In this document: positions 1 to 64,000 of the stretch, piece by piece
Layout: each line of letters starts with the position of its first letter
Numbering within the stretch: the first letter of the stretch is position 1
Assembly: GCF_902506535.1 (NCBI RefSeq)
Contig: NZ_LR733824.1
Span: forward strand, 558,001 to 622,000
Length of the DNA: 64,000 nucleotides
Source of the DNA: Pseudomonas sp. 8Z
Lineage (GTDB): Bacteria; Pseudomonadota; Gammaproteobacteria; Pseudomonadales; Pseudomonadaceae
Reading direction: 5' to 3'
Program-made: the position numbers and the translations under genes
The notes under the pieces: generated by a model
Seen by the model: the letters and a program-made list of their open reading frames with translations, nothing else
What the model was told of the DNA's origin: nothing
The model's database searches: none

Positions 1-251
1 CTCGCCAGGGAGTACATGCCTTTGACTGCACCAAGCTTCTTCGAGACGAAACCAGCCTGGATCTTCGTCGGCGTTTCCCGGATGGCTACAAAGTCCAGAT
101 CGTTCTGCTTGCCGTAGGCACGGGCCTCCTTCATGAACTTCTGGGGCGAACTCAATGGGTGCCAGTACAGGCCGGTGACGAACTTGCGACCGTGGTAGGT
201 CAGGATCCGAACCCAAGAGGCTGGGTCGGATCGAGTGATCTCGGCTTCCAT
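1..251 (-). CDS. pilO2: Type IVB pilus protein PilO2, N-terminal part (cut by window edge)
   Basis: The frame opens with ATG at 251 and stays open to base 1, giving 83 codons of an N-terminus beginning MEAEITRSDPASWVRIL. Visible features include GLYWHPL, an EARAYGKQNDLDFVAIR stretch and QAGFVSKK ending in KGMYSLA, which resemble the start of PilO2 proteins of ICE and IncI type IVB pili. PilO is an accessory inner-membrane assembly protein of the thin conjugative pilus. It starts 2 bp after the pilN stop, in the order pilL-pilN-pilO expected for this operon. The rest lies outside the window. Confidence 0.8.
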   Translation of the reverse strand, partial: MEAEITRSDPASWVRILTYHGRKFVTGLYWHPLSSPQKFMKEARAYGKQNDLDFVAIRETPTKIQAGFVSKKLGAVKGMYSLA

Positions 252-252
252 C

Positions 253-2082
253 TCACATGGCCCCGCGTGAGGTTGAGCGGACTGCAGGCGATACGCCCCA
301 CGAGTCGTCATTCGCGGCGTGGAACTGATCGAGGGGGATGTACTGGATCCCGCTGGCAGTCTTGCTCATGACCAGCGGGGTGATCAGCACCACGATGACG
401 GTTCGCTCCGAGCTCCTCGAGCGCCCGCCGCCCAAGCCGAAGAAGCCTGGATCGCCGGTGCCGGTTTTGTTGGCGTCTTCCGAGTCTTGTTCGAAGCCGC
501 TCAGAACCAGTGTTTCGCCGTTCTGCAGGCGTACTTTCTGGTCGAAGATCTGTACGCCATAGCTGGGGAACTGAGCTTTGGATTCACCGCTTTCCACCTC
601 CTCAAAAGTTGGGGTGGACGACATATTGATGTTGATCTTCAGGAGCAGCTCGTTCTCCGGCATCACCATCGGCAGCAGGGTCATGTTGTAACCGCTGGTG
701 ATGGTGCCAGGGATGAGGGATGTGGTGGAGCCGACCTGAGCTACGTTGCTGATCTGGCTGGAGGCCAGGTAGCTCTTGGTTTGGCCTATCTGAATGGATG
801 CCGACTGCAGGTTGAGGGTGGTTACTGAGGGGGATCGAACGGCAGAAACTCTGCCTTGCTGTGCGAGAGCCTGGATCATGGCGTTCGACCCAGCCCAGGA
901 GTTATTCGCGGTGTCCAAGATGCTGACAGAGCCGGAAATGGCGCTGGGGTCGATTCCCGGTACGGTGTTCTTGAGGTTGATGCCCCAGTCATCGCTGAGC
1001 GACTTGTAGACCAGGTTCCAGTCGACGCTCAGTTGATCTTTGTCCGTCAGCGTTACGGATACGGCTTTTACGTTCAGGATTACCTGGGTGGTAATGCTGT
1101 CGCTTTCATGCTTGATGATCTGTGCGACCCGGCGCAGCACTTCTGGGCGGTCGGTGACGGTCAACGTCCCGGTTGCTCGGGACAGCGCCAGGCGGCCTAC
1201 CCCAGGGGTCAACATCGACTTAACGCTGCCCTCGATATCATTGAGCAGGGATGTTTTCAGCGTCACGGTAGTGCTTTGGCTGCTCCCAGAGCTGCCGCTG
1301 ATACCAGAGCTTGTACCGCCGCTCTGCGTCCCGGAGCTGCTGTCTCCGCTAACACCGGTGGACGCGCTCATGCCAGAACGCACTGTTGAGTCCATCTGGT
1401 TGGTATCGTCGAAGGCGAAGATGCGGAATGTCTCGGTGTCCAGGTAGTAGATCACCACTGCGTTTTCAACAGGGTCGAAGCGCCACGACAACCCCGTGCG
1501 GGACGTCACCAGGTCGAGAAAGCCTGAGACCTTATCGCTCCATGAAATACCCGAGATCGGAGCGGTCGCGCCGACTCCGAAGCCACTCAAGGCCGCAAAG
1601 CTGTTGCCTTGGGATGTTGCCCCAGTTACCGAACTGGGGAAGAGCATGCTGGCCATGTCCTGGTTGGACTGCGTAGCCGGTGCGTTGGACGCCGCGATCG
1701 GAGCACTGGTCGTGGTTGGATTCATCGCGTCCGGGGTGATCTGCACATTCAGGCCACACTGGCTCATTACTTCCTGGGCGGCTTGCAGCAGGGTTACTGC
1801 AACGACAGGCTTCCAGATAAACCGGCAGTTCTGGTGAGGTGCCAGGCCGCGTTTGGAAATAATCGGCTGCGTGCTGACCCAGGGCTTGTCGGAGTGGACA
1901 ACCGTATCGCGCTTGGCGTTGGTCGGCGCGGTACGCATGCTGGATGTAATAGCACTTGCCGAGCCAGCAGCGGCCTCGGTCCGCCGAATGGATTCGTCCA
2001 CACGCTGCATTGCGCACCCTGTCAGGGCGCAGGCGAGGAGGGCCAGGGCGGTTACTTGCTTGAGTCTGCGGTTGAACATCAT
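253..2082 (-). CDS. pilN: Type IVB pilus outer-membrane secretin PilN
   Basis: A 609-residue lipoprotein secretin forming the outer-membrane channel for the ICE type IVB pilus, which brings donor and recipient together in mating. The N-terminus (LALLACALTGC) is a signal peptide with lipobox, cysteine near residue 22. A Ser/Gly/Thr-rich linker lies around residues 240-270. The C-terminal half contains the secretin domain, including RVSAVRSPSVTTLN, an IGQTKSY stretch and the GETLVLSGFEQ and SERTVIVVLITP signatures. The start overlaps the pilL stop in an ATGA junction and has a GGAGAAG ribosome site. Length and order fit the R64-PilN-like family. Confidence 0.92.
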   Translation of the reverse strand: MMFNRRLKQVTALALLACALTGCAMQRVDESIRRTEAAAGSASAITSSMRTAPTNAKRDTVVHSDKPWVSTQPIISKRGLAPHQNCRFIWKPVVAVTLLQAAQEVMSQCGLNVQITPDAMNPTTTSAPIAASNAPATQSNQDMASMLFPSSVTGATSQGNSFAALSGFGVGATAPISGISWSDKVSGFLDLVTSRTGLSWRFDPVENAVVIYYLDTETFRIFAFDDTNQMDSTVRSGMSASTGVSGDSSSGTQSGGTSSGISGSSGSSQSTTVTLKTSLLNDIEGSVKSMLTPGVGRLALSRATGTLTVTDRPEVLRRVAQIIKHESDSITTQVILNVKAVSVTLTDKDQLSVDWNLVYKSLSDDWGINLKNTVPGIDPSAISGSVSILDTANNSWAGSNAMIQALAQQGRVSAVRSPSVTTLNLQSASIQIGQTKSYLASSQISNVAQVGSTTSLIPGTITSGYNMTLLPMVMPENELLLKININMSSTPTFEEVESGESKAQFPSYGVQIFDQKVRLQNGETLVLSGFEQDSEDANKTGTGDPGFFGLGGGRSRSSERTVIVVLITPLVMSKTASGIQYIPLDQFHAANDDSWGVSPAVRSTSRGAM

Positions 2083-3185
2083 TTCTTCTCCACAACCTCG
2101 ATGAGCCGTTGGGGGGCCTGATGCACGTTGACGTAAAACGGACGTGGGGCTGAGTCGTAGAGGGGGAACAATTCACCTATTGCATCCTGAAAGGTGCCCT
2201 CGAAGGTCAGCGGTGCCTCAATCGGGTAATCCAGGCCCTTGGCCAGCCACTTCACCTTCCAGTTGGCTCGCGCGGCCCAGGCCTCGACAGACTCACGCAG
2301 GGTTGAGCCAGTTTCGGCCGTCCATACCTGGGGCAGCGGCCGGGGAGCCGGAGCTGCTTTCGCGATCGCAGTGGCTGGAAGCGGCGTTGTATTGAGCGAT
2401 GGCGATTTCGAGGATGCAGTGCTGGCGGTTACGGCCAGTGCCTGGGGCATCGAGGTAGTAGGGCCATCCTTGGCAGGTACCACCACAGGGAGCACAACAG
2501 GAGTTGCAGGGTTGCTTGGGGCAGAGCTGGCGATTATTGGTGCTGCAGTGGGGGCTGTTGCGATCACGACGGGGCTGCTGCTTGTGCTGGTTGCTGCAAT
2601 CGCAGGTGCTTGGGGCGTCGAGGATGCCGGCGTTGTATCGCTCTGCTTGGCGTAGAGGGTGGGCGCGGGTTTAGTAGGTTCGGGCAGTTGATAGCCCGGA
2701 CGCAGGACGTAGCAGACCTGACGATTGACCTCGTCGACCTTCACATGCCAGGCCGGTCCTGCGAGCACCTGCAGTGCGTTGCGCAGAGTCATTGGCCCGA
2801 TCTTGTACTGCGCTGCCGGCAGGGGGCGGGTGAAGAGGATGTTGACGTGCCCGCTATCCGAAGGGCAGAGCGTATAGCCGGAGCGATCAACGACATACTG
2901 CATTGCATCGCGGACATTCGGGCGCATGTTCGCCGGGATGGTCACGTCGATGATCTGGGCCATCAGGTCGCGCTGGCCGGACTCGGGCTGAGTGCTGACG
3001 AGCGTGTACCGCCCGTAGCGAACCACCGGTTCTTTCTCGGCGACCGAACCGTTGGGGTAAAGGTCGGGGGCGAGGATGTCCGGATTGCGGCTGCTATCGA
3101 ATGCCGGCTTGGGCGGCTCTGCTTTCTGTGTGGTGCAACTGGCGACGAGCGCGAGCAGCGAGAGAGTGGTCAACTGCCTGATCAT
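2079..3185 (-). CDS. pilL2: Type IVB pilus protein PilL2 / TcpQ-domain lipoprotein
   Basis: A 368-residue lipoprotein from the ATG at 3185 (MIRQLTTLSLLALVASC, lipobox cysteine at residue 17). The frame extends to 3230, but the extension would precede the signal peptide, so the shorter start is chosen. An N-terminal PilL-type domain (ILAPDLYPNGS, VVRYGRYTLVST) is followed by a Pro/Ala/Thr/Ser-rich linker and a C-terminal TcpQ-like domain with GSTLRESVEAWAARANWKVKW. The TcpQ/PilL module is thought to help place the secretin; the coupling to pilN agrees. First gene of the pil operon, divergent from the plus-strand cassette beginning near 3240. Confidence 0.85.
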   Translation of the reverse strand: MIRQLTTLSLLALVASCTTQKAEPPKPAFDSSRNPDILAPDLYPNGSVAEKEPVVRYGRYTLVSTQPESGQRDLMAQIIDVTIPANMRPNVRDAMQYVVDRSGYTLCPSDSGHVNILFTRPLPAAQYKIGPMTLRNALQVLAGPAWHVKVDEVNRQVCYVLRPGYQLPEPTKPAPTLYAKQSDTTPASSTPQAPAIAATSTSSSPVVIATAPTAAPIIASSAPSNPATPVVLPVVVPAKDGPTTSMPQALAVTASTASSKSPSLNTTPLPATAIAKAAPAPRPLPQVWTAETGSTLRESVEAWAARANWKVKWLAKGLDYPIEAPLTFEGTFQDAIGELFPLYDSAPRPFYVNVHQAPQRLIEVVEKK

Positions 3186-3317
3186 GTGCCGAAAGGCCCC
3201 CTTTGGTGATGGGGTCACGTTGGCAGGCAAATTGCCAGGGTGCAGCAGGAAATAGATACTCCAGCCGTTGGGTTATTTTCTTGGCTGTCGGGAAGGAACT
3301 TTTTGCAGGAGGAAAGT

Positions 3318-4034
3318 GTGAGGCGCTGGGTTCAGAGTGTGATGTGGTGGAAGAGGGGGCGAGGTGATGAGTCGCCACGGTCACAGTTTGAGTGCCTGAT
3401 GAAGTGGGCGGACGAACTGGTTGCAAAGCGAAATGCCGAAGGGTTGCATGACCTAGTGAAGATTGTTCTGCGGCCAATTCAGGCACGGCACATGCGAGAG
3501 GCATACCTCAAACCGGAGAATCATGGTCCGGACTCGTTGTGGTGGCCGCTCGCATTGGGATTCTCTGGACTTTCCCAAAAACTGGATAGCGACGTTGTTT
3601 CGTATATCAACAGCCATTGCCTTGTGTCATGCGTAGCAGGGAAAGAGACCCTCAACCTGGCTTCCGATGTTGTGCTCCCGACCGCCTGGCACCCGACCAG
3701 TCTTGTGGCCAAGCTTGGTGCGATTGGCCTTGGGCTTCCCGAAGGTGAGTTCGAGCAATCGACGAATCACAGGGTCTGCTATATGTACCCGCTTGGCATT
3801 GGCTGGGTGGGCGGAGGCAACCATTCGATCAGTCAAGGCATCGTTCGTGGTGAGGTGACCTTGGCTCCGACGGAATACCTAGATATCACACCCGTCTTAC
3901 ACGCTCTGCGATATGACGGAGACCGATGGCGATGTGTCGTTTCAGGGAGGACCGTGGGCAAGCCGTGTTACCCAGAGTTTGGCTGGGCCTGGGAACTGAC
4001 TCGCAAAGCTTTGGAGTTGGGCGCCGAGTGTTAG
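3318..4034 (+). CDS. DUF6710-like protein of unknown function (ICE cargo)
   Basis: The frame is open from 3240, but a GTG at 3318 is preceded at 4 nt by AGGAGGA, so a 238-residue product starting MRRWVQSVMWWKRGRG is preferred. The C-terminal half has YMYPLGIGWVGGGNHSI followed by GIVRGEVTLAPTEYLDI, a pattern I associate with DUF6710 proteins (NHSI core). Function is unknown. No signal peptide or clear membrane segment is seen. It is on the strand opposite to the ICE backbone, divergent from pilL, and 75 bp ahead of another plus-strand gene, so the two look like a cargo cassette placed between the pilus and helicase modules. Confidence 0.7.
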   Translation: MRRWVQSVMWWKRGRGDESPRSQFECLMKWADELVAKRNAEGLHDLVKIVLRPIQARHMREAYLKPENHGPDSLWWPLALGFSGLSQKLDSDVVSYINSHCLVSCVAGKETLNLASDVVLPTAWHPTSLVAKLGAIGLGLPEGEFEQSTNHRVCYMYPLGIGWVGGGNHSISQGIVRGEVTLAPTEYLDITPVLHALRYDGDRWRCVVSGRTVGKPCYPEFGWAWELTRKALELGAEC

Positions 4035-4109
4035 AGCAGAGCTGCCAGCTCGGCCCGCAGCATTGGGCTCAATCAGATCCTATGAAATACGATTTATTGG
4101 GGGTTGAGT

Positions 4110-4973
4110 ATGGATGTTTTTAGTGTTTTAGCGGACCCAGGAAAACCAATCGTCCTCACAGAGGCCAACTACTATCGAGCGACCAACAGGGAGTTTCCTT
4201 ATTCACAGGAGAGAGGCGGCAAGCTGAACGCCTATGCGTTATGTCCTGACTGCAAGAATCCGGTGATACTCATCAACAGGACGTTGCCGGAAACGCAGGA
4301 AGCCATTCTCTATGCCGCACACGCCCCCTACAGCGTTCCCAAGCTGGCCGAATACAACCAGGCCAATTACCAAGCATGCAGCCTGGCCAATCCCGAGCGC
4401 TTCGACAGCAAGGCGAGAAGGGTGGGTGGGTTCAAAAGCAATGAGGTGAGAGACGTCGTTGTCACCGATATTGATCTGGTGACTAGTTTCTTGGAGAGCG
4501 CCATTCAGATAAAGCTGAGCGAGCAGGTGGTGGAGGCGATGCTCAGGGATTTCGCCTTGAACAAGGGGTATGAATACAAGGCGATCAATCTCTTCAACTT
4601 GCCCTTCGGATTTGCCTTCATGACCGAGGCAAAGGACCTGTATGGCTGTTCGGTCAGCAGTTGCTTGGCTGCGGCCATCAACGCGAAGTCCGAAAGCTTT
4701 TGCACGCAGAAGGTCTACGGACAGGAGCGGGTCAGGCGAAGGGACAAGGTGCCGGCCAACAAGATTCGGCTGTTTTTCGATAGCCACTCTTTGGGAGGCG
4801 AGAATGGCACGGGGTCTATCGTCATGAATGTGGTGGAGATTTACGCGGGCAAAGGCGCTGACGCTTTTGAAGTTCTGTATAGACAGAAAATCCAATTCGA
4901 TGGCGGTAAGTTCTATAACACCTACTTGAAGCGTGAGCGGCTGAGGGCGAAGGCAAGGTCATACCTGAAGTGA
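4110..4973 (+). CDS. Hypothetical protein with CxxC zinc-binding-like motif (ICE cargo)
   Basis: A 287-residue protein from ATG 4110, preceded by GGGGG 6 nt upstream; an in-frame TTG at 4104 is the alternative. I do not recognise the family. The N-terminal region has CPDCKNPVILI (around residues 47-57) with a further His and Cys (AAHAP, QACSLANP), which could form one zinc site. No membrane segments are evident. It follows the DUF6710-like gene on the same strand and probably shares its transcript. The 3' end overlaps the minus-strand frame 4959-5309 by 15 bp. Function unknown; defence, regulation or anti-phage roles would be guesses. Confidence 0.68.
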   Translation: MDVFSVLADPGKPIVLTEANYYRATNREFPYSQERGGKLNAYALCPDCKNPVILINRTLPETQEAILYAAHAPYSVPKLAEYNQANYQACSLANPERFDSKARRVGGFKSNEVRDVVVTDIDLVTSFLESAIQIKLSEQVVEAMLRDFALNKGYEYKAINLFNLPFGFAFMTEAKDLYGCSVSSCLAAAINAKSESFCTQKVYGQERVRRRDKVPANKIRLFFDSHSLGGENGTGSIVMNVVEIYAGKGADAFEVLYRQKIQFDGGKFYNTYLKRERLRAKARSYLK

Positions 4974-5309
4974 CAGCGCTTCGCCCAAAGGCGTGTTGAG
5001 TACAGCCCGAACTTCCTCAATTGTAATAGGGAGCTCACCAAGTTCTTGTTCGATGGTTTCGTAAATGATAGCCGGGACGATCGCTGAGTTGCGCGCAGCG
5101 CTGTACGCAAAACAATGGATGAGGTCGAGAAAGACATCCAGATTTTGCTCAAGCGCAAGCAGTGGAAAGCGGTCCCGCAGAGCAGGGACGCTCTGAGACA
5201 AGTTCCGTAGTTCGTTCAACTGGAAGATGGCCGAAAGAACCAAGCTTTTTCGGCAGTTAGCAATTGATGACGGTTGGTTCAGAAGCGTAGGCACGGCAGC
5301 GCTCTCCAC
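4959..5309 (-). CDS. Small hypothetical protein
   Basis: A 116-residue frame starting with GTG (MESAAVPTLL) without a convincing ribosome site. It has protein-like composition and predicted helices (LDVFLDLIHCFAYSAARN, ITIEEVRAVLNTPLGEAL). It lies downstream of the helicase gene on the same strand, 108 bp away, and its 3' end overlaps the convergent plus-strand gene by 15 bp. No family recognised. It could be a genuine helicase-operon gene or a chance frame. Confidence 0.42.
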   Translation of the reverse strand: MESAAVPTLLNQPSSIANCRKSLVLSAIFQLNELRNLSQSVPALRDRFPLLALEQNLDVFLDLIHCFAYSAARNSAIVPAIIYETIEQELGELPITIEEVRAVLNTPLGEALSLQV

Positions 5310-5417
5310 GGGTAGGGGTGTTCATGTTGCGGGTGCAAGGGGGCGAACAGCAGCAGGAAATGCAGTATCTGACCCGTACCCATTTTCTGCGGTTGTTGAC
5401 GGGCCAGTCGCAGTTGG

Positions 5418-7373
5418 CTACAGATGTGCTGCCAGTTCAGAGCGATTCGCTGCGGCAGCATCGGGCTCGATCAGATCCTGGGCCAACTGCCGTTTATCAA
5501 TCAGCATCTGCCAGAGCTGCTGGTCGATGGTGTTCTCGACCAATGGGATCTTCACCACCACCAGGCGAATTTGCCCATTCCGGTACGCGCGATCTTCCGC
5601 CTGATCCTGCAGGCCTGGCGTCCAAGGTAAGCCCAGGAACATGACGTAGTTCGCTGCCGTGAGATTGTTCCCTGTACCAGCAGCTGACGTCGTGCCGATG
5701 AAGATTCTGGTATCAGGGTCTGCTTGGAACTTGTCGATCGCTTTCTGCCGCTTGGTCAGCGAGTCACTACCGACCAGCGTTACACAGCCATACCCCGTCG
5801 CCTCACAACGCTCGCGGAGGGTGGTGACGGTCTCCTTGAACTCGCAGAACAGGATCACCTTGTCCTCGATATCGAGCTCGGCCAGCAGCTCCATGATGAC
5901 GCGGACTTTGACTTGTTCCAGGAACAAGCGAAGTGCGCCGAGCCTGGCGAAGATAGGTCGATCTTCGCAGCGGATTTGCTCGTACCTGCTGCGTTCTTCC
6001 TGGGACAGTTCAACCGGTAGCGGCTGTCGTTGCTTGCCCTTGAGCCCTGTGAGTACGTCCTTGCGCCGGCGTAGCATCCAGTCGCCAATGGCCTCACGCA
6101 GCGCCTGCCTGAATTCTGGGCTGCCGGCGAACTGGTCGCAGAACTCCTTCAGTGGGAGCTGGCCCACTGGGTGGCCTGAAAGGCGCAACAGCGTATGCAG
6201 CTCGGATTCACGATTGAGCACGGGAGTGCCGGTCAGGAGGTAGCGATTCGGCACTTTGGCGGCGATATCGAACCCATGCCGGGTCCACATTGCCGTTGGC
6301 TCCTTCAGCTTGTGGGCTTCGTCGACAACCATGACCACAAAGTGCGCGGCCTGTAGCACGAAGTCGCCCAGTCGTTCGTAGTTGATGAGGATCCATTGCG
6401 CATCAGCATCGAACGCCTGCAGGGTGATGCGCGCGCTCGGGTAGACGGCCTCAATCTCTCGCTTCCAGTTGATCAGCAGCGTGGACAATGTGATCACCAG
6501 AACCGGCTTCCCAGCAGCCCGAATGGCAGCAGCGATGATTGCTTGACGGGTCTTACCGAGCCCCATGTCGTCTGCCAGCAATGCACTAGTGCGCTGCAGC
6601 AGATGCTGGATACCCGCTGGTTGGTGATCCAGTAGCGAGTAGTCCAATAGAGCCTGCTGGATGGCCTGCTCAGTAAACTCGGTGCGCTCGATCGATGGGA
6701 CAGCGGCCAGGTAGACGTCTGCAGACGAATCCTCCTCGGAACTCTTTGCCTCCCTTTCCTGGGCAGGCCCACCGATGCTGATTTTGGTGATGTCATCAGC
6801 CGGCGCCACTGATCCATCGCTCAGCAGCTCTTGCAGTGTGTCCAGGATCTCGAATTGCTCTTCCGCGAGGCCCAGTTCCAGGATGATGTTGCTGCGCACC
6901 AACTCAGGGGAGGCGTCTATGCGCCAGGACCTAGACTGACCGAGGAAAACGCCACGCATCCTCCTTGCGACTGCCACCACCCCAGGGTGGTAGTCCCCTG
7001 ACAGTAGGCAGCCGCCCTGGACAAGCGGAGCAAGGCGTAACGACAGCCCCCAGATGAATGCCTGGCGATCAGGTGAGGATTGGGCCTCCTCGAGCTTGCT
7101 GCAGAACGATTGCCAGGACTCGCTGTAGCGCCCGTCCACCAGCTCGGCCAGTCGGTGGAACAGCACGTCCAGTTCCGGCAGCAGCTTGCTCTTGGGCAGG
7201 CGCCAGTACCGGTGAAGTGGGTGTTCAGCACGTCGTATGTAGAACCCGTCGCGCTCGAGGAGCAGCCGGTTGGCACCTTCGACATACTGCAGCAGCACGC
7301 CGAAGTCGTAACCGTCGAAAACGACCTTGCTCAGCAGCGCGGGGCGCCGATTCATCTGCTTCGGACGGCTCAT
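5418..7373 (-). CDS. SNF2-type DEAD/DEAH-box helicase of the ICE
   Basis: A 651-residue superfamily 2 ATPase. Walker A DDMGLGKTRQ is near residue 268, DEAH (VVDEAHKLKEPTA) near 350, LLTGTPVLN motif III follows, and the C-terminal helicase lobe ends with GTGNNLTAANYV and EDRAYRNGQ. This is the SNF2/HepA-like layout used in DNA translocation or remodelling rather than classical unwinding. About 200 N-terminal residues are unassigned. The start overlaps the stop of the upstream PcfJ-like gene in an ATGA junction, so the two are translationally coupled. A role in element DNA processing during transfer or replication is inferred. Confidence 0.88.
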   Translation of the reverse strand: MSRPKQMNRRPALLSKVVFDGYDFGVLLQYVEGANRLLLERDGFYIRRAEHPLHRYWRLPKSKLLPELDVLFHRLAELVDGRYSESWQSFCSKLEEAQSSPDRQAFIWGLSLRLAPLVQGGCLLSGDYHPGVVAVARRMRGVFLGQSRSWRIDASPELVRSNIILELGLAEEQFEILDTLQELLSDGSVAPADDITKISIGGPAQEREAKSSEEDSSADVYLAAVPSIERTEFTEQAIQQALLDYSLLDHQPAGIQHLLQRTSALLADDMGLGKTRQAIIAAAIRAAGKPVLVITLSTLLINWKREIEAVYPSARITLQAFDADAQWILINYERLGDFVLQAAHFVVMVVDEAHKLKEPTAMWTRHGFDIAAKVPNRYLLTGTPVLNRESELHTLLRLSGHPVGQLPLKEFCDQFAGSPEFRQALREAIGDWMLRRRKDVLTGLKGKQRQPLPVELSQEERSRYEQIRCEDRPIFARLGALRLFLEQVKVRVIMELLAELDIEDKVILFCEFKETVTTLRERCEATGYGCVTLVGSDSLTKRQKAIDKFQADPDTRIFIGTTSAAGTGNNLTAANYVMFLGLPWTPGLQDQAEDRAYRNGQIRLVVVKIPLVENTIDQQLWQMLIDKRQLAQDLIEPDAAAANRSELAAHL

Positions 7374-9238
7374 ACATCACCCAGTCGCTGGAGGACCCAT
7401 TGAGCCACGGCCCGGATATGCCGTTCTTTCCGGCCATAATCCGCGAAGCGGGTCATGTACTGGGTCATGTCTGGCCAATCCAGAACGACCGGGATGGCGC
7501 CCGATTTCACCTGGTCGATGAACCACACGTACGCGTCGTTCACCGGTGAGTTCTTCGGTACCGGGGCGTTTCCTCTCGAACGCAGCTGCTGTGTATGCAG
7601 GTGTCGGGGCGTCCAGCGATCAATGGTTTCGGTGGGGGTGCGGTTGCGCAAGGTAAGCTCGGCCGAGGCGAGCGGCCGACCATCTCGCCGGACTGAGACC
7701 AAACGGCAGTGGCCAAGATAGGCCCATTCGTCGTAAGTATCGATGCAGTGACTGAGCGCCAGGTGCTCGGCAATTAGATCCGAGGGACACTGCAGCTCGA
7801 CGATCTGCAGCCCATTGGGGCAATCCACGATGCCTTTGTTTGGCAGAAGCGCTTGCCAGCGAGTGAACTCATCCGAGTCCTTACGTGCTGGATCTTGTGC
7901 GTCGAGCTCGGCTCGAATCACGTACAAAGCCTTGTGGAAATCATCCACCAGGTGCCCGATCTGGTGATAAGTGCTGGCACTGAGGAATCTCTTCAACCTG
8001 GCTTTGGCCGAGATAGCGTCAGGGGTGCCGCTGTCTAGGTTGTTGAGCAGCTCCTTCAAATCGGCCAGGCGAGTGGAGATCTTCGCCCATGCGGGATCGC
8101 CCCAGTCGGAGGGGCAGCCTGTGAACAAGCGATTGAGATTGCTTCCCCCGTATCGCAAATCGTAGGGCAGCTCCTGCCAGATGGAGTAAAAGGCCGTCCA
8201 ATCTGACTTGCGAGTGGGGCGGCGATTGCCGAGCGATGCGCCTGCCAGCAGGGCGTGCCATCCAGAGCCTCGACCTTCTCGCTGCAGGTGTGTCAATGCG
8301 CTACCTGCATGGTGAGGGCGGACCTGGCCGAGGAAGCGCACCGAGGACCTGATGCTACTGAGCAGCCAGGCCAGCACGTCATTCAGCGGTAATCCATTGT
8401 CTACAGCTGTACCGATCACCTGGCCTGGCAGAACTGAGTTCGACGGGCTCCAGTGCATGAAGCGGTTGAGACAGCCCCATGGCGAGCTTTTGGCATTGTC
8501 CTCATCCCAGCCAGGCCAGTGCATGTCCTCACTCAGCACCATCAGGGGAATCAGTATCGGCTGTGCCCGTAGCGCCTGCAGGCGTCGAGTACGGTCGCCG
8601 GTTGCCAGCCAGTTGTAGAGCTCTGGCGATGGGCAACTGACCGAGCGAATGGCAAACAGCAGTTCCTGGTCCAGGTGGAGATTGAATGCCTTGAGGGCTG
8701 CACCGATCTGTATCAGGTAGAAGCGACAGCGAACGCCGAAAAAGCGATTGTGGCGGCCTGTGCTGGTGATCCACTGTCGGCGTTTGAGCTGGCCTAGGTC
8801 GGCATCTGCCATCTTCATCGACAGAGCGCGAGCGCTCTTGCTGAAGGAGGTCAGCAGAGAAACGGCATGCCAGCGCTCGCCCAGTCGGCTGATTAGATTG
8901 GCTGCAGCTACAGGTTTGGGAGGCTTGTTCGCGATGCGATCAGCGGGCCGCAACGTCATGGAGCGGATCTGCTGGCCATCGAACAGCTGAAGGTGATCGC
9001 CCATGCGGGTCAGTACCGGCTGCACTTTCTGACTCGGATCGCCTAGAGGAACTGTCCAGCACCTGGTGGTGGCTGTTGAGCGCAGATAGTGCCGAAGGAA
9101 GTCGGAACGGTTGTTGCCGTTCAGCTTGAAGTGATCTGCCCAGGTGGTGGCGACGGCTAATTGCCGCGCGGAGTATTTGTTAAGGGTGGGATCGGGTACT
9201 GCTGGGCCCGATGCTGCCGGCATCTCCAGTAGCGCCAT
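7370..9238 (-). CDS. PcfJ-like protein
   Basis: A 622-residue protein. The C-terminal part resembles the PcfJ domain first noted on enterococcal conjugative plasmids: LALSHCIDTYDEW near residue 494, then RLVSVRRDGRPLASAEL and a QLRSRGNAPVP segment near 559. The N-terminal 450 residues are rich in Trp and Leu and match nothing I recognise. The biochemical role of PcfJ is not established. It is coupled by a 4-bp overlap to the helicase gene. A conserved upstream element shared with the topoisomerase gene begins 55 bp before the start codon. Start ATG has AGAGGAGC upstream. Confidence 0.72.
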   Translation of the reverse strand: MALLEMPAASGPAVPDPTLNKYSARQLAVATTWADHFKLNGNNRSDFLRHYLRSTATTRCWTVPLGDPSQKVQPVLTRMGDHLQLFDGQQIRSMTLRPADRIANKPPKPVAAANLISRLGERWHAVSLLTSFSKSARALSMKMADADLGQLKRRQWITSTGRHNRFFGVRCRFYLIQIGAALKAFNLHLDQELLFAIRSVSCPSPELYNWLATGDRTRRLQALRAQPILIPLMVLSEDMHWPGWDEDNAKSSPWGCLNRFMHWSPSNSVLPGQVIGTAVDNGLPLNDVLAWLLSSIRSSVRFLGQVRPHHAGSALTHLQREGRGSGWHALLAGASLGNRRPTRKSDWTAFYSIWQELPYDLRYGGSNLNRLFTGCPSDWGDPAWAKISTRLADLKELLNNLDSGTPDAISAKARLKRFLSASTYHQIGHLVDDFHKALYVIRAELDAQDPARKDSDEFTRWQALLPNKGIVDCPNGLQIVELQCPSDLIAEHLALSHCIDTYDEWAYLGHCRLVSVRRDGRPLASAELTLRNRTPTETIDRWTPRHLHTQQLRSRGNAPVPKNSPVNDAYVWFIDQVKSGAIPVVLDWPDMTQYMTRFADYGRKERHIRAVAQWVLQRLGDV

Positions 9239-9293
9239 GCCTGTGCTCCTCTGTCTGAGGTGGCACTCTCGGCGTTGGCCTGTGCTGGAATCT

Positions 9294-9326
9294 ATGGCAA
9301 ATGGGCACCAGGATGGGGAGTGAATT
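9294..9326 (-). promoter_or_regulatory. Shared upstream element, copy 1 (before the PcfJ-like gene)
   Basis: On the plus strand it reads ATGG-C-AAATGGGCAC-CAG followed by a TGGGG core and GAATT. A near-identical block sits at 11335-11367 at the same distance from the topoisomerase start. Position and conservation suggest a common promoter or operator for two ICE operons. Confidence 0.5.
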
Positions 9327-9350
9327 CCCGCGCACTACCTGGTGCGCGGG
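9327..9350. terminator. Perfect 9-bp stem-loop between topoisomerase and PcfJ-like genes
   Basis: CCCGCGCAC, loop TACCTG, GTGCGCGGG. It lies 17 bp past the topoisomerase stop. No T-run follows on either strand, so it may be a factor-dependent or weak terminator, or part of the adjacent regulatory element. Confidence 0.4.
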
Positions 9351-9366
9351 TAGCCGCCAGAGTTGG

Positions 9367-11277
9367 TCAGAGGCCGCGTGGTTTGTCGAAGTCCGGTTTG
9401 CCCCTTGTGGTGGGGTAGCTCACCTTACAGCCGGCCTTGTAAGCGGTGCAGCCCCAGAAGTCGTAGCCGCCTTCCCCTTTTTTCTGCCGCCGGGCCAGGG
9501 GCTGGCCGCACTTGCCGCACTTGTACTCGCTGCTCGATGTCGCCGCAGGCTTGGATGGCTTGTACGACTGCATGGCCACGCTGGGTAGTCCTCGCTGTTT
9601 CGACAGTTCGTCCTCCAGGCGCTTGTGCAGCCTGGCGACCACGGCACCGTAGGTGTCCGTGCCCTGGGCGATCTTGTCCAGATCACGCTCCAGTTCCCGA
9701 GTGAAGTCGAGCTCGATGAAGCTGAAGAACCCTTCGAGCCTTGCGATGGTCTCCACGCCCAACGGAGCCGGTATCAACTTGCGGTTCTTCTCCTCGATCA
9801 GACCCTTGCTCATGATGTTCTTCATGATCGAGGCGAAGGTACTTGGGCGTCCGATCCCGCGGCGCTCCATCTCTTTGATCAGGCTCGCCTTGGAGTAGCG
9901 CACCGGAGGCTGGGTCTTTTTCTTCAGTAACTCGCCCCGTTGAACCGGCAGAATCTGCTTTGGGGAGAGCGCTGGTACCGGGTTATCCGCCTCTGCATCC
10001 TCTGGCTCGTCGGTATCATCGGCCTGCAGGAGCTTCATCCAGCCCAAGTAGACCACTGCCTTCCCGGTAGCGACGAATCGCAGGGGCTTCCTGTCTGGGC
10101 CTACGGCGAGCAGCTTGGCAGTGCGAACATCGTAAATAGCGGCCTCCAACTGGCTGGCCAGCGCCCGTATTCGTATGAGCTTGTACAGCGCCTGCTCTTC
10201 AGAATCCTCGCCTGCGCTCTCCGCTGCCCAGTCGGTTGGCGTAATGGCTGGGTGGCCTTCCTGGGCCCCTTCAGCTGCCTTGAAGGTGCGACGCTCGGCG
10301 ACAGCCTTCAAACCAAGCGAGTTGGCGACCTCGTGGATGTCCTCCATCGCATCATCCGGAACGTTGGGGTTGTCTGTCCGGTGATAGGTGATGACGCCCT
10401 GTTCGTACAGTCGCTGGGCGACCTGCATGGTCTTGTCCGGATCCCAGCGGAGGGCATTGCTGGCGGCTTGCTGCAGCGATGACGAGATGAACGGAGCAGG
10501 TGGGTTGCGCTCGGCCTGACGGTTCTCACAGGCCTCGACCACCACGTTGCGCGTGGAGGCGACCAACTGGGCGAGGTTGCCATCCTGGATGTAGGGGCGT
10601 TCCTTCGACGCGAAGTCCGGTACTGGCTGCCACTCCGCGCTCCAGGTGCTCCGACCGCAGGGAGTAGTGAAGTGCAGCCTGGCGCCGAAGTGGTTGATGA
10701 CCACGAAGCTCTGGATCTCGCGCTCGCGCAGCACGACTAGGTACACCGCAGGCGTTTGAACGCGCCCGGCAGATGTTGGCTTCCCCATCAGCCGCCGGAG
10801 TTCCTGAGTCACCAGGTAGCCGACCATTCGATCCAGAACCCGCCGACATTCCTGCGAGGCGACCCGCTTCAGGTCGATTTGGCGAGGGTTTGCCAGGGCT
10901 TCCTGGACACGCTTGAGGGTGATCTCGTTGAAGGTGATGCGCTTGTAGTGCTCGATCCCGCACTCTTGCTGGATGTGCCAACTGATGCTCTCGCCTTCGC
11001 GATCAGGGTCAGTGGCCAGGTAGATTTCGTGAGCCTGCTTCATCGCCGCCTTGATCGAACGGACGTTGCGAGCGCTCTTTTCCAGGACTTCGTAGACCGG
11101 AGCGTAGTTCTTGCGCACGCCGGTGGTGATCATGGTCTCGTCCTGGCCTTTGGCCGGGAGATCGCGGATATGGCCGCCGCTGGCGATCACCAGCCAATCC
11201 TCACCAGGTCGAAGCTTCTTCATCATCGGCTGCAGCTTCTTCAGCTTGCCAGGTGCTTCGATGATCAACAGATTCAT
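9367..11277 (-). CDS. Type IA DNA topoisomerase of the ICE
   Basis: A 636-residue topoisomerase I/III-type enzyme that relaxes negative supercoils or decatenates single-stranded intermediates. The TOPRIM domain opens the protein (MNLLIIEAPGKLKKL, GGHIRDLPAKG, ATDPDREGESISWHI). The conserved KPTSAGRVQTPAVYLV is present. The active-site segment is GVITYHRTDNPNV near residue 297, with His after the catalytic Tyr and Asn where chromosomal TopA usually has Ser. The C-terminus holds a four-Cys zinc ribbon (CGKCGQPLARR, WGCTAYKAGC). ICEs of this class regularly carry such an enzyme near the PcfJ/helicase genes; a role in transfer or ICE replication is inferred. Confidence 0.92.
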   Translation of the reverse strand: MNLLIIEAPGKLKKLQPMMKKLRPGEDWLVIASGGHIRDLPAKGQDETMITTGVRKNYAPVYEVLEKSARNVRSIKAAMKQAHEIYLATDPDREGESISWHIQQECGIEHYKRITFNEITLKRVQEALANPRQIDLKRVASQECRRVLDRMVGYLVTQELRRLMGKPTSAGRVQTPAVYLVVLREREIQSFVVINHFGARLHFTTPCGRSTWSAEWQPVPDFASKERPYIQDGNLAQLVASTRNVVVEACENRQAERNPPAPFISSSLQQAASNALRWDPDKTMQVAQRLYEQGVITYHRTDNPNVPDDAMEDIHEVANSLGLKAVAERRTFKAAEGAQEGHPAITPTDWAAESAGEDSEEQALYKLIRIRALASQLEAAIYDVRTAKLLAVGPDRKPLRFVATGKAVVYLGWMKLLQADDTDEPEDAEADNPVPALSPKQILPVQRGELLKKKTQPPVRYSKASLIKEMERRGIGRPSTFASIMKNIMSKGLIEEKNRKLIPAPLGVETIARLEGFFSFIELDFTRELERDLDKIAQGTDTYGAVVARLHKRLEDELSKQRGLPSVAMQSYKPSKPAATSSSEYKCGKCGQPLARRQKKGEGGYDFWGCTAYKAGCKVSYPTTRGKPDFDKPRGL

Positions 11278-11334
11278 GGGTTGCCCCTCTCGATTTGCCA
11301 GATCGGACTGTCAGGGCAGTGATGACTAGGAACA

Positions 11335-11367
11335 ATGGGAAATGGGCACTAGCGTGGGGGCTGGATT
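11335..11367 (-). promoter_or_regulatory. Shared upstream element, copy 2 (before the topoisomerase gene)
   Basis: Reads ATGG-G-AAATGGGCAC-TAG with a TGGGGG core and GGATT, matching 9294-9326 at most positions. It starts 57 bp upstream of the topoisomerase ATG, versus 55 bp for copy 1. Confidence 0.5.
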
Positions 11368-11474
11368 TGACCTGCCTCAGGAGTACCAGGAGCAGGGCAC
11401 GCGCAATGTGTCCCCAGTGGGAGCTTAACGAGCCGATGAGTTCGCCACGGGAAACCTATCCAGCACCAGATTGT

Positions 11475-11687
11475 TCAATCGGCAGCATCGAAAAGCGGGA
11501 GAGCCATTTGCTGTGCCTGGGCAAACCCTTTTAACCAGGATGCCCGCATGGCGGGATGGCTATATGGGCAGGTATGCAACGGCAACCCTTTCCGGGCGGC
11601 TTCCGCCCCAGCAGCTGCGACAGTGTGATGGGGATTGTTGAACTGACGCCTATCCAGCGTTTTCACTTCGGGGTGCTTGTCCGGCAT
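11475..11687 (-). CDS. Rmf/CrpP-like small protein
   Basis: A 70-residue protein. The segment AGAEAARKGLPLHTCPY followed by MRASWLKGFAQA matches the ribosome modulation factor fold: Gly/Ala-rich helix, CPY turn, then Arg-x-x-Trp-Leu-x-Gly. Rmf drives ribosome dimerisation in stationary phase. The related CrpP protein of Pseudomonas mobile elements was described in connection with ciprofloxacin. Which activity this one has cannot be told from sequence. It stands between the ssb cluster and the topoisomerase gene; a GGAG lies about 11 nt before the start. The upstream 245 bp (11688-11933) hold no gene that I can support. Confidence 0.7.
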   Translation of the reverse strand: MPDKHPEVKTLDRRQFNNPHHTVAAAGAEAARKGLPLHTCPYSHPAMRASWLKGFAQAQQMALPLFDAAD

Positions 11688-11933
11688 AGGGCGTGTCTCC
11701 CGAGGAGAGAGTGTCTCCCATCAATGGCGTCACGAACTGGGCGATTTTTCCAGGTTGGCTCGCAGAATGTGTGCTACAGATTGCCGATTGATTGGTTCGC
11801 CGTCACCAGTAAAACCGCGTTTAGCGCGATTTTATTTCGGTCGGAGCGCTGGCTGTGGCAGGAGTTGGCGCGCAGGGTTGCCGATGCAACGTTTCGTCCC
11901 CCAACAGAGTCACGTGTGGCGCGATTTAAGCCC

Positions 11934-12107
11934 CTAGCCGGCTGAGAGGGCTCTCAGACGTTCCTGGAACTCGGCATGTGAGGCCCGACCTTCGATGCGG
12001 TCGGTGACAATCGCATAAACCCGTTCTTGCTGGACTGCATCGAGCCGCTCGAAGAGCTCGAGGAGGGAGATTTCTTCGGGGGATAGGGGCTGCTGTGGGT
12101 TGCTCAT
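11934..12107 (-). CDS. Small acidic hypothetical protein
   Basis: A 57-residue frame starting ATG at 12107: MSNPQQPLSPEEISLLELF, then ERLDAVQQERVYAIVTDRI and a final SAGstop. It is Glu/Leu-rich and probably helical. It lies 107 bp after the ssb stop on the same strand, so may be the last gene of the PFL_4669-ssb operon. The ribosome site is weak (GAG). Unrecognised family. Confidence 0.55.
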   Translation of the reverse strand: MSNPQQPLSPEEISLLELFERLDAVQQERVYAIVTDRIEGRASHAEFQERLRALSAG

Positions 12108-12214
12108 GGCAATGACTCAGACTTCTCGACGGGCTGATGTGTGGCGGAGGATGACGATGAACGAGTCACCTTCACCGACCGCTACACGAATGGCGGCGCC
12201 GAATTATGCCTCCA

Positions 12215-12661
12215 TCAGTAGTTCATTTCATCGTCCGGGTAGACGTCCGGCTGCGGCTGTTGGCGCGCAGGCTGCTGCCCATTCTGGGCTTGCGAAGACG
12301 CGGTCAGGGTCACGGACTCGATACGATGCGGCAGTATCCCGACGCGGTTGGCCTGGATCTTCAGCGCTTCGTACTCTTCGCCATCCTTCTCCCAGCTATC
12401 CATCACCACACGGCCTGAGACAGTCACGCGCATGCCTTTCTGGAACAGGCGCGAGTAGGCCTCAGCATCCTTATGCCAATAGTCGATGTTCATCCAGAAC
12501 CCGCCCTTGTCTTCATAGCCACCTGCGGCTTGCGGCACCGAGTTGTCGAAGTAGACGTTGAGACGCAGCAGGCGACGAGGCTCTTTGTTGCCGTTGGGGA
12601 ACTCCTTGAACTCCGGCTTGGAGCCGATGTTGCCTTCCCAGTTTTGTATGGACGTACCCAT
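12215..12661 (-). CDS. ssb: Single-stranded DNA-binding protein of the ICE
   Basis: A 148-residue OB-fold protein from ATG 12661, preceded by GAGGAA; the longer open frame upstream to 12910 overlaps the rha gene and is discarded. The body has IGSKPEFKEFPNGNKEPRRL, FWMNIDYWHKDAEAYSRLF and MRVTVSGRVVMDSW, the usual SSB-type strands. The C-terminal tail is Gln/Pro-rich and ends DVYPDDEMNY, an acidic tail lacking the canonical terminal DDDIPF. It protects single-stranded ICE DNA during transfer and replication. Next to PFL_4669 and DUF3158 genes, as in related ICEs. Confidence 0.86.
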   Translation of the reverse strand: MGTSIQNWEGNIGSKPEFKEFPNGNKEPRRLLRLNVYFDNSVPQAAGGYEDKGGFWMNIDYWHKDAEAYSRLFQKGMRVTVSGRVVMDSWEKDGEEYEALKIQANRVGILPHRIESVTLTASSQAQNGQQPARQQPQPDVYPDDEMNY

Positions 12662-12671
12662 AGCGTGTTCC

Positions 12672-13499
12672 TCAGTGAGTGGATTTATTGGTGAATGGGT
12701 TGTGAGTAGCGCGGCTGGCGACGTAGCCCAGCAGGTCACGGGTCTGGCGAGATGTTTCGGCGAGCTTGTTGGCCATGTGGCTCTTGAAGACCTCGCTGGC
12801 CAGCTTCTCGACACCACTGTCGTAGAGCGAGTTGAAGAGCAGTTCGGCGTCGTGGGCGGAGCGGAGAAGGCCATAGAGCAGGTCTTTAGCGATGGAGCTG
12901 CCGGCGACACCGGGCAGGGATTTGGCTGCCGCGCCTTCGCCGATGATCTGCCCCTGCAGGAAGGTGATCGCCTGTTCCATCTGCTCGGGGGTGGCGTGGT
13001 CCAGCGATTCCAGCGCGAGGTAGTTCTGCACCACCTGCTCGGTGCTTGGCCGGGGCGGAAGCCCCAGCGTACGATCGCGCATCAGTTCGAGGGTCTTCAG
13101 GGCGAACCGAAGCAGATGCTTGTGGCTCAGGATCTCCGGCTGCTCGATCAGCACCTGCTCCATCTTGTTGAAAGCAATGATGTACGCCTCCTTCCACTTC
13201 GCGGCTTCCTTTCCGGTGAACCCCATGCAGAGGAAGGTGAATCCATCGCGGGTCATACGGAATGCCTGGTCTTTCCGGCTCCTGCCCATGCCCAGATCAA
13301 CGTCGATTTGTATGGGCGCAAAATTGCGCTCATGGAACTCGGGCGAACAATCCAGGTTGCGGATTGCGCGCAGGACGTCCTTGTGCTGTTTCCCGAAATG
13401 CTTGGCCACATCAAGGCTGGTTGTAGTCGGCTTGCCATCAATGATCTCAACGGAAACCTTGCTGTTCTCGTTGCTGGTGTTCAGTGCGGTAGTGCTCAT
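12672..13499 (-). CDS. Rha-family phage regulatory protein homologue
   Basis: A 275-residue protein. The N-terminal 110 residues match the pRha domain: VAKHFGKQHKDVLRAIRNLDC, HERNFAP, then FRMTRDGFTFLCMGFTGKEAAKWKEAYI. Rha proteins act in temperate phage regulation. The C-terminal 160 residues are helical and unassigned. It lies 10 bp upstream of ssb and 14 bp downstream of the DUF3158 gene, in one operon. A regulatory role in ICE control is likely but not shown. Confidence 0.82.
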   Translation of the reverse strand: MSTTALNTSNENSKVSVEIIDGKPTTTSLDVAKHFGKQHKDVLRAIRNLDCSPEFHERNFAPIQIDVDLGMGRSRKDQAFRMTRDGFTFLCMGFTGKEAAKWKEAYIIAFNKMEQVLIEQPEILSHKHLLRFALKTLELMRDRTLGLPPRPSTEQVVQNYLALESLDHATPEQMEQAITFLQGQIIGEGAAAKSLPGVAGSSIAKDLLYGLLRSAHDAELLFNSLYDSGVEKLASEVFKSHMANKLAETSRQTRDLLGYVASRATHNPFTNKSTH

Positions 13500-13513
13500 G
13501 CTGAATACCTCGG

Positions 13514-14062
13514 TTATTGGTGTTGCTGTTGGTTGGTGATCTGCTGCAGCCGGCTACTGATTTCGGCCTGGGCCTGGCCCATCTTTTCGGCGCACTCGGC
13601 GGCCTGTTTGCCGATGGAGTGGATCAGGCTGATCTGCATGTTGAGGGTGATGCGCTGCAGCTCCAGGGCGTGAAGATCCTGCAGCATCGATATCGGTGTT
13701 CTGGCTTGGCCGATCATCTCGGCCCAAACGCCCACGCCCATCTTCCGAGTGGCGACGTGCTGCCAGCGGAGAAAGGTGGTTCCGGCTTGGGTGTTCTGCT
13801 CGATCAAACGGACGGCCAACAGAGTGAACGGGGGGCGACGGACCTGGGCCAGCACTTCCTGGGCAAGCTCCTTCAAACCCACCTCCAGTGCTCGGCATTG
13901 CTCCACAAACTGGTCCAGTTCCCCCTTACCTTTAAAAGGCTTTAAAAGGCCTTTTAGTGAGGCACTCTGTTGCAGCCCCTGGAAGGCACTCTGTTGCAGA
14001 GGCTGGAAGACAGTCTGTTGCAGTGAGCCCGTGGTGGAGTTCTTCTGCCCCATGATGGTCAC
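13514..14062 (-). CDS. DUF3158 family ICE protein
   Basis: A 182-residue protein with ASLKGLLKPFKGKGELDQF, the middle LLAVRLIEQNTQAGTTFLRW and MGVGVWAEMI, typical of the DUF3158 family found in PFGI-1-type elements next to PFL_4669. The first 40 residues contain a threefold LQQ-x-x-F/S repeat (SLQQTVFQPLQQSAFQGLQQ). Function unknown. Start overlaps the PFL_4669 stop by 4 bp; MGQKNS, 9 bp further in, is an alternative start. Confidence 0.8.
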   Translation of the reverse strand: MTIMGQKNSTTGSLQQTVFQPLQQSAFQGLQQSASLKGLLKPFKGKGELDQFVEQCRALEVGLKELAQEVLAQVRRPPFTLLAVRLIEQNTQAGTTFLRWQHVATRKMGVGVWAEMIGQARTPISMLQDLHALELQRITLNMQISLIHSIGKQAAECAEKMGQAQAEISSRLQQITNQQQHQ

Positions 14063-14790
14063 TCCTCGTCGGCGTCGCGGGTGTCGGTGAAGGGCTCAGG
14101 CGTCAGTTCCTGCTGGCCCCGGGTGATCGGAGGCGCGAAGTTGGAGCGGCGAGTGCCTTCCAGGATGTCCTGGGGAATGTCCCCGTGGCGCTCGTACATC
14201 TTGCGAGCTGCTTCAGCCTTCGCGTTGTTAGCGGCAAAGTCGTCGCGTGCAGCACCCGAGTAACGATAGTGCTGGGCCAGCCCGAAGAGTTTGCGCAGGA
14301 CTGCGGCACCCTCATCGATCCATAGCTCCATGTCGCGTCGGCCGATGAGGCCGACGTGCTGTGCCAGCAGAATGCGGCGAACGATCTCGTCATAGGAGGA
14401 GAGCAGGTAGACGGCCTTGAACCCGAGAGGGTTGGAGATGAACAGCGGCATGCTGACCGGCTGGACCGAGAGGTTGTTGCTGATGGTGATGGCTGCGGGG
14501 AGGCAGGCCATCACGTCGTCCAGGCGCTCATCGAGAGCCTTCAGTGCTTCATCCGACTGGGAGACTTTCTCTTCGACCAGGATCATCCACCAGTCTGAGT
14601 AGGGGTCGTCTTGGGTCGCGCCGCGGGACATGCGGTTGATGAGGGAGCAGAAGCCGGACAGACCAATGATCCCAGGCTTGGTGTCGGTCTTGGGCCGCCC
14701 CATCCAGATGCGGGCAGCGTGATGCGTGTGGAGGGTGAGCTTCACATCGCTCCGTAGGGAGCCGATGTTGAGCCGGTAGTTATCAACCAT
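14059..14790 (-). CDS. PFL_4669 family integrating conjugative element protein
   Basis: A 243-residue backbone protein of PFGI-1-class ICEs. Recognisable parts are the N-terminal LRSDVKLTLHTHHAARIW-x-GR, GIIGLSGFCSLINRM, ADP-free central SNNLSVQPVSMPLFIS and the C-terminal YSGAARDDFAANNAKA. No enzymatic motif. First gene of the operon running to ssb; the hairpin array lies directly upstream. Function unknown, presumed to act in ICE DNA maintenance because of its ssb/Rha/topoisomerase neighbours. Confidence 0.85.
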   Translation of the reverse strand: MVDNYRLNIGSLRSDVKLTLHTHHAARIWMGRPKTDTKPGIIGLSGFCSLINRMSRGATQDDPYSDWWMILVEEKVSQSDEALKALDERLDDVMACLPAAITISNNLSVQPVSMPLFISNPLGFKAVYLLSSYDEIVRRILLAQHVGLIGRRDMELWIDEGAAVLRKLFGLAQHYRYSGAARDDFAANNAKAEAARKMYERHGDIPQDILEGTRRSNFAPPITRGQQELTPEPFTDTRDADEE

Positions 14791-14930
14791 AGCGCGGGAT
14801 TTCCTTATGGGAAGGGTTCGCGCCCATGCTGCAATTCAGTTGGTGCAGGTGCAGCAATAAATCCGCAACCCGATGGAAGGGGATTTGTTGTTGCTCGTAG
14901 AGGCTGGCGTTTCTTCTCTATATAGGAGGC

Positions 14931-15972
14931 GCTGCTGGCAGATCCTTGCTGGAGTGGTTCCCGGGGAACCACTCAGCAGTTGGCCGGTACCGCTGGCTGG
15001 ATCTGGCTGGAGCTATTCCAGTGGAATAGCTGAGCAGTTGGCCGGTGTCGCCGGTTGGATCTGGCTGGAGTGGTTCCAGTGGAACCACTCGGCAGTTGGT
15101 CGGTGCCGCAGGCTGACCCTGACCGGGGTGTTGCCAGTGGCAACACTCAGTAGTTGACCGGCGCCGCCGGCTGACCCTGACCGGGGTGTTGCCAGTGGCA
15201 GCACTCAGTAGTTGACCGGTGCCGCCGGCTGACCCTGACCGGGGTGTTGCCCGGGGCAACACTCAGCAGTTGGTCGGCGCCGCTGTCTGGATCTGGCTCT
15301 GGGTGTTGCTGGCCGCAACACTCAGCAGTTGGCCGGTGTCGCAGGCTGACCCTGGGGTGTTGCCCGGGGCAACACTCAGCAGTTGGCCGGTGTCGCAGGC
15401 TGACCCTGACCGGGGTGTTGCCCGGGGCAACACTCAGCAGTTGGTCGGTGCCGCAGGCTGACCCTGACCGGGGTGTTGCCCGGGGCAACACTCAGCAGTT
15501 GGTCGGCGCCGCTGTCTGGATCTGGCTCTGGGTGTTGCTGGCCGCAACACTCAGCAGTTGGCCGGTGTCGCAGGCTGACCCTGACCGGGGTGTTGCCCGG
15601 GGCAACACTCAGCAGTTGGTCGGCGCCGCAGGCTGACCCTGACCGGGGTGTTGCCCGGGGCAACACTCAGCAGTTGGCCGGTGTCGCAGGCTGACCCTGA
15701 CCGGGGTGTTGCCCGGGGCAACACTCAGCAGTTGGTCGGTGCCGCAGGCTGACCCTGACCGGGGTGTTGCCCGGGGCAACACTCAGCAGTTGGTCGGCGC
15801 CGCTGTCTGGATCTGGCTCTGGGTGTTGCTGGCCGCAACACTCAGCAGTTGGCCGGTGTCGCAGGCTGACCCTGACCGGGGTGATGCCCGTGGCACCACC
15901 CTGTGCCTATGCCCCGGGCATAGCGCGGTGCTGCTGGCAGATCCTTGCTGGAGTGGTGCGGGCCGCACCACT
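14931..15972. repeat. Array of about 19 covarying hairpins, mostly 58-bp period
   Basis: Units begin at 14953, 15011, 15069, 15128, 15186, 15244, 15303, 15357, 15414, 15473, 15532, 15590, 15648, 15706, 15764, 15823, 15881, 15907 and 15952. Each has a short palindrome followed by a constant flank (CACTCAGCAGTTGG then YCGGTG/CGCC). Arms change together: AGTGGTTCC/GGAACCACT, AGCTATTCC/GGAATAGCT, GTGTTGCC/GGCAACAC, GTGTTGC/GCAACAC and AGTGGTGCG/CGCACCACT; one unit has a G-T pair (GGCAGCAC). Loops are CGG, AGT or TGGCC. The first and last units share the 28-bp lead-in starting GCTGCTGGCAGATCC (14931, 15930). The 58-59 bp period is not a multiple of three, so the region is not coding. The whole interval 14791-16052 holds no other feature. 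Confidence 0.9.
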
Positions 15973-16052
15973 CTGGTACTGCTTGGCCCCGGTGATTCCA
16001 GGTCAATCGGTTCGTGATAGGTTCTCGCTGAATTGGTCATGTTGGAGAGGTT

Positions 16053-16169
16053 ATGAGAAAGCTAACGTCGTACCTGGGGCTGCTGCTGGTCATTTTTTTC
16101 ATTGTGTACTTGTTGGTTTCCGGCCCGTTGAGCACTCCCATTGGAGTCGTTAAACACTACTTTTTCTAA
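16053..16169 (+). CDS. 38-residue hydrophobic membrane peptide
   Basis: ATG at 16053 is preceded by GGAGAGG at 5 nt. The peptide MRKLTSYLGLLLVIFF continues IVYLLVSG and ends VVKHYFF: a positively charged N-terminus, one 18-20 residue membrane segment and an aromatic tail. It starts 81 bp after the last hairpin of the array and in the same reading direction. The frame lies antisense over the 3' end of the membrane-protein gene 16062-16640, in which the antisense codons give a low-complexity Asn/Gln tail. It might be a small membrane toxin or regulator; no family recognised. Confidence 0.5.
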   Translation: MRKLTSYLGLLLVIFFIVYLLVSGPLSTPIGVVKHYFF

Positions 16170-16640
16170 TAGGCGAAATAGCGCCAGACAGGCACTCAGT
16201 AAACTCCAGAAAAGCAGTCCGAGAGAGGCAATCAGTGCCGCATCGGGAAGCGGAAGACGGCTACCATCTCGTGCGGTAATGCGCTCAAGTTCGTCCGAGA
16301 CTGGGCTGGCGAGCAGCCAGGCTCCCAGAATCCAAAATGCGATTGAGCTGACGAGCAGGCCGATGAGCCCACGACGAGAAGTCATTACCTCATCTCGGTG
16401 TAGCTTGGCGGTCCAGGCCGTGCAGAGCGAGGAGCAGAGCAAGGTGTAGATCAGCGTGACGTTGGTGCTGGCCCACATCAGCCAGTACCAGGGCTCCTGA
16501 CGCAATTGCCCCCAGTGAACCAAGGCCATAGCCCCAAGGAGGCAAAGGGGTAATGGAATGGCTACGGTCTTGATCATCATGCAGGGTAAAACCTGTCGGA
16601 TCGAGAAGCGGATGTTGCAACCTGACTGTGCGTTTTTCAT
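16062..16640 (-). CDS. Hypothetical four-segment inner-membrane protein
   Basis: A 192-residue protein with membrane segments near residues 24-42 (VAIPLPLCLLGAMAL), 52-75 (WLMWASTNVTLIYTLLC), 93-112 (GLIGLLVSSIAFWILGAWLL) and 135-158 (ALIASLGLLFWSLLSACLAL). The last 35 residues are low-complexity Asn/Gln/Ser and overlap the plus-strand small peptide gene. AGGA precedes the start by 9 nt. It follows the STY4528-type gene by 24 bp and is probably the last gene of the parB-replication operon. No family recognised. Confidence 0.6.
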   Translation of the reverse strand: MKNAQSGCNIRFSIRQVLPCMMIKTVAIPLPLCLLGAMALVHWGQLRQEPWYWLMWASTNVTLIYTLLCSSLCTAWTAKLHRDEVMTSRRGLIGLLVSSIAFWILGAWLLASPVSDELERITARDGSRLPLPDAALIASLGLLFWSLLSACLALFRLLEKVVFNDSNGSAQRAGNQQVHNEKNDQQQPQVRR

Positions 16641-16664
16641 CTGAGAATTCCTGATTTGTGTGGG

Positions 16665-18008
16665 CTATTGGGGGGCGTCAGGCAGTGTTTTGCTGGCTTG
16701 GTTGGCGCTCCGGGGGCTCAAAATGTGCTGCATGGCCATCAGTTGCTCACGGGCCGTGCGCACGTTCTCGGTGGATCGCGGTGGTTGTGGCCCCGGTACC
16801 CGTTCCGAGATGGCCGCGCCTGGAGCTGTGCCATTTCCAACTGGGGTTTGTGGATTAGGCGAAGACGTGGGCGGCGGGGACTCGGGTCGCCAGTCCGCGT
16901 TGAAATCGCCCTGGATTGCTCGTTGCACGCAGCTCAACAGGTAGGCCAGCGGGTTGCGTACTCCGCCAGAGGCACACCGATGCAGCCACTGCTCGATGAC
17001 GGCTGCCCTGAGTTCTATCGGCACACGCTGCATCGAGGCATGGGCCTTCATTTTTTGCTCCGACGGCATCTGCTCAAGTGCGATCAACCATCGAGCCATC
17101 GTGTCCTGCTCAGGTCTGTCCACAGGTACAGAGCTTTTACATACAGCTTTGTGTGTATTTGTATACGTACTATATGAGTTCGGATTCCGAACTAAGGCCG
17201 AACTCTGTGACTTTTGGCTGAGTTCGGAATCCGAACTCAGCGGAAGAGCCCTCTGCTCCGCTGGTTTTTCACTGAGTTCGGATTCCGAACTCAGTGACGA
17301 CTGAGTGTCAATTGGCTGAGTTCGGATTCCGAACTCAGGTGCTGGTAGTGCTGCCAGATTGCTTTCCAGGGCCCACTGTTGGCTGTTCAGGCGATCTTCA
17401 ATCGCCTCAATACGAGAGGGGAGTCGACGACCGACGTCGTGGTCACTGGCGAACTCGCGCCAAGTGATCTCCGCGATTTCTCGAATGGCACGGTTGGGGT
17501 GATCCATCGATTGGCCAAGCAACTGCATGTAGTCGCGATCGAACTCCAGGGCCTCGGCGGGGCTGACCGGCTCATCGTGAAGCAAGTAGACGTTGCCTTG
17601 AACCTGGCCGCTAAGGTCGTTGCGGACACGACGGCCTAGGCTGAGCCAGCGAGTCAGGCGAAGGACCGTCAATGCCTTGGCGACAGTCTCCCGGGAAGCT
17701 GACTTACCCGGGTGCATACCCAGGTAAGGACGCAACTGTTCATAGGTCGGGAAGGCGGTGATGCCATCCTCGTTGACCAAGAGGCGAAACACTTGCCAAG
17801 CGTTGCGCTCCAGAGGGGTTAACCTATCGTCCAGCAGCAGGCGGCGGGGCACCGTCTCATGAGGGTTCCCGCTGAAGATGATTCCTGAATAGGTATTAGG
17901 GGTGGCGGTACCGGCTGCAGCTTGTTCTTTCTTTTGAAGCAAATGGGCCTCGAGGTGTCCCGAGGCCGAATCCAAGAGTGTTGCTATTGGGAACCGAGCA
18001 AGCCTCAT
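16665..18008 (-). CDS. STY4528 family pathogenicity-island replication protein
   Basis: A 447-residue protein. The conserved N-terminal part (GIIFSGNPHETVPRRLLLD, RLTPLERNAWQVFRLL, FPTYEQLRPYL, SRETVAKALTVLRLTRWL) is a winged-helix-like region of the STY4528 family. The centre (residues about 220-285) is low-complexity Ser/Glu and is encoded by four 21-bp DNA palindromes at 17175-17337. A second conserved helical region (AVIEQWLHRCASGGVRNPLAYLLSCVQRA) follows, then a Pro-rich tail. Proposed to act in ICE replication. Start overlaps the DUF2857 stop by 4 bp. Confidence 0.83.
   Translation of the reverse strand: MRLARFPIATLLDSASGHLEAHLLQKKEQAAAGTATPNTYSGIIFSGNPHETVPRRLLLDDRLTPLERNAWQVFRLLVNEDGITAFPTYEQLRPYLGMHPGKSASRETVAKALTVLRLTRWLSLGRRVRNDLSGQVQGNVYLLHDEPVSPAEALEFDRDYMQLLGQSMDHPNRAIREIAEITWREFASDHDVGRRLPSRIEAIEDRLNSQQWALESNLAALPAPEFGIRTQPIDTQSSLSSESELSEKPAEQRALPLSSDSELSQKSQSSALVRNPNSYSTYTNTHKAVCKSSVPVDRPEQDTMARWLIALEQMPSEQKMKAHASMQRVPIELRAAVIEQWLHRCASGGVRNPLAYLLSCVQRAIQGDFNADWRPESPPPTSSPNPQTPVGNGTAPGAAISERVPGPQPPRSTENVRTAREQLMAMQHILSPRSANQASKTLPDAPQ
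17175..17337. repeat. Four 21-bp palindromes inside the replication-protein gene
   Basis: Copies at 17175-17195 (one end mismatch), 17219-17239, 17273-17293 and 17317-17337 read TGAGTTCGGA, a central T or A, then TCCGAACTCA. Start-to-start spacing is 44, 54 and 44 bp. A half-site TCCGAACTCA lies at 18714-18723, upstream of the DUF2857 start. Could be iterons of a replication origin or binding sites for an autoregulator. Confidence 0.82.
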
Positions 18009-18694
18009 AGGTCTGGTCTACCTTCCGCAGACGCCAATGGAAGCTGTTGCCGAGAGACCAAATGTAGTTTCCTGGGCTTCCAGGACTTGTCTTTGGTCGG
18101 CGGATAGAAGCCTTCACCTATCCAGGTGTGGATCCTGTTCCAGATGATGGCCAGGCTGAGGCTCTCTGCACTGTCGTCCGATTCCTGAGGCGCATTGAGT
18201 TCCTCTGCAACTAGCATGGCGATATCGAGCATGGCCATGCTGTCTTCAACCTCGACCTGGTGCTCCTCCATGAGGTGAGTCCATCGGTGCCAGAGTAGGG
18301 CGTCCAGTTCCTCACTGAACTCTCTCCAGCGACCGCGCCGTACTCGCACGCCCATCATCAGTCGCTGCAGCGCGACATCCTGCGGTGAGAGCCCGAAGAA
18401 CTGTTGCAGCATGGTGGTTGTAGCCCCCAGTCGCAGAGCCCGCTCGATCATGCGCATTTCTTCCTCTGAGCGCTCGGCACCTGTGAGCAGCTTTTTCACC
18501 ATCTCGGTGTCGATGGTGACCTGGCACCACGACACGGGAGTGTTGAGCAGTAGGCTCAGCACAGAAGGCTGTTGGAGCTGGGCCAGTATTTCAGGCTCAA
18601 GCCCCATCTCCGTACACCGCCGTAGCTGGCCGTTGCGCATGTGGTTCAACACCTGCGACAGAACTGCCTCGTTGATCGGTGACTTGGACATCAT
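18005..18694 (-). CDS. DUF2857 family ICE protein
   Basis: A 229-residue protein from ATG 18694, preceded by GGGGAGGGA at about 5 nt; an in-frame TTG at 18709 is less likely. The N-terminus INEAVLSQVLNHMRNGQLRRC followed by a helical region (LGLSPQDVALQRLMMGV) matches the DUF2857 family of ICE and pathogenicity islands. No catalytic motif is visible. It is placed between parB and the STY4528-type gene, the usual order in this ICE class, and probably works in replication or partition. Its ribosome site lies 4-13 bp from a half-site of the palindrome found in the next gene. Confidence 0.8.
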   Translation of the reverse strand: MMSKSPINEAVLSQVLNHMRNGQLRRCTEMGLEPEILAQLQQPSVLSLLLNTPVSWCQVTIDTEMVKKLLTGAERSEEEMRMIERALRLGATTTMLQQFFGLSPQDVALQRLMMGVRVRRGRWREFSEELDALLWHRWTHLMEEHQVEVEDSMAMLDIAMLVAEELNAPQESDDSAESLSLAIIWNRIHTWIGEGFYPPTKDKSWKPRKLHLVSRQQLPLASAEGRPDL

Positions 18695-18720
18695 TGATTC
18701 CCTCCCCAAAAAGTCCGAAC

Positions 18721-20463
18721 TCAGCTGGCGGTCTGTGCCGCCGTGCTCTGGATTGCCTGAATCTCCAAGTCGATCAACCGCCGTGCTAGCCGGATGATGC
18801 GGAACAGCTTGACCAGGGCTCCGTCGCTGAGGCGACCGGAGTCATCTGGAACCTGGTCCTTGGCCAGAGGCTGGCCGAGAAGGATCTGGCTGAGTCCTGC
18901 AGCGAATTGGAATTCCCCGATGGCATCCATCTGCTCGGGCTGCTGCTTGAGCATCTTCAGGGCAATGCCCATGGTTCCACTCAGGGACTGGAGCAGGGTC
19001 AGGGTGTGTTGGGCTGTTGCAGTTACTTCAACGTCCACATCTGGGTGGCGATAGCTGAAGCCAATGCCACCCTCAACCTCAACGAATTCGCCGGGAGCGT
19101 TGACCGATTCAGCGATCTCGCGCGCCATGGCCGCGATGTGCTGGCGGAGCTCTGCCGGACTGTCGATTTCGCGCTCGATGTACCAGAGGTCGGAGACCGG
19201 GTGCAGTCCTCCTGCCTGGACAGGGACGGCGACAAGGACGTTGGCGTTGAAGTCAGGGAGCGTTTCTCCGTCAAGGGCAGCCAGTCGCTGTTTCATCTCG
19301 GTGACACGCGGTGTCGTCGAAACTGGGCTGGCAACGTGGCCCTCCAGGCGAGACTGGCGCTCCTGCGGACTCATTTGCTCGGGAGGAGGGGGAGCAACCT
19401 TGCGCGGCTGGCGAGCTGCAGGAGGTGGCGGCGCTGGCTGCTGATTATTGTCTTGGGCGTTCTGCTGTGGATCTGTGTTGACCGGAACAGTGGTCGTCGT
19501 TGGTGGCGGTGTCTCTGTTTCCAGCAGGTGTGTGGTGGGCGCAGCCTGAGGTAGGTTTACCACGGGCGTGGTGCGACGAAGCTGCTCCTGGTTCTGGGTG
19601 ATCTCCAGGAGGATTGCCTCATAGCCCATGCCCAATGGGTCTTTCATCTGTGCGATCAGCTCGTCTTGGAAGCGCTGGAACAAGAACTCCTCGGCGTCAC
19701 CTTCGAACTGGGCCAGCACATCCTGGAACAGCATCTCGAAGTCGATGCTGTTGTCCTTGTTGTGGAGCTCCCAGCATTGCAAAGATGTTTTTCTGAGCGA
19801 CAGAATCTTCTCGACCTGATGCTTTCCTAGGCCTGAGTAGAGCACGCTAGGGATCGCCGGCAGGAGATAGCGGATGGCGTCTTGCATCCGGCTGATATGG
19901 GAGTGCGAGACGGGATAGCCATCAGCGGAAAGACGCCGAGCTAGCTCTCGCTGGGAGATTGCTACCCCAGCCTCTTGCTCGTACAGCGCTTTCGCCTTGT
20001 CGATGCCCACGGCTCGCTCGATGAACATGAGCTGACCCTGCAGATCATTCTCAGCCAAGTGGCCGGTGAGGGCGATGATCTCGCCTCGGGCCTGATCCCA
20101 GGGGCGGAACAAGCAGTTGAAGCGGAAGTACCGCTCATCTCCTGTTTCACGATAGAGCTCGTTCAGGATCGCAAGGCGAGTGTTGCCGCCGTTGCGGATC
20201 CGGTACTTGTCCTCGCCTGGTCGACGAGTTACAGGGGGCGGGGCATCCAGGCCCCGCTGGCGAATCGACTCCTTGATCTCCGCGTACTTCGGGTTGCGGG
20301 TTGTCCGAGGGTTGGAGTCGTAGGGGAGCACATCGTCCAGGGTCAGAACCACCGGTGTATCAACGATCGGATCGCTGAAGCGTTCGGCAGTTGGCGAGGT
20401 TGGCTGGAACCCGGGGCGCAGCAGCTGCCCTTTCAGGTCGGCCAAGGAAGGTTTGGACGACAT
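18721..20463 (-). CDS. parB: ParB family protein of the ICE
   Basis: A 580-residue PFGI-1-class ParB. ParB/Srx-like nuclease fold in the first 130 residues (VLTLDDVLPYDSNPRTTRN, YAEIKESIRQRGLDAPP, YRIRNGGNTRLAILNEL). A HTH region follows (ISQRELARRLSADGYPVSHSHISRMQDA). The centre is Pro/Gln-rich, and a C-terminal domain is specific to ICE versions. It probably binds a partition site and cooperates with the ParA encoded at 28433-29293, although the two genes are 8 kb apart. Length is roughly twice that of chromosomal ParB. Start lies 2 bp after the Arc-like gene. Confidence 0.9.
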   Translation of the reverse strand: MSSKPSLADLKGQLLRPGFQPTSPTAERFSDPIVDTPVVLTLDDVLPYDSNPRTTRNPKYAEIKESIRQRGLDAPPPVTRRPGEDKYRIRNGGNTRLAILNELYRETGDERYFRFNCLFRPWDQARGEIIALTGHLAENDLQGQLMFIERAVGIDKAKALYEQEAGVAISQRELARRLSADGYPVSHSHISRMQDAIRYLLPAIPSVLYSGLGKHQVEKILSLRKTSLQCWELHNKDNSIDFEMLFQDVLAQFEGDAEEFLFQRFQDELIAQMKDPLGMGYEAILLEITQNQEQLRRTTPVVNLPQAAPTTHLLETETPPPTTTTVPVNTDPQQNAQDNNQQPAPPPPAARQPRKVAPPPPEQMSPQERQSRLEGHVASPVSTTPRVTEMKQRLAALDGETLPDFNANVLVAVPVQAGGLHPVSDLWYIEREIDSPAELRQHIAAMAREIAESVNAPGEFVEVEGGIGFSYRHPDVDVEVTATAQHTLTLLQSLSGTMGIALKMLKQQPEQMDAIGEFQFAAGLSQILLGQPLAKDQVPDDSGRLSDGALVKLFRIIRLARRLIDLEIQAIQSTAAQTAS

Positions 20464-20465
20464 GG

Positions 20466-20708
20466 TTAGGCCTCCAGGGCTTGGGCAGCGTTATCTTTCG
20501 GAGCGGTGAGTAGTCGGTCGATTACCTCGTTCGCACGTTTCAGTTCGACCTCGAGCTCGTCGGCACGCTCCAGGCGATAGACGATCTCCCCGTTCATGGA
20601 GCGGGTGTTGTTGCGCGCCTTGTCGGCGATACGTTTGCGCATACCCGCGGGCAGGCGAACAACGAATTTCTCTTCATCTTTGCGTGGCGATTGCGATTTG
20701 ACGGGCAT
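20466..20708 (-). CDS. Arc-family ribbon-helix-helix DNA-binding protein
   Basis: An 80-residue protein. [20 protein letters not shown] followed by [17 protein letters not shown] is the Arc ribbon-helix-helix core: a beta strand, then two helices with the SMNGEIV hinge. The C-terminal part is a short coiled helix ([16 protein letters not shown]). Likely a repressor of the parB operon that it heads. The only spacing to parB is 2 bp. The start region overlaps nothing essential; GGAGG lies upstream of the ATG. Confidence 0.85.
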
Positions 20709-20830
20709 GGCAGCCTCCAGAATCTGTTTGTTCGAGTCAGCGGCGCTTCAACTGTGGCGGCTGGGGTACAACGGATAGCCAGGGAATGGACGGACTCCTC
20801 TCGGGCACCTGTCTTGTACGTGGGAAAGTG

Positions 20831-20872
20831 GTGCCGGACTCATCCGGTGGTAGGGTTGCGGGTGCGAACCAA
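20831..20872 (+). promoter_or_regulatory. Conserved leader element, copy 1
   Basis: GTGCCGGA, four variable bases, TCC, then GTGGTAG, GTT, GGGTG and AACCAA. The same string of blocks occurs at 24805-24848 before another plus-strand ICE gene. CCGGA/TCCGG can form a 5-bp stem. The gene start follows 26 bp later. Confidence 0.5.
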
Positions 20873-20897
20873 GACCACAGACCACAGGAGGTCCGGC

Positions 20898-21203
20898 ATG
20901 AAAGGAACTGAGGAAAAATTCAGGTACAGAGTCAGCTATGCGCTGAGACAAAGGAGCGGTGAGACGCGCGCGATCACAATGCCTGATGGCGCGTTTCATC
21001 TGCTTTATCAAGCAGGGCATATCCCAGTAATTCCCCGAATAGGCGAGAGTGTTGCTTTCAAAGACATCATCGACCTTGGTGCAAAATGGAGGAGGGTTGT
21101 GGATGTGCTCCATGGCATTAGCTCCGAGGGTTCTGACGTGGTTGAGCATTGGATATCTGTGATACTTGCTGACGAAGACTCTCAGTCAACTCAAGCGCAG
21201 TGA
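20898..21203 (+). CDS. Small hypothetical ICE protein (plus-strand insertion)
   Basis: 101 residues from ATG 20898 with a strong AGGAGG ribosome site. The sequence opens MKGTEEKFRYRVSYALRQRS, with a probable beta-rich core ([29 protein letters not shown]). No family recognised. It is opposite in direction to the ICE backbone and its 3' end overlaps the convergent gene 21118-21759 by 86 bp. Its leader shares conserved blocks with that of the plus-strand gene 24877-25185, pointing to common regulation or common origin. Confidence 0.65.
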   Translation: MKGTEEKFRYRVSYALRQRSGETRAITMPDGAFHLLYQAGHIPVIPRIGESVAFKDIIDLGAKWRRVVDVLHGISSEGSDVVEHWISVILADEDSQSTQAQ

Positions 21204-21759
21204 GAACACGGTAGAAGTTGTTGAAAACCTGCAGCAGGATGGAGTCTTGTTCGACCTGAGACAGTCCGAATTTGGCGAATAGCAGTGGCTGATGTCGGTA
21301 TGCGGCAAGCCACTGCTGTCCCTCTGACTGAGGGCGAAAGTGAGGTATGGCAAGGTCTTTAAGTAAGGCGTGTTCGTGTGCGCTGAGCACATCCAACGCC
21401 TCGGTGGTGGGCGTGTGAGAATCCGCGCCGATGAATACTTCTTCAGGCACGTTTCGCCATTCGCTGCGCAACGCACCGAAGTTGCCCTCACGCAAGCACT
21501 GAAGCCAGCACCGAAGAAACGCGATGGGATCGTCGTGGCTCAAGGCATATTCGATAGCCGCGACCGCAGCGTTGGGAGTCTGATCCTCAATCAAGAGCGT
21601 GCCGTTATCATCGATAAGGAAGTTTCCGGTTGTCAGGGGGAAACGTTGATCGGCAATCTGTGCAAAGAGCACCAGGTGCTCCTCGTGTATATCCAAGTGC
21701 CGGGCAACTGTTTCCAGGCGGCCTGACAGCATTCGGGCGGTGATAGGCTTAATGCTCAT
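21118..21759 (-). CDS. Hypothetical protein
   Basis: 213 residues, start ATG overlapping the yejK stop by 4 bp (coupled). Protein-like sequence with a beta-rich middle ([31 protein letters not shown] cut here to its key LIDD/LIED pair) and helical C-terminal half ([23 protein letters not shown]). No domain recognised. The last 28 codons overlap the convergent plus-strand gene 20898-21203, so the natural C-terminus may have been altered by that insertion. Confidence 0.62.
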
Positions 21760-22775
21760 TGGCCCGCTCCTTTCTGGGCTCGACGAAGCTGCTCACGGAG
21801 CTGCGTCGGCACTTGGCGAATGACCAGCGTGTCGCGGCCCTCGTCGTAATCGATCTTCGAGCCCAGCATGTGAGCCTCGAAGCTGATCGACAGGCCCTCT
21901 GCGCGGCCGGTGAAACGCTGGAACTGGTTCAGGGTGCGTTTGTCCGCCGGAAATTCCGGGGCCATGCCGTAGTCCTTGTTGCGGATGTGCTCGTAGAAGG
22001 CCTTGGGGCGTTCCTCGTCGATCAGCCCGGAGAGTTCTTCCAGAGTAATTGGCTCACCCAGCTTGGCCTGGCCACTGGCATAACCGACCAGGGTCTTGGT
22101 CTTCTCGCGCGCTTGCTCTTCAGGCAGGTCTTCGCTCTCGACGAAGTCGCTGAAGGCCTTGAGCAGGGTGCGCGTCTCGCCGGGGCCGTCGACGCCTTCC
22201 TGGCAGCCGATGAAGTCGCGGAAGTAGTCCGAGACTTTCTTGCCGTTCTTGCCCCTGATGAAGGAGATGTATTGCTTGGACTGCTTGTTGTTCTGCCACT
22301 CGCTGATGTTGATACGCGCAGCCAGGTGCAGTTGGCCGAGGTCGAGGTGCTTGGCCGGAGCCACGTCCAGCGCGTCGGTCACCGCCACACCTTCGCTGTG
22401 GTGCAGCAGGGCGATCAACAGGTAGTCAGTCATACCCTGCTGGTAGTGGGTGAACAGCACGTGGCCGCCTGTGGACAGGTTGGACTCCTCGATCAACCGC
22501 TGCAGATGCTCGACGGATTCCAGGCTGAAGGCAGTGAAGTCCTGCTTGCCATCCAAGTAGGCCTTCAGCCAGCCGCTGAACGGGTAGGCGCCGGATTCCT
22601 CGTGGAACAGGCCCCAGGCTTTGCCCTGCTTGGCGTTGTAGCTCTCGTTGAGGTCGGCCAGCAGGTTTTCCATGGCTTGCGACGTGGCCAGCTCGCTGTT
22701 ACGGGCGTGCAGCACGGAAGGGCTGCCGTCTGGCTTCTTGTCGATCTGGTGGACGATGCAGTGACGGATAGGCAT
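21756..22775 (-). CDS. yejK: Nucleoid-associated protein YejK/NdpA family
   Basis: 339 residues, the usual length for YejK. Start ATG 22775 ([17 protein letters not shown]) is preceded by AGGAGG; the longer frame to 22826 lies inside the upstream gene. Features: [20 protein letters not shown] near the N-terminus, [41 protein letters not shown] in the middle, [19 protein letters not shown] near the end. YejK binds nucleoid DNA; mobile-element copies are thought to limit the fitness cost or silence the element. Start overlaps the preceding stop as TAATG. Confidence 0.87.
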
Positions 22776-23176
22776 TAGCGTGCCTCCTTTTCGTCTGATA
22801 GAGGCTTCTGCCGTACCCAAACACACACTGGCCCACGCTCAGTGTCGTGGAGCGAAAAGATGAACCAGCCGCTACCACTTGGCTCGGTGGGTTGCCAACG
22901 GCAGCAGGCAGGCGTGCCTGTTTCCATCCAGATCGCCTGCAGCTCGTCGGGGGCGTCGTACTCGTATTCCGTGACTTGGCTCTGAAGACCGTTAGCTGAG
23001 AGCCAGGCATTGATCTCAGATGACGTGGTTCCTTCGTCCCAGAACTGGGGGTATTGCGGATGTGTCCAGAAACCGTGCTGATCTCGCTCAACAGGCACAG
23101 CTTGAATAGCGCATGCGGCGGTATCCGATTCACTGGCGAGCGCTACTGTTGGTTCAACAGAGTGTGAGCTGATCAT
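22775..23176 (-). CDS. Hypothetical protein inserted before yejK
   Basis: 133 residues ([17 protein letters not shown]), with a Trp-rich second half ([53 protein letters not shown]). No family recognised; it resembles small phage/plasmid proteins of unknown role. It is flanked by two direct copies of the yejK start region (22741-22800 and 23201-23260), which suggests that it entered by an event duplicating the yejK start. Stop and yejK start overlap. Confidence 0.6.
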
Positions 23177-23235
23177 TTGGCACCTCCATCAATGGGGTGA
23201 TCGAGCAGATGAACAATGCAATGACGGATAGGCAT
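23173..23235 (-). pseudogene. 20-codon copy of the yejK N-terminus (remnant or leader peptide)
   Basis: The frame reads [20 protein letters not shown] and stops; its first nine residues equal those of yejK. It retains AAGGAGG 6-8 nt upstream, begins inside the stop of the HicA-like gene and ends inside the start of the next gene. It is probably a duplication scar that still serves for translational coupling. Confidence 0.6.
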
Positions 23236-23471
23236 CAGATTGCCTCCTTGGAGTCGGACGAAGAGGTACGGTTGGCGCGGCGAAGACTCGCGAGTGCATT
23301 GCGATCGGCGCGGTGATCGCTAGAGGTGCAAGAGGCGAAGATTGAGGCGTGGCCGAATTTGCTGAACTTGATGTGACCACCAGAGGTGCGGGTGATCGTC
23401 CAGCCATTGGTCTCCGCAAAAGTGGCTAGCTGGCGAAGGCTTTCCCGGGCACCGCGAAGGAAACTACGCAT
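23235..23471 (-). CDS. HicA-like small RNA-binding-fold protein
   Basis: 78 residues. LATFAETNGWTITRTSGGHIKF, then SSDHRADRNALASLRRA, resembles the short beta-alpha fold of HicA toxins, including a His after GG. No HicB partner is adjacent: both neighbours are other small proteins. It may therefore be an orphan HicA-like protein of the phage type. Start overlaps the upstream stop. Confidence 0.55.
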   Translation of the reverse strand: MRSFLRGARESLRQLATFAETNGWTITRTSGGHIKFSKFGHASIFASCTSSDHRADRNALASLRRANRTSSSDSKEAI

Positions 23472-23964
23472 GGGTGGCCTCCCTATCGAGCTCTAGCAGC
23501 CACTCCTCCATGGCCTGGCGGTCTTTCGGCAGCGTTCCCGCGCTGGAGGCGGCGAGGAGTTGCTGCAGCAACTGGTTCAGTTGCTCGCCAAGTGCAGCAC
23601 GACGTACAACTTCGTTGTCATGAGAAGAGCGCAGCATGCTGACCTCGGCCTGCAGCTTGTCCAACTTCAGCGCTTGGCCAATTCCAACAGCACACAGCTC
23701 GGTGGCAATGGGGCGGAGGTGGGAGCAGATGCGCGACTCCCAGGCCAGGCGGCAGGCATGGAAGCGGTGTGGATGCTCCACATTCCAACCGCCAGTCCAG
23801 TTCCCTCTCTTGCCGCAGTCGGGACAGGGCCATTGGCCGCTGCCGTCGGCGTGGTAGCCGCATCCGACACAGATCCAGTCTGGGCCTTTGCGCAACTTGA
23901 TCTCCAACTGGAGCTCGGAAGTGCTGATCTTCTCCAAGGGGCGGAAGGTCGTTATCTCAGTCAT
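23464..23964 (-). CDS. Hypothetical protein with zinc ribbon
   Basis: 166 residues from ATG 23964 (MTEITTFRPLEKISTSEL); the open frame upstream lies within the preceding gene. A rubredoxin-like four-Cys site is clear: WICVGCGYHADG and WPCPDCGKRGNW, residues about 28-50. A helical C-terminal half follows (LDKLQAEVSMLRSSHDNEVV). Function unknown; ICE and phage genomes often carry such proteins. ATGA overlap with the upstream gene. Confidence 0.62.
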   Translation of the reverse strand: MTEITTFRPLEKISTSELQLEIKLRKGPDWICVGCGYHADGSGQWPCPDCGKRGNWTGGWNVEHPHRFHACRLAWESRICSHLRPIATELCAVGIGQALKLDKLQAEVSMLRSSHDNEVVRRAALGEQLNQLLQQLLAASSAGTLPKDRQAMEEWLLELDREATHA

Positions 23965-24494
23965 GGCCGATCTCCAGCAGTCCGCTCCTTGTCCTCCAGG
24001 CCGTTGCCGACCTGAATGGCGATGATCTCGGGTGCATGACCAGGGAACTTCGTGCCCAAGTCCGTCAGGAACTCGCGGGTTGCCTCGCGGGAGCCTGGAA
24101 TGCGGAACACTACGGTGCAGTGCTGCACTTCTGACTGAGCGTCGAGATAGGGCAGAACGGAAACCTTCAAGGCACGATCCAGCAAATGACGCGGTACCCA
24201 GACCGACCAGAAGTAACTCGACAGAAGAGCTCCAGGGCAAAGCAGATTGACCGAGACCGTTCCGCTGGCGGTTGGAGATAGCTCGACATAGCCGAGATGC
24301 TCCAGTTCGGTTAGGTCGTTTTGCATGCTGGCCGGCACTACGGTGTTGTCGTTACGGGCCAGCCGGCTGATCACCTGCGCGATCGCATCGAGTTCAAAGG
24401 CATTCACACCTACACGGTGGGCATGGGCAACCGCCGAGGCTTCGAAAGAGACGCTGGCCGGGATTGACGGGAATAGCGCTGCGCTACTCTGCAT
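23961..24494 (-). CDS. Hypothetical protein
   Basis: 177 residues (MQSSAALFPSIPASVSFEAS). The middle resembles a winged-helix: DAIAQVISRLARNDNTVV, then MQNDLTELEHLGYVELSP. The C-terminal part is beta-rich (VQHCTVVFRIPGSREATREFL). Not recognised as a named family; a DNA-binding role is only a guess. It overlaps the upstream zinc-ribbon gene by 11 bp and the downstream gene by 4 bp. Confidence 0.6.
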   Translation of the reverse strand: MQSSAALFPSIPASVSFEASAVAHAHRVGVNAFELDAIAQVISRLARNDNTVVPASMQNDLTELEHLGYVELSPTASGTVSVNLLCPGALLSSYFWSVWVPRHLLDRALKVSVLPYLDAQSEVQHCTVVFRIPGSREATREFLTDLGTKFPGHAPEIIAIQVGNGLEDKERTAGDRP

Positions 24495-24669
24495 GACCGG
24501 CCTCCAGCAACTGCTCTAGGTCGTAGCTACCGCAAGTTGGGCATACCATCACCTCGACCTCACCTTCAGGCGTGTTATCAGCTGGAATGCACTGGCGAAC
24601 CCGATGGAGAGGATGGTGGGCGTCGCAATTGCGGCAATGGTGCGTTAACTGCATTGGGGTTGTGGTCAT
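24484..24669 (-). CDS. Small zinc-ribbon protein
   Basis: 61 residues from ATG 24669 (MTTTPMQLTHHCRNC), with AAGGAG upstream. Two metal-binding pairs are seen: HHCRNCDAHHPLH and MVCPTCGSYDLEQLLE. Function unknown. Its start lies inside a 43-bp copy of the dnaB 3' end (24667-24709), and the leftover frame NLSANSDWQGAHA ends on its start codon exactly as dnaB ends on the start of the next gene. Confidence 0.6.
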   Translation of the reverse strand: MTTTPMQLTHHCRNCDAHHPLHRVRQCIPADNTPEGEVEVMVCPTCGSYDLEQLLEAGHAE

Positions 24670-24709
24670 GCATGGGCTCCTTGCCAATCGCTGTTGGCAC
24701 TGAGGTTCG
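24667..24709. repeat. Direct repeat copying the dnaB 3' end, copy 1
   Basis: A 33-bp stretch starting CTCCTTGCCAATCGC is identical at 24677-24709 and 25446-25478, and the flanking CATGCA is also shared (24667 and 25436). Together the copies bracket a 770-bp segment with two convergent small genes, so homologous recombination would remove it and rejoin dnaB to the zinc-ribbon gene. Confidence 0.8.
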
Positions 24710-24804
24710 TGGTGCGAGAAACGACGTGAAGAGCGCCGCTATTCGGGATGCGACGAGCGATACCTTGCTGCACGGTCGGTGTTGCCGTGAGCAGGGTGTA
24801 AAGT

Positions 24805-24848
24805 GTGCCGGATGTGTCCAGTGGTAGAGTTTTGGGTGAGCAAACCAA
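24805..24848 (+). promoter_or_regulatory. Conserved leader element, copy 2
   Basis: GTGCCGGA, four variable bases, TCC, GTGGTAG, GTT, GGGTG, AACCAA: same blocks and order as 20831-20872. Downstream, GACCTCCGGAGGTC (24859-24872) is a perfect palindrome that contains the ribosome site of the following gene. Confidence 0.5.
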
Positions 24849-24876
24849 CCCACTCATAGACCTCCGGAGGTCCATC

Positions 24877-25185
24877 TTGAAGAAAAACGCAGATGGGAAA
24901 GAGCCCGCAGAGCTGGATGCCGATGGGCAATACTCTTCAGCGCTGATCGCGGGAATTTGTGATGCGTTGAAAATTATCGGGCACGTACTGGCAGAAGATG
25001 AAGGCTCTAGATCCTTGCTCAAGCAGTCGTATGAGGCATTCATGGCTGCTGCTCCTCAGCGTCTAGGGCTGAGCGATCAGCATTCACCTCTTCTGATGGC
25101 CGGGTACAAAGATGGGCTCGGTCAAATTGCGCATGGCTTGCAAGCCAGGGACGCAAAGGTAGAGGTGCCTGCAAAAGTTCATTGA
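24877..25185 (+). CDS. Small hypothetical ICE protein (plus-strand insertion)
   Basis: 102 residues from TTG 24877, preceded at 6 nt by GGAGG; no better start has a ribosome site. Sequence features: acidic N-terminus (MKKNADGKEPAELDADGQ), then helices (SALIAGICDALKIIGHVL, LLKQSYEAFMAAAPQRLG, LLMAGYKDGLGQIAHGL). No family recognised and no similarity to the other plus-strand insert, only a shared leader. The 3' half overlaps the convergent frame 25040-25438 by 146 bp. Confidence 0.6.
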   Translation: MKKNADGKEPAELDADGQYSSALIAGICDALKIIGHVLAEDEGSRSLLKQSYEAFMAAAPQRLGLSDQHSPLLMAGYKDGLGQIAHGLQARDAKVEVPAKVH

Positions 25186-25438
25186 GCACTGAGTTAGCGG
25201 CTGGCTGTGTCGATGGCGTTTGAGGGCTATCACATGCCGCTACGACATTTGTTTGCGCAGATTGAGCTGGAGCAGAGCGTGCAGACGCTGCCATATGGTG
25301 GCGTGCAATGACTTGGGAGCTTTGCTCGGAGGTTAGGGCGTGGAGGAGATCGACATCCATATCTAGAGTGAAGTAGGTAAATATCTTGCGCATGTCGTGA
25401 GAGTTCATTGCGGCTATGAGCACTGGATGCTTCTTCAT
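25040..25438 (-). CDS. Hypothetical protein, C-terminus doubtful
   Basis: 132 residues from ATG 25438 (MKKHPVLIAAMNSHDMRKIF) with AAGGAG 8 nt upstream, overlapping the dnaB stop as ATGA. The first 50 residues look normal; the rest (APAQSAQTNVVAACDSPQTP and following) is low-complexity and overlaps the convergent gene 24877-25185. A natural shorter protein may have run into the plus-strand insertion. Unknown function. Confidence 0.42.
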   Translation of the reverse strand: MKKHPVLIAAMNSHDMRKIFTYFTLDMDVDLLHALTSEQSSQVIARHHMAASARSAPAQSAQTNVVAACDSPQTPSTQPAANSVLNELLQAPLPLRPWLASHAQFDRAHLCTRPSEEVNADRSALDAEEQQP

Positions 25439-26784
25439 GCACGAACTCCTTGCCAATCGCTGTTGGCACTGAGGTTCGCGAAGCGAGTCTGGTGTGGAAT
25501 AAAGGCTGTTCTAATAGTCCCGGTCGGGCCGTTGCGGTGCTTGCCTAAGATGATTTCGGCAATGCCCTTGAACTCGGTCTCTGGGTGGTAGACCTCGTCT
25601 CGGTACACGAACATGATGATGTCCGCGTCTTGCTCGATAGCGCCGCTATCGCGCAGGTCTGCGTTGATGGGCCGCTTGTTCTGCCGCTGCTCCAGAGCCC
25701 GGTTCAACTGCGAGAGAGCGATAACAGGGCAGTTCATCTCCTTGGCCAAGGCTTTCAATGAGCGCGAGATCTCGCTGATCTCGTTCGCCCGATTTTCCTG
25801 CCCTGGGCAGTTCATCAGTTGCAGATAATCGACCAGGATCAGGGAGGGTTTCCCGAAGCGTCGAGCCGCTCGGCGGGCCTTGGCACGAATGGCTGCCGGC
25901 GTCAGGCCGCTAGACTCATCGATGACAAGACGTTCGCCGTAGCTTTTGATTCGAGCGACTGCGGCCGTGAGTTTCGGCCAGTCCTCATCTTCCAGTTGTC
26001 CCTTCAGCAGCTTGCTGAGGTCCAGATGGCCGAGGATGGCCATCAGTCGGTACATCAAAGCCTCGGCCGGCATTTCAAGGCTGTACACCTGGACTGTTTC
26101 TTTCGGCTTGCTCTGCAGCGCAGTGTCGACAAAGTTCAGAGCCAGGGAGGTTTTGCCCATCGATGGTCGGGCGCCCAGGACGACCAAGTCTGCAGGCTGG
26201 AAGCCTGCGGTGAGCAGATCCAGATCATGCAGGCCGGAGGCAACACCGGTAACCGAGACGTTGCCATTGAAGTGCTCGTCGACTTTGTTGACGACGCCCA
26301 TCAGGCACTGGGTGACGTCCACGAACTCAGTAACAGTGCGATCCTGGCTAAGAGCGAACAGCTTCTGCTCAACCAGCTCCTGCACCGTATTGGCGTCCGC
26401 CTGGTGATCTGAGGCATCCCGTGAGCACTGATACCCCAGCGACATCAGGCGGCGCAGATGTGCCCGGTTACGCACGATGCTGGCGTAGTGCTCAATGTTG
26501 GCGACTGACGGGGTGTTCTTGCACAGTTCCGCGAGGTAGGGCAGACCGCCTGCCTCATCGATGTCCTCCATCGACTGGGACACAGTAATCAGGTCGAACG
26601 GCATGGCCTTCTCGGCCAGGCTGGCGATGGTTCGGAAAATGAGGCGGTGGTCGTGCCGGAAAAAGTCCTCGGCAACCAGCAGGTCGGCCAGTAGATCCCA
26701 GGTGTTGTTATCTAGCATCAGGCCGCCGAGCACTCCATGCTCAGCCTCAATGGAGTGGGGTGGGGAGAGGTCCAGGTGGTTCAT
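25435..26784 (-). CDS. dnaB: Replicative DNA helicase DnaB of the ICE
   Basis: 449 residues, close to the length of chromosomal DnaB. N-terminal domain: SIEAEHGVLGGLMLDNNTWD, EDFFRHDHRLIF. RecA-like C-terminal domain: Walker A GARPSMGKTSLA near residue 202, RKARRAARRFGKPSLILVDYLQLM as Walker B, and ALSQLNRALEQRQNKRP, DLRDSGAIEQDADIIMF as DnaB signatures. A 5'-3' hexameric helicase, likely recruited to the ICE origin. The stop overlaps the next start. Its last 14 codons are duplicated at 24667-24709. Start overlaps the DUF2786 gene stop. Confidence 0.93.
   Translation of the reverse strand: MNHLDLSPPHSIEAEHGVLGGLMLDNNTWDLLADLLVAEDFFRHDHRLIFRTIASLAEKAMPFDLITVSQSMEDIDEAGGLPYLAELCKNTPSVANIEHYASIVRNRAHLRRLMSLGYQCSRDASDHQADANTVQELVEQKLFALSQDRTVTEFVDVTQCLMGVVNKVDEHFNGNVSVTGVASGLHDLDLLTAGFQPADLVVLGARPSMGKTSLALNFVDTALQSKPKETVQVYSLEMPAEALMYRLMAILGHLDLSKLLKGQLEDEDWPKLTAAVARIKSYGERLVIDESSGLTPAAIRAKARRAARRFGKPSLILVDYLQLMNCPGQENRANEISEISRSLKALAKEMNCPVIALSQLNRALEQRQNKRPINADLRDSGAIEQDADIIMFVYRDEVYHPETEFKGIAEIILGKHRNGPTGTIRTAFIPHQTRFANLSANSDWQGVRA
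25436..25478. repeat. Direct repeat at the dnaB 3' end, copy 2 (original)
   Basis: It encodes the dnaB C-terminus NLSANSDWQG. See 24667-24709 for the second copy; the cassette between the copies is described there. Confidence 0.8.
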
Positions 26785-27482
26785 TGACCACCCCCGTAGA
26801 CCAGTGCGCCCACTTGTGCCTGGGCAACACCACGGTGCAGATTGGCTTTGCTACCCTGGGCCCAGCCTGCATACAGAGAGCCGGTGTCGTGTCCCTTGGC
26901 CTGTAATGGTGTGATCGATATCTGTTTCAGGTCTGGATGATGCAGATCCAAATAGGCCTTGATCTCTTGCTGGGTCGAGTCTTCCATCGCTCCAGCGAAC
27001 TGCGCAACCTTGGTGGCGACCGCATTCAACCAGCCCTCGGCGAACAGTTGGCCGCGCCGGCGTTTGGTTTTTAGCTGGCAGCGCTTTTGCTGGGCAACAT
27101 GCTCCCGGCGGGCGGCTATCAACTGGTGGTGCAGTGCGGAGTACGCATAGGCTGCAAGTTCAGGCGAGATGCCTTTGCCCAGGAACTTGAATGACCAGCC
27201 GTGCACCTGGTTGAAGTAGGCGATATGGCTGCAGTCGAAAGCTGATGCGCAGATTGAGGCCAACGAATGCAGCCAGTCTTTGGGGGAGCGGCGCGTATTC
27301 GTGGGGATGCTCGACTCACTAACTGCGTGAGCAATCAGCTCGACGGCCTCGAGGTTGTATTGCCTCATCAGGGCGCGTGCCTGACGCAGTGCAGTTTCTG
27401 CTTCGTTCGGAGTCGCGCCGGCGGAGTTGGCCAAGGCCATCAGTTTGGCGACCTTGTCTAGGACCTTCTGTTTGTTCATCAC
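26781..27482 (-). CDS. DUF2786 domain protein
   Basis: 233 residues. The N-terminal DUF2786 motif reads KVAKLMALANSAGATPNEAETALRQA and continues ARALMRQYNL. The middle has SICASAFDCSHIAYF and ELAAYAYSALHHQLIAARR; the end has GSLYAGWAQGSKANLHRGV. The family is common on phages and ICEs; its role is unknown. MMNK gives two possible starts 3 bp apart. The start overlaps the upstream stop by 4 bp. Confidence 0.82.
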   Translation of the reverse strand: MMNKQKVLDKVAKLMALANSAGATPNEAETALRQARALMRQYNLEAVELIAHAVSESSIPTNTRRSPKDWLHSLASICASAFDCSHIAYFNQVHGWSFKFLGKGISPELAAYAYSALHHQLIAARREHVAQQKRCQLKTKRRRGQLFAEGWLNAVATKVAQFAGAMEDSTQQEIKAYLDLHHPDLKQISITPLQAKGHDTGSLYAGWAQGSKANLHRGVAQAQVGALVYGGGQ

Positions 27483-27691
27483 TTGGCCTCCGGCTGCAGA
27501 TTGCGGACGCCTTCCAGGATCATGCCGACAGCATCGAGGTTGGGGCCGGCGACAGCGAGCAGGATAAGCTCCTGCCCGGAGTCCAGGGACAGGTGGATCA
27601 GGTCGAACACCTGTTTGCTGCTGCCTTCAGCCTTCTCGATGACGTGCTGCAGAGTGGTGTGTTCGAAGTTGGCGTGGCTGAGCAGTTTCAT
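27479..27691 (-). CDS. Small hypothetical protein
   Basis: 70 residues from ATG 27691 (MKLLSHANFEHTTLQHVIEK) with GGGGAAG 5-6 nt upstream; the frame opens earlier at 27733 inside the upstream gene. Short alpha/beta protein (FDLIHLSLDSGQELILLAVAG). Start and stop both overlap the neighbouring genes by 4 bp. Unrecognised. Confidence 0.6.
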   Translation of the reverse strand: MKLLSHANFEHTTLQHVIEKAEGSSKQVFDLIHLSLDSGQELILLAVAGPNLDAVGMILEGVRNLQPEAK

Positions 27692-28431
27692 GCTTGCTTC
27701 CCCTGATAGATGAGGGGTAGTCCTTCGGACCAAATTCGAATCGTTTCAACCGACCCAGGGTCCGCCAGCACCTTGTCCCGATTAGCAGCTAACTGCTCCT
27801 GCAGGTGCTGTAAACGAGCAGTTGGTGTTTCTGCGTCGCCCCAGGTTAGGAACTCCTCAAAGGCGTGCTCAAGCGCATGTCGGGCACTGGACACATTGCG
27901 CATTCGCCACTCAGCCTGGCCAAGGCCGATCAGGCGGTTGTTGTGCTGCATGTCTTCGCGCAAGGACTGATGCAAACGGCCGTAATCACGGTAAAGGGCG
28001 GGAATAGCAACGGAATGAGCAACCAAGACCAACTTGAGCAGGTCAAGTTGCGCCTCCAGAGTGTCCACAGGCATCGGAAACGCCTGAGATACCAGCCGCT
28101 TAGCCTCACGTTCTCGTTCAGCACGCCGCTTTTCCGCCGCCTTCTCTGCGCGGTCTTTGCGTTCCTTGGCGTGTTCGACGTTGTCCTTTACCGAGTCGAG
28201 AAGCGCCGCTGCGTCGAGCAGGAGCTCGTGTTGATCCCGGCTTAGGTGGGCGCCGACGCGCCCAAGCAGCGAATTTGTGTGTGTGAGCGCCCTGAGCTCG
28301 CGTGCGGCGCTGGTGAGGCCTGTCTGTAGGCTGCGCATTTCCTTGGCGCTGTAGAACTTGCCCAGCTCCATCACCAGGTCGGCGGTGATGCCGGTGGCCT
28401 GTCTCAAAGTGTCCCGCTTGGTATTGGCCAT
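27688..28431 (-). CDS. Hypothetical coiled-coil protein
   Basis: 247 residues (MANTKRDTLRQATGITADLV). A charged helix rich in Arg/Glu/Lys/Ala (DRAEKAAEKRRAEREREAK) near residues 93-113 suggests a coiled coil. The rest is mainly helical. It sits 1 bp after the parA stop and overlaps the next gene by 4 bp. Such a position next to ParA suggests an operon role in partition or maintenance, but nothing in the sequence proves this. Confidence 0.65.
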   Translation of the reverse strand: MANTKRDTLRQATGITADLVMELGKFYSAKEMRSLQTGLTSAARELRALTHTNSLLGRVGAHLSRDQHELLLDAAALLDSVKDNVEHAKERKDRAEKAAEKRRAEREREAKRLVSQAFPMPVDTLEAQLDLLKLVLVAHSVAIPALYRDYGRLHQSLREDMQHNNRLIGLGQAEWRMRNVSSARHALEHAFEEFLTWGDAETPTARLQHLQEQLAANRDKVLADPGSVETIRIWSEGLPLIYQGKQA

Positions 28432-28432
28432 C

Positions 28433-29293
28433 TCAACGCCCTGCCTTGGCTATCTGGGCAACTTTCTCCTCGGTCATTGCCTCGAAACGGTCACGCCACT
28501 GGGGAAACACGTCGATGGCCAACTGGCGAATGATGCTCAGGGCCGATGGGGACTGCCGGTTGGAAGGCTGGCGATATTCCAGTCGGTGTGCGGGAATGCC
28601 CTGGGAGGCTGCGCTTCGGAAGACGACAGCAGCAGGAATGGTGCTGTCGAGCACCGAGATATCCTGGTTGTCCTGGAAAATCTCGCGGACGGTTTCGAAG
28701 ATCATTTGTGCATCGGTGGTCTGATCTAGGCAATTGACCACGATCTTGACGGGAGGAATCTTCAGGCCCAGACGTCCGTAAGCCTTCAGGCCATCCAGCA
28801 TCTGCATGGTGCCGCGACTGAACTCGCGAGCGGTGAGCATGTTTGGTGGGAGCGGGGAGATGGCCACGTCGGAGGCGAGAACGACCATCTCTAGCATGGC
28901 CGAACGAGCACCCTGGGTGTCGATGATCACCAGGTCGAAGTGATCTTCGAAAGCCGGCATTAGGTTTGCCAGGCGCAATCGTCCGTCGGGTGCCTGCAGA
29001 AGTAGGTTAATCAGCTGGTTGTTAATGTCATTGGAGATGACCAACGACAGGTTCGCGATGGAGGTCGCTGAAATAATTCGAGTAAAATCAGTGATGTTGA
29101 ATGCGAGGAGGTCGTAAATACCTCCCTGTGCTTCTTCGATGATGGGGTAGTAGGAAGAAAGAGAAGGTTGGACCGGGTCTAGGTCTATCAGGAGGGTTCG
29201 CAAACCTGAATCGGCTGAGAAAGCGCCTAGGTTTGCGGAAGTAGTGGTTTTGCCGGTACCGCCTTTGGTCGATACGACCGATGCGATGATCAT
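28433..29293 (-). CDS. parA: ParA/Soj-type partition ATPase of the ICE
   Basis: 286 residues with the deviant Walker A KGGTGKTTTSANLGAFSA (residues 10-16 core), LLIDLDPVQPSLSSYY as Walker A', and LVIIDTQGARSAMLEM as Walker B. It is the first gene inside the attachment site, as soj is in PAPI-1, where it stabilises the excised form. It probably partners with the ParB at 18721-20463. A perfect 10-bp inverted repeat lies 9 bp upstream of the ATG. Confidence 0.92.
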   Translation of the reverse strand: MIIASVVSTKGGTGKTTTSANLGAFSADSGLRTLLIDLDPVQPSLSSYYPIIEEAQGGIYDLLAFNITDFTRIISATSIANLSLVISNDINNQLINLLLQAPDGRLRLANLMPAFEDHFDLVIIDTQGARSAMLEMVVLASDVAISPLPPNMLTAREFSRGTMQMLDGLKAYGRLGLKIPPVKIVVNCLDQTTDAQMIFETVREIFQDNQDISVLDSTIPAAVVFRSAASQGIPAHRLEYRQPSNRQSPSALSIIRQLAIDVFPQWRDRFEAMTEEKVAQIAKAGR

Positions 29294-29301
29294 GGTTTTG
29301 C

Positions 29302-29327
29302 GCCTCTAATGTGGGTTCATTAGAGGC
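29302..29327. promoter_or_regulatory. 10-bp inverted repeat upstream of parA
   Basis: GCCTCTAATG, loop TGGGTT, CATTAGAGGC. It could be an operator, an attenuator hairpin in the parA leader, or a binding site for recombination proteins, being only 70 bp from the att core. A second 10-bp palindrome TCTACGTAGA lies at 29356-29365. Confidence 0.55.
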
Positions 29328-29396
29328 TGCAACGCCTGGCAGGCAGGACTTCTGGTCTACGTAGAGACCCTTCCTAGACGCTCCCGGGCCAATTGT

Positions 29397-29441
29397 CTTT
29401 TAACCAATTGGTCGTAGGTTCGAATCCTACACGACCCACCA
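29397..29441 (+). other. ICE attachment site: duplicated 3' end of tRNA-Lys
   Basis: The 45 bases from CTTTTAACC to the encoded CCA match the anticodon loop (TTT), variable region, T-arm (GGTTCGAATCC) and acceptor 3' strand of Pseudomonas tRNA-Lys. The 5' half of a tRNA is missing upstream, where there is no GGGTCGT acceptor strand or D-arm. This is therefore the att duplicate at the element's right end; the intact tRNA should be at the other end. Confidence 0.9.
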
Positions 29442-29444
29442 TGT

Positions 29445-29481
29445 AAACGACGAAGCCCGCCTTGTGCGGGCTTCGTCGTTT
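29445..29481. terminator. 16-bp perfect stem-loop, probable bidirectional terminator
   Basis: AAACGACGAAGCCCGC, loop CTTGT, GCGGGCTTCGTCGTTT. It lies 4 bp after the tRNA remnant and 50 bp after the kup stop. It originally ended the tRNA-Lys transcript and can end kup transcription on the other strand, where A/T runs flank the stem. Confidence 0.85.
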
Positions 29482-29530
29482 CTGGCGTTTGCTGCTCAGA
29501 AGCGCAGCAGTCTCCGAGCCTCGCGCACGC

Positions 29531-31411
29531 TCAGATTTCCACCTGTGTGCCCAGTTCGATCACCCGGTTCGCGGGGAGGTTGAAGAAGCGCAGGCTGCTG
29601 TTGGCGTTTTTCAGCATGAAGGCGAACAGCACTTCGCGCCAGCGTGCCATGCCGGTGCGCGGGCTGGCGATCACCGTCTCGCGGCTGAGAAAGTAGGTGG
29701 TGTTGAGTGGTTCGAAATCCACGGCGTCCACTTGGCTCTGGGCCAGGGCACGGGGCACGTCCGGGCGTTCGCTGAAGCCAAAATGCACAATCGCCCGATA
29801 AAAGCCTTCACCGTGGTCGTGCAGCTCAAGGCGTTGGCTGGGGGCGACGCGAGGGCTGTCGGCGGTGATGACGGTGAGTAGCACCACGCGATCGTGCAGC
29901 ACTTGATTGTGCAGGAGATTATGCAGCAGGGCGTGCGGCACGGCATCGGCTCGTGCGGTCAGAAATACGGCGGTGCCGCGTACGCGCAGCGCTGGCTGAC
30001 GGCTGATGCTGTCGATGAAGGTGGCCAGGGGCAGGGCGTTGTCCGCTAGGCGCTCGACGAGCAGCTCCTTGCCGCGCTTCCAGGTGGCCATCAGGGTGAA
30101 TAGCACGACCGCTGCAAGCAGCGGAAAGGCCCCGCCTGCGGCGATCTTGGGCAGATTGGCGGCGAAGAACAGGCTGTCGACCACAAGAAAACCGAGCAGC
30201 AATGGGATCGATAGCCACTTGGGCATTTGCCACAGCAGCAGTACCACGGCTGCGGCCAGCAGTGTGGTGATCAACATGGTGCCGGTCACGGCCACGCCAT
30301 AGGCCGAAGCCAGTGCGGCGGAGGAACCGAACCCCAGCACCAGCAGCACCACGCCGAGCATCAGTGCCCAGTTGACTGCGCCAATGTAGATCTGTCCTTG
30401 CTCGGTTGACGAGGTGTGCTCAATGAACATGCGCGGGATGTAGCCCAGTTGGATCGCCTGCTGCGTCAGCGAGAACGCACCGGATATCACCGCTTGTGAG
30501 GCGATGACCGTGGCCAGGGTCGACAGCAGCACTATTGGCAGCAGGGCCCAGCCTGGAGTGAGGAGGAAGAAGGGGTTGTGCGCGGCTTGCGCGTTGCTGA
30601 GGATCAGCGCGCCTTGGCCCAGATAGTTGAGTAGCAGGCCGGGTAGCACGAGGATGAACCAGGCGCGGGCGATGGGTTGACGACCGAAGTGCCCCATATC
30701 GGCATACAGCGCCTCGGCGCCTGTCAGCGCCAGCACCACGGCGCCGAGAATGGCGACACCAATCCCCGGATGGCTGATGAAGAAGTGCACGCTCCAGTAA
30801 GGGTTCAACGCCTGCAATATCTGTGGGTGCTGGGCGATGCCGTAAAGACCGAGGCCGCCGAGCGTGAGGAACCAGATCAGCATGACCGGCCCGAATAGAA
30901 TGCCGATGCGCGCGGTGCCGTGCTTCTGAATCAGGAACAGGCTGACCAATATCAGCAGTGCCAAAGGCACGATCCAGCTATCGATACCGTCGAAGGCGAT
31001 CTCAAGCCCTTCAACGGCTGACAGCACCGAAATGGCGGGGGTGATCATGCTGTCGCCGAAAAACAGCGCGGCGCCGAACAGACCCAGCAGTAGCAGAATG
31101 CGCCGTAGCCTGGGGTGATTGCGGGCGGCGCGCTGCGCCAGGGCGGTCAGTGCCATGACGCCGCCTTCGCCGTCGTTGTCGGCGCGCAGAATGAACAGCA
31201 CGTACTTGATCGAAACCACCCACACCAGCGACCAGATGATCAGCGACAGTATGCCGAGCACACCGTCATGGTTGGGCTGCACGCCGTAGTTGAAGACTTC
31301 GCGCAGGGTATAAAGCGGGCTGGTGCCGATATCGCCGTACACCACGCCGGTGGCGGCGATCAGCAGGGTGAGCGCGGATTGACGCGGGGCGTGGGGGCTG
31401 GTGTTCGGCAA
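29531..31411 (-). CDS. kup: Potassium uptake protein Kup
   Basis: 626 residues from a TTG at 31411 ([21 protein letters not shown]), with AGGA 8 nt upstream. The frame is open to a TTG at 31492 that would overlap ndh by 38 bp, so the shorter form is chosen. The family start [16 protein letters not shown] is clear, followed by about 12 membrane segments and a cytoplasmic C-terminal domain ending in [16 protein letters not shown]. Kup mediates proton-coupled potassium uptake under low-K or acid stress. It lies just outside the ICE and 43 bp after ndh. Confidence 0.9.
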
Positions 31412-31454
31412 GGCGGCAGTCCTGATGGGGCGTCCCAGCCCGATATTGACCGCC

Positions 31455-32756
31455 TCAGTGCAGTTTGAGGCGTGGTTCTGTACTGCGCCCAATGCGGTCG
31501 CTGAGCATCAGCAGAGCTGTGCGCAGTGGGCCGTAGAGCGCCATCTGGTGCATACGGTAGAGCGAGACGTAGAACATTCTTGCCAGCCAGCCTTCGAGCA
31601 TGACGCTGCCAGTCAGGTTCCCCATCAGGTTGCCCACCGCAGAGAAACGTGACAGCGAGATCAGCGAGCCATAGTCACGGTAGTGGTATTGCGGCAGGGC
31701 TTCACCGCTGAGCTTCAGGCGCAATGATTTGACCAGCATCGAGGCCTGTTGGTGCGCAGCCTGCGCGCGCGGCGGCACGTTACGTCCGTCGCTACCGGGC
31801 TGCGGGCAGGCCGCGCAGTCACCAAAGGCGAAGATGTCATCGTCCAGCGTAGTTTGCAGCGTCGGGCGCACCACCAGTTGGTTGATGCGATTGCTCTCCA
31901 AACCATCGAGATCCTTGAGAAAGCCTGGCGCGCGGATGCCGGCGGCCCAGACCTTGAGGCTCGCGGGAATAAATTGGCCGTTTTGAGTGTTCAGCCCCTC
32001 AGCGGTAACTTCGCTGACCGCAGCGCCGGTCAGCACGGTGACGCCCAGCTTGAGCAGGGTCTGGTGCACGGGGATGGCGATGCGCTCGGGCAGGGCGGGC
32101 AGTACGCGAGGGCCGGCCTCGATGATGGTGATACGCATGTCCTCCGGGCGAATCCGGTTCAGGCCGTAGGCTGCCAGTTGCTGCGCGGCGTGGTGCAGTT
32201 CGGCGGCCAGTTCGACGCCGGTGGCACCGGCACCGACGATGGCCACGTCGATTTGCGTGCCCTGCGCCTGCTCATTGGCGTGGGCGCGCAAGTATTGGCT
32301 GAGCAGGTTGCGGTGGAAGCGTTCAGCTTGTGCGCGGGTGTCGAGAAACAGGCAGTGCTCGGCAGCGCCCTGGGTGCCGAAATCATTGGTGGTGCTGCCC
32401 ACGGCGAGCACCAGGCTGTCGTAGGCGATCTGCCGCTCGGGCATCAGCACTTGGCCGTCCTCGTCCAGCGTCGGTTCCAGGGTGATGGTCTTGCCGCTAC
32501 GGTCGAGGCCGGCCATGCGTCCGAGCTGGAACTCGAAGTGATTCCACTTGGCCTGGGCCACGTAGTTCAGTTCGTCCTCCGAGGAGTTGAGCGAGCCGGC
32601 GGCCACTTCGTGCAGCAGCGGTTTCCAGATATGGGTCAGGTTGGCGTCGACCAGAATGACGCGCGCGGCGCCGCTCTTGCCGAGTTTTCTACCCAGGCGG
32701 GTAGCCAGTTCCAGGCCGCCGGCGCCGCCGCCGACGATCACGATGCGATGAGTCAT
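31455..32756 (-). CDS. ndh: Type II NADH dehydrogenase (NDH-2)
   Basis: 433 residues. FAD-binding motif [18 protein letters not shown] (residues 5-22), second nucleotide motif [17 protein letters not shown] near 174-190, and [17 protein letters not shown] near 310. The C-terminal amphipathic part ([20 protein letters not shown]) fits membrane attachment. The enzyme passes electrons from NADH to quinone without proton pumping. Same strand as kup. Confidence 0.93.
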
Positions 32757-32991
32757 ATTGGATGCTCACAAGGTTTTGAAGGAAATAAGGGGCGGACTGG
32801 GCGAGCGCGAGGCAGCTCATAGCATCAGTCGATTCAATAAACGGGCGAGGAGACCTCGGGCGATGACGGCGGCAAGCTGGCATCAGCGCCGCCAGGGTTG
32901 GCGCGCGCTCTACTGCTGGGGGCGCGACCTGGAGTAGGTCGTCTGGGCTAAGGCGGCTGGTCATCGGGGCCTCTTTGACGAGGCGGCCATT

Positions 32992-33507
32992 CTAGGCTTG
33001 GCCGTTGGCATTGGCGAGCGTTGGCTCCATGGCTTGTACCGGATCACCTTGGCGGATGATGCCGCCCTGCACCACGCGTGCGGTGATACCGCCATGACCG
33101 CGCATGGCCTGGAAGGTGCCCCGGCCCAGACGTGCCTCCAGCTTGGCGCATGGCTGGCACCAGCCGGTGGTTTCGAAAACTGCCTGGCCGATCCGAAAGC
33201 GTCGGCCCTTGAGGCTAAATAGGTTGATGTCGGAAACCGCGATGTTGCGCCGTAGCTCGCCGGGGTGAAGCGCGGCGTCTCGACCCATGAGGGCGGCCGC
33301 TACGGCTAGATGCTCCCATTGAATCAAGGTCACCTGGCGCGCATTGCGGGGGCCGGGGCGGCTGTGGTCGCCAGTCAGGCCAGCTTCCAGGCGGCTTTCC
33401 ACCGCTTCGACTTCGAGCATCGGCGCGCCACGTTGCGGGCGTACACCGATCCAGCGCACCTGGCCGATCTGTGGTACCTCGGCGAGCAGCTCTTGCAAGG
33501 TGCTCAC
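32992..33507 (-). CDS. MOSC domain protein
   Basis: 171 residues. The MOSC core holds GLTGDHSRPGPRNARQVTLIQWEH, RRNIAVSDINLFSLKGRRFRIG (key NI, L, F-x-IG) and the conserved Cys region TTGWCQPCAKLE near residue 118. MOSC domains bind molybdenum cofactor or act as sulfur carriers. Overlaps the DUF1780 gene by 4 bp, so cotranscribed. The gap 32757-32991 downstream holds a short GCCTC/GAGGC hairpin just past the stop and no gene I would support. Confidence 0.85.
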   Translation of the reverse strand: MSTLQELLAEVPQIGQVRWIGVRPQRGAPMLEVEAVESRLEAGLTGDHSRPGPRNARQVTLIQWEHLAVAAALMGRDAALHPGELRRNIAVSDINLFSLKGRRFRIGQAVFETTGWCQPCAKLEARLGRGTFQAMRGHGGITARVVQGGIIRQGDPVQAMEPTLANANGQA

Positions 33508-34133
33508 AGGCCGATCCCTATATCGAACAGCAGGCTGCGACCGAGGTTCTGGCGCAGAAAATCCGGGGCGTCTGGGTGGGCGAACAGCACACGGGCGAAG
33601 CGCGGGCCGACCATCGACAGCGAACGCCAGCCCTGGCGCAGGTATTCGGTAGGTGGCGGGAAGAAGCTATTGCAGTCCAGCTCGGCGCGTTTGAGGTTGA
33701 CGAAGGCGACCAGATCCAGCTCGCCCAGATCGATGCCGCGTTCACGGTAGTTATGCGCCTTCTTGCGCAGCGTTGGCGCTAGGCGAGCCTGCAGCTCACT
33801 GGCTGGAATACGCTTGGGGCGTGCCTCGCGCCGAACCAGTTGGCTCAGCGAGAAGGCGCTGCGGCGCCTTTCCAGCTCGGCGCGCCACTCGTCGTTGAGG
33901 CGACGGCCTTCATCGAGCACGAAGAACACTTCGAAATTGGCATCGCGAAACACGACGTCCGGCGGCTCCTGACTGCTGGGGGTGAAGTCGGCACTGTGCT
34001 GAGGCACGTTAAGCGCTTGCAGCAGGCGCTGGCAGACCCAACGCTCACGCTCCCATTTTTTGGCGTTGGAGAGAAAGGCATTGGCCTGCTCGGCCTGGTG
34101 GGTGAGCAGTCGCAGGTAATCTGAGTCGTCCAT
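33504..34133 (-). CDS. DUF1780 protein
   Basis: 209 residues. The sequence KWERERWVCQRLLQALN, PPDVVFRDANFEVFFVLDEGRR (an endonuclease-like D-x-E region) and YRERGIDLGELDLVAFVN match DUF1780, a pseudomonad family with a putative nuclease-like fold. Function unknown. Coupled to the MOSC gene; divergent from the ECF-type permease gene. Confidence 0.85.
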   Translation of the reverse strand: MDDSDYLRLLTHQAEQANAFLSNAKKWERERWVCQRLLQALNVPQHSADFTPSSQEPPDVVFRDANFEVFFVLDEGRRLNDEWRAELERRRSAFSLSQLVRREARPKRIPASELQARLAPTLRKKAHNYRERGIDLGELDLVAFVNLKRAELDCNSFFPPPTEYLRQGWRSLSMVGPRFARVLFAHPDAPDFLRQNLGRSLLFDIGIGL

Positions 34134-34233
34134 GGCGCCAGCTTAGCCGCATGCCGGGGCGCCATGCCAGCGTCGGCAGTGTGTAACCCTCGGTGTAGAC
34201 TGCGGGCGTGATGAGCTGACGAGAGAACCGCGC

Positions 34234-34923
34234 ATGATCGCCGCCAACCTGCTGGCATTTGGCACCCTGCTGCTGGGCTGGCTGGTCTACTTGCCTGCGT
34301 TGCTCTGGGCCGTGTTACGTGCCCCATGGCTGGAACTATTCAGCGATCTGCGTCGCCAGCACCTGCTGTTCGGCACCATGCTCGGGCTGTTCCTGCTCTG
34401 GCTGGTGCGGCGCGACTTCGACTCCGGGCTGTCCTATCACTTTATCGGCATGACTGCCGTGACTCTGCTGCTGGGCTGGCCGCTGGCGATTCTCGCCGGT
34501 CTGGCGGCGCAGCTCGGCCTGTTGCTGATGGGCCGTCTGGATCTGGCCGCGTTGGGCGTTAACGGCTTCTTGCTGATCCTGATTCCCGTGCTGATCACCG
34601 AACTCTGCGCGCAGTACGTCGAGCGTCTAAAACCGCGCAATTTGTTCGTCTACATCTTCTGCTGTGGCTTCTTCCCTGCGGCCCTGGCAACCCTGGTGAC
34701 GTTGCTTGGTGGGCTGGCGCTGCTGTGGCTGGATGAGCTATTCCCCATGCCGCCGTGGCTCGACGACTTCGTCGGCTACCTGTGGCTGGTCATCTTCCCC
34801 GAGGCCTTCATCAACGGCACCGTGGTCAGCGCGCTGGTGGTGTTCTACCCGGACTGGTTGGAAACCTTCAATCGCAGCCGCTATCTGCAGGCGCCGTGGA
34901 AGGACAACGAGCGCGACGGCTGA
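34234..34923 (+). CDS. CbiM-like energy-coupling-factor permease
   Basis: 229 residues with six or seven membrane segments, beginning MIAANLLAFGTLLLGWLVYL. GLSYHFIGMTAVTLLLGWPLA, GVNGFLLILIPVLITE and WLVIFPEAFINGTVVSALV match the CbiM/ECF S-component-like family seen as single genes in pseudomonads. Substrate (cobalt, nickel or another nutrient) cannot be decided; no ATPase genes are adjacent. Confidence 0.75.
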   Translation: MIAANLLAFGTLLLGWLVYLPALLWAVLRAPWLELFSDLRRQHLLFGTMLGLFLLWLVRRDFDSGLSYHFIGMTAVTLLLGWPLAILAGLAAQLGLLLMGRLDLAALGVNGFLLILIPVLITELCAQYVERLKPRNLFVYIFCCGFFPAALATLVTLLGGLALLWLDELFPMPPWLDDFVGYLWLVIFPEAFINGTVVSALVVFYPDWLETFNRSRYLQAPWKDNERDG

Positions 34924-35024
34924 TGGGCCTTCATCAGCCCGTTGAATGCATCATTTGGGGTTGATCCGGGTCAAGGCTGCTGCTGTCGTCCGCGCCATCC
35001 TGTGGCAAACCGCAGGAGGTGATC

Positions 35025-35240
35025 ATGAGTATTCATGCATGGGCAAAAGCGGCGTTGCAGGCCGATTTGCAGGCTGCCGAGGCGCAAGGGTTCGACAGAC
35101 TGTTGGCGCTGCGCACGTTGCTCAGCGAAGTGGTGCAGATGAACAAGGCGCAACGCGAGGCGCAGGAGCTGGCGCATGAGCTGCAGTTTCTGGCCGACAA
35201 TCTCGATGATGAGCGGGAGTATGTTTTTATGCGGCCTTAG
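35025..35240 (+). CDS. Small hypothetical helical protein
   Basis: 71 residues from ATG 35025, preceded by GGAGGTGATC, a strong ribosome site. Mainly one or two helices (FDRLLALRTLLSEVVQMNKA, REAQELAHELQFLADNL). No family recognised, but position between the permease and the coaE/yacG block recalls a conserved pseudomonad small gene. Confidence 0.65.
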   Translation: MSIHAWAKAALQADLQAAEAQGFDRLLALRTLLSEVVQMNKAQREAQELAHELQFLADNLDDEREYVFMRP

Positions 35241-35287
35241 GGCCTGAGCTGTCTCGGGATAGGGATGCAGGCATAGGCTTTGGCAGT

Positions 35288-36093
35288 GTGTTGATACCGG
35301 ACTGGCAAGGTTGTTTGTTTTTTGGTGTCCTGGACGCCGCTGCGGTGTATTCAGAGATTCCGGGTTTCGCCCCCTCGGGCGACTCACTTTTCTTTGAGCT
35401 GCGCAAAGAAAAGTAAGCAAAAGAAAGCGCACCCCATCATCCGGCCCCGGCTGCGCCGGGGTTCGTTCGCTCCATCATTGCTCCGAGGGCACGCCGCGAA
35501 GGGCCATCCCTGGCCCATCGCGGCTCTCGCGGCATCCATGCCGCTCAACCCTCTACACAACGATTCCACTCACCCTCCTGAAGGGGACATTCCCGCGCCT
35601 GAACGAACTGGCATTCCAAGGTACGCCCGGCGTGTTCTGGTAGCTGTGACGTTGCGATGTGGCCGTCGGGTTAAACCAAAACTTTCATTCGCATAGTTTC
35701 AGTTTGCCGGCCTTCAGCCAGCATCCCGGTCAGCCCTACGGCTGACCCATGTTCAAGCACTCCGCACTACTTCTGGGTTACCTCGGGTTCAGGCGCGTGC
35801 AGAGCCCGCCCAGGAGGGCGAACGGAATCGTCGTGGAAGAGGTCGAGCGACATGGATGTCGCGAGAGCCACGATGGGCCATGGATGGCCCACCGTGGCGG
35901 GCCTCTGGAACGACGATGGAGTGAGCGAACCCTCGCGCAGCGAGGGCCGGATGAAAGGGCGGAGGTTTTGGTGACTTTTGCCCGCAAAAGTTACTCGCCC
36001 GGAAGGGCGAAACCAAAAACATCAACAAAAACGCGGAAACTCGGAACAGGCGCCTAAAGACAACACACAACCTTGCCAGTCCGGTATCAACAC
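35288..36093. repeat. About 806-bp imperfect inverted-repeat element
   Basis: The ends are 27-bp perfect inverted repeats beginning GTGTTGATACCGGAC (35288-35314) and its complement (36067-36093). Inside, two arms of about 300 bp are similar when one is inverted: CCGGCCC-x-GCTGCGC, CATCCCTGGCCCATCGCGGC versus CATCCATGGCCCATCGTGGC. The interval 35241-36134 contains no credible gene; the open frames seen within are by-products of GC-rich repeats. This resembles the long intergenic repeats known from several Pseudomonas genomes. Confidence 0.85.
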
Positions 36094-36134
36094 CCCACAA
36101 GGCTGTTGCATCACTCTAGCGAGTGCGCGTGGCC

Positions 36135-36329
36135 TCAGTGCGGCCTGGTCGGCAGATCGCCGCTGAACAGATCGTCTTCCAGATCATTGCCAGCAATGGC
36201 GTGCTCTTCAGCCGCCCAGGCACCCAGGTCGATCAGCTTGCAGCGCTCGCTGCAGAACGGCCGAAAGGTGCTCTCGGCTTTCCATTCGACGGGGGCGCCA
36301 CAGGTCGGGCATTGGACGATGGTGGTCAT
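36135..36329 (-). CDS. yacG: DNA gyrase inhibitor YacG
   Basis: 64 residues with the four-Cys zinc site [10 protein letters not shown] and [20 protein letters not shown]. YacG binds GyrB and blocks DNA binding by gyrase. Follows coaE with a 4-bp overlap, the usual order in gammaproteobacteria. Confidence 0.94.
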
Positions 36330-36934
36330 GCTTGGCCTCCACGCAGGCTCAGGTAAAAGGTGTGTAGGCGCTCGACCTCGCGATCCAGCCAGGCCAGATC
36401 GCGGTCGTTGCTCAGCACGTCATGGGCATGGCGCAGGCGCTCTTCGCGGTCGGCCTGGGCCTTGACGATGGCGCGCACCTGCTCTTCGTTGGCGCTGTCG
36501 CGCGCCATGGTGCGTTCGATTTGCAGCGCTTCGGGAGCGTCCACCACCAGTACTCGTTGGGTCAGGCGATGCTGGCCGGATTCGATCAGCAGCGGCGACA
36601 CCAGAATCGCGTAGGGCGACTCGGCGTGCGCCAGTACGCTCGCGATCTCCTGGCCGATCAGCGGGTGCAGCAGGGCTTCCAGCCATCGCCGCTCCTCGGG
36701 TACAGCGAAGATGCGCTGGCGCAGCGCGGCGCGATCCAGCGTGCCGTCGGCCTGTAGGATCTCGGCGCCGAAGTGTTCGACGATCTTCGTCAGTGCCGGG
36801 CGGCCCGGTTCGACCACCCAGCGCGCAGCGTGGTCGGCGTCCACCGTGTGCACGCCGCGGTCGATGAAGGCCTGGGCAACGGCGGTTTTGCCACTGCCGA
36901 TGCCGCCAGTCAGGCCGAGAATCCAGGGTTTCAT
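36326..36934 (-). CDS. coaE: Dephospho-CoA kinase
   Basis: 202 residues. P-loop [17 protein letters not shown] (residues 8-15 core), [13 protein letters not shown], and [17 protein letters not shown]. Last step of coenzyme A synthesis: phosphorylation of dephospho-CoA. In most pseudomonads pilB-pilC-pilD precede it; here corC does, so a rearrangement is likely at 36935-37022. Confidence 0.95.
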
Positions 36935-37022
36935 GATGAGGTTGCGATCCCGTTGCTGCTCAAGGGCGCGATTGTAGGGGGGATTGCCCGAGGACGCGAA
37001 TGCCGCGCCTCGGGCTGGAGGC

Positions 37023-37862
37023 TCAGCGGCTTACCGGGGTCAGACGCAGCAGGTGGATGCGGCGGCTGTCGGCGTTGAGCACGCGGAAGCGGAACTCGCC
37101 GATTTCGGTGACTTCGTTGCGCTTGGGCAGGTGGCCGAAGGCATTCATCACCAGGCCGCCGACGGTGTCGTACTCGTCGTCGGAGAACTGGCTGTCGAAG
37201 GCTTCGTTGAAGCTGTCGATGGGCGTCAGTGCCTTGATCAGGTAGTCACCGGAAGGCAGCGGCTTGATGTAGCTGTCTTCCTCGACATCGTGCTCGTCCT
37301 CGATGTCGCCGACGATCTGTTCCAGCACGTCTTCGATGGTCACCAGGCCGGCCACGCCGCCGTATTCGTCGATGACCACGGCCATGTGGTTGTGGTTGGC
37401 GCGAAACTCGCGCAGCAGCACGTTAAGGCGCTTGGACTCGGGCACGAAGGTGGCCGGGCGCAGCATGTCCTTGATGTTGAAGTTGGGCTGGTCACCCTGC
37501 AGGATCAGTGGCAGCAGATCCTTGGCCAGGAGGATGCCGATGACGTCGTCGAGGCCTTCGCCGATGACCGGGTAGCGCGAGTGCGCCGCTTCGATGATGG
37601 CCGGGAGGAATTCCTGTGGCGTCTGGCTGGCTTTAATGCTGATCATCTGCGAACGCGGCACCATGATGTCGCGTACCTGTAGGTCAGCGACCTGAATGGC
37701 ACCTTCAACGATGGCCAGCGCTTCGCTGTCGAGCAGTTTGTTCTGGTGGGCTTCGCGCAGGACTTCCAGCAGTTCCTGGCGGTTTCTCGGCTCATGAGCA
37801 AAAGCCTGGGTCAGCTTGTTGAACCAGGACTTCTGCTCGTTGCTCGATCGGTCTTCGCTCAT
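37023..37862 (-). CDS. corC: CorC/HlyC family CBS-domain protein
   Basis: 279 residues. N-terminal [39 protein letters not shown] (start of CBS pair, about residues 66-190), [26 protein letters not shown], then a CorC_HlyC domain ([19 protein letters not shown]). Thought to act with magnesium/cobalt efflux. Follows ybeY by 6 bp in the phoH-ybeY-corC operon. The usual next gene lnt is missing. Confidence 0.92.
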
Positions 37863-37868
37863 GGCGTT

Positions 37869-38348
37869 TTACTCGGGGTCCTTTTCATTAGGAGATTCAT
37901 CGCCGGCATAGGGGTCGGGATGACCCAATTCGGCGAGCAATTGTCGTTCCAGTTCTTCCATTTCGAGGGCTTCGTCTTCCTCGATATGGTCGTAGCCCAG
38001 CAGGTGCAGGCAGCCGTGGATCACCAGATGGGCCCAGTGCGCTTGCGGCGTCTTGCTTTGCTCAGCGGCTTCGCGCTCGACCACCGGCACGCAGATCACC
38101 AGGTCGCCCAGCAGCGGGATGTCGAGAATCCCATCGGGAATCTCGGCGGGGAAGGACAGTACGTTGGTGGCGTAGTCCTTGTGCCGCCAGGTGTGGTTCA
38201 GTTCGCGGCCTTCGGCCTCGTCGACCAGGCGGATGGTCAGCTCCGAATCGGCTGTGCGCTGGCGCAGCGCCAGTTCGCACCATTGGCGCAGTTGCGCCTC
38301 ATCCGGGTGTTGGCCGTCAGTGGCCAGTTGCAGGTCGAGCTCAAGCAT
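37869..38348 (-). CDS. ybeY: Endoribonuclease YbeY (16S rRNA maturation)
   Basis: 159 residues with the metal site [21 protein letters not shown] (H-x3-H-x5-H; written to its 20-residue core only, about residues 113-123) and [11 protein letters not shown]. Single-strand-specific RNase needed for rRNA processing and ribosome quality control. Start overlaps the phoH stop by 8 bp. Confidence 0.94.
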
Positions 38349-39333
38349 CGTGGCTGTCGCCCTTGCCGTTCAGGCGTGCGTCGTGGCGCTCGTAGGCTTC
38401 GACGATACGTTGTACCAGCGGGTGGCGCACGACGTCCTTGGGCTTGAAGTGGGTGAAGCTGATGCCGGGCACGTCACGCAGTACCTCGATGACATGCGCC
38501 AGGCCGCTCTTGGTGCCGCGCGGCAGGTCGACCTGGGTGATGTCGCCGGTGATAACGGCGGTGGAGCCGAAACCGATACGGGTGAGGAACATCTTCATCT
38601 GCTCGACGGTGGTGTTCTGACTTTCATCGAGAATGATGAAGCTGTTGTTAAGGGTGCGGCCACGCATATAGGCCAGCGGCGCAATCTCGATCACCTGTTT
38701 CTCGATCAGCTTGGCCACGTGCTCGAAACCGAGCATCTCGTACAGCGCGTCGTACAGCGGGCGCAGGTAGGGGTCGATCTTCTGCGCTAGATCGCCGGGC
38801 AGGAAGCCGAGCTTCTCGCCAGCCTCGACTGCCGGGCGCACCAGCAGGATGCGTCGCACCTGCTCGCGCTCCAGTGCGTCGACCGCGCAGGCCACGGCCA
38901 GGTAGGTTTTGCCGGTACCGGCCGGGCCGATGCCGAAGTTGATGTCGTTGTCGAGGATCGCCTTGACGTAGCGCTGCTGGTTGGCGCCGCGCGGCTTGAT
39001 CACGCCCTTCTTGGTGCGCAACGTCACCTGCGGCAGGTTGCTCGGGTTGACCAGCTCTTCGACGCCGGATTCCTGCAAATACAGGTGCACCAGGTCGGGC
39101 GATAGCTCGGTGGCTTTGGTTTCGCGGTACAGCTTGCGCAGCAGGGTCTCGGCGGCCTGGGTTTTATCGGCGGCGCCGAGCATCTCGAACTGATTGCCTC
39201 GGTTGCGGATTTCCAGGCCGAGGCGCTCTTCGATCAGGCGCAGGTGCTCGTCGAACTGGCCGCAGAGGTTGGCGAAACGGCGGGCCTCGAAGGGTTCGAG
39301 GGTGAAGCGATGGGGTTCTAGGGAAGCGTTCAA
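38341..39333 (-). CDS. ybeZ: PhoH-like ATPase (YbeZ)
   Basis: 330 residues. Walker [17 protein letters not shown] near 135, [20 protein letters not shown] as Walker B, and [13 protein letters not shown]. The N-terminal KH-like part fits RNA association. It works with YbeY in ribosome maturation. Head of the phoH-ybeY-corC operon and 86 bp downstream of miaB. Confidence 0.93.
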
Positions 39334-39384
39334 GGTGATGGTGTGATCGTCACTTGGCTGGGTTGGAAAGGCAGCATAACGCTG

Positions 39385-39412
39385 GCCGCCGACAACGCAA
39401 AGTGTCGGCGGC
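39385..39412 (-). terminator. Stem-loop between miaB and phoH
   Basis: GCCGCCGACA, loop of 8, TGTCGGCGGC. It lies 8 bp after the miaB stop. There is no T-run, so termination would be weak or Rho-assisted; it might be an intergenic processing site instead. Confidence 0.5.
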
Positions 39413-39419
39413 TGCGTCT

Positions 39420-40763
39420 TTAGTGGAGGGTGTCGGTATCGAGCAGGGTACCGCGCAGTGAGTGCGGCAGGGCGTCGTCGATGTGCACGTCGACGAACTG
39501 GCCGATCAGGCGCGGGTTATCGCAACGGAAGTTGACGATGCGGTTCTGCTCGGTGCGGCCCTGGAGCATACCCGGATCCTTCTTCGAGTAGTCGCTGACC
39601 AGGATGCGCTGCACCGTGCCGACCATGCGTCGGCTGTTTTCGAAGCCGTTCTGGTTGATGCGGTGCTGCAGCAGGGCCAGGCGCTGCTTTTTCACCTCTT
39701 CCGGGGTTTCATCGACCAGATCGGCAGCCGGGGTGCCGGGGCGCGAGCTGTAGATGAAGGAGAAGGAGAAGTCGAAACCGACGTCTTCGATCAGCTTCAT
39801 GGTCTGCTCGAAGTCTTTTTCGGTTTCGCCGGGGAAGCCGACGATGAAGTCCGAGCTGATCAGGATGTCCGGCACCGCCGCACGCAGCTTGCGGATGCGC
39901 GACTTGTATTCCAGCGCGGTGTGGTTGCGCTTCATTGCTGCGAGGATGCGATCCGAGCCCGATTGCACCGGCAGGTGCAGGTATTTCACCAACTGCGGGA
40001 TCTCGGCATGGGCGGCGATGATCGCGTCGGAAAACTCTAGCGGGTGGCTGGTGGTGTAGCGGATGCGCTCGACGCCATCGAGCGCGGCCACGGCGTGCAG
40101 CAACTCGGCGAAATCAGCGATATGGCCATCCGGCGCTTGCCCGCGATAGCCGTTGACGTTCTGCCCGAGCAGGGTGATTTCTTTCACGCCCTTCTCGGTG
40201 AGGGAGGTGATTTCCATTAGCACGTCGACCAGCGGGCGGCTGACTTCCTCGCCACGGGTATAGGGCACCACGCAGAAGGTGCAGTACTTGCTGCAGCCTT
40301 CCATGACCGAGACGAAGGCGCTGGGGCCATCGACGCGCGGCTCGGGCAGGCGGTCGAATTTCTCGATTTCGGGGAAGCTGATGTCCACCTGCGCGGTCTT
40401 GGTCACGCGCGCGGCGTCGATCATCTCCGGCAGACGGTGCAGGGTCTGCGGGCCGAATACCACGTCGACATAGGGCGCGCGATCACGAATCGCCGCGCCT
40501 TCCTGGCTGGCCACGCAGCCGCCGACACCGATCACCAGATCCGGGTTGGCCTGCTTCAGCTCGCGCCAGCGGCCGAGCTGGGAGAACACCTTGTCCTGCG
40601 CCTTCTCGCGGATCGAGCAGGTATTGAGCAGGATCACGTCGGCTTCTTCGGGTTTTTCCGTGACCTCCAGGGCCTGATGCTCGCCCAGCAGGTCGACCAT
40701 GCGCGAGCTGTCGTACTCGTTCATCTGGCAACCGTGGGTTTCGATATAGAGCTTCTTGGTCAT
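39420..40763 (-). CDS. miaB: tRNA-2-methylthio-N6-dimethylallyladenosine synthase MiaB
   Basis: 447 residues from ATG 40763 ([19 protein letters not shown]); the upstream extension to 40799 is discarded. First cluster cysteines in [19 protein letters not shown] and GVGGCVAS; radical-SAM site [16 protein letters not shown] near residue 155. A C-terminal TRAM domain follows ([15 protein letters not shown]). Adds the methylthio group at A37 of tRNAs reading UNN codons. Confidence 0.96.
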
Positions 40764-40830
40764 GGCACTGTCTGAGGTGGTTAAAAAATGACCGCGCATT
40801 ATAGGCGTGTGCCAAGGGCGATGCTACCGC

Positions 40831-41628
40831 TCAGCGCGTGCGCGAAAAATCTCGTTCGGGTATCAGTTCGTTGTCCTGCAGCAAATAGAGAGTATCGATC
40901 AGGTCGTAGGCGCTGCCGCCGTAGCAGTCGCGCCCTTCACCGGCCAGGCGCAGGCGGTATTGGCCGTCATTCTCTGCCACGCGCAATTCGTTGATACTGC
41001 AGCAGCGCGACGTATCGACGAGCGGGCTATCGATATCGGTCTTTACGGAGCGAATCTGGCGGATAGGTTTTCCCTGTTGCCATTGCTCAAGCTGAGGGCA
41101 GTTTGCCGCTTCTGCGCCAGGCATGAGCGCTAGGCAACCTCCTGCCGCGGTGGCAACGCTGGCCAGTGCGCCGCTTACGGGGTATGGGCAAGGCGTTGAT
41201 GCATAAGCGCCAAGCCGTGCCTCATGAGCCGCGGTGCATAACCGCTGGTTGGTTTCCAGAGCGTGCTGCAGTCGGCCCGAGTCCTCCAGATTCTGCTGGA
41301 TGATGTTCTGGGAGCTGGCCGGGTTGTCGATCAGTGGTGCGAGCAAGGCGAGGCAGTCCTGTTCGCGGCCGACCTTGAGGTAGGTGAAAGACAGATCGCT
41401 GCGCAGCCAATACCAATTGGCATCCAGGGTCTCGGGATCGCAGGAATCCTGGCGTTGTTTGACCTGCTCCAGGCGATCGATCGCACTCTCGTAATCGCCC
41501 CTGGATACCAGGGCGTCGACCAGTGGGCGGCGCAGTGCCTCTGTCGAACAATCCTTTTCTGTGGCGTACGCGGGCAGTGCCAGGGCGACGCTGAGCAGCA
41601 AGGCGTGTGAAATACGATGGCGTGGCAT
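40831..41628 (-). CDS. Hypothetical exported protein
   Basis: 265 residues from ATG 41628 with AAGGATG 7 nt upstream. Signal peptide RISHALLLSVALALPAYA. Contains several Cys (KDCSTEALRR, QDSCDPETLD, EQDCLALLAP, TSRCCSINEL, GRDCYGGSAYD) that could form disulfides, and a helical region like tetratricopeptide repeats (GDYESAIDRLEQVKQRQ). Between miaB and the DUF1820 gene. No named family. Confidence 0.7.
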   Translation of the reverse strand: MPRHRISHALLLSVALALPAYATEKDCSTEALRRPLVDALVSRGDYESAIDRLEQVKQRQDSCDPETLDANWYWLRSDLSFTYLKVGREQDCLALLAPLIDNPASSQNIIQQNLEDSGRLQHALETNQRLCTAAHEARLGAYASTPCPYPVSGALASVATAAGGCLALMPGAEAANCPQLEQWQQGKPIRQIRSVKTDIDSPLVDTSRCCSINELRVAENDGQYRLRLAGEGRDCYGGSAYDLIDTLYLLQDNELIPERDFSRTR

Positions 41629-41738
41629 GGGGCTCATCCTTGATGGTCGTTGCATGTTATTCCAGTTGCGGGTGCGCGGTGTCGTTCGGCTGGGCTGTGC
41701 TATCCTGCGCGCCCCGTTTTTCCTGACTTCGAGTCTTC

Positions 41739-42062
41739 ATGAGCAAGCGCGATCCCATCTACAAGGTGATTTTCCTCAACCAGGGTCAGGTGTACGAGAT
41801 GTATGCCAAGCAGATCTTTCAGAGCGATCTGTGGGGCTTTCTGGAAGTGGAGGAGTTCGTCTTCGGCGAGCGTAGCCAATTGGTGGTCGACCCCAGCGAA
41901 GAGAAGCTCAAGGCGCAGTTCGAGGGTGTGGTGCGCAGCTTCGTGCCGATGCACGCGATCATCCGCATCGACGAGGTGGAGCGCCTGGGCACGGCGAAGA
42001 TCAGCGAAGCCAAGGGCGGCGGCAACGTGATGCCATTTCCCATGCCAATGCCGGACAAGTAA
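41739..42062 (+). CDS. DUF1820 protein
   Basis: 107 residues (MSKRDPIYKVIFLNQGQVYE). IFQSDLWGFLEVEEFVFGER and FVPMHAIIRIDEVERLGTAKI fit the DUF1820 family, conserved in gammaproteobacteria, function unknown. The end is Pro/Met-rich (MPFPMPMPDK). Divergent from the exported-protein gene. Confidence 0.9.
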   Translation: MSKRDPIYKVIFLNQGQVYEMYAKQIFQSDLWGFLEVEEFVFGERSQLVVDPSEEKLKAQFEGVVRSFVPMHAIIRIDEVERLGTAKISEAKGGGNVMPFPMPMPDK

Positions 42063-42085
42063 GCGTCTACACAGAAATGCTGGAA

Positions 42086-42144
42086 GTAGGGTGGGCTTCA
42101 GCCCACCAGTGAACGGTATCTTGGTGGGCTGAAGCCCACCCTAC
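42086..42144. repeat. REP-like inverted repeat
   Basis: GTAGGGTGGGCTTCAGCCCA with CC at 42086-42107 and its complement at 42123-42144; each arm is itself palindromic (GGTGGGCT/AGCCCACC). A third partial copy (AAGCCCACCCTAC) is at 42171-42183. Located between the convergent DUF1820 and SEL1 genes, so it may serve as a terminator. Confidence 0.8.
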
Positions 42145-42186
42145 GGCCGAAACAGATTGCGGCCCACCCGAAGCCCACCCTACGGG

Positions 42187-42735
42187 TCAGGGCAGCGGTG
42201 CGAAGGGTGAGCGGCTTTCGGCGGTCTGCAGTTCCAGTAGGTAGCTGCGGAAGATCTGCCCTAGCACCTGGCTGGCGATTTCCAGCTCATCACGGCGCAT
42301 CTGTGCCGACACCAGGTCGGCGGTGTCCATGGCTTCGTCCGAGCCATTGACCGAGGCCATCTTCAGCACGATGTAAGCCTGCACGTTGTTGGCTGCTACG
42401 CCTTCACCCCGGAAAAACATGGTGCCTAGACGCAGTTGCGCTTCGGCGTGGCCCTGCAGCGAGGCACGCTCGAACCAAGTCAGCGCCTGCTTGAGGTCGC
42501 GCGGGGTGCGTTTGCCGTCGTAATAGTATTCGCCGAGTTCGAAGGCGGCCTGGACGTTGCCGCTGCGCGCCATGTCCTGGCAACTGGCGAGTGCATCGGG
42601 CATTTCTTCGTTGGGGCCGTTCAGGGCGCAACTGCCGGTCGCCGGGATCAGCAGGGAGTTGCCGCCTGCAAGTGCAAACAGCGGGAGGAAAAGCAACAGG
42701 CAGCCCATGGACAGGGTGCGGCCGGTGCGAGTCAT
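42187..42735 (-). CDS. Exported SEL1-repeat protein
   Basis: 182 residues. Signal peptide LSMGCLLLFLPLFALAGG. SEL1-like repeats: AFELGEYYYDGKRTPRDLKQ with ALTWFERAS, then AEAQLRLGTMFFRGEGVAAN with VQAYIVLKMAS. Such proteins usually mediate protein contacts in the periplasm. Partner unknown. Confidence 0.85.
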   Translation of the reverse strand: MTRTGRTLSMGCLLLFLPLFALAGGNSLLIPATGSCALNGPNEEMPDALASCQDMARSGNVQAAFELGEYYYDGKRTPRDLKQALTWFERASLQGHAEAQLRLGTMFFRGEGVAANNVQAYIVLKMASVNGSDEAMDTADLVSAQMRRDELEIASQVLGQIFRSYLLELQTAESRSPFAPLP

Positions 42736-42841
42736 CTGGATTACGGTGCCTCAGCGGTTCGGGGCGGGTCACAGGCCCGATCGGCGCGATACGTGCCGAC
42801 CGGCGCATTATGGAATAAACCGCGACAATCTTACAAAGCCT

Positions 42842-43474
42842 TTACCCGGCTTGTTGGGTGCGGATTCCCGGTAAGTTCAACAGTAGCCAGGCTAGCAGCG
42901 GGTAGCCCAGGGCGAGAAGCCCATGGAACAGGTCGATGTAGCGCACTGGGCCGAGCCTACCGTCATTCGCGCTCGCCAAACCCGCCAGGAGGAACACCCC
43001 GGTTGCTGCCAGGCTGACAATCAGCGGCCCACGCCGTGGCCACTGCACCATGCCGGCGTAGGCAATCGCGGCGAGGCTCGCCAGGTGTAAGGCCAGGCGA
43101 TATTCCTGCAGATGGCCGAACTGTCGGAACAATTCGAAGAAGGCACACAGCCCCAGCAGGATGCGTCCCCAGGTTGGGCGGCTCCATTGCCAACTACGGC
43201 CGAGCGCCAAAGCGGCGGCGCCCAGTAGCGGCAGACCGAGAAAACTGCTGGCTTGGGAAAGCCATAGGTGAGCCGCCTGCCAACTGGGATCGATACCGTA
43301 ACGCAGCACGCCAATGCTTGCCGCTGCTGCGGGCATGAGCACACCCAGCAGCGCGCAGAACAGGGCCGGTTGATCGCCTTCGCTGTAACGTCCGCGCGCC
43401 TGGCCGATGAGTACGGCGCAGGCGGCGCAGGCGATGGCCAGCAAGGCATCGCTGAGCGCGGTGCTGTACTGCAT
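42842..43474 (-). CDS. Hypothetical inner-membrane protein
   Basis: 210 residues with six or more membrane segments (LSDALLAIACAACAVLIG, PALFCALLGVLMPAAAASIGV, LALHLASLAAIAYAGMV, LIVSLAATGVFLLAGLAS, YIDLFHGLLALGYPLLAWLL). Start overlaps the hemL stop as TGATG, so expressed after hemL. No family recognised with certainty. Confidence 0.75.
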   Translation of the reverse strand: MQYSTALSDALLAIACAACAVLIGQARGRYSEGDQPALFCALLGVLMPAAAASIGVLRYGIDPSWQAAHLWLSQASSFLGLPLLGAAALALGRSWQWSRPTWGRILLGLCAFFELFRQFGHLQEYRLALHLASLAAIAYAGMVQWPRRGPLIVSLAATGVFLLAGLASANDGRLGPVRYIDLFHGLLALGYPLLAWLLLNLPGIRTQQAG

Positions 43475-44763
43475 CAGCCTTTTTTCAGCTCGGCAAAGGC
43501 GCGCTCGGCGGCCGCGAAGGTGATTTCCAGCTCCTTGTCGCCATGGGCGATGGAGGTAAAGCCCGCCTCGAAGGCGCTCGGCGCCAGGTACACGCCACCG
43601 TCCAGCATCAGGTGGAAGAAGCGGTTGAAGCGGGCGCTGTCGCTGGCCATCACGTCGGCGAAGGTGACGATATCGTCGGCGCCGCTGAAGTACAGGCCGA
43701 ACATGGCGCCGGCTTGCGTGGTGACGAAGGGAATGCCGGCGGCATCGGCGCGCTCTTGCAGGCCGGCCAGCATGCGCGAGGTGTAGTCGCTCAGCTCGGC
43801 GTGGAACCCCGGACGGCTGATCAGCTTGAGCGTGGTCAGGCCAGCGGCCATCGCCAGCGGGTTACCGGACAGGGTACCGGCCTGGTAGACCGGGCCGAGC
43901 GGGGCGATGCAGCCCATGATCTCGCGCTTGCCGCCGAAGCAGCCGACCGGCATGCCGCCGCCGACGATCTTGCCGAAGGTCGACAGATCCGGGGTGATGC
44001 CGTAGTGCGCCTGGGCGCCGCCGAGGGCGACGCGGAAGCCGGTCATCACTTCGTCGAAGATCAGCACCACGCCGTGCTGGTCGCACAGTGCGCGCAGACC
44101 TTCGAGAAAGCCCGGCGCTGGCGGCACGCAGTTCATGTTGCCGGCCACCGGCTCGACAATGATGCAGGCCACGTTCTGGCCGACTTCGCTCAGGGTCTGC
44201 TCGACCGCCGCGATGTCATTGAAGGGCAGGGTCAGGGTGTGTTTGGCGAAGTCCGCTGGCACCCCGGCCGAGCTTGGCACGCCCTGGGTCAGCAGGCCGG
44301 AACCGGCCTTGACCAGCAGGCTGTCGGAGTGACCGTGGTAGCAGCCCTCGAACTTGATGATGCTGTCGCGGCCTGTGTAACCACGTGCCAGGCGGATGGC
44401 GCTCATGGTCGCCTCGGTGCCGGAGCTGACCATACGCACCATCTCCATCGACGGCACCAGGCTGCACACCAGCTCGGCCATCTCGGTTTCCAGCGCAGTC
44501 GGCGCGCCGTAGGACAGGCCGTGTTCGAGCTGGCGACGTACCGAGTCGAGTACGTCCGGGTGGCTGTGGCCGAGGATCATCGGGCCCCAGGATCCGACGT
44601 AGTCGACGTAGCGTTTGTCGTCCTCATCCACCACATAAGCGCCTTCGGCGTGCTTGAAGAACAGCGGCGTGCCGCCGACGCTGCGGAAGGCGCGTACCGG
44701 CGAGTTGACGCCGCCAGGGATGTGTTTCTGAGCGTTGGCGAAGAGGATTTCGGAGCGGGACAT
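43474..44763 (-). CDS. hemL: Glutamate-1-semialdehyde 2,1-aminomutase
   Basis: 429 residues from ATG 44763 ([20 protein letters not shown]). PLP-enzyme motifs: [56 protein letters not shown], and the cofactor lysine in [13 protein letters not shown] near 263. Converts glutamate-1-semialdehyde to 5-aminolevulinate for haem. Order thiD-thiE-hemL is typical of pseudomonads. Confidence 0.96.
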
Positions 44764-44786
44764 GTCAGGTTCTCTCTGCAAAATGA

Positions 44787-45413
44787 TCAATCGAACAGCG
44801 CGGCAAAGGCGCGGGCGCGGTCTTGCACCTCAAGGGCGGAGTCCGCAGCGAACAGGGCGTGGATCACGGCGACCAGGCTGGCGCCACGGGCGATCAGGCT
44901 GGGGGCGGTTTCCAGGGTCACGCCGCCGATGGCGACGATGGGTTGGGTGAAACGTGCGTGGGCCTGATCCAGCAACTCCACGGTAGCCGCCGGGGCGCCG
45001 GGTTTGGTGTTGGAGTTGAAGAAGCGGCCAAAGGCAATGTAGCTGGCGCCTTCGGCGACGGCGCGCTCGGCCAGCTCCAGTTGGGCATGGCAGGTGCCGC
45101 CGATCACGGCCTCGGTGCCGAGGCGGGCGCGGGCGGCGGTCAGCGAGCCGTCAGTCTGGCCCAGGTGCAGGCCGACGCCCAGGCGCGCAGCCAGCTCCAG
45201 ATCATCGTTGATGATCAGCGTGGCGCCGTGGCGCTGGCACAGTTCGGCCAGGGCCTGGGCCTCATCGAAACGACGCCCGGCATCGGCGGATTTGTCGCGG
45301 TACTGCAACAGGCGCGCGCCGCCAATCAGCGCCGCCTCGGCGTAGGGCAGCAGCTTGCCACCAGCCAGCAGTGGTGTGTCGGTGATGGCGTAGAGGCCGC
45401 GTAGTGGCGTCAT
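44787..45413 (-). CDS. thiE: Thiamine-phosphate synthase
   Basis: 208 residues. [13 protein letters not shown] start, [58 protein letters not shown]: the TIM-barrel phosphate and pyrophosphate sites of ThiE. Joins HMP-PP and thiazole phosphate. Overlaps thiD by 4 bp. Confidence 0.95.
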
Positions 45414-46207
45414 TGGCCGTAGTCCAATGGCAGGCGGCGTGGCACGTACTGGCCGTGACCGGGCTGCTCGGCGTCACGCAGGGTGCACCAGGTGTAATCC
45501 AGGGCAGTTTTCACGGCGCTGACCAGTTCCTGGCCGAGCGCCAAGCGTCCGGCCAGGGTGCTGGCCAGGGTGCAGCCGGAGCCGTGGTAGCTGCCGGGCA
45601 GGCGCGCGCAGGTAAAGGTGTGGCGGCTGCCGTCGCGACAGTACAGGCGATTGTGCACCTCTGCTTCGTCGCCATGGCCGCCGGTAATCAGCAGGTGCTC
45701 GATGAAGTGCAGCAGCTTCTCGGCGCATTCGTCGGCTGTACCTTCCGGCAGTTCGGCGAGGATGCGCGCTTCCGGCAGGTTCGGCGTGGCGATGGTGGCA
45801 GCGGCGAACAGGCGCTCGCGCATGGCATAGCCAACGTCATCCTGGCCCAGCGAGCCGCCACCACCGGCGCGTAGCACCGGGTCGCAGACCAGCGGGATGC
45901 CAGGCAACTGGCTCATCACGTCGAGCACGGTATCGACCATTTCCACCGAGCCGAGCATGCCCAGTTTGACGGCGGCCACTGGCATGTCGGTCATCACCGC
46001 GCGGGCCTGGGCCAGCACCCAGTCGCGGTCGAGCACGCGAAAATCGGAGACGTTGACGGTGTCCTGCACGGTCAACGCGGTCACCGTCGGAGCGGCGTGA
46101 CAGCCTTGAGCCAGCAGGGCTTCGATATCGGCTTGCAGACCGGCACCACCGCTGGGGTCGTGGCCGGACATGCAGAGCACTACGGGGCGGGAGTTTGGCG
46201 TTTTCAT
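45410..46207 (-). CDS. thiD: Hydroxymethylpyrimidine kinase/phosphomethylpyrimidine kinase
   Basis: 265 residues from ATG 46207 ([20 protein letters not shown]). [50 protein letters not shown], and [17 protein letters not shown] near the C-terminus. Phosphorylates HMP to HMP-PP for thiamine. Ribokinase-like fold. Confidence 0.94.
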
Positions 46208-46419
46208 GGTGCGCGAGCTTATCACTAACCGCTTCTGTCGACCTCTCTACGCGTTGCCGCCGCCAGGCTGCACTGGCGTACCGAAAACGCCTGGCAAAGC
46301 GGCCCGGCAGCCCCTAGAGTATTGGCATTCGAATTAAGTCTGCCATGCGTGACGACATCATCGAGGGATTGAAGGGGGAATGGGATCCCGATGTTGTCCG
46401 ACAGGGCTCGTGGGGTTGT

Positions 46420-48801
46420 ATGTACCGGCTGTTCCTGCTCTTCCTGGGCCTTGTTGTTTCTTCACTTGCAGGTGCCGTTACCTTCGACGAGCAAACGCGT
46501 GCGCTGCCGCTCGGGCAGAGCATGTACGTGTTCGAGGACGTGCGCGGTGATGCCAGCATCGACGACATCGTTTCGCCGGCGCTGGAGCGCAGCTTCGTGA
46601 GGCATGAGCGGCCCGTGCTCAATGCCGGCTATTCGCGCTCGGTGTTCTGGTTGCGCCTGGATCTGCAGTATCAACCACAGCAGCACAGAGGCCCGCGCCA
46701 CTGGTTGCTGGAGCTGGCCTACCCACCGCTCGACCATCTGGAACTCTACAGTCGTGGTGCCGATGGGCGTTTCAGCCTGACCCAGCGCACCGGCGATGGC
46801 TTGCCCTTCGATAGCCGCCAGATCAAGCAAAACAACTACCTGTTCGAGCTCGACCTGCCGCCCGGTAAGCCGCAGCGTTTCTACCTGCGCCTGGAAAGCC
46901 AGGGCTCGATCCAGGCGCCGCTGACGTTGTGGGCGCCCAATGCCTATCTGGAGCAGCAGCCCGAGCGCATCTATGTGCTGGGTATCATCTACGGCGTGCT
47001 GCTGGTGATGTTGGTGTACAACCTGTTCATCTTCCTCAGCGTGCGCGACACCAGCTACCTCTATTACATCCTCTACATCGCTTCGTTCGGTCTGTACCAG
47101 GTGTCGGTCAACGGCGCGGGCATCGAATATCTGTGGCCCAACAGCCCCTGGTGGGCCAATGCCTCCACGCCGTTTCTGATCGGCTCGGCTGCGCTTTTCG
47201 GCTGCCAGTTTGCGCGTAGCTTCCTGCATACCCGCGAGCATAGCCCCTGGGTCGATCGCTGTTTGCTGGCGCTGGTGTTGTGTGGCGCCGTGGTGATGGG
47301 GCTGGCGTTGACCATCAGCTATGCCACCGCGCTACGTCTGGCCACCTATTTGGCGCTGGTGTTCACCGTAGTGATTTTCGCCGCCGGCATTCTGGCCTGG
47401 CTGCGTGGCATGCGTGTGGCGCGCTATTTCATCTTCGCCTGGACCACCTTCCTGGCCGGAGGGGTGATTAACACATTGATGGTGCTGGGCTACCTGCCCA
47501 ATATGTTCCTCACCATGTACGCCAGCCAGATTGGCTCGGCACTGGAGGTGGCCCTGCTGTCGTTGGCGCTGGCCGACCGCATCAACGCCATGAAGGAAGA
47601 GCGCACCCGCATCCTGCAGGACGCCGGGCACAAGCTGGAGGCGCTCAACCAGGAACTGGCCGACAGCAACCGCTTCAAGGACGAGTTTCTCGCCACGGTT
47701 ACCCACGAGTTGCGCACCCCGATGAATGGGGTAATCGGCTCGCTGGAGTTGATGCAAACGCTGAAGATGGACGTGGAGTTGGAGCAGTACCAAAAAACCG
47801 CTGCCTCCTCGGCGCGCGACATGATGCACATGGTCAATGACATCCTGGCAATGACCGAGCTGCAGGCCGGCAAACTGTACCCCCGTCGCGAGACCTTTAG
47901 CCTGCGCGGCCTGTTCGATGGCTTGCGCGCCCAATATGCGCCGCGTGCCGAAGATAAAAATCTGCGCTTTGAGCTCAATCTCGATGAAAGCCTGCCCGAT
48001 GTGCTCGAAGGCGATGCCGGCAAGCTGGCACAGGCGCTTGGCTATCTGCTGGATAACGCCATCAAGTTCACCCACACCGGGCAGGTTAGCCTGGATGTTG
48101 GGCGCGCCGGCCAGAGCGCCGAAGGTTTACCCCTGAGCGTGGTGGTGAGCGATACCGGCATCGGCTTTGACCCGACGCAAAACCTGCTGTACCAGCGTTT
48201 TCGTCAGCTCGACGGCTCGATGACGCGTCAATATGGCGGCCTGGGTATCGGCCTGGCGTTGTGTCGGCAACTGGTCGATCTGCTCGGTGGCAGCCTGACG
48301 CACGACTCGGCGCCGGGCCAGGGCAGCCGCTTCCGTCTCGACGTACCGCTAACCCTGCCGCCGCAACCGCTGAGCGCGCCAGTGCGGTCTGCTCGCCCCG
48401 GCGCCGGGCAAGTACAGCGCACGCCGCAGCAATGCACGGTGCTGGTGGTCGAGGACAATGCCATCAACCAACTGGTGACGCGCGGCATGCTGCTCAAACT
48501 GGGCTATCGCGTTCGCACCGCCGACAACGGTGCAGAGGCGCTGGATCTGCTGCGCAACGAGCAAGTGGACGCGGTGCTGCTCGATTGCCAGATGCCGGTC
48601 ATGGATGGTTTTGCCACTTGTCGAGCGCTACGCGCGCTGCCTGACTGCGCCGAGTTGCCGGTGCTGGCGATCACCGCCCACAGCCACAGCGGGGATCGCG
48701 AGCGCTGCCTGGCCGCCGGCATGAGCGATTACCTGGCCAAACCGGTGAAGTTCGACGAGCTGCGCGTGCTGCTGCATGACTGGGTACTCTGTCGCGCCTA
48801 A
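46420..48801 (+). CDS. ladS: Hybrid sensor histidine kinase LadS
   Basis: 793 residues from ATG 46420, giving the signal peptide MYRLFLLFLGLVVSSLAGA; the open frame begins at 46345. Layout: periplasmic 7TMR-DISM extracellular domain (to about 180), seven membrane segments (about 185-395), HisKA with TVTHELRTPMNG (His about 428), HATPase (GLGIGLALCRQLVDLLGG), and a receiver domain with VLLDCQMPVMDG (Asp about 722). LadS acts on the GacS-GacA-RsmYZ pathway to favour biofilm and type VI secretion over acute virulence. Next to thiD as in P. aeruginosa. Confidence 0.93.
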   Translation: MYRLFLLFLGLVVSSLAGAVTFDEQTRALPLGQSMYVFEDVRGDASIDDIVSPALERSFVRHERPVLNAGYSRSVFWLRLDLQYQPQQHRGPRHWLLELAYPPLDHLELYSRGADGRFSLTQRTGDGLPFDSRQIKQNNYLFELDLPPGKPQRFYLRLESQGSIQAPLTLWAPNAYLEQQPERIYVLGIIYGVLLVMLVYNLFIFLSVRDTSYLYYILYIASFGLYQVSVNGAGIEYLWPNSPWWANASTPFLIGSAALFGCQFARSFLHTREHSPWVDRCLLALVLCGAVVMGLALTISYATALRLATYLALVFTVVIFAAGILAWLRGMRVARYFIFAWTTFLAGGVINTLMVLGYLPNMFLTMYASQIGSALEVALLSLALADRINAMKEERTRILQDAGHKLEALNQELADSNRFKDEFLATVTHELRTPMNGVIGSLELMQTLKMDVELEQYQKTAASSARDMMHMVNDILAMTELQAGKLYPRRETFSLRGLFDGLRAQYAPRAEDKNLRFELNLDESLPDVLEGDAGKLAQALGYLLDNAIKFTHTGQVSLDVGRAGQSAEGLPLSVVVSDTGIGFDPTQNLLYQRFRQLDGSMTRQYGGLGIGLALCRQLVDLLGGSLTHDSAPGQGSRFRLDVPLTLPPQPLSAPVRSARPGAGQVQRTPQQCTVLVVEDNAINQLVTRGMLLKLGYRVRTADNGAEALDLLRNEQVDAVLLDCQMPVMDGFATCRALRALPDCAELPVLAITAHSHSGDRERCLAAGMSDYLAKPVKFDELRVLLHDWVLCRA

Positions 48802-48926
48802 GCACGCCGACCTGAGCGAGGAGGTGGCTGCTTTGATCCGTCGATTTGGCGCTATCGCCTCTTTGCTCCCGGTCTGAAGCTTGCTTCACTGCGGCCATGC
48901 GCCCTGGCCGCCAAGGAAGCTACGTG

Positions 48927-50576
48927 ATGACCCCAAATTTGCACGCCGAAACTCATGCCGTGTTCAACCAGGTGCCGAGCCTGGACGGCGCCAACCTCTA
49001 TCGCCTCGACCTGCCGCTACAAGAATGGATTCGCCGCTATGACGGCGCCTGGGCCCATGAGCGCCTGCACGCCTATGGCGCGCTGGCCGGTGGCACGCTG
49101 ATGCAAGCCGGCTTTCTCGCCAATGAGAACAAACCGGTGTTCAAGAGCCATGATCGGTATGGCAACCGCATTGATCTGGTCGAGTTTCACCCGGCCTACC
49201 ATGAACTGATGCGTACAGCGGTCGAGCACGGCCTGCCGTCGTTGCCCTGGACAGACCCACGCGCCGGCGCTCATGTCGCCCGCGCCGGGCTGACCTACCT
49301 GCACAGCCAGGCCGAGGCGGGCAGCGGCTGCCCGTTGACCATGACCTTCGCCGCCGTGCCCGCCATCCGTCTGCAGTCCAACGTGGCCGAACAGTGGCTG
49401 CCGAAGGTCCTCGCCACCGAGTACGACCCGCGCAACCTGCCGATGGAGCAGAAGCTCGGCGTCACCATCGGCATGGCCATGACCGAGAAACAGGGTGGCA
49501 CCGACGTACGCGCCAACACCACCCGCGCCTACCCCATCGGCCAGGGCGGGCCAGGGCAGGGCTACGAGCTGGTCGGGCACAAATGGTTCTGCTCGGCGCC
49601 GATGTGCGACGCCTTCCTTACCCTGGCCCATACCGACAAGGGCCTGTCGTGCTTCCTGCTGCCGCGCCATCGCCCGGACGGCTCGCGTAATGCGTTCTAT
49701 ATCCAGCGCCTGAAAAACAAATTGGGCAACTGGGCCAACGCCTCCAGCGAGGTGGAATATCGCGGCGCCTTTGCCTGGATGCTCGGCGAGGAAGGGCGCG
49801 GCGTGCCGACCATCATCGAGATGGTGGCCATGACCCGCTTCGACTGTATGGTCGGCTCCAGCAGCCTGATGCGTCAGGCTCTGACCCAGGCCGCGCACCA
49901 CTGCGCCCATCGCCAGGTGGGCGGCAAGCTGCTCGCCGACCAGTCGCTGATGCAGAACGTGCTCGCCGACCTGGCACTGGAGAGCGAAGCCGCATTGGCG
50001 CTTTGCATGCGTATGGGGCGCGCACTCGACCATTCGCATGATGCTCAGGAAGACAAGTTCGCCCGGCTGGTCACTGCCGTGGGCAAATACTGGATCTGCA
50101 AGCGCGCACCGGAAATGATCTATGAGGCCAGCGAGTGCATGGGCGGCGCCGGTTACGTCGAGGAAACCATCATGCCGCGCCTGTACCGCGAGGCACCGGT
50201 CAACTCCATCTGGGAAGGCTCCGGCAACGTGCAATGCCTGGACGTGCTGCGCGCCCTGTCCAAGGAGCCAGGTGTGCTCGATGCACTGTTCGATGAGTTG
50301 GGCGATGGTCACGGCGATGCCCGCCTCAAGGCACATATCCAGCGCCTGAAGGCCGATTTTGCCGATACCGCCGACATCCAGTACCGCGCCCGCCAACTCA
50401 CCGAGGACATGGCCGTGGCCCTGCAGGCCAAGTTGCTGCTGGAGGCGGGCAACAGCGTGGTCAGCGATGCCTTTATCGCCAGCCGCCTGGAGGGCCGTGG
50501 CCGGGTCTACGGCACCCTGCCGCGTGGGGTCGACGTCGAGGCGTTACTGGCGCGCAGCACGCCGAATCTGTTTTGA
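48927..50576 (+). CDS. AidB-like acyl-CoA dehydrogenase
   Basis: 549 residues from ATG 48927 (MTPNLHAETHAVFNQVPSLD) with AAGGAAG 8 nt upstream. Features of the AidB branch: GCPLTMTFAAVPAIRLQ, MAMTEKQGGTDVRANTT, HKWFCSAPMCDAFLTLAHT, ECMGGAGYVEETIMPRLYRE, EGSGNVQCLDVLRAL. AidB is a FAD protein of the alkylation response; which substrate it uses is not settled. Directly upstream of the CRISPR leader. Confidence 0.88.
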   Translation: MTPNLHAETHAVFNQVPSLDGANLYRLDLPLQEWIRRYDGAWAHERLHAYGALAGGTLMQAGFLANENKPVFKSHDRYGNRIDLVEFHPAYHELMRTAVEHGLPSLPWTDPRAGAHVARAGLTYLHSQAEAGSGCPLTMTFAAVPAIRLQSNVAEQWLPKVLATEYDPRNLPMEQKLGVTIGMAMTEKQGGTDVRANTTRAYPIGQGGPGQGYELVGHKWFCSAPMCDAFLTLAHTDKGLSCFLLPRHRPDGSRNAFYIQRLKNKLGNWANASSEVEYRGAFAWMLGEEGRGVPTIIEMVAMTRFDCMVGSSSLMRQALTQAAHHCAHRQVGGKLLADQSLMQNVLADLALESEAALALCMRMGRALDHSHDAQEDKFARLVTAVGKYWICKRAPEMIYEASECMGGAGYVEETIMPRLYREAPVNSIWEGSGNVQCLDVLRALSKEPGVLDALFDELGDGHGDARLKAHIQRLKADFADTADIQYRARQLTEDMAVALQAKLLLEAGNSVVSDAFIASRLEGRGRVYGTLPRGVDVEALLARSTPNLF

Positions 50577-50581
50577 TGCCA

Positions 50582-50660
50582 GAGCGATCTTTAACAAGGA
50601 AAAGTTGGTAGATTTTTAGCGGCTGATTTTTCCCTTTGGGGACAATCGGTTACGCTAAGT
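50582..50660 (+). promoter_or_regulatory. Leader of CRISPR array 1
   Basis: AT-rich (AGCGATCTTTAACAAGGAAA ... GGTTACGCTAAGT) and nearly identical to the leader of array 2 (62619-62694). It carries the promoter for the array and the site for new spacer entry. Homology begins with the last codons of cas2 (GATCTTTAA), evidence that this leader was copied from the cas2-linked one. Confidence 0.85.
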
Positions 50661-51543
50661 GTGTTCCCCGCGCCAGCGGGGATGAACCGCGCAGCCAGTG
50701 GTCAGGTTCTAACTGGTCGACGTGTTCCCCGCGCCAGCGGGGATGAACCGTCAATAAGCTGCTGAGCCTCGCCGGTAATGTTGTGTTCCCCGCGCCAGCG
50801 GGGATGAACCGTGCTCAGCCGCCTCAAGCGCGACTTCGACTTCCGTGTTCCCCGCGCCAGCGGGGATGAACCGGCTGACTTTCGGAGCCTCTGGCTCAGT
50901 GGACAGTGTTCCCCGCGCCAGCGGGGATGAACCGAAATGCAGTCGCTGTACACTGATGGGAAGCACGTGTTCCCCGCGCCAGCGGGGATGAACCGTAGGC
51001 CCGACATCTACCGGATCCGCTGGCCTTGTGTTCCCCGCGCCAGCGGGGATGAACCGTCACCCATTCCGAGCGTGGCAGGCATTAGCAGGTGTTCCCCGCG
51101 CCAGCGGGGATGAACCGCAGATGATCGAAATACGCTTTACATATAGGGCGTGTTCCCCGCGCCAGCGGGGATGAACCGTGTGGAACGCCTGCAAAGGCCT
51201 CGATGTGCTGGTGTTCCCCGCGCCAGCGGGGATGAACCGCCATGGTTTTTGAGGCTTGGTGGCAGGATGTTGTGTTCCCCGCGCCAGCGGGGATGAACCG
51301 TACGGGGCAAAAACCTAGTTGCGCCACTAATGGTGTTCCCCGCGCCAGCGGGGATGAACCGGGCGTGCTGGGCCAGACCATGACCGCCGACGAGTGTTCC
51401 CCGCGCCAGCGGGGATGAACCGTCCTGCGCGGCCAGCTCGATAGCGGCGCTGAAGTGTTCCCCGCTCAGCGGGGATGAACCGCCTTCGCGCAGATCGTGC
51501 TTCAGGTACTTGAAGTGTTCCCCGCGCCAGCGGGGATGGAGCG
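50661..51543 (+). CRISPR. Type I-E CRISPR array 1, 15 repeats, 14 spacers
   Basis: 29-nt repeats (start GTGTTCCCCGCGCCAGCGGG, then GATGAACCG) at 50661, 50722, 50783, 50845, 50906, 50967, 51028, 51089, 51150, 51211, 51272, 51333, 51394, 51455 and 51515. Spacers are 32 nt except one of 33 (50812-50844). The repeat at 51455 is 28 nt (CGCTCAGC centre) and the last one ends GGATGGAGCG, both signs of the leader-distal end. The repeat resembles the E. coli I-E repeat and gives a crRNA 5' handle ATGAACCG. No spacer matches another place in the window by eye. Confidence 0.98.
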
Positions 51544-51704
51544 CAATGGCAAATTCAAGGAGTCGCTCGAAGTGAGGCCTTGTAGCGGCTGTCGGCGCGG
51601 CCTTTGTGGGGGGCTTGCTCCTAGCGACTGTTGAGCACGCTGCGGTGCTCGTTGAATTGTGGTCGAGGGATGCTTCTGCGCTGGTGAGTGTGATCGTGCA
51701 GTTG

Positions 51705-52037
51705 TCAGGCATGTGCCTCGCGATCCAGCACGTCCACCACCCATTGATTGATACTTTTGTGAGCCAATTCGGCTTTCACGGCGACCGACGCATGAAGCGC
51801 GGGCTCCAGGCGCAGGCTGAGTTTGCCGGAGTAGGGTTTTTGTGGCGAGCGCTCTAGTTTGGCGCAGGTTTCGAGGTAATCGTCGACAGCTTCTTCAAAG
51901 GCACCGCGAAGTTCTTTTACCGACTCACCATGGAAACCCACTACATCGCGAATCCCTGCGATATGGCCAATGAAGAGACCATCTTCATCGCTGTATTCGA
52001 TGCGAGCGGCATAACCTTTGTAATTCATTGCGTTCAT
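51705..52037 (-). CDS. hicB: HicB-family antitoxin
   Basis: 110 residues (MNAMNYKGYAARIEYSDEDG), with an internal ATG at 52028 as a second start choice. HicB RNase H-like fold: IEYSDEDGLFIGHIAGIRD, VGFHGESVKELRGAFEEAVDDY. C-terminal ribbon-helix-helix (SGKLSLRLEPALHASVAVKAE with ELAHKSINQWVVD). Neutralises HicA and represses the operon. Overlaps hicA by 4 bp (ATGA). Toxin first, antitoxin second is the normal hicAB order. Minus strand, between array 1 and cas3. The 161 bp to the array hold no further gene. Confidence 0.88.
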   Translation of the reverse strand: MNAMNYKGYAARIEYSDEDGLFIGHIAGIRDVVGFHGESVKELRGAFEEAVDDYLETCAKLERSPQKPYSGKLSLRLEPALHASVAVKAELAHKSINQWVVDVLDREAHA

Positions 52038-52288
52038 GGGGTGACTCCTGCTTGCTCAAGGAAGGCCCGAGCATCACGAACCTGGTAGGGCTTGGCTTCC
52101 TTGTCGGGGTGGGGGCGGTGAAAGGTGCCGATCACGCCGTTCAGCTCAAAGCGCTCTCTGGAGCCATTGCCCTCGATAGTCCTGGCGCCAGCCGCTATAA
52201 AAAGAGACTCAATGCGAGCCCATTCAAGCGAACTGGAGGCTGGCTTGGCGAAGATGGCTTGCAGAGTGTTTTTCGGTTTATTGTTCAT
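52034..52288 (-). CDS. hicA: HicA-family toxin
   Basis: 84 residues from ATG 52288 (MNNKPKNTLQAIFAKPASSS); the longer frame to 52543 runs through the cas3 promoter and is discarded. WARIESLFIAAGARTIEGNGS and a GTFHRPHPDKEAKPYQVRDA segment with the conserved His fit HicA mRNA interferases. Cleaves mRNA in a translation-independent way when free of HicB. Divergent from cas3; ribosome site weak. Confidence 0.86.
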   Translation of the reverse strand: MNNKPKNTLQAIFAKPASSSLEWARIESLFIAAGARTIEGNGSRERFELNGVIGTFHRPHPDKEAKPYQVRDARAFLEQAGVTP

Positions 52289-52307
52289 GGTATCGAACTT
52301 TAATACC
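52289..52307. promoter_or_regulatory. Inverted repeat in front of hicA
   Basis: GGTAT, 9-base centre, ATACC, ending at the hicA start codon. A likely operator for HicB on the toxin-antitoxin promoter. The rest of 52308-52560 is non-coding and holds the divergent promoters of hicA and cas3. Confidence 0.45.
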
Positions 52308-52514
52308 GCGGTGAGTGCGCTACAAGTATTTGCATGGTCCTGCTTGAGTCGCAGGTGGTGACTTCCTGCTATTCGCATTTGCAGGGATGAGTGCCGCAGC
52401 GCTGCACCGCCTCTGGCGGCTCTACACATTCCTGCTAACGGGGCAAGTGCTGCACTGATTTTCTTGCAGCAGCGATGCATTTTCGATGCCTGCGATTGTC
52501 TGTCGCTGGCGATG

Positions 52515-52526
52515 GTGGCACTTTGT
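52515..52526 (+). promoter_or_regulatory. Shared cas promoter motif, copy 1 (cas3)
   Basis: GTGGCACTTTGT, 34 bp upstream of the cas3 start. The same 12 bases occur at 55982-55993 before cse1. TTGTTT and CATGAT downstream are weak -35/-10 candidates. Confidence 0.5.
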
Positions 52527-52560
52527 TTCAAGTCGAGTTTCATGATGCAAGGAGTGCCAG

Positions 52561-55236
52561 ATGAAAGGATTCGCCGATCTCAGCGACCAGGCCCGCCGCC
52601 TCTGGGCCAAGAGTGGTGAAGGCTACGGCCATGGTGTGCTGGCGCATTTGCTGGACGTGGCTGCGGTGGCCGAGCGGATGCTGGCTCATGAGCCTCCGAG
52701 CACACTGGATTGGGCCGCTCAGGCGTTGGGCCTGGGGCGTGAGCATGTTGCGCGTTGGGTTGCCTGCCTGGTAGGCCTGCATGACTTCGGCAAGGCCATC
52801 CCCGGCTTTCAGGACAAGTGGTTCGAAGGGCGACAGGCCGGTGAGGCGCTTGGGCTGGCCTTTCCCGACCGTGCCCTGGGTGTTACCGACCATGCTTGCG
52901 CCAGTGCAGCGTTGCTCTGGGAGCACTTGCCTGGCCAGGGTATCGGCCATCTGTTGTGGATTCGCCATGTGTTGCAGGCCATCAGCGCCCACCATGGCTA
53001 CAACTTCAACCAAAGCGAATTCAATCGGGCCAAACCGGCGTTCGAGCCACCGGCCTGGAGCGAGGCGCGTCGGCAGATATTCGCGGCTTACTGGGGCGTA
53101 TTGGCGCCACAGGGCACTCCGCAGACCGAGGCCTTGTCGCAGCCAGCGGTGCAATGGCTGGCAGGCTTGACCAGCGTGGCTGACTGGATTGGCTCCAACC
53201 CCGAATGGTTTCCCTTGGGCGAGCGCCACGCGCTGCTGGCCGAGCATCATGTTGATGCCTGCTTACGCGCGGATCAGGCATTGCAGCAGATCGGTTGGCG
53301 AGTCTTTCAGCCTTTGTTGAAAGACTCGTCCACAGCGGATCATCTGATCGCACAGATCGTCCAGCGCCCGAAGCTGACGGCGCGACCTTTGCAGCGCGAG
53401 GCTGATCGCTTGCTCGGTGGTGTACAAGGCCCGGCACTGCTGCTGGTCGAGGCGCCGATGGGTGAGGGCAAGACCGAGCTGGCCTTTCTCGCTCACCTGC
53501 GGCTGCAGGCGGCCAACCAACATCGTGGCCTGTATGTCGCGCTGCCGACGCAGGCCACAGGCAATGCATTGTTCAACCGTGCTTTGACCTTTCTCCATGG
53601 CTTCTCGGGCGATACGGCGCTGGACGTGCAACTGGTACATGGTGGCGCCGGGCTTAACGAACAGGTGCTGGCGCTACGGGGCATTTATGGTGCCGAGGGC
53701 GAGAGCGTGTCCTCGTCGGCCTGGTTCTCTCAGCGCCGCCGCCCGCTGCTATCGCCTTATGGCGTTGGCACTGTGGATCAGGCGCTGTTCGCCACACTCA
53801 ACGTCAAACACCATTTCGTGCGCTTGTGGGGTTTGAGCAACCGCGTGGTGGTGCTCGATGAAGTACATGCCTACGACACCTACACCAGCGGCCTGATCGA
53901 AGCCTTGCTGCGTTGGCTCAAGGCGATGGGCAGTTCGGTAGTGTTGATGAGCGCTACCTTGCCGGCGCCGCGTCGCGATGCCTTGCTACGTGCCTGGGGC
54001 GTTGCCCCGGAGAGCGCGCCCGATCTGAGCTATCCGCGTCTGTTGTTGGCCGATGATCGTGGCCTCAAGGGTGGCACCTGTGCTTCGCGGCCACTGCCGC
54101 CGATTCACCTGCAGGCCGTGGCGGAAGATGTCGACAGCCTGATCGCCAAGGCCTGTGTGCTGGTGCAGCAAGGTGGTTGCGGCGCGCTGATCGTCAATAC
54201 CGTGGATCGCGCGCAAAGCCTTTACCTAAAACTCAAGGCTGAACTGGGCGATGAGGTTTCGCTGCTGCTCTTTCATGCGCGCTTCCCGGCCAATCAGCGC
54301 AGCGAGCAGGAAAAGGCCGTGCTGGCGCGTTTTGGTGAGGGTGGCGCGCGCCCGGCCAGGGCTTTGCTGATCGCCACCCAGGTGGCCGAGCAGAGCCTGG
54401 ATATCGACTTCGACTTCATGCTTACTGACCTAGCGCCGGTGGATCTGATTCTGCAGCGCGCCGGTCGTCTGCATCGCCACCAGCGCGAGCGCCCCGAGGC
54501 ACATCGGCAGGCGACCTTGTATGTGGCGGGGCTGGCGCCCGAAGCCTTGCCCGATCTCAAGAGCACGGCCTGGGAATACGTCTATGAGCCCTACATCCTT
54601 GGGCGCACCTGGGCGTTGCTGTCGCGTGAGCAGGAATTACACCTGCCACAGGACATCGACCGGCTGGTGCAGGCGGTGTATGACTGCGAGGATTTACCGG
54701 CGGATCTGGCCGAGGCGGATCGTGCCTTTATCGAGGATGAGGCCTACGGCAGTTACTTGGGCAAACGGCAGACCGAGCGCATGATGGCCCGCAACGTCGC
54801 CATCGACCCCGAGGCCGAACCGCAGAACGCCTACACCCAGAAAAATCGCGGTTATGAAGAGGGCGAGGAAGGCTTGGGGCTGCCCAATTACACCCGCCTC
54901 GGTGACGACTCGGTAACGCTGATACCCGTGCATGAAGTGCCCGGTGGCTGGAGCCTGACACCAGGTGGCGAGGCCTTCGACCCCGATCAGCCGCTGCCCA
55001 ACGCGCTGGCCAAACAGCTCCATGCCCGCCAGCTAAAAACCTCACGCACCGCTTTGGTCAAGCATACGCAGGCGTTGGAGTCGCGGCGGTCGTTCAATGA
55101 GCATCCGTTGCTGCGTCATCTCAAGCCGCTGGTACTGATCGATGGCTGCCTGCAGATCGGGCGTTTGACGGTGCGTCTGGAGGATGAATTGGGCTTGGTC
55201 TATCAGCGCGGCGCAGCTAGTGGCTTGCCCGAATGA
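52561..55236 (+). CDS. cas3: CRISPR-associated helicase-nuclease Cas3 (type I-E)
   Basis: 891 residues from ATG 52561 with AGGAG upstream. HD nuclease domain: HGVLAHLLDVAAVAERML, LHDFGKAIPGFQDKW (His-Asp near 75), ISAHHGYNF. SF2 helicase: GEGKTELAFLAHL near 301, VVVLDEVHAYDTYTS near 432, LMSATLPAPRRDA near 463, AEQSLDIDFDFMLTDLAPVD, and ILQRAGRLHRHQR near 632. It is recruited by Cascade at target DNA, nicks and degrades it 3' to 5'. All key motifs intact. Own promoter is likely because a toxin-antitoxin unit separates it from cse1. Confidence 0.97.
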   Translation: MKGFADLSDQARRLWAKSGEGYGHGVLAHLLDVAAVAERMLAHEPPSTLDWAAQALGLGREHVARWVACLVGLHDFGKAIPGFQDKWFEGRQAGEALGLAFPDRALGVTDHACASAALLWEHLPGQGIGHLLWIRHVLQAISAHHGYNFNQSEFNRAKPAFEPPAWSEARRQIFAAYWGVLAPQGTPQTEALSQPAVQWLAGLTSVADWIGSNPEWFPLGERHALLAEHHVDACLRADQALQQIGWRVFQPLLKDSSTADHLIAQIVQRPKLTARPLQREADRLLGGVQGPALLLVEAPMGEGKTELAFLAHLRLQAANQHRGLYVALPTQATGNALFNRALTFLHGFSGDTALDVQLVHGGAGLNEQVLALRGIYGAEGESVSSSAWFSQRRRPLLSPYGVGTVDQALFATLNVKHHFVRLWGLSNRVVVLDEVHAYDTYTSGLIEALLRWLKAMGSSVVLMSATLPAPRRDALLRAWGVAPESAPDLSYPRLLLADDRGLKGGTCASRPLPPIHLQAVAEDVDSLIAKACVLVQQGGCGALIVNTVDRAQSLYLKLKAELGDEVSLLLFHARFPANQRSEQEKAVLARFGEGGARPARALLIATQVAEQSLDIDFDFMLTDLAPVDLILQRAGRLHRHQRERPEAHRQATLYVAGLAPEALPDLKSTAWEYVYEPYILGRTWALLSREQELHLPQDIDRLVQAVYDCEDLPADLAEADRAFIEDEAYGSYLGKRQTERMMARNVAIDPEAEPQNAYTQKNRGYEEGEEGLGLPNYTRLGDDSVTLIPVHEVPGGWSLTPGGEAFDPDQPLPNALAKQLHARQLKTSRTALVKHTQALESRRSFNEHPLLRHLKPLVLIDGCLQIGRLTVRLEDELGLVYQRGAASGLPE

Positions 55237-55250
55237 TGATCAGGCGTATC

Positions 55251-55270
55251 ATGTAGGCATGTTTCTACAT
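55251..55270 (+). promoter_or_regulatory. Inverted-repeat operator before the Phd/VapC pair
   Basis: ATGTAG, 8-base centre, CTACAT, lying 13 bp before the antitoxin ATG and 14 bp after the cas3 stop. Position and symmetry suggest an autoregulated operator. Confidence 0.5.
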
Positions 55271-55283
55271 TTCTAGGTGCGCC

Positions 55284-55535
55284 ATGCAAACCATCCTTAC
55301 CAGTCGCGAGTTCAATCAGGACACCAGTGGCGCCAAGCGCGCTGCTAATCGGGGGCCGGTCTTTATCACGGATCGTGGCAAGCTGGCCCATGTGCTGCTG
55401 AGCATCGAGCAATACCAGCGTCTGACCGGCGGCCCCGGCAGCATCATCGATCTGCTGGCCATGCCGACAGTCGAGGACATTGAGTTCGAGGCGCCGCGTG
55501 CGCAAGGTTTGTCGCGCCCGGCGGACTTGAGCTGA
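55284..55535 (+). CDS. Phd/YefM-family antitoxin
   Basis: 83 residues (MQTILTSREFNQDTSGAKRA). The Phd-like N-terminal fold is visible: SREFNQDTSGAKRAANRGPV, FITDRGKLAHVLLSIEQY. The C-terminus is toxin-binding and probably disordered (VEDIEFEAPRAQGLSRPADL). Stop overlaps the toxin start as TGATG. Located between cas3 and cse1. Confidence 0.86.
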   Translation: MQTILTSREFNQDTSGAKRAANRGPVFITDRGKLAHVLLSIEQYQRLTGGPGSIIDLLAMPTVEDIEFEAPRAQGLSRPADLS

Positions 55536-55960
55536 TGTTCGTCCTCGACACCAATGTCGTGTCCGAACTGCGCAAGGCCAAGAGTGGCAAGGCCGACCCG
55601 CGCCTGGCGGCCTGGGCTCAGCGTCTGGTGCCGGGGCAGTTGTTTATTTCCGCTATCACCGTGCTTGAGCTGGAAACCGGCGTTTTGCTGGTGGAAAGAC
55701 GCGACCCGCAGCAGGGCAGCCTGCTGCGCTCCTGGCTCGATGGCCACGTATTACCTGGCTTCGCCGGTCGCATCCTGCCGGTCGACGCCGCCGTGGCGCA
55801 GCGCTGCGCGCAATTGCACGTTCCCGACCCTCGGGCCGAACGCGACGCGCTGATCGCGGCCACGGCATTGGTGCATGGCATGACGGTCGCCACACGCAAC
55901 GTGGCGGACTTTCTGCCCACGGGCGTGGCACTGGTCAACCCCTGGGAGTTTGCCGGTTGA
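55535..55960 (+). CDS. vapC: VapC-type PIN-domain ribonuclease toxin
   Basis: 141 residues. PIN acidic residues are all present: Asp5 in MFVLDTNVVSELRKA, Glu45 in SAITVLELETGVLLVERR, Asp104 in RAERDALIAATAL, Asp125 in ATRNVADFLPTG. VapC-type toxins cleave tRNA or rRNA. Partnered with the Phd-like antitoxin. The unit sits inside the cas gene cluster between cas3 and cse1. Confidence 0.9.
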   Translation: MFVLDTNVVSELRKAKSGKADPRLAAWAQRLVPGQLFISAITVLELETGVLLVERRDPQQGSLLRSWLDGHVLPGFAGRILPVDAAVAQRCAQLHVPDPRAERDALIAATALVHGMTVATRNVADFLPTGVALVNPWEFAG

Positions 55961-55981
55961 ATTGATTTGACTCATGCCGTA

Positions 55982-55993
55982 GTGGCACTTTGT
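55982..55993 (+). promoter_or_regulatory. Shared cas promoter motif, copy 2 (cse1)
   Basis: GTGGCACTTTGT, 73 bp before the cse1 start; identical to 52515-52526. Downstream TTTACT and TTAGATT could be weak -35/-10 boxes. Marks an internal promoter for Cascade-cas1-cas2. Confidence 0.5.
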
Positions 55994-56066
55994 CTGCTTT
56001 ACTGCAGGCCTGTTAGATTCAGGGAGAGGGATATGGAATCGTGGCAACAGGGAATGGGGGATAGGC

Positions 56067-57608
56067 ATGAGTGAGTCTTTCAATCTGCTCGACGAGCCAT
56101 GGCTGGCGGTACGGATGCACGATGGGCAGGTGCGTGAGCTGGGCTTGTTGGCGCTCTTCGAACAGGCCGGCGAGATCAGTGCCCTGGCGGAAACCTCGCC
56201 GCCGGGCCTGATCGCTCAATACCGGCTGTTGCTGGCTATTACCCACCGCGCCATCAGCCAGGCGCAAGGGCGCTGGACGGATGCCGAGCGTGTGCGCTGG
56301 TATCAGAACGGGCTGCCGCTGGCCGCCATTCGCGACTATCTGCAGCATTGGCGCGAGCGCTTTTGGTTGTTCCATCCGCAGTACCCCTTCATGCAGGTGG
56401 CGGCACTGGCTGACGCCGACGAAACCCGCGACAAGCTCAAACCCTGGACGCAAATCTCCCTGGCCAGCGCCAACGGCAATGCGCCGGTGGTGTTCGATCA
56501 CTCCTGTGACCTGGCGCCGCGCAGCATCGCAGCCGCCGATGCGCTGCGTACCTTGCTGGGCTTTCTGCAATTCACGCCCGGCGGCCTGGTCAAGACGCTG
56601 CGCGACTCCGACAAGGCAGGCGCCTTGGCCAATACGGCAGCGGTAATGCCGGTGGGCGATTCACTGGGGCAAAGCTTGTGCCTGGCTCTGCACCCGCCGA
56701 CTCAAACAGGGCATGAAGACCTGCCCGCCTGGGAGCGCAACGCGCCGAGCATTGCCCAGTTGCGTGGCGACCCTGAGGTGGCGACTGGCCCCAATGATCG
56801 CTACACCCGGCAAAGCCGAGCAGTTTTGCTATTGGCGGACGATGAACAGCGTGTGCAGTGGATTCGCTTTGCCGCTGGTTTGGCTCTGGGCGACGACGTG
56901 CAGGCCCCCGACCCAATGGCCAGCTACCGGGCCGGCAGCAATAGCCTGGTGCGCCTGAGCTTCAGCGAAGGCCGTGCCTTGTGGCGCGACTTACCCGCGT
57001 TGTTGCCGGATGCCGAAGGCAAGACCTCGCAGCCTGCGGCGGTGCTGGAGTGGGCGGCCAATCTGCAACTTTTCCTGGGCAGCGGTGTGCAACCGTTGCT
57101 GATCGCAGGCTTGGCCAGCGATCAGGCCAAATTGCTGCGCTGGCGCTCCGAACGCATCGCACTGCCGTCCAAATTGCTGGCTTCCGCCGATCACGCCAAC
57201 GAGCTGCGCCGCTATGTGCGCGATGCCGAAGAGTTGTTTACCGCCTTGCGCAAGCTGGCCACCGGCATGCTCGCCGAAACCCTGCCCGACCCCGGCAGCA
57301 AGGACACCTGGGCTCGTGCCCGTAGCCTGATCGATGCCGGGCCAGCGGGCGCCTTGTACTTCGCCAGTGCCGAGCGCCATCTGGGCCATGCCATGGCGCT
57401 GTTGGGCAACGACGAACTGGACGAGGCCGAAGCACTCTGGCGCCAGAGCCTGCATGACGCCGCCCGTGATGCCTGGCAGGCCGTGTTGGCCGGCTTGGGC
57501 CGAGGCGCCAAAGCTCTACGTGCCGAGGCACGTCATCATTCACGTCTGCTGGGGCTGCTTGCCCCGTTGCGGGCGACTCCCACACCTGACAAGGAGGTTC
57601 GCGCATGA
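56067..57608 (+). CDS. cse1: Cascade large subunit Cse1 (Cas8e)
   Basis: 513 residues, near the E. coli length (502). Begins MSESFNLLDEPWLAVRMHDG; FNLLDEPWL is the Cse1 signature. FHPQYPFMQVAAL and HSCDLAPRSIAAADALRTLLG (key DALRTLLGF) are also typical. Cse1 recognises the PAM and recruits Cas3. Overlaps cse2 by 4 bp. Confidence 0.95.
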   Translation: MSESFNLLDEPWLAVRMHDGQVRELGLLALFEQAGEISALAETSPPGLIAQYRLLLAITHRAISQAQGRWTDAERVRWYQNGLPLAAIRDYLQHWRERFWLFHPQYPFMQVAALADADETRDKLKPWTQISLASANGNAPVVFDHSCDLAPRSIAAADALRTLLGFLQFTPGGLVKTLRDSDKAGALANTAAVMPVGDSLGQSLCLALHPPTQTGHEDLPAWERNAPSIAQLRGDPEVATGPNDRYTRQSRAVLLLADDEQRVQWIRFAAGLALGDDVQAPDPMASYRAGSNSLVRLSFSEGRALWRDLPALLPDAEGKTSQPAAVLEWAANLQLFLGSGVQPLLIAGLASDQAKLLRWRSERIALPSKLLASADHANELRRYVRDAEELFTALRKLATGMLAETLPDPGSKDTWARARSLIDAGPAGALYFASAERHLGHAMALLGNDELDEAEALWRQSLHDAARDAWQAVLAGLGRGAKALRAEARHHSRLLGLLAPLRATPTPDKEVRA

Positions 57609-58147
57609 GTGAGTTCGCGCAGAGCTTTATCGCCCATTTGCAGCGCCTGCAAGAGCGTGACCGGGGCGCCATCGCCACCTTGCGCCGCAGCCTGAGCTTC
57701 GAGCCGGGTAGCTATCCGCCGGCTTATCCCTATGTGGAGCGCTTCGTCGCGGTCGAGCGGCATGCTCAGGACGCTTCGCGCCTGGCGCTGTATCTGACGG
57801 CGGGCCTATACGCCGCTCATCCTCATCATGGTGCGCGAAGCCTGGCTGCCAGCCTTGGCGAACTGATGCGCAAGCGTGAAAGCGCCAGCATCGAGCAACG
57901 CTTCGTCGCCTTGCTCGGTGCCGATGCGGAAAACCTGGCGGTGTATCTGCGCCAGATCATCAGCCTGTTGGCCGCCGATGATCGCCCGCTGGACTACGCC
58001 GTGCTGCTGCGCGACCTGAGCGTCTGGCTCAACCCCTATATCGATGCCGAGCGCCGCGACAACGTACGCCAGCGCTGGGCGCGGGACTTCTATCGTGCGC
58101 TGGCGACGCCTGCTGCCGAATCCACCGAACAAGCTGTCAACGACTGA
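57605..58147 (+). CDS. cse2: Cascade small subunit Cse2 (Cas11e)
   Basis: 180 residues, all-helical. FIAHLQRLQERDRGAIATLR, RSLSFEPGSYPPAYPYVERF and REASIEQRFVALLGAD-like segment (SASIEQRFVALLGAD), YAVLLRDLSVWLNPYI match Cse2. Two copies form the belly of Cascade and stabilise the R-loop. 10 bp before cas7e. Confidence 0.94.
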   Translation: MSEFAQSFIAHLQRLQERDRGAIATLRRSLSFEPGSYPPAYPYVERFVAVERHAQDASRLALYLTAGLYAAHPHHGARSLAASLGELMRKRESASIEQRFVALLGADAENLAVYLRQIISLLAADDRPLDYAVLLRDLSVWLNPYIDAERRDNVRQRWARDFYRALATPAAESTEQAVND

Positions 58148-58157
58148 GAGGGACATC

Positions 58158-59300
58158 ATGAGTCTGTTTGTCGAGTTTCACCTGATCCAGAACTTCGCCC
58201 CATCCAACCTCAACCGCGATGACACCGGTGCGCCCAAGGATGCTCTGTTCGGTGGTCATCGCCGTGCGCGGGTCAGCAGCCAGTGCTTCAAGCGCGCCAT
58301 TCGCCTGGCGGCGCAGGAGCATGAGCTGGTCGCCCCGGAGTATCGCGGCGTGCGTACCAAGAAGCTCAAGGCGCTGTTGCTGGAGCGTCTGGTTGGGCGT
58401 GATCCGCTGGAAGCCGAAGGCAAGATCGAAGTTGCCCTGGCCGCTGCTGGTCTCAAGCTCAAAGACGACGGCAAGACCGAGTACCTGCTGTTTCTCGGCG
58501 AAGCCGAAATCGCGGGTTTCGCTGCGCTGATCGAACAGCACTGGGACGAACTGGCCGGAGCCCCGGCGGGTGGCGAGAAGAAAGGCAAGAAGGAAGCCAA
58601 GGCCAGCGCCCCGGCAGATGTGGTGAAAAAGGCCAAGGCCCTGCTCGACGGCGGCAAGGCCGTGGACGTGGCGCTGTTCGGGCGCATGCTCGCCGACATG
58701 CCGGAGGTCAACCAGGACGCTGCCTGCCAGGTCGCCCATGCCATCAGTACTCATCGCGTGGAGCGTGAGTTCGACTACTTCACCGCCGTCGACGACAAAG
58801 GCGGGCCGGACGAAACCGGCGCCGGCATGATCGGCCAGGTGGAGTTCAACTCCGCCACCTTGTACCGCTATGCCGTGGTCGATGCTGGCAAGCTGCTCGG
58901 CAACCTGCAGCAGGATCGCGAACTGACCCTGTCCGCCCTAGAGGCTTTCACCCAAGCCGTGGTGCGCGCCATCCCAACGGGCAAGCAGAACACCTTCGCC
59001 GCACATAACCTGCCGAGTTTCGTCGGCGTTTGTCTGCGCCACGCCGGCCCGCTGAACCTGGCCAATGCCTTCGAGAAACCCATCGCTGCCCGTCAGGATG
59101 CATCGTTGACTGGGCTGTCGGTCAGCGAGTTGGCCAAGCATGAGGGCAAGCTGGCGGCGGTCTATGCCGATGCCCGCGATCAGTGGGCGTATCTCGATCT
59201 GAGCGACGCCTGGCCTGCGCAGAAGGGCACTCAGGTGCAGAACCTGAGTGAGCTGGCGGCCTGGGTACGCACGCAGGTTGCCGCGCAACTGGAGGGTTGA
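58158..59300 (+). CDS. cas7: Cascade backbone subunit Cas7e
   Basis: 380 residues from ATG 58158 (MSLFVEFHLIQNFAPSNLNR). RVSSQCFKRAIRLAAQE, DVALFGRMLADMPEVNQDAA, AHAISTHRVEREFDYFTAVD, GMIGQVEFNSATLYRYAVVD are the Cas7e signatures. A Lys/Gly/Ala-rich insert (GGEKKGKKEAKASAPADV) near residue 140 is unusual. Six copies bind the crRNA spacer. Confidence 0.95.
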   Translation: MSLFVEFHLIQNFAPSNLNRDDTGAPKDALFGGHRRARVSSQCFKRAIRLAAQEHELVAPEYRGVRTKKLKALLLERLVGRDPLEAEGKIEVALAAAGLKLKDDGKTEYLLFLGEAEIAGFAALIEQHWDELAGAPAGGEKKGKKEAKASAPADVVKKAKALLDGGKAVDVALFGRMLADMPEVNQDAACQVAHAISTHRVEREFDYFTAVDDKGGPDETGAGMIGQVEFNSATLYRYAVVDAGKLLGNLQQDRELTLSALEAFTQAVVRAIPTGKQNTFAAHNLPSFVGVCLRHAGPLNLANAFEKPIAARQDASLTGLSVSELAKHEGKLAAVYADARDQWAYLDLSDAWPAQKGTQVQNLSELAAWVRTQVAAQLEG

Positions 59301-59302
59301 GC

Positions 59303-59965
59303 ATGGCCACCCTGTTGCTGCGTTTGCAGGGGCCGATGCAATCCTGGGGCACCACCAGCCGCTTCGATGAGCGCGATACCCAGTTGGAGCCTTCCAAATC
59401 GGGTGTGCTTGGGCTGGTCTGTGCGGCCCTGGGGCGGGATCGGCATGAGCCGGTCGAGGATTTGGCGGCCCTGCGCATGGGCGTGCGTGTCGACCATGAA
59501 GGCGCGCCCATGCGCGATTACCAGACAGCGACCGGCGTATTGATCGCCACGGGTAAGTCGGACTTGCGACGCACCGTGGTCAGCCCGCGCTATTACCTGT
59601 CGGATGCGGCCTTTCTGGTCGGTCTGGAAGGGGCGGATGAAGACCTGCTGACGCGCATTCACGCCGCCTTGCGCGCCCCGCACTGGCCGTTGGCGCTGGG
59701 ACGCAAGAGCTTCGCGCCGGGCATGCCTGTCTGGCTGCCCGATGGCTTGTCGCCCCTGCCGCTGGAGACAGCGCTGGCGCAATACCCAAGGCTAAGCAGT
59801 GCGCGCCGAGACGACTCACAGCCAACCCTGCGTTGCCTGCTGGAAGATGCTCAGGAAGGCGCCGTCCGCCTGGATCAGCCGGTCGCGCCTTTTGCCGAAC
59901 GTCGTTTCGGCCCACGTTACGTGAAATCGGGAGTGCTACATGTACCTGACCAGACTGACGCTTGA
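59303..59965 (+). CDS. cas5: Cascade subunit Cas5e
   Basis: 220 residues from ATG 59303 with GGAGGG upstream; a TTG at 59297 overlapping cas7 is less likely. LLLRLQGPMQSWGTTSRFDER, SGVLGLVCAALGRDR, RADDSQPTLRCLLE-like segment (RRDDSQPTLRCLLED), VAPFAERRFGPRYV. Caps the crRNA 5' handle. Overlaps cas6e by 26 bp. Confidence 0.95.
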   Translation: MATLLLRLQGPMQSWGTTSRFDERDTQLEPSKSGVLGLVCAALGRDRHEPVEDLAALRMGVRVDHEGAPMRDYQTATGVLIATGKSDLRRTVVSPRYYLSDAAFLVGLEGADEDLLTRIHAALRAPHWPLALGRKSFAPGMPVWLPDGLSPLPLETALAQYPRLSSARRDDSQPTLRCLLEDAQEGAVRLDQPVAPFAERRFGPRYVKSGVLHVPDQTDA

Positions 59966-60554
59966 CCCGCGCAGCGCCCAGGCGCGGCGTGACCTGGCCG
60001 ATGCCTACGAGATGCACCGTACGCTGGCCCGTGCCTTCGTGCCCGATGAGCAGAGTACTCCGGCGCGTTTTCTCTGGCGTCTGGAAGCGGGCAGTAATGC
60101 CTGGGCAAGCCCTGTGGTGCTGGTGCAATCGGCGCAGGCTGGCGACTGGTCGGCCTTGCAGGTGCTGCCCAATTACCTGCAGCGCGAGATCGAAAGCAAA
60201 CCGCTCGATCTCCAATCCTGGGTCGAGGGCGGGGTGCGCTACCGCTTTCGTCTGTTGGCCAATCCAACCGTGACGCGCCAGGGCAAACGCTATGGCCTGG
60301 TGGGCGAGCAGGAGCAACTTGCCTGGTTGAGTCGTCAGGGCGAGCGCCATGGTTTCGCGGTCGAAGCGGCCCTGGTCACGGCCAGCGATATGCTGGCAAG
60401 CCGCAAGGGTGACAGCCGCATCAGCTTGCAACGGGTGTGCTTCGAGGGGCGCTTGCAGGTGCGCGAACTGGCGGCCTTCAGTCGTGCGCTTGAACAAGGC
60501 ATCGGCCCGGGCAAGGCATTCGGCTGTGGGCTGCTCAGCGTGGGGCGCGGCTGA
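59940..60554 (+). CDS. cas6: crRNA-processing endoribonuclease Cas6e
   Basis: 204 residues. Catalytic His26 in AYEMHRTLARAF, and the glycine-rich loop EQGIGPGKAFGCGLLSVGRG at the C-terminus. Cuts the repeat hairpin to leave the 8-nt 5' handle and stays bound to the 3' stem. The next start is 25 bp after the stop. Confidence 0.95.
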   Translation: MYLTRLTLDPRSAQARRDLADAYEMHRTLARAFVPDEQSTPARFLWRLEAGSNAWASPVVLVQSAQAGDWSALQVLPNYLQREIESKPLDLQSWVEGGVRYRFRLLANPTVTRQGKRYGLVGEQEQLAWLSRQGERHGFAVEAALVTASDMLASRKGDSRISLQRVCFEGRLQVRELAAFSRALEQGIGPGKAFGCGLLSVGRG

Positions 60555-60579
60555 TTCTGGAGCAGAAATGGAGGGCTGC

Positions 60580-61401
60580 ATGAAAGCCAAGCTGCAGGTG
60601 CTTGAGCAGGACATCAATACGCATATCAAGGATGGGGTTGAGTACATCTCCATAACGGATATCGCGCGATACAAAAACGCGGATCGAATTGATGACTTGA
60701 TCCGCAACTGGTTGCGTAATCGCAATACCCTCGAGTTTCTGGGGATCTGGGAGCAACTCAATAACCCCGATTTTAAACCCGTCGAATTCGACGGGTTTAG
60801 AAAGCAGGCAGGGCTTAATAGCTTCACCCTGACCCCCAAGCAGTGGATCGAGCAGACCGGTGCTGTTGGCTTGGTTTCCAAAGCTGGGCGTTATGGTGGC
60901 ACCTTTGCCCAAAAGGATATTGCCTTCGAGTTTGCCAGTTGGATTTCGGTGGAGTTCAAGCTCTACCTGATCAAGGAGTTTCAGCGGCTCAAGGAGCAAG
61001 AGTTTCAGCAGTTGGGTTGGGATATTCGCCGCAACCTAGCCAAGGTCAACTACCTGATCCATACCGATGCCATTCGCGAGAATCTGATTCCCGAAACCTT
61101 GAGCGCACAGCAGATCAGCTTCGTTTATGCCAGTGAGGCCGACCTGTTGAACGTGGCATTGTTCGGCGTCACCGCTCGACAATGGCGTGATGCCAACCCA
61201 GGACTGAAAGGCAATCTGCGTGATCATGCCGACGTCCATCAATTGGTCTGTCTGGCCAACCTGGAATCGATGAACGCGCACTTCATCAGTGAAGGGCTGC
61301 CCCAGTCCGAGCGCCTGCTGAAATTGAACGAGCTGGCTATTCGGCAAATGCGCGTATTGGTCGAAGCTACTCGGCAGCCATTGCTCGATGAAGGCGTCTG
61401 A
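60580..61401 (+). CDS. KilA-N domain protein embedded in the cas operon
   Basis: 273 residues from ATG 60580, with GGAGG 6 nt upstream; an ATG at 60568 is the alternative. The N-terminal 130 residues are KilA-N-like: YISITDIARYKNADRIDDLI, RNTLEFLGIWEQLNNPDF, then KAGRYGGTFAQKDIAFEFAS and WISVEFKLYLIKEFQRLKEQ. The C-terminal half is helical (ASEADLLNVALFGVTARQWR, LVCLANLESMNAHFISEGLP). KilA-N domains occur in phage and large-virus DNA-binding proteins. It begins 25 bp after cas6e and ends 2 bp before cas1e, so it is inside the same transcript. It is not a standard type I-E gene. Role unknown. Confidence 0.88.
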   Translation: MKAKLQVLEQDINTHIKDGVEYISITDIARYKNADRIDDLIRNWLRNRNTLEFLGIWEQLNNPDFKPVEFDGFRKQAGLNSFTLTPKQWIEQTGAVGLVSKAGRYGGTFAQKDIAFEFASWISVEFKLYLIKEFQRLKEQEFQQLGWDIRRNLAKVNYLIHTDAIRENLIPETLSAQQISFVYASEADLLNVALFGVTARQWRDANPGLKGNLRDHADVHQLVCLANLESMNAHFISEGLPQSERLLKLNELAIRQMRVLVEATRQPLLDEGV

Positions 61402-61403
61402 AC

Positions 61404-62694
<1,291 letters not shown>

Positions 62695-64000
62695 GTGTTC
62701 CCCGCGCCAGCGGGGATGAACCGTCCGCCAGTCTAAAACCCACATGGCCCGACTGGTGTTCCCCGCGCCAGCGGGGATGAACCGTTCATGCTCACAATCA
62801 TGTATGAGGAAATTTTGTGTTCCCCGCGCCAGCGGGGATGAACCGAGATTGCTCAGAAGTGGGCGCGCAATAAGGCGGTGTTCCCCGCGCCAGCGGGGAT
62901 GAACCGCCCATATGTAGCTACCGCGCTCTGGAACCTTCGTGTTCCCCGCGCCAGCGGGGATGAACCGTCTACGGGTGATAATTGCGGTGCTGATAGCTAG
63001 TGTTCCCCGCGCCAGCGGGGATGAACCGCAACGCCCCTCCCCTTGGAGCTGCTGCTGGTGGTGTTCCCCGCGCCAGCGGGGATGAACCGGCAAGATCATT
63101 GTCGAGTGCTACGGCAAATCGGTGTTCCCCGCGCCAGCGGGGATGAACCGCTCGAAATGTGGCGCGGCGCGGGCATGGACGGGTGTTCCCCGCGCCAGCG
63201 GGGATGAACCGTCAGGGAACTTGGCCCAGGCGTCGAGCTGTGCGTGTTCCCCGCGCCAGCGGGGATGAACCGTTGGGATAGTGCTCCAGGACGTAGCAGA
63301 CAGCGTGTTCCCCGCGCCAGCGGGGATGAACCGCCAGAGAATTGACTCCGGCTCTTGCTGGTACGGTGTTCCCCGCGCCAGCGGGGATGAACCGCCATCC
63401 GTACCGGCCTTAGCCGCGAACAGACAGTGTTCCCCGCGCCAGCGGGGATGAACCGAAAACGGCGATTTGATCCGCGCAGGCGGTGAGGTGTTCCCCGCGC
63501 CAGCGGGGATGAACCGCCGGTGAGGATGTTGGATGCGATGTCTGCGGTGTGTTCCCCGCGCCAGCGGGGATGAACCGTTCGATAAGGACAATCGCCAGCA
63601 CCAGCAGCAGTGTTCCCCGCGCCAGCGGGGATGAACCGCAAAGGCCGTGGTTTTCTCAAACTTAGGCAATGTGTTCCCCGCGCCAGCGGGGATGAACCGG
63701 CACGCAAGCGCAGCGTACTGCGGCTGCCGAGGTGTTCCCCGCGCCAGCGGGGATGAACCGTTCGCTTCTATAAAGTCAGCAGTCTGCCGGGCGTGTTCCC
63801 CGCGCCAGCGGGGATGAACCGTCCGCAGTCGGTCATCATGTCAAAGTTAAGCTGTGTTCCCCGCGCCAGCGGGGATGAACCGAAGCTGAAAGCACTTGGC
63901 TTTGAAATGGCCAAGTGTTCCCCGCGCCAGCGGGGATGAACCGGGGGCGAAAGTAGCACGCCGCGTACTCTCCACGTGTTCCCCGCGCCAGCGGCGATGA
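62695..64000 (+). CRISPR. Type I-E CRISPR array 2, 22 repeats seen, cut by window end
   Basis: Repeats start at 62695 and then every 61 bp to 63976 (22 starts, 21 full spacers, all 32 nt). Repeat is identical to that of array 1. The last visible repeat (63976-64000) carries a G-to-C change (GCGGCGATGA), which could be the terminal degenerate repeat; the window ends there. Sense orientation agrees with the leader on the left. Confidence 0.98.

Follow-up and report, generated by a model that had tools for sequence, protein, structure and literature searches.

The 19 palindromes that stand in tandem at positions 14931-15973 of the DNA that we analysed (64,000 nucleotides from Pseudomonas sp. 8Z, hereafter the window) are very probably clustered dyad sites bound by BisD, the ParB-like protein of the element that carries them. 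Because, in approximately 80 elements, the bases of the site change in step with the predicted DNA-reading residues of BisD, we read the array as a set of BisD docking sites. Starting from direct observations of the array, of the covariation within it, of its conservation and of its coupling to BisD, we propose that this region, formerly annotated as a replication origin, may rather be a platform for loading, similar to a centromere.

The palindromes of the array (type A, in units of approximately 58 bp, no strand assigned) are all odd, with centres running from 14963 to 15962, and 15 of the 18 centre-to-centre steps measure 58 or 59 bp (the remaining three being 54, 25 and 47 bp), in agreement with the 19 hairpins at 58-59 bp spacing of the preliminary description. 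The first unit, GAGTGGTTCCCGGGGAACCACTC (14952-14974), is preceded by a 28-bp lead-in from 14931 and the last, GAGTGGTGCGGGCCGCACCACTC (15951-15973), by a second copy at 15930. That these two units share the lead-in had been noted, and it occurs exactly twice. Scoring the pairing at each distance k from the dyad, we found full pairing from k1 to k9 in 13 of the 19 units. The unit at 15195 has a G-T pair at k6 (the one such unit previously reported), three units with a TGGCC centre have a mismatch at k2, unit 15890 is mismatched at both k1 and k6, and in unit 15915 the pairing reaches k8 only. A strict hairpin finder returned 17 hairpins in the array, compared with 0-3 per shuffled array in 20 shuffles, and a density of 0.7 per kb in the remainder of the window. 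The array sequence occurs once in its own genome, where a degenerate type A pattern has 12 matches in the array and nine scattered elsewhere in 4.8 Mb; this, together with the approximately three copies per element of the corresponding ICEclc-type site, does not fit a REP/MITE family, whose copies would be spread over the chromosome and accompanied by a transposase. The flank had been described as nearly constant, which is true inside this element, but beyond it the constancy of the spacer does not extend. Similarly, the core described as variable and self-complementary does have covarying arms, but these are set on a nearly invariant skeleton with T at k5 and mostly C at k3. Tandem Repeats Finder detected a 291-bp period inside the array, much of which is block duplication, so that the 19 units cannot be counted as independent, and for this reason covariation was tested across elements instead.

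The array is flanked by the PFL_4669 and STY4528 genes, with an unnamed ORF (16062-16640) on the STY4528 side, in a module whose gene set comprises TopA, SSB, Rha, DUF3158, DUF2857 (BisC), ICE ParB (BisD), Arc, YejK, DnaB and ParA. It lies upstream of the gene for PFL_4669, an AcaB-like regulator (14059-14790), downstream of which a gene run spanning 12215-14062 contains the genes for DUF3158 (13514-14062) and Rha (12672-13499) and ssb (12215-12661). On its other side are the gene for a STY4528-family ‘pathogenicity island replication protein’ (16665-18008), modelled as a winged helix with a low-confidence linker, the bisC homologue (DUF2857, FlhC-like; 18005-18709) and bisD (18721-20463), which encodes the proposed binder, a 580-residue ICE ParB-family protein (TIGR03764); the ParA-family ATPase of the module is encoded at 28433-29293. 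All of the named genes for which coordinates are given here are on the minus strand. In ICEclc, BisC is the FlhC-like partner of BisD (PMC7423338). The palindromic repeats are found near the element's own parA/parB-type genes, and their sequence matches the putative specificity residues of BisD, as in a sopC-like array of ParB-type sites. The core gene order, with the same kind of array, is also present in pKLC102 (L002) and other plasmids. A search of PFGI-1-type ICEs for arrays upstream of PFL_4669, which had been recommended, was positive for pKLC102, and PFGI-1 is described in this way (PMC2647930), so that the layout is not without precedent, as had been thought, but is that named putative oriV in both elements. 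Further along the window, type I-E CRISPR-Cas genes (matches to Cas3, Cas8e, Cas7e and Cas1) occupy 52561-62330, with CRISPR repeat arrays on both sides of them at 50966-51482 and 62878-64000.

To examine the distribution of the type A palindrome, we took the best 80 PFL_4669 matches in named genomes. Among the ICEs of the ICEclc/pKLC102 superfamily that we examined, it is present in nearly all, as one to three copies or as an array, and at 62 of the 76 testable loci a palindrome perfect from k1 to k8 lies 100-345 bp upstream of PFL_4669. The best-of-region score of 8/8 was reached in those 62/76 elements, but in 0/76 shuffled regions and 1/76 stretches of coding DNA inside the gene, which rules out a bias from selecting palindromes. 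In ICEclc-type elements, copies lie approximately 150 and 283 bp upstream of PFL_4669, with a third approximately 1.85 kb off beyond ssb, and in pKLC102-type elements the sites form arrays; the type A sites of this element and of ICEclc are GTGTTGCCCGGGGCAACAC and GAGCTATCCCCAGGGGATAGCTC respectively. In seven ICEclc-type genomes the site, AGCTATCCCC[A/T]GGGGATAGCT, was found approximately three times per element and almost nowhere else. As these copies occur around PFL_4669 to ssb in the genomes tested, a general BisDC promoter motif was also rejected; eight promoters are said to have a common 27-bp motif (PMC9286271), and the palindrome is absent from them in the tested genomes. A further lineage (L116-L126, L136 and L154) has one or two TGATGCC palindromes, some of which have long extra arms, those in L136 measuring 24 bp on each side. 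In L045, L048, L088, L098, L100, L107 and L113, stretches of approximately 1-4 kb lie between type A copies upstream of PFL_4669, with PFL_4669 at one end and STY4528 at the opposite end, so that insertions seem to concentrate at this place.

The covariation of the arms that had been claimed for the array is real and strong, and survives both shuffled and slid controls across elements. For 53 distinct sites, one per element, paired cells amounted to 92.1% compared with 63.4% after shuffling, the covariation score was 0.721 compared with 0.202 for shuffled and 0.081-0.147 for slid sites, and on a tree of 71 elements positions k1-k8 underwent 59 two-sided changes and 13 breaks. The coupling persists within single arrays, where a set of 88 distinct units, all findable by their flanks alone, gave significant coupling at k1, k2, k4, k6, k7 and k8 (p at most 0.0004) and none at k10 or k11. 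Each of these results, together with the folding of single units as ssDNA at -7 to -10 kcal/mol, would also suit units that are selected as hairpins, in RNA or in the ssDNA of conjugation, rolling-circle or lagging-strand synthesis, and read by their shape, acting for instance in priming or as ssDNA promoters. This we consider very unlikely, as any hairpin would place position k1 in its loop, unable to pair, yet k1 is complementary in 81 of the 88 units compared with a shuffled expectation of 56.8, so that the loop is not free, and the departures from pairing (16 G-T and 14 A-C) favour neither strand; both observations point to a twofold-symmetric duplex site and argue for it over a hairpin. 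In addition, scanning the array for intrinsic terminators and sigma-70 promoters gave none, no T-runs follow the ICEclc-type copies of the palindrome, and Rfam yielded no match in the array, on which ground an RNA family was rejected, and one weak match in the whole window; a TwoAYGGAY RNA match stands at 35840-35904 (43.7 bits, family cut-off 43). As the bases of the site also follow the contact residues of the ParB-like protein, the earlier suggestion that structure in RNA or ssDNA is under selection is not supported, and of the two causes then put forward the better fit is the other, a dimeric protein of degenerate specificity.

Coupling of the arms is essentially specific to type A. As a control set outside the array we used a second class of palindromes (type B, TTCGGANTCCGAA), four of which lie inside the STY4528 gene (17179-17333, no strand assigned); in the same elements these showed no arm coupling at variable positions, with the exception of k7 in ICEclc-type elements (59/66 compared with 52.9). 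Type A has the same base on both arms at degenerate positions, which an additive reading of half-sites does not predict and which counts against the assignment to BisD; candidate causes are patchwork arrays, template-switch correction and a genuine requirement for half-sites that are identical. It is possible, although we think it unlikely, that the arms match through template-switch (quasipalindrome) correction, or through patchwork arrays under different BisD alleles, and not through selection for pairing, an explanation that covers the arm coupling only and is compatible with BisD sites. In E. coli, quasipalindromes are reported to be hotspots of template switching (PMC7202029), and the arrays of L039 and of the window mix units fitting different BisD residues. 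However, the coupling ends sharply past k9, where correction could lengthen the arms, the type B palindromes are almost uncoupled, and k1, which adjoins the dyad, is coupled.

The identification of BisD as the putative reader came from sorting the elements by half-site, which revealed a change in the BisD helix-turn-helix. The rule and its predictions were written down before 40 further regions were fetched, and they held: Arg is present at every TGATGCC locus, Ser or Ala takes its place at CTAT loci, and the CGGTCCCC locus L131 has Ser with QRSH. We also scanned, without preselection, 1,474 aligned columns of six neighbouring proteins, BisD, BisC, PFL_4669, DUF3158, SSB and STY4528, from 82 elements; the top column was BisD 172 for both k7 and k8, BisD 187 for k6, BisD 215 for k1 (H-C 41, P-A 23 and D-G 14) and BisD 216 for k2 (Q-C 63 and R-G 12), with BisD 189 ranking third for k3. 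BisD columns still rank 1-3 inside each of two clades. Against BisD as the reader, BisC column 135 slightly outranks BisD 186, which is second, for k4, and in the pKLC102-type clade alone an SSB column stands above BisD for k1, k2 and k6. Among 86 non-redundant elements, R172 accompanied G at k7 in 31 cases with one exception, a false site (L127), and other residues accompanied another k7 base in 49 cases with five exceptions (two truncated BisD rows, the mixed array L039 and the CGGTCCC pair L111/L112). Tree-independent pairs, which are few and to that extent a weak point, agreed in direction in 4.8/5 and 5.7/7 cases with none opposed (p 0.06 and 0.03). When a code derived from the first set of elements was applied to the held-out loci, 179 of 185 bases were correct, compared with 109 by the commonest base, exact-match repeats of training loci having been removed and related elements being present in both sets.

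In the window, the DNA-binding region of BisD (codons 165-220) is encoded at 19804-19971 on the minus strand, as are the codons for R172 (19948-19950), S186 (19906-19908), H187 (19903-19905), R192 (19888-19890), H215 (19819-19821) and Q216 (19816-19818). Comparison of this region with Pfam and PDB sequences gave no useful match, nor did comparison of STY4528 or BisD with solved structures by sequence. On the basis of coevolution, each half-site would be read by a BisD dimer, with residue 172 contacting k7/k8, residue 187 contacting k6, residues 186/188/192 contacting k4 and residues 215/216 contacting k1/k2 beside the dyad. Similarly, in ParB-parS and Noc-NBS a few residues of the corresponding DNA-binding region determine half-site specificity, and swaps there diversify it (PMC7383237), although the chromosomal sites are nearly invariant, whereas the ICE code varies at seven half-site positions. 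Three elements (L111, L112 and L131) have a rare specificity variant, with a CGGTCCCC palindrome and QRSH in the recognition helix of BisD, and L112 retains a CTATCCCC site beyond ssb.

In PFGI-1, the place of the array was named putative oriV, with 46-bp repeats, each enclosing an inverted repeat, and with four 23-bp palindromes in the other half (PMC2647930). Both the place and the repeats of our array agree with this description, and as STY4528 is modelled as a winged-helix protein and autonomous replication of pKLC102 has been reported (PMC7685784), the array might be a replication origin with its palindromes as iterons for STY4528. We regard this as highly improbable. Three elements (L072, L075 and L092) that lack both STY4528 and type B keep type A, BisD and BisC, so that the co-occurrence expected of an iteron set and its STY4528 initiator fails, and STY4528 columns rank below those of BisD. 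Better iteron candidates are the type B palindromes, which are invariant, 13 bp long and iteron-like, standing at 17179, 17223, 17277 and 17321 with a 44/54/44 spacing that recurs in pKLC102-type elements (ICEclc-type elements have two copies, 44 bp apart) and lying where the gene encodes a disordered linker, modelled with low confidence in STY4528. Type B is accordingly a better candidate than the array for replication or for a second regulatory site. It is less credible still that the array is the operator of PFL_4669, autoregulating its own operon. A copy of the palindrome does lie approximately 130-330 bp upstream of PFL_4669 in most elements, and the structural model of this protein resembles the transcription factor AcaB (6n8a, Z 15.6), but the strand LTLHT, its predicted ribbon, does not vary among elements whose sites differ widely, BisD columns outrank those of PFL_4669, and the region upstream of IncC acaB has no such palindrome.

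Assignment of the array to BisD sets it beside several known systems. The putative oriV of PFGI-1 and pKLC102 shares its location upstream of PFL_4669 and its direct repeats each with an inverted repeat (PMC2647930), but was predicted to be an origin, whereas here the repeats would belong to BisD and the second class of palindromes to the STY4528 gene. In ICEclc, BisD acts from ‘bisS boxes’ and its sliding has been reported (PMC13393423). The array probably corresponds to these boxes, with which it shares the BisD protein family and the module, although type B rather than type A could be bisS; the ICEclc-type site, in one to three copies, is in the window multiplied to a 19-unit array with other bases. 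Physical binding of BisD would be followed by CTP-dependent loading, spreading, promoter activation and partition, and the array together with the ParA of its module could act as a centromere during any extrachromosomal phase, a state that pKLC102 can adopt. Plasmid F carries at sopC, the site of SopB, 12 tandem 43-bp repeats with one palindrome each. The window array is similar in having tandem repeats, each with one ParB-family palindrome, near par genes, but differs in its unit of 57-59 bp and its degenerate half-sites, and BisD is also a transcription coactivator. ICEclc-type elements would thus have kept one to three sites, and pKLC102-type elements would have multiplied them into arrays as F did at sopC.

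The repeats as a predicted oriV, and BisD with bisS in ICEclc, were already known; as far as we have searched, it is new that the array is assigned to BisD and set apart from type B, and so is the residue-to-base code. We tentatively suggest, at somewhat short of an even chance, that there are many orthogonal BisD-site specificities, set by approximately seven residues against seven bases, such that related ICEs sharing a cell would not cross-load or cross-activate one another and arrays would be records of past switches in specificity. If this is true, the exact matching of the arms would mean that BisD loading needs two identical half-sites and not merely two acceptable ones. The present reading offers a testable identity for a region labelled ‘putative oriV’ since the first descriptions of pKLC102-type islands, and sets it apart from a second set of palindromes that is the better candidate for replication. 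It would also provide an almost complete code, taken from natural variation, that relates residues to bases in a ParB-family protein other than chromosomal ParB and Noc, and does so for elements by which resistance and metabolic genes pass between bacteria. If the sites decide ICE activation, the code would predict which ICEs interfere with each other.
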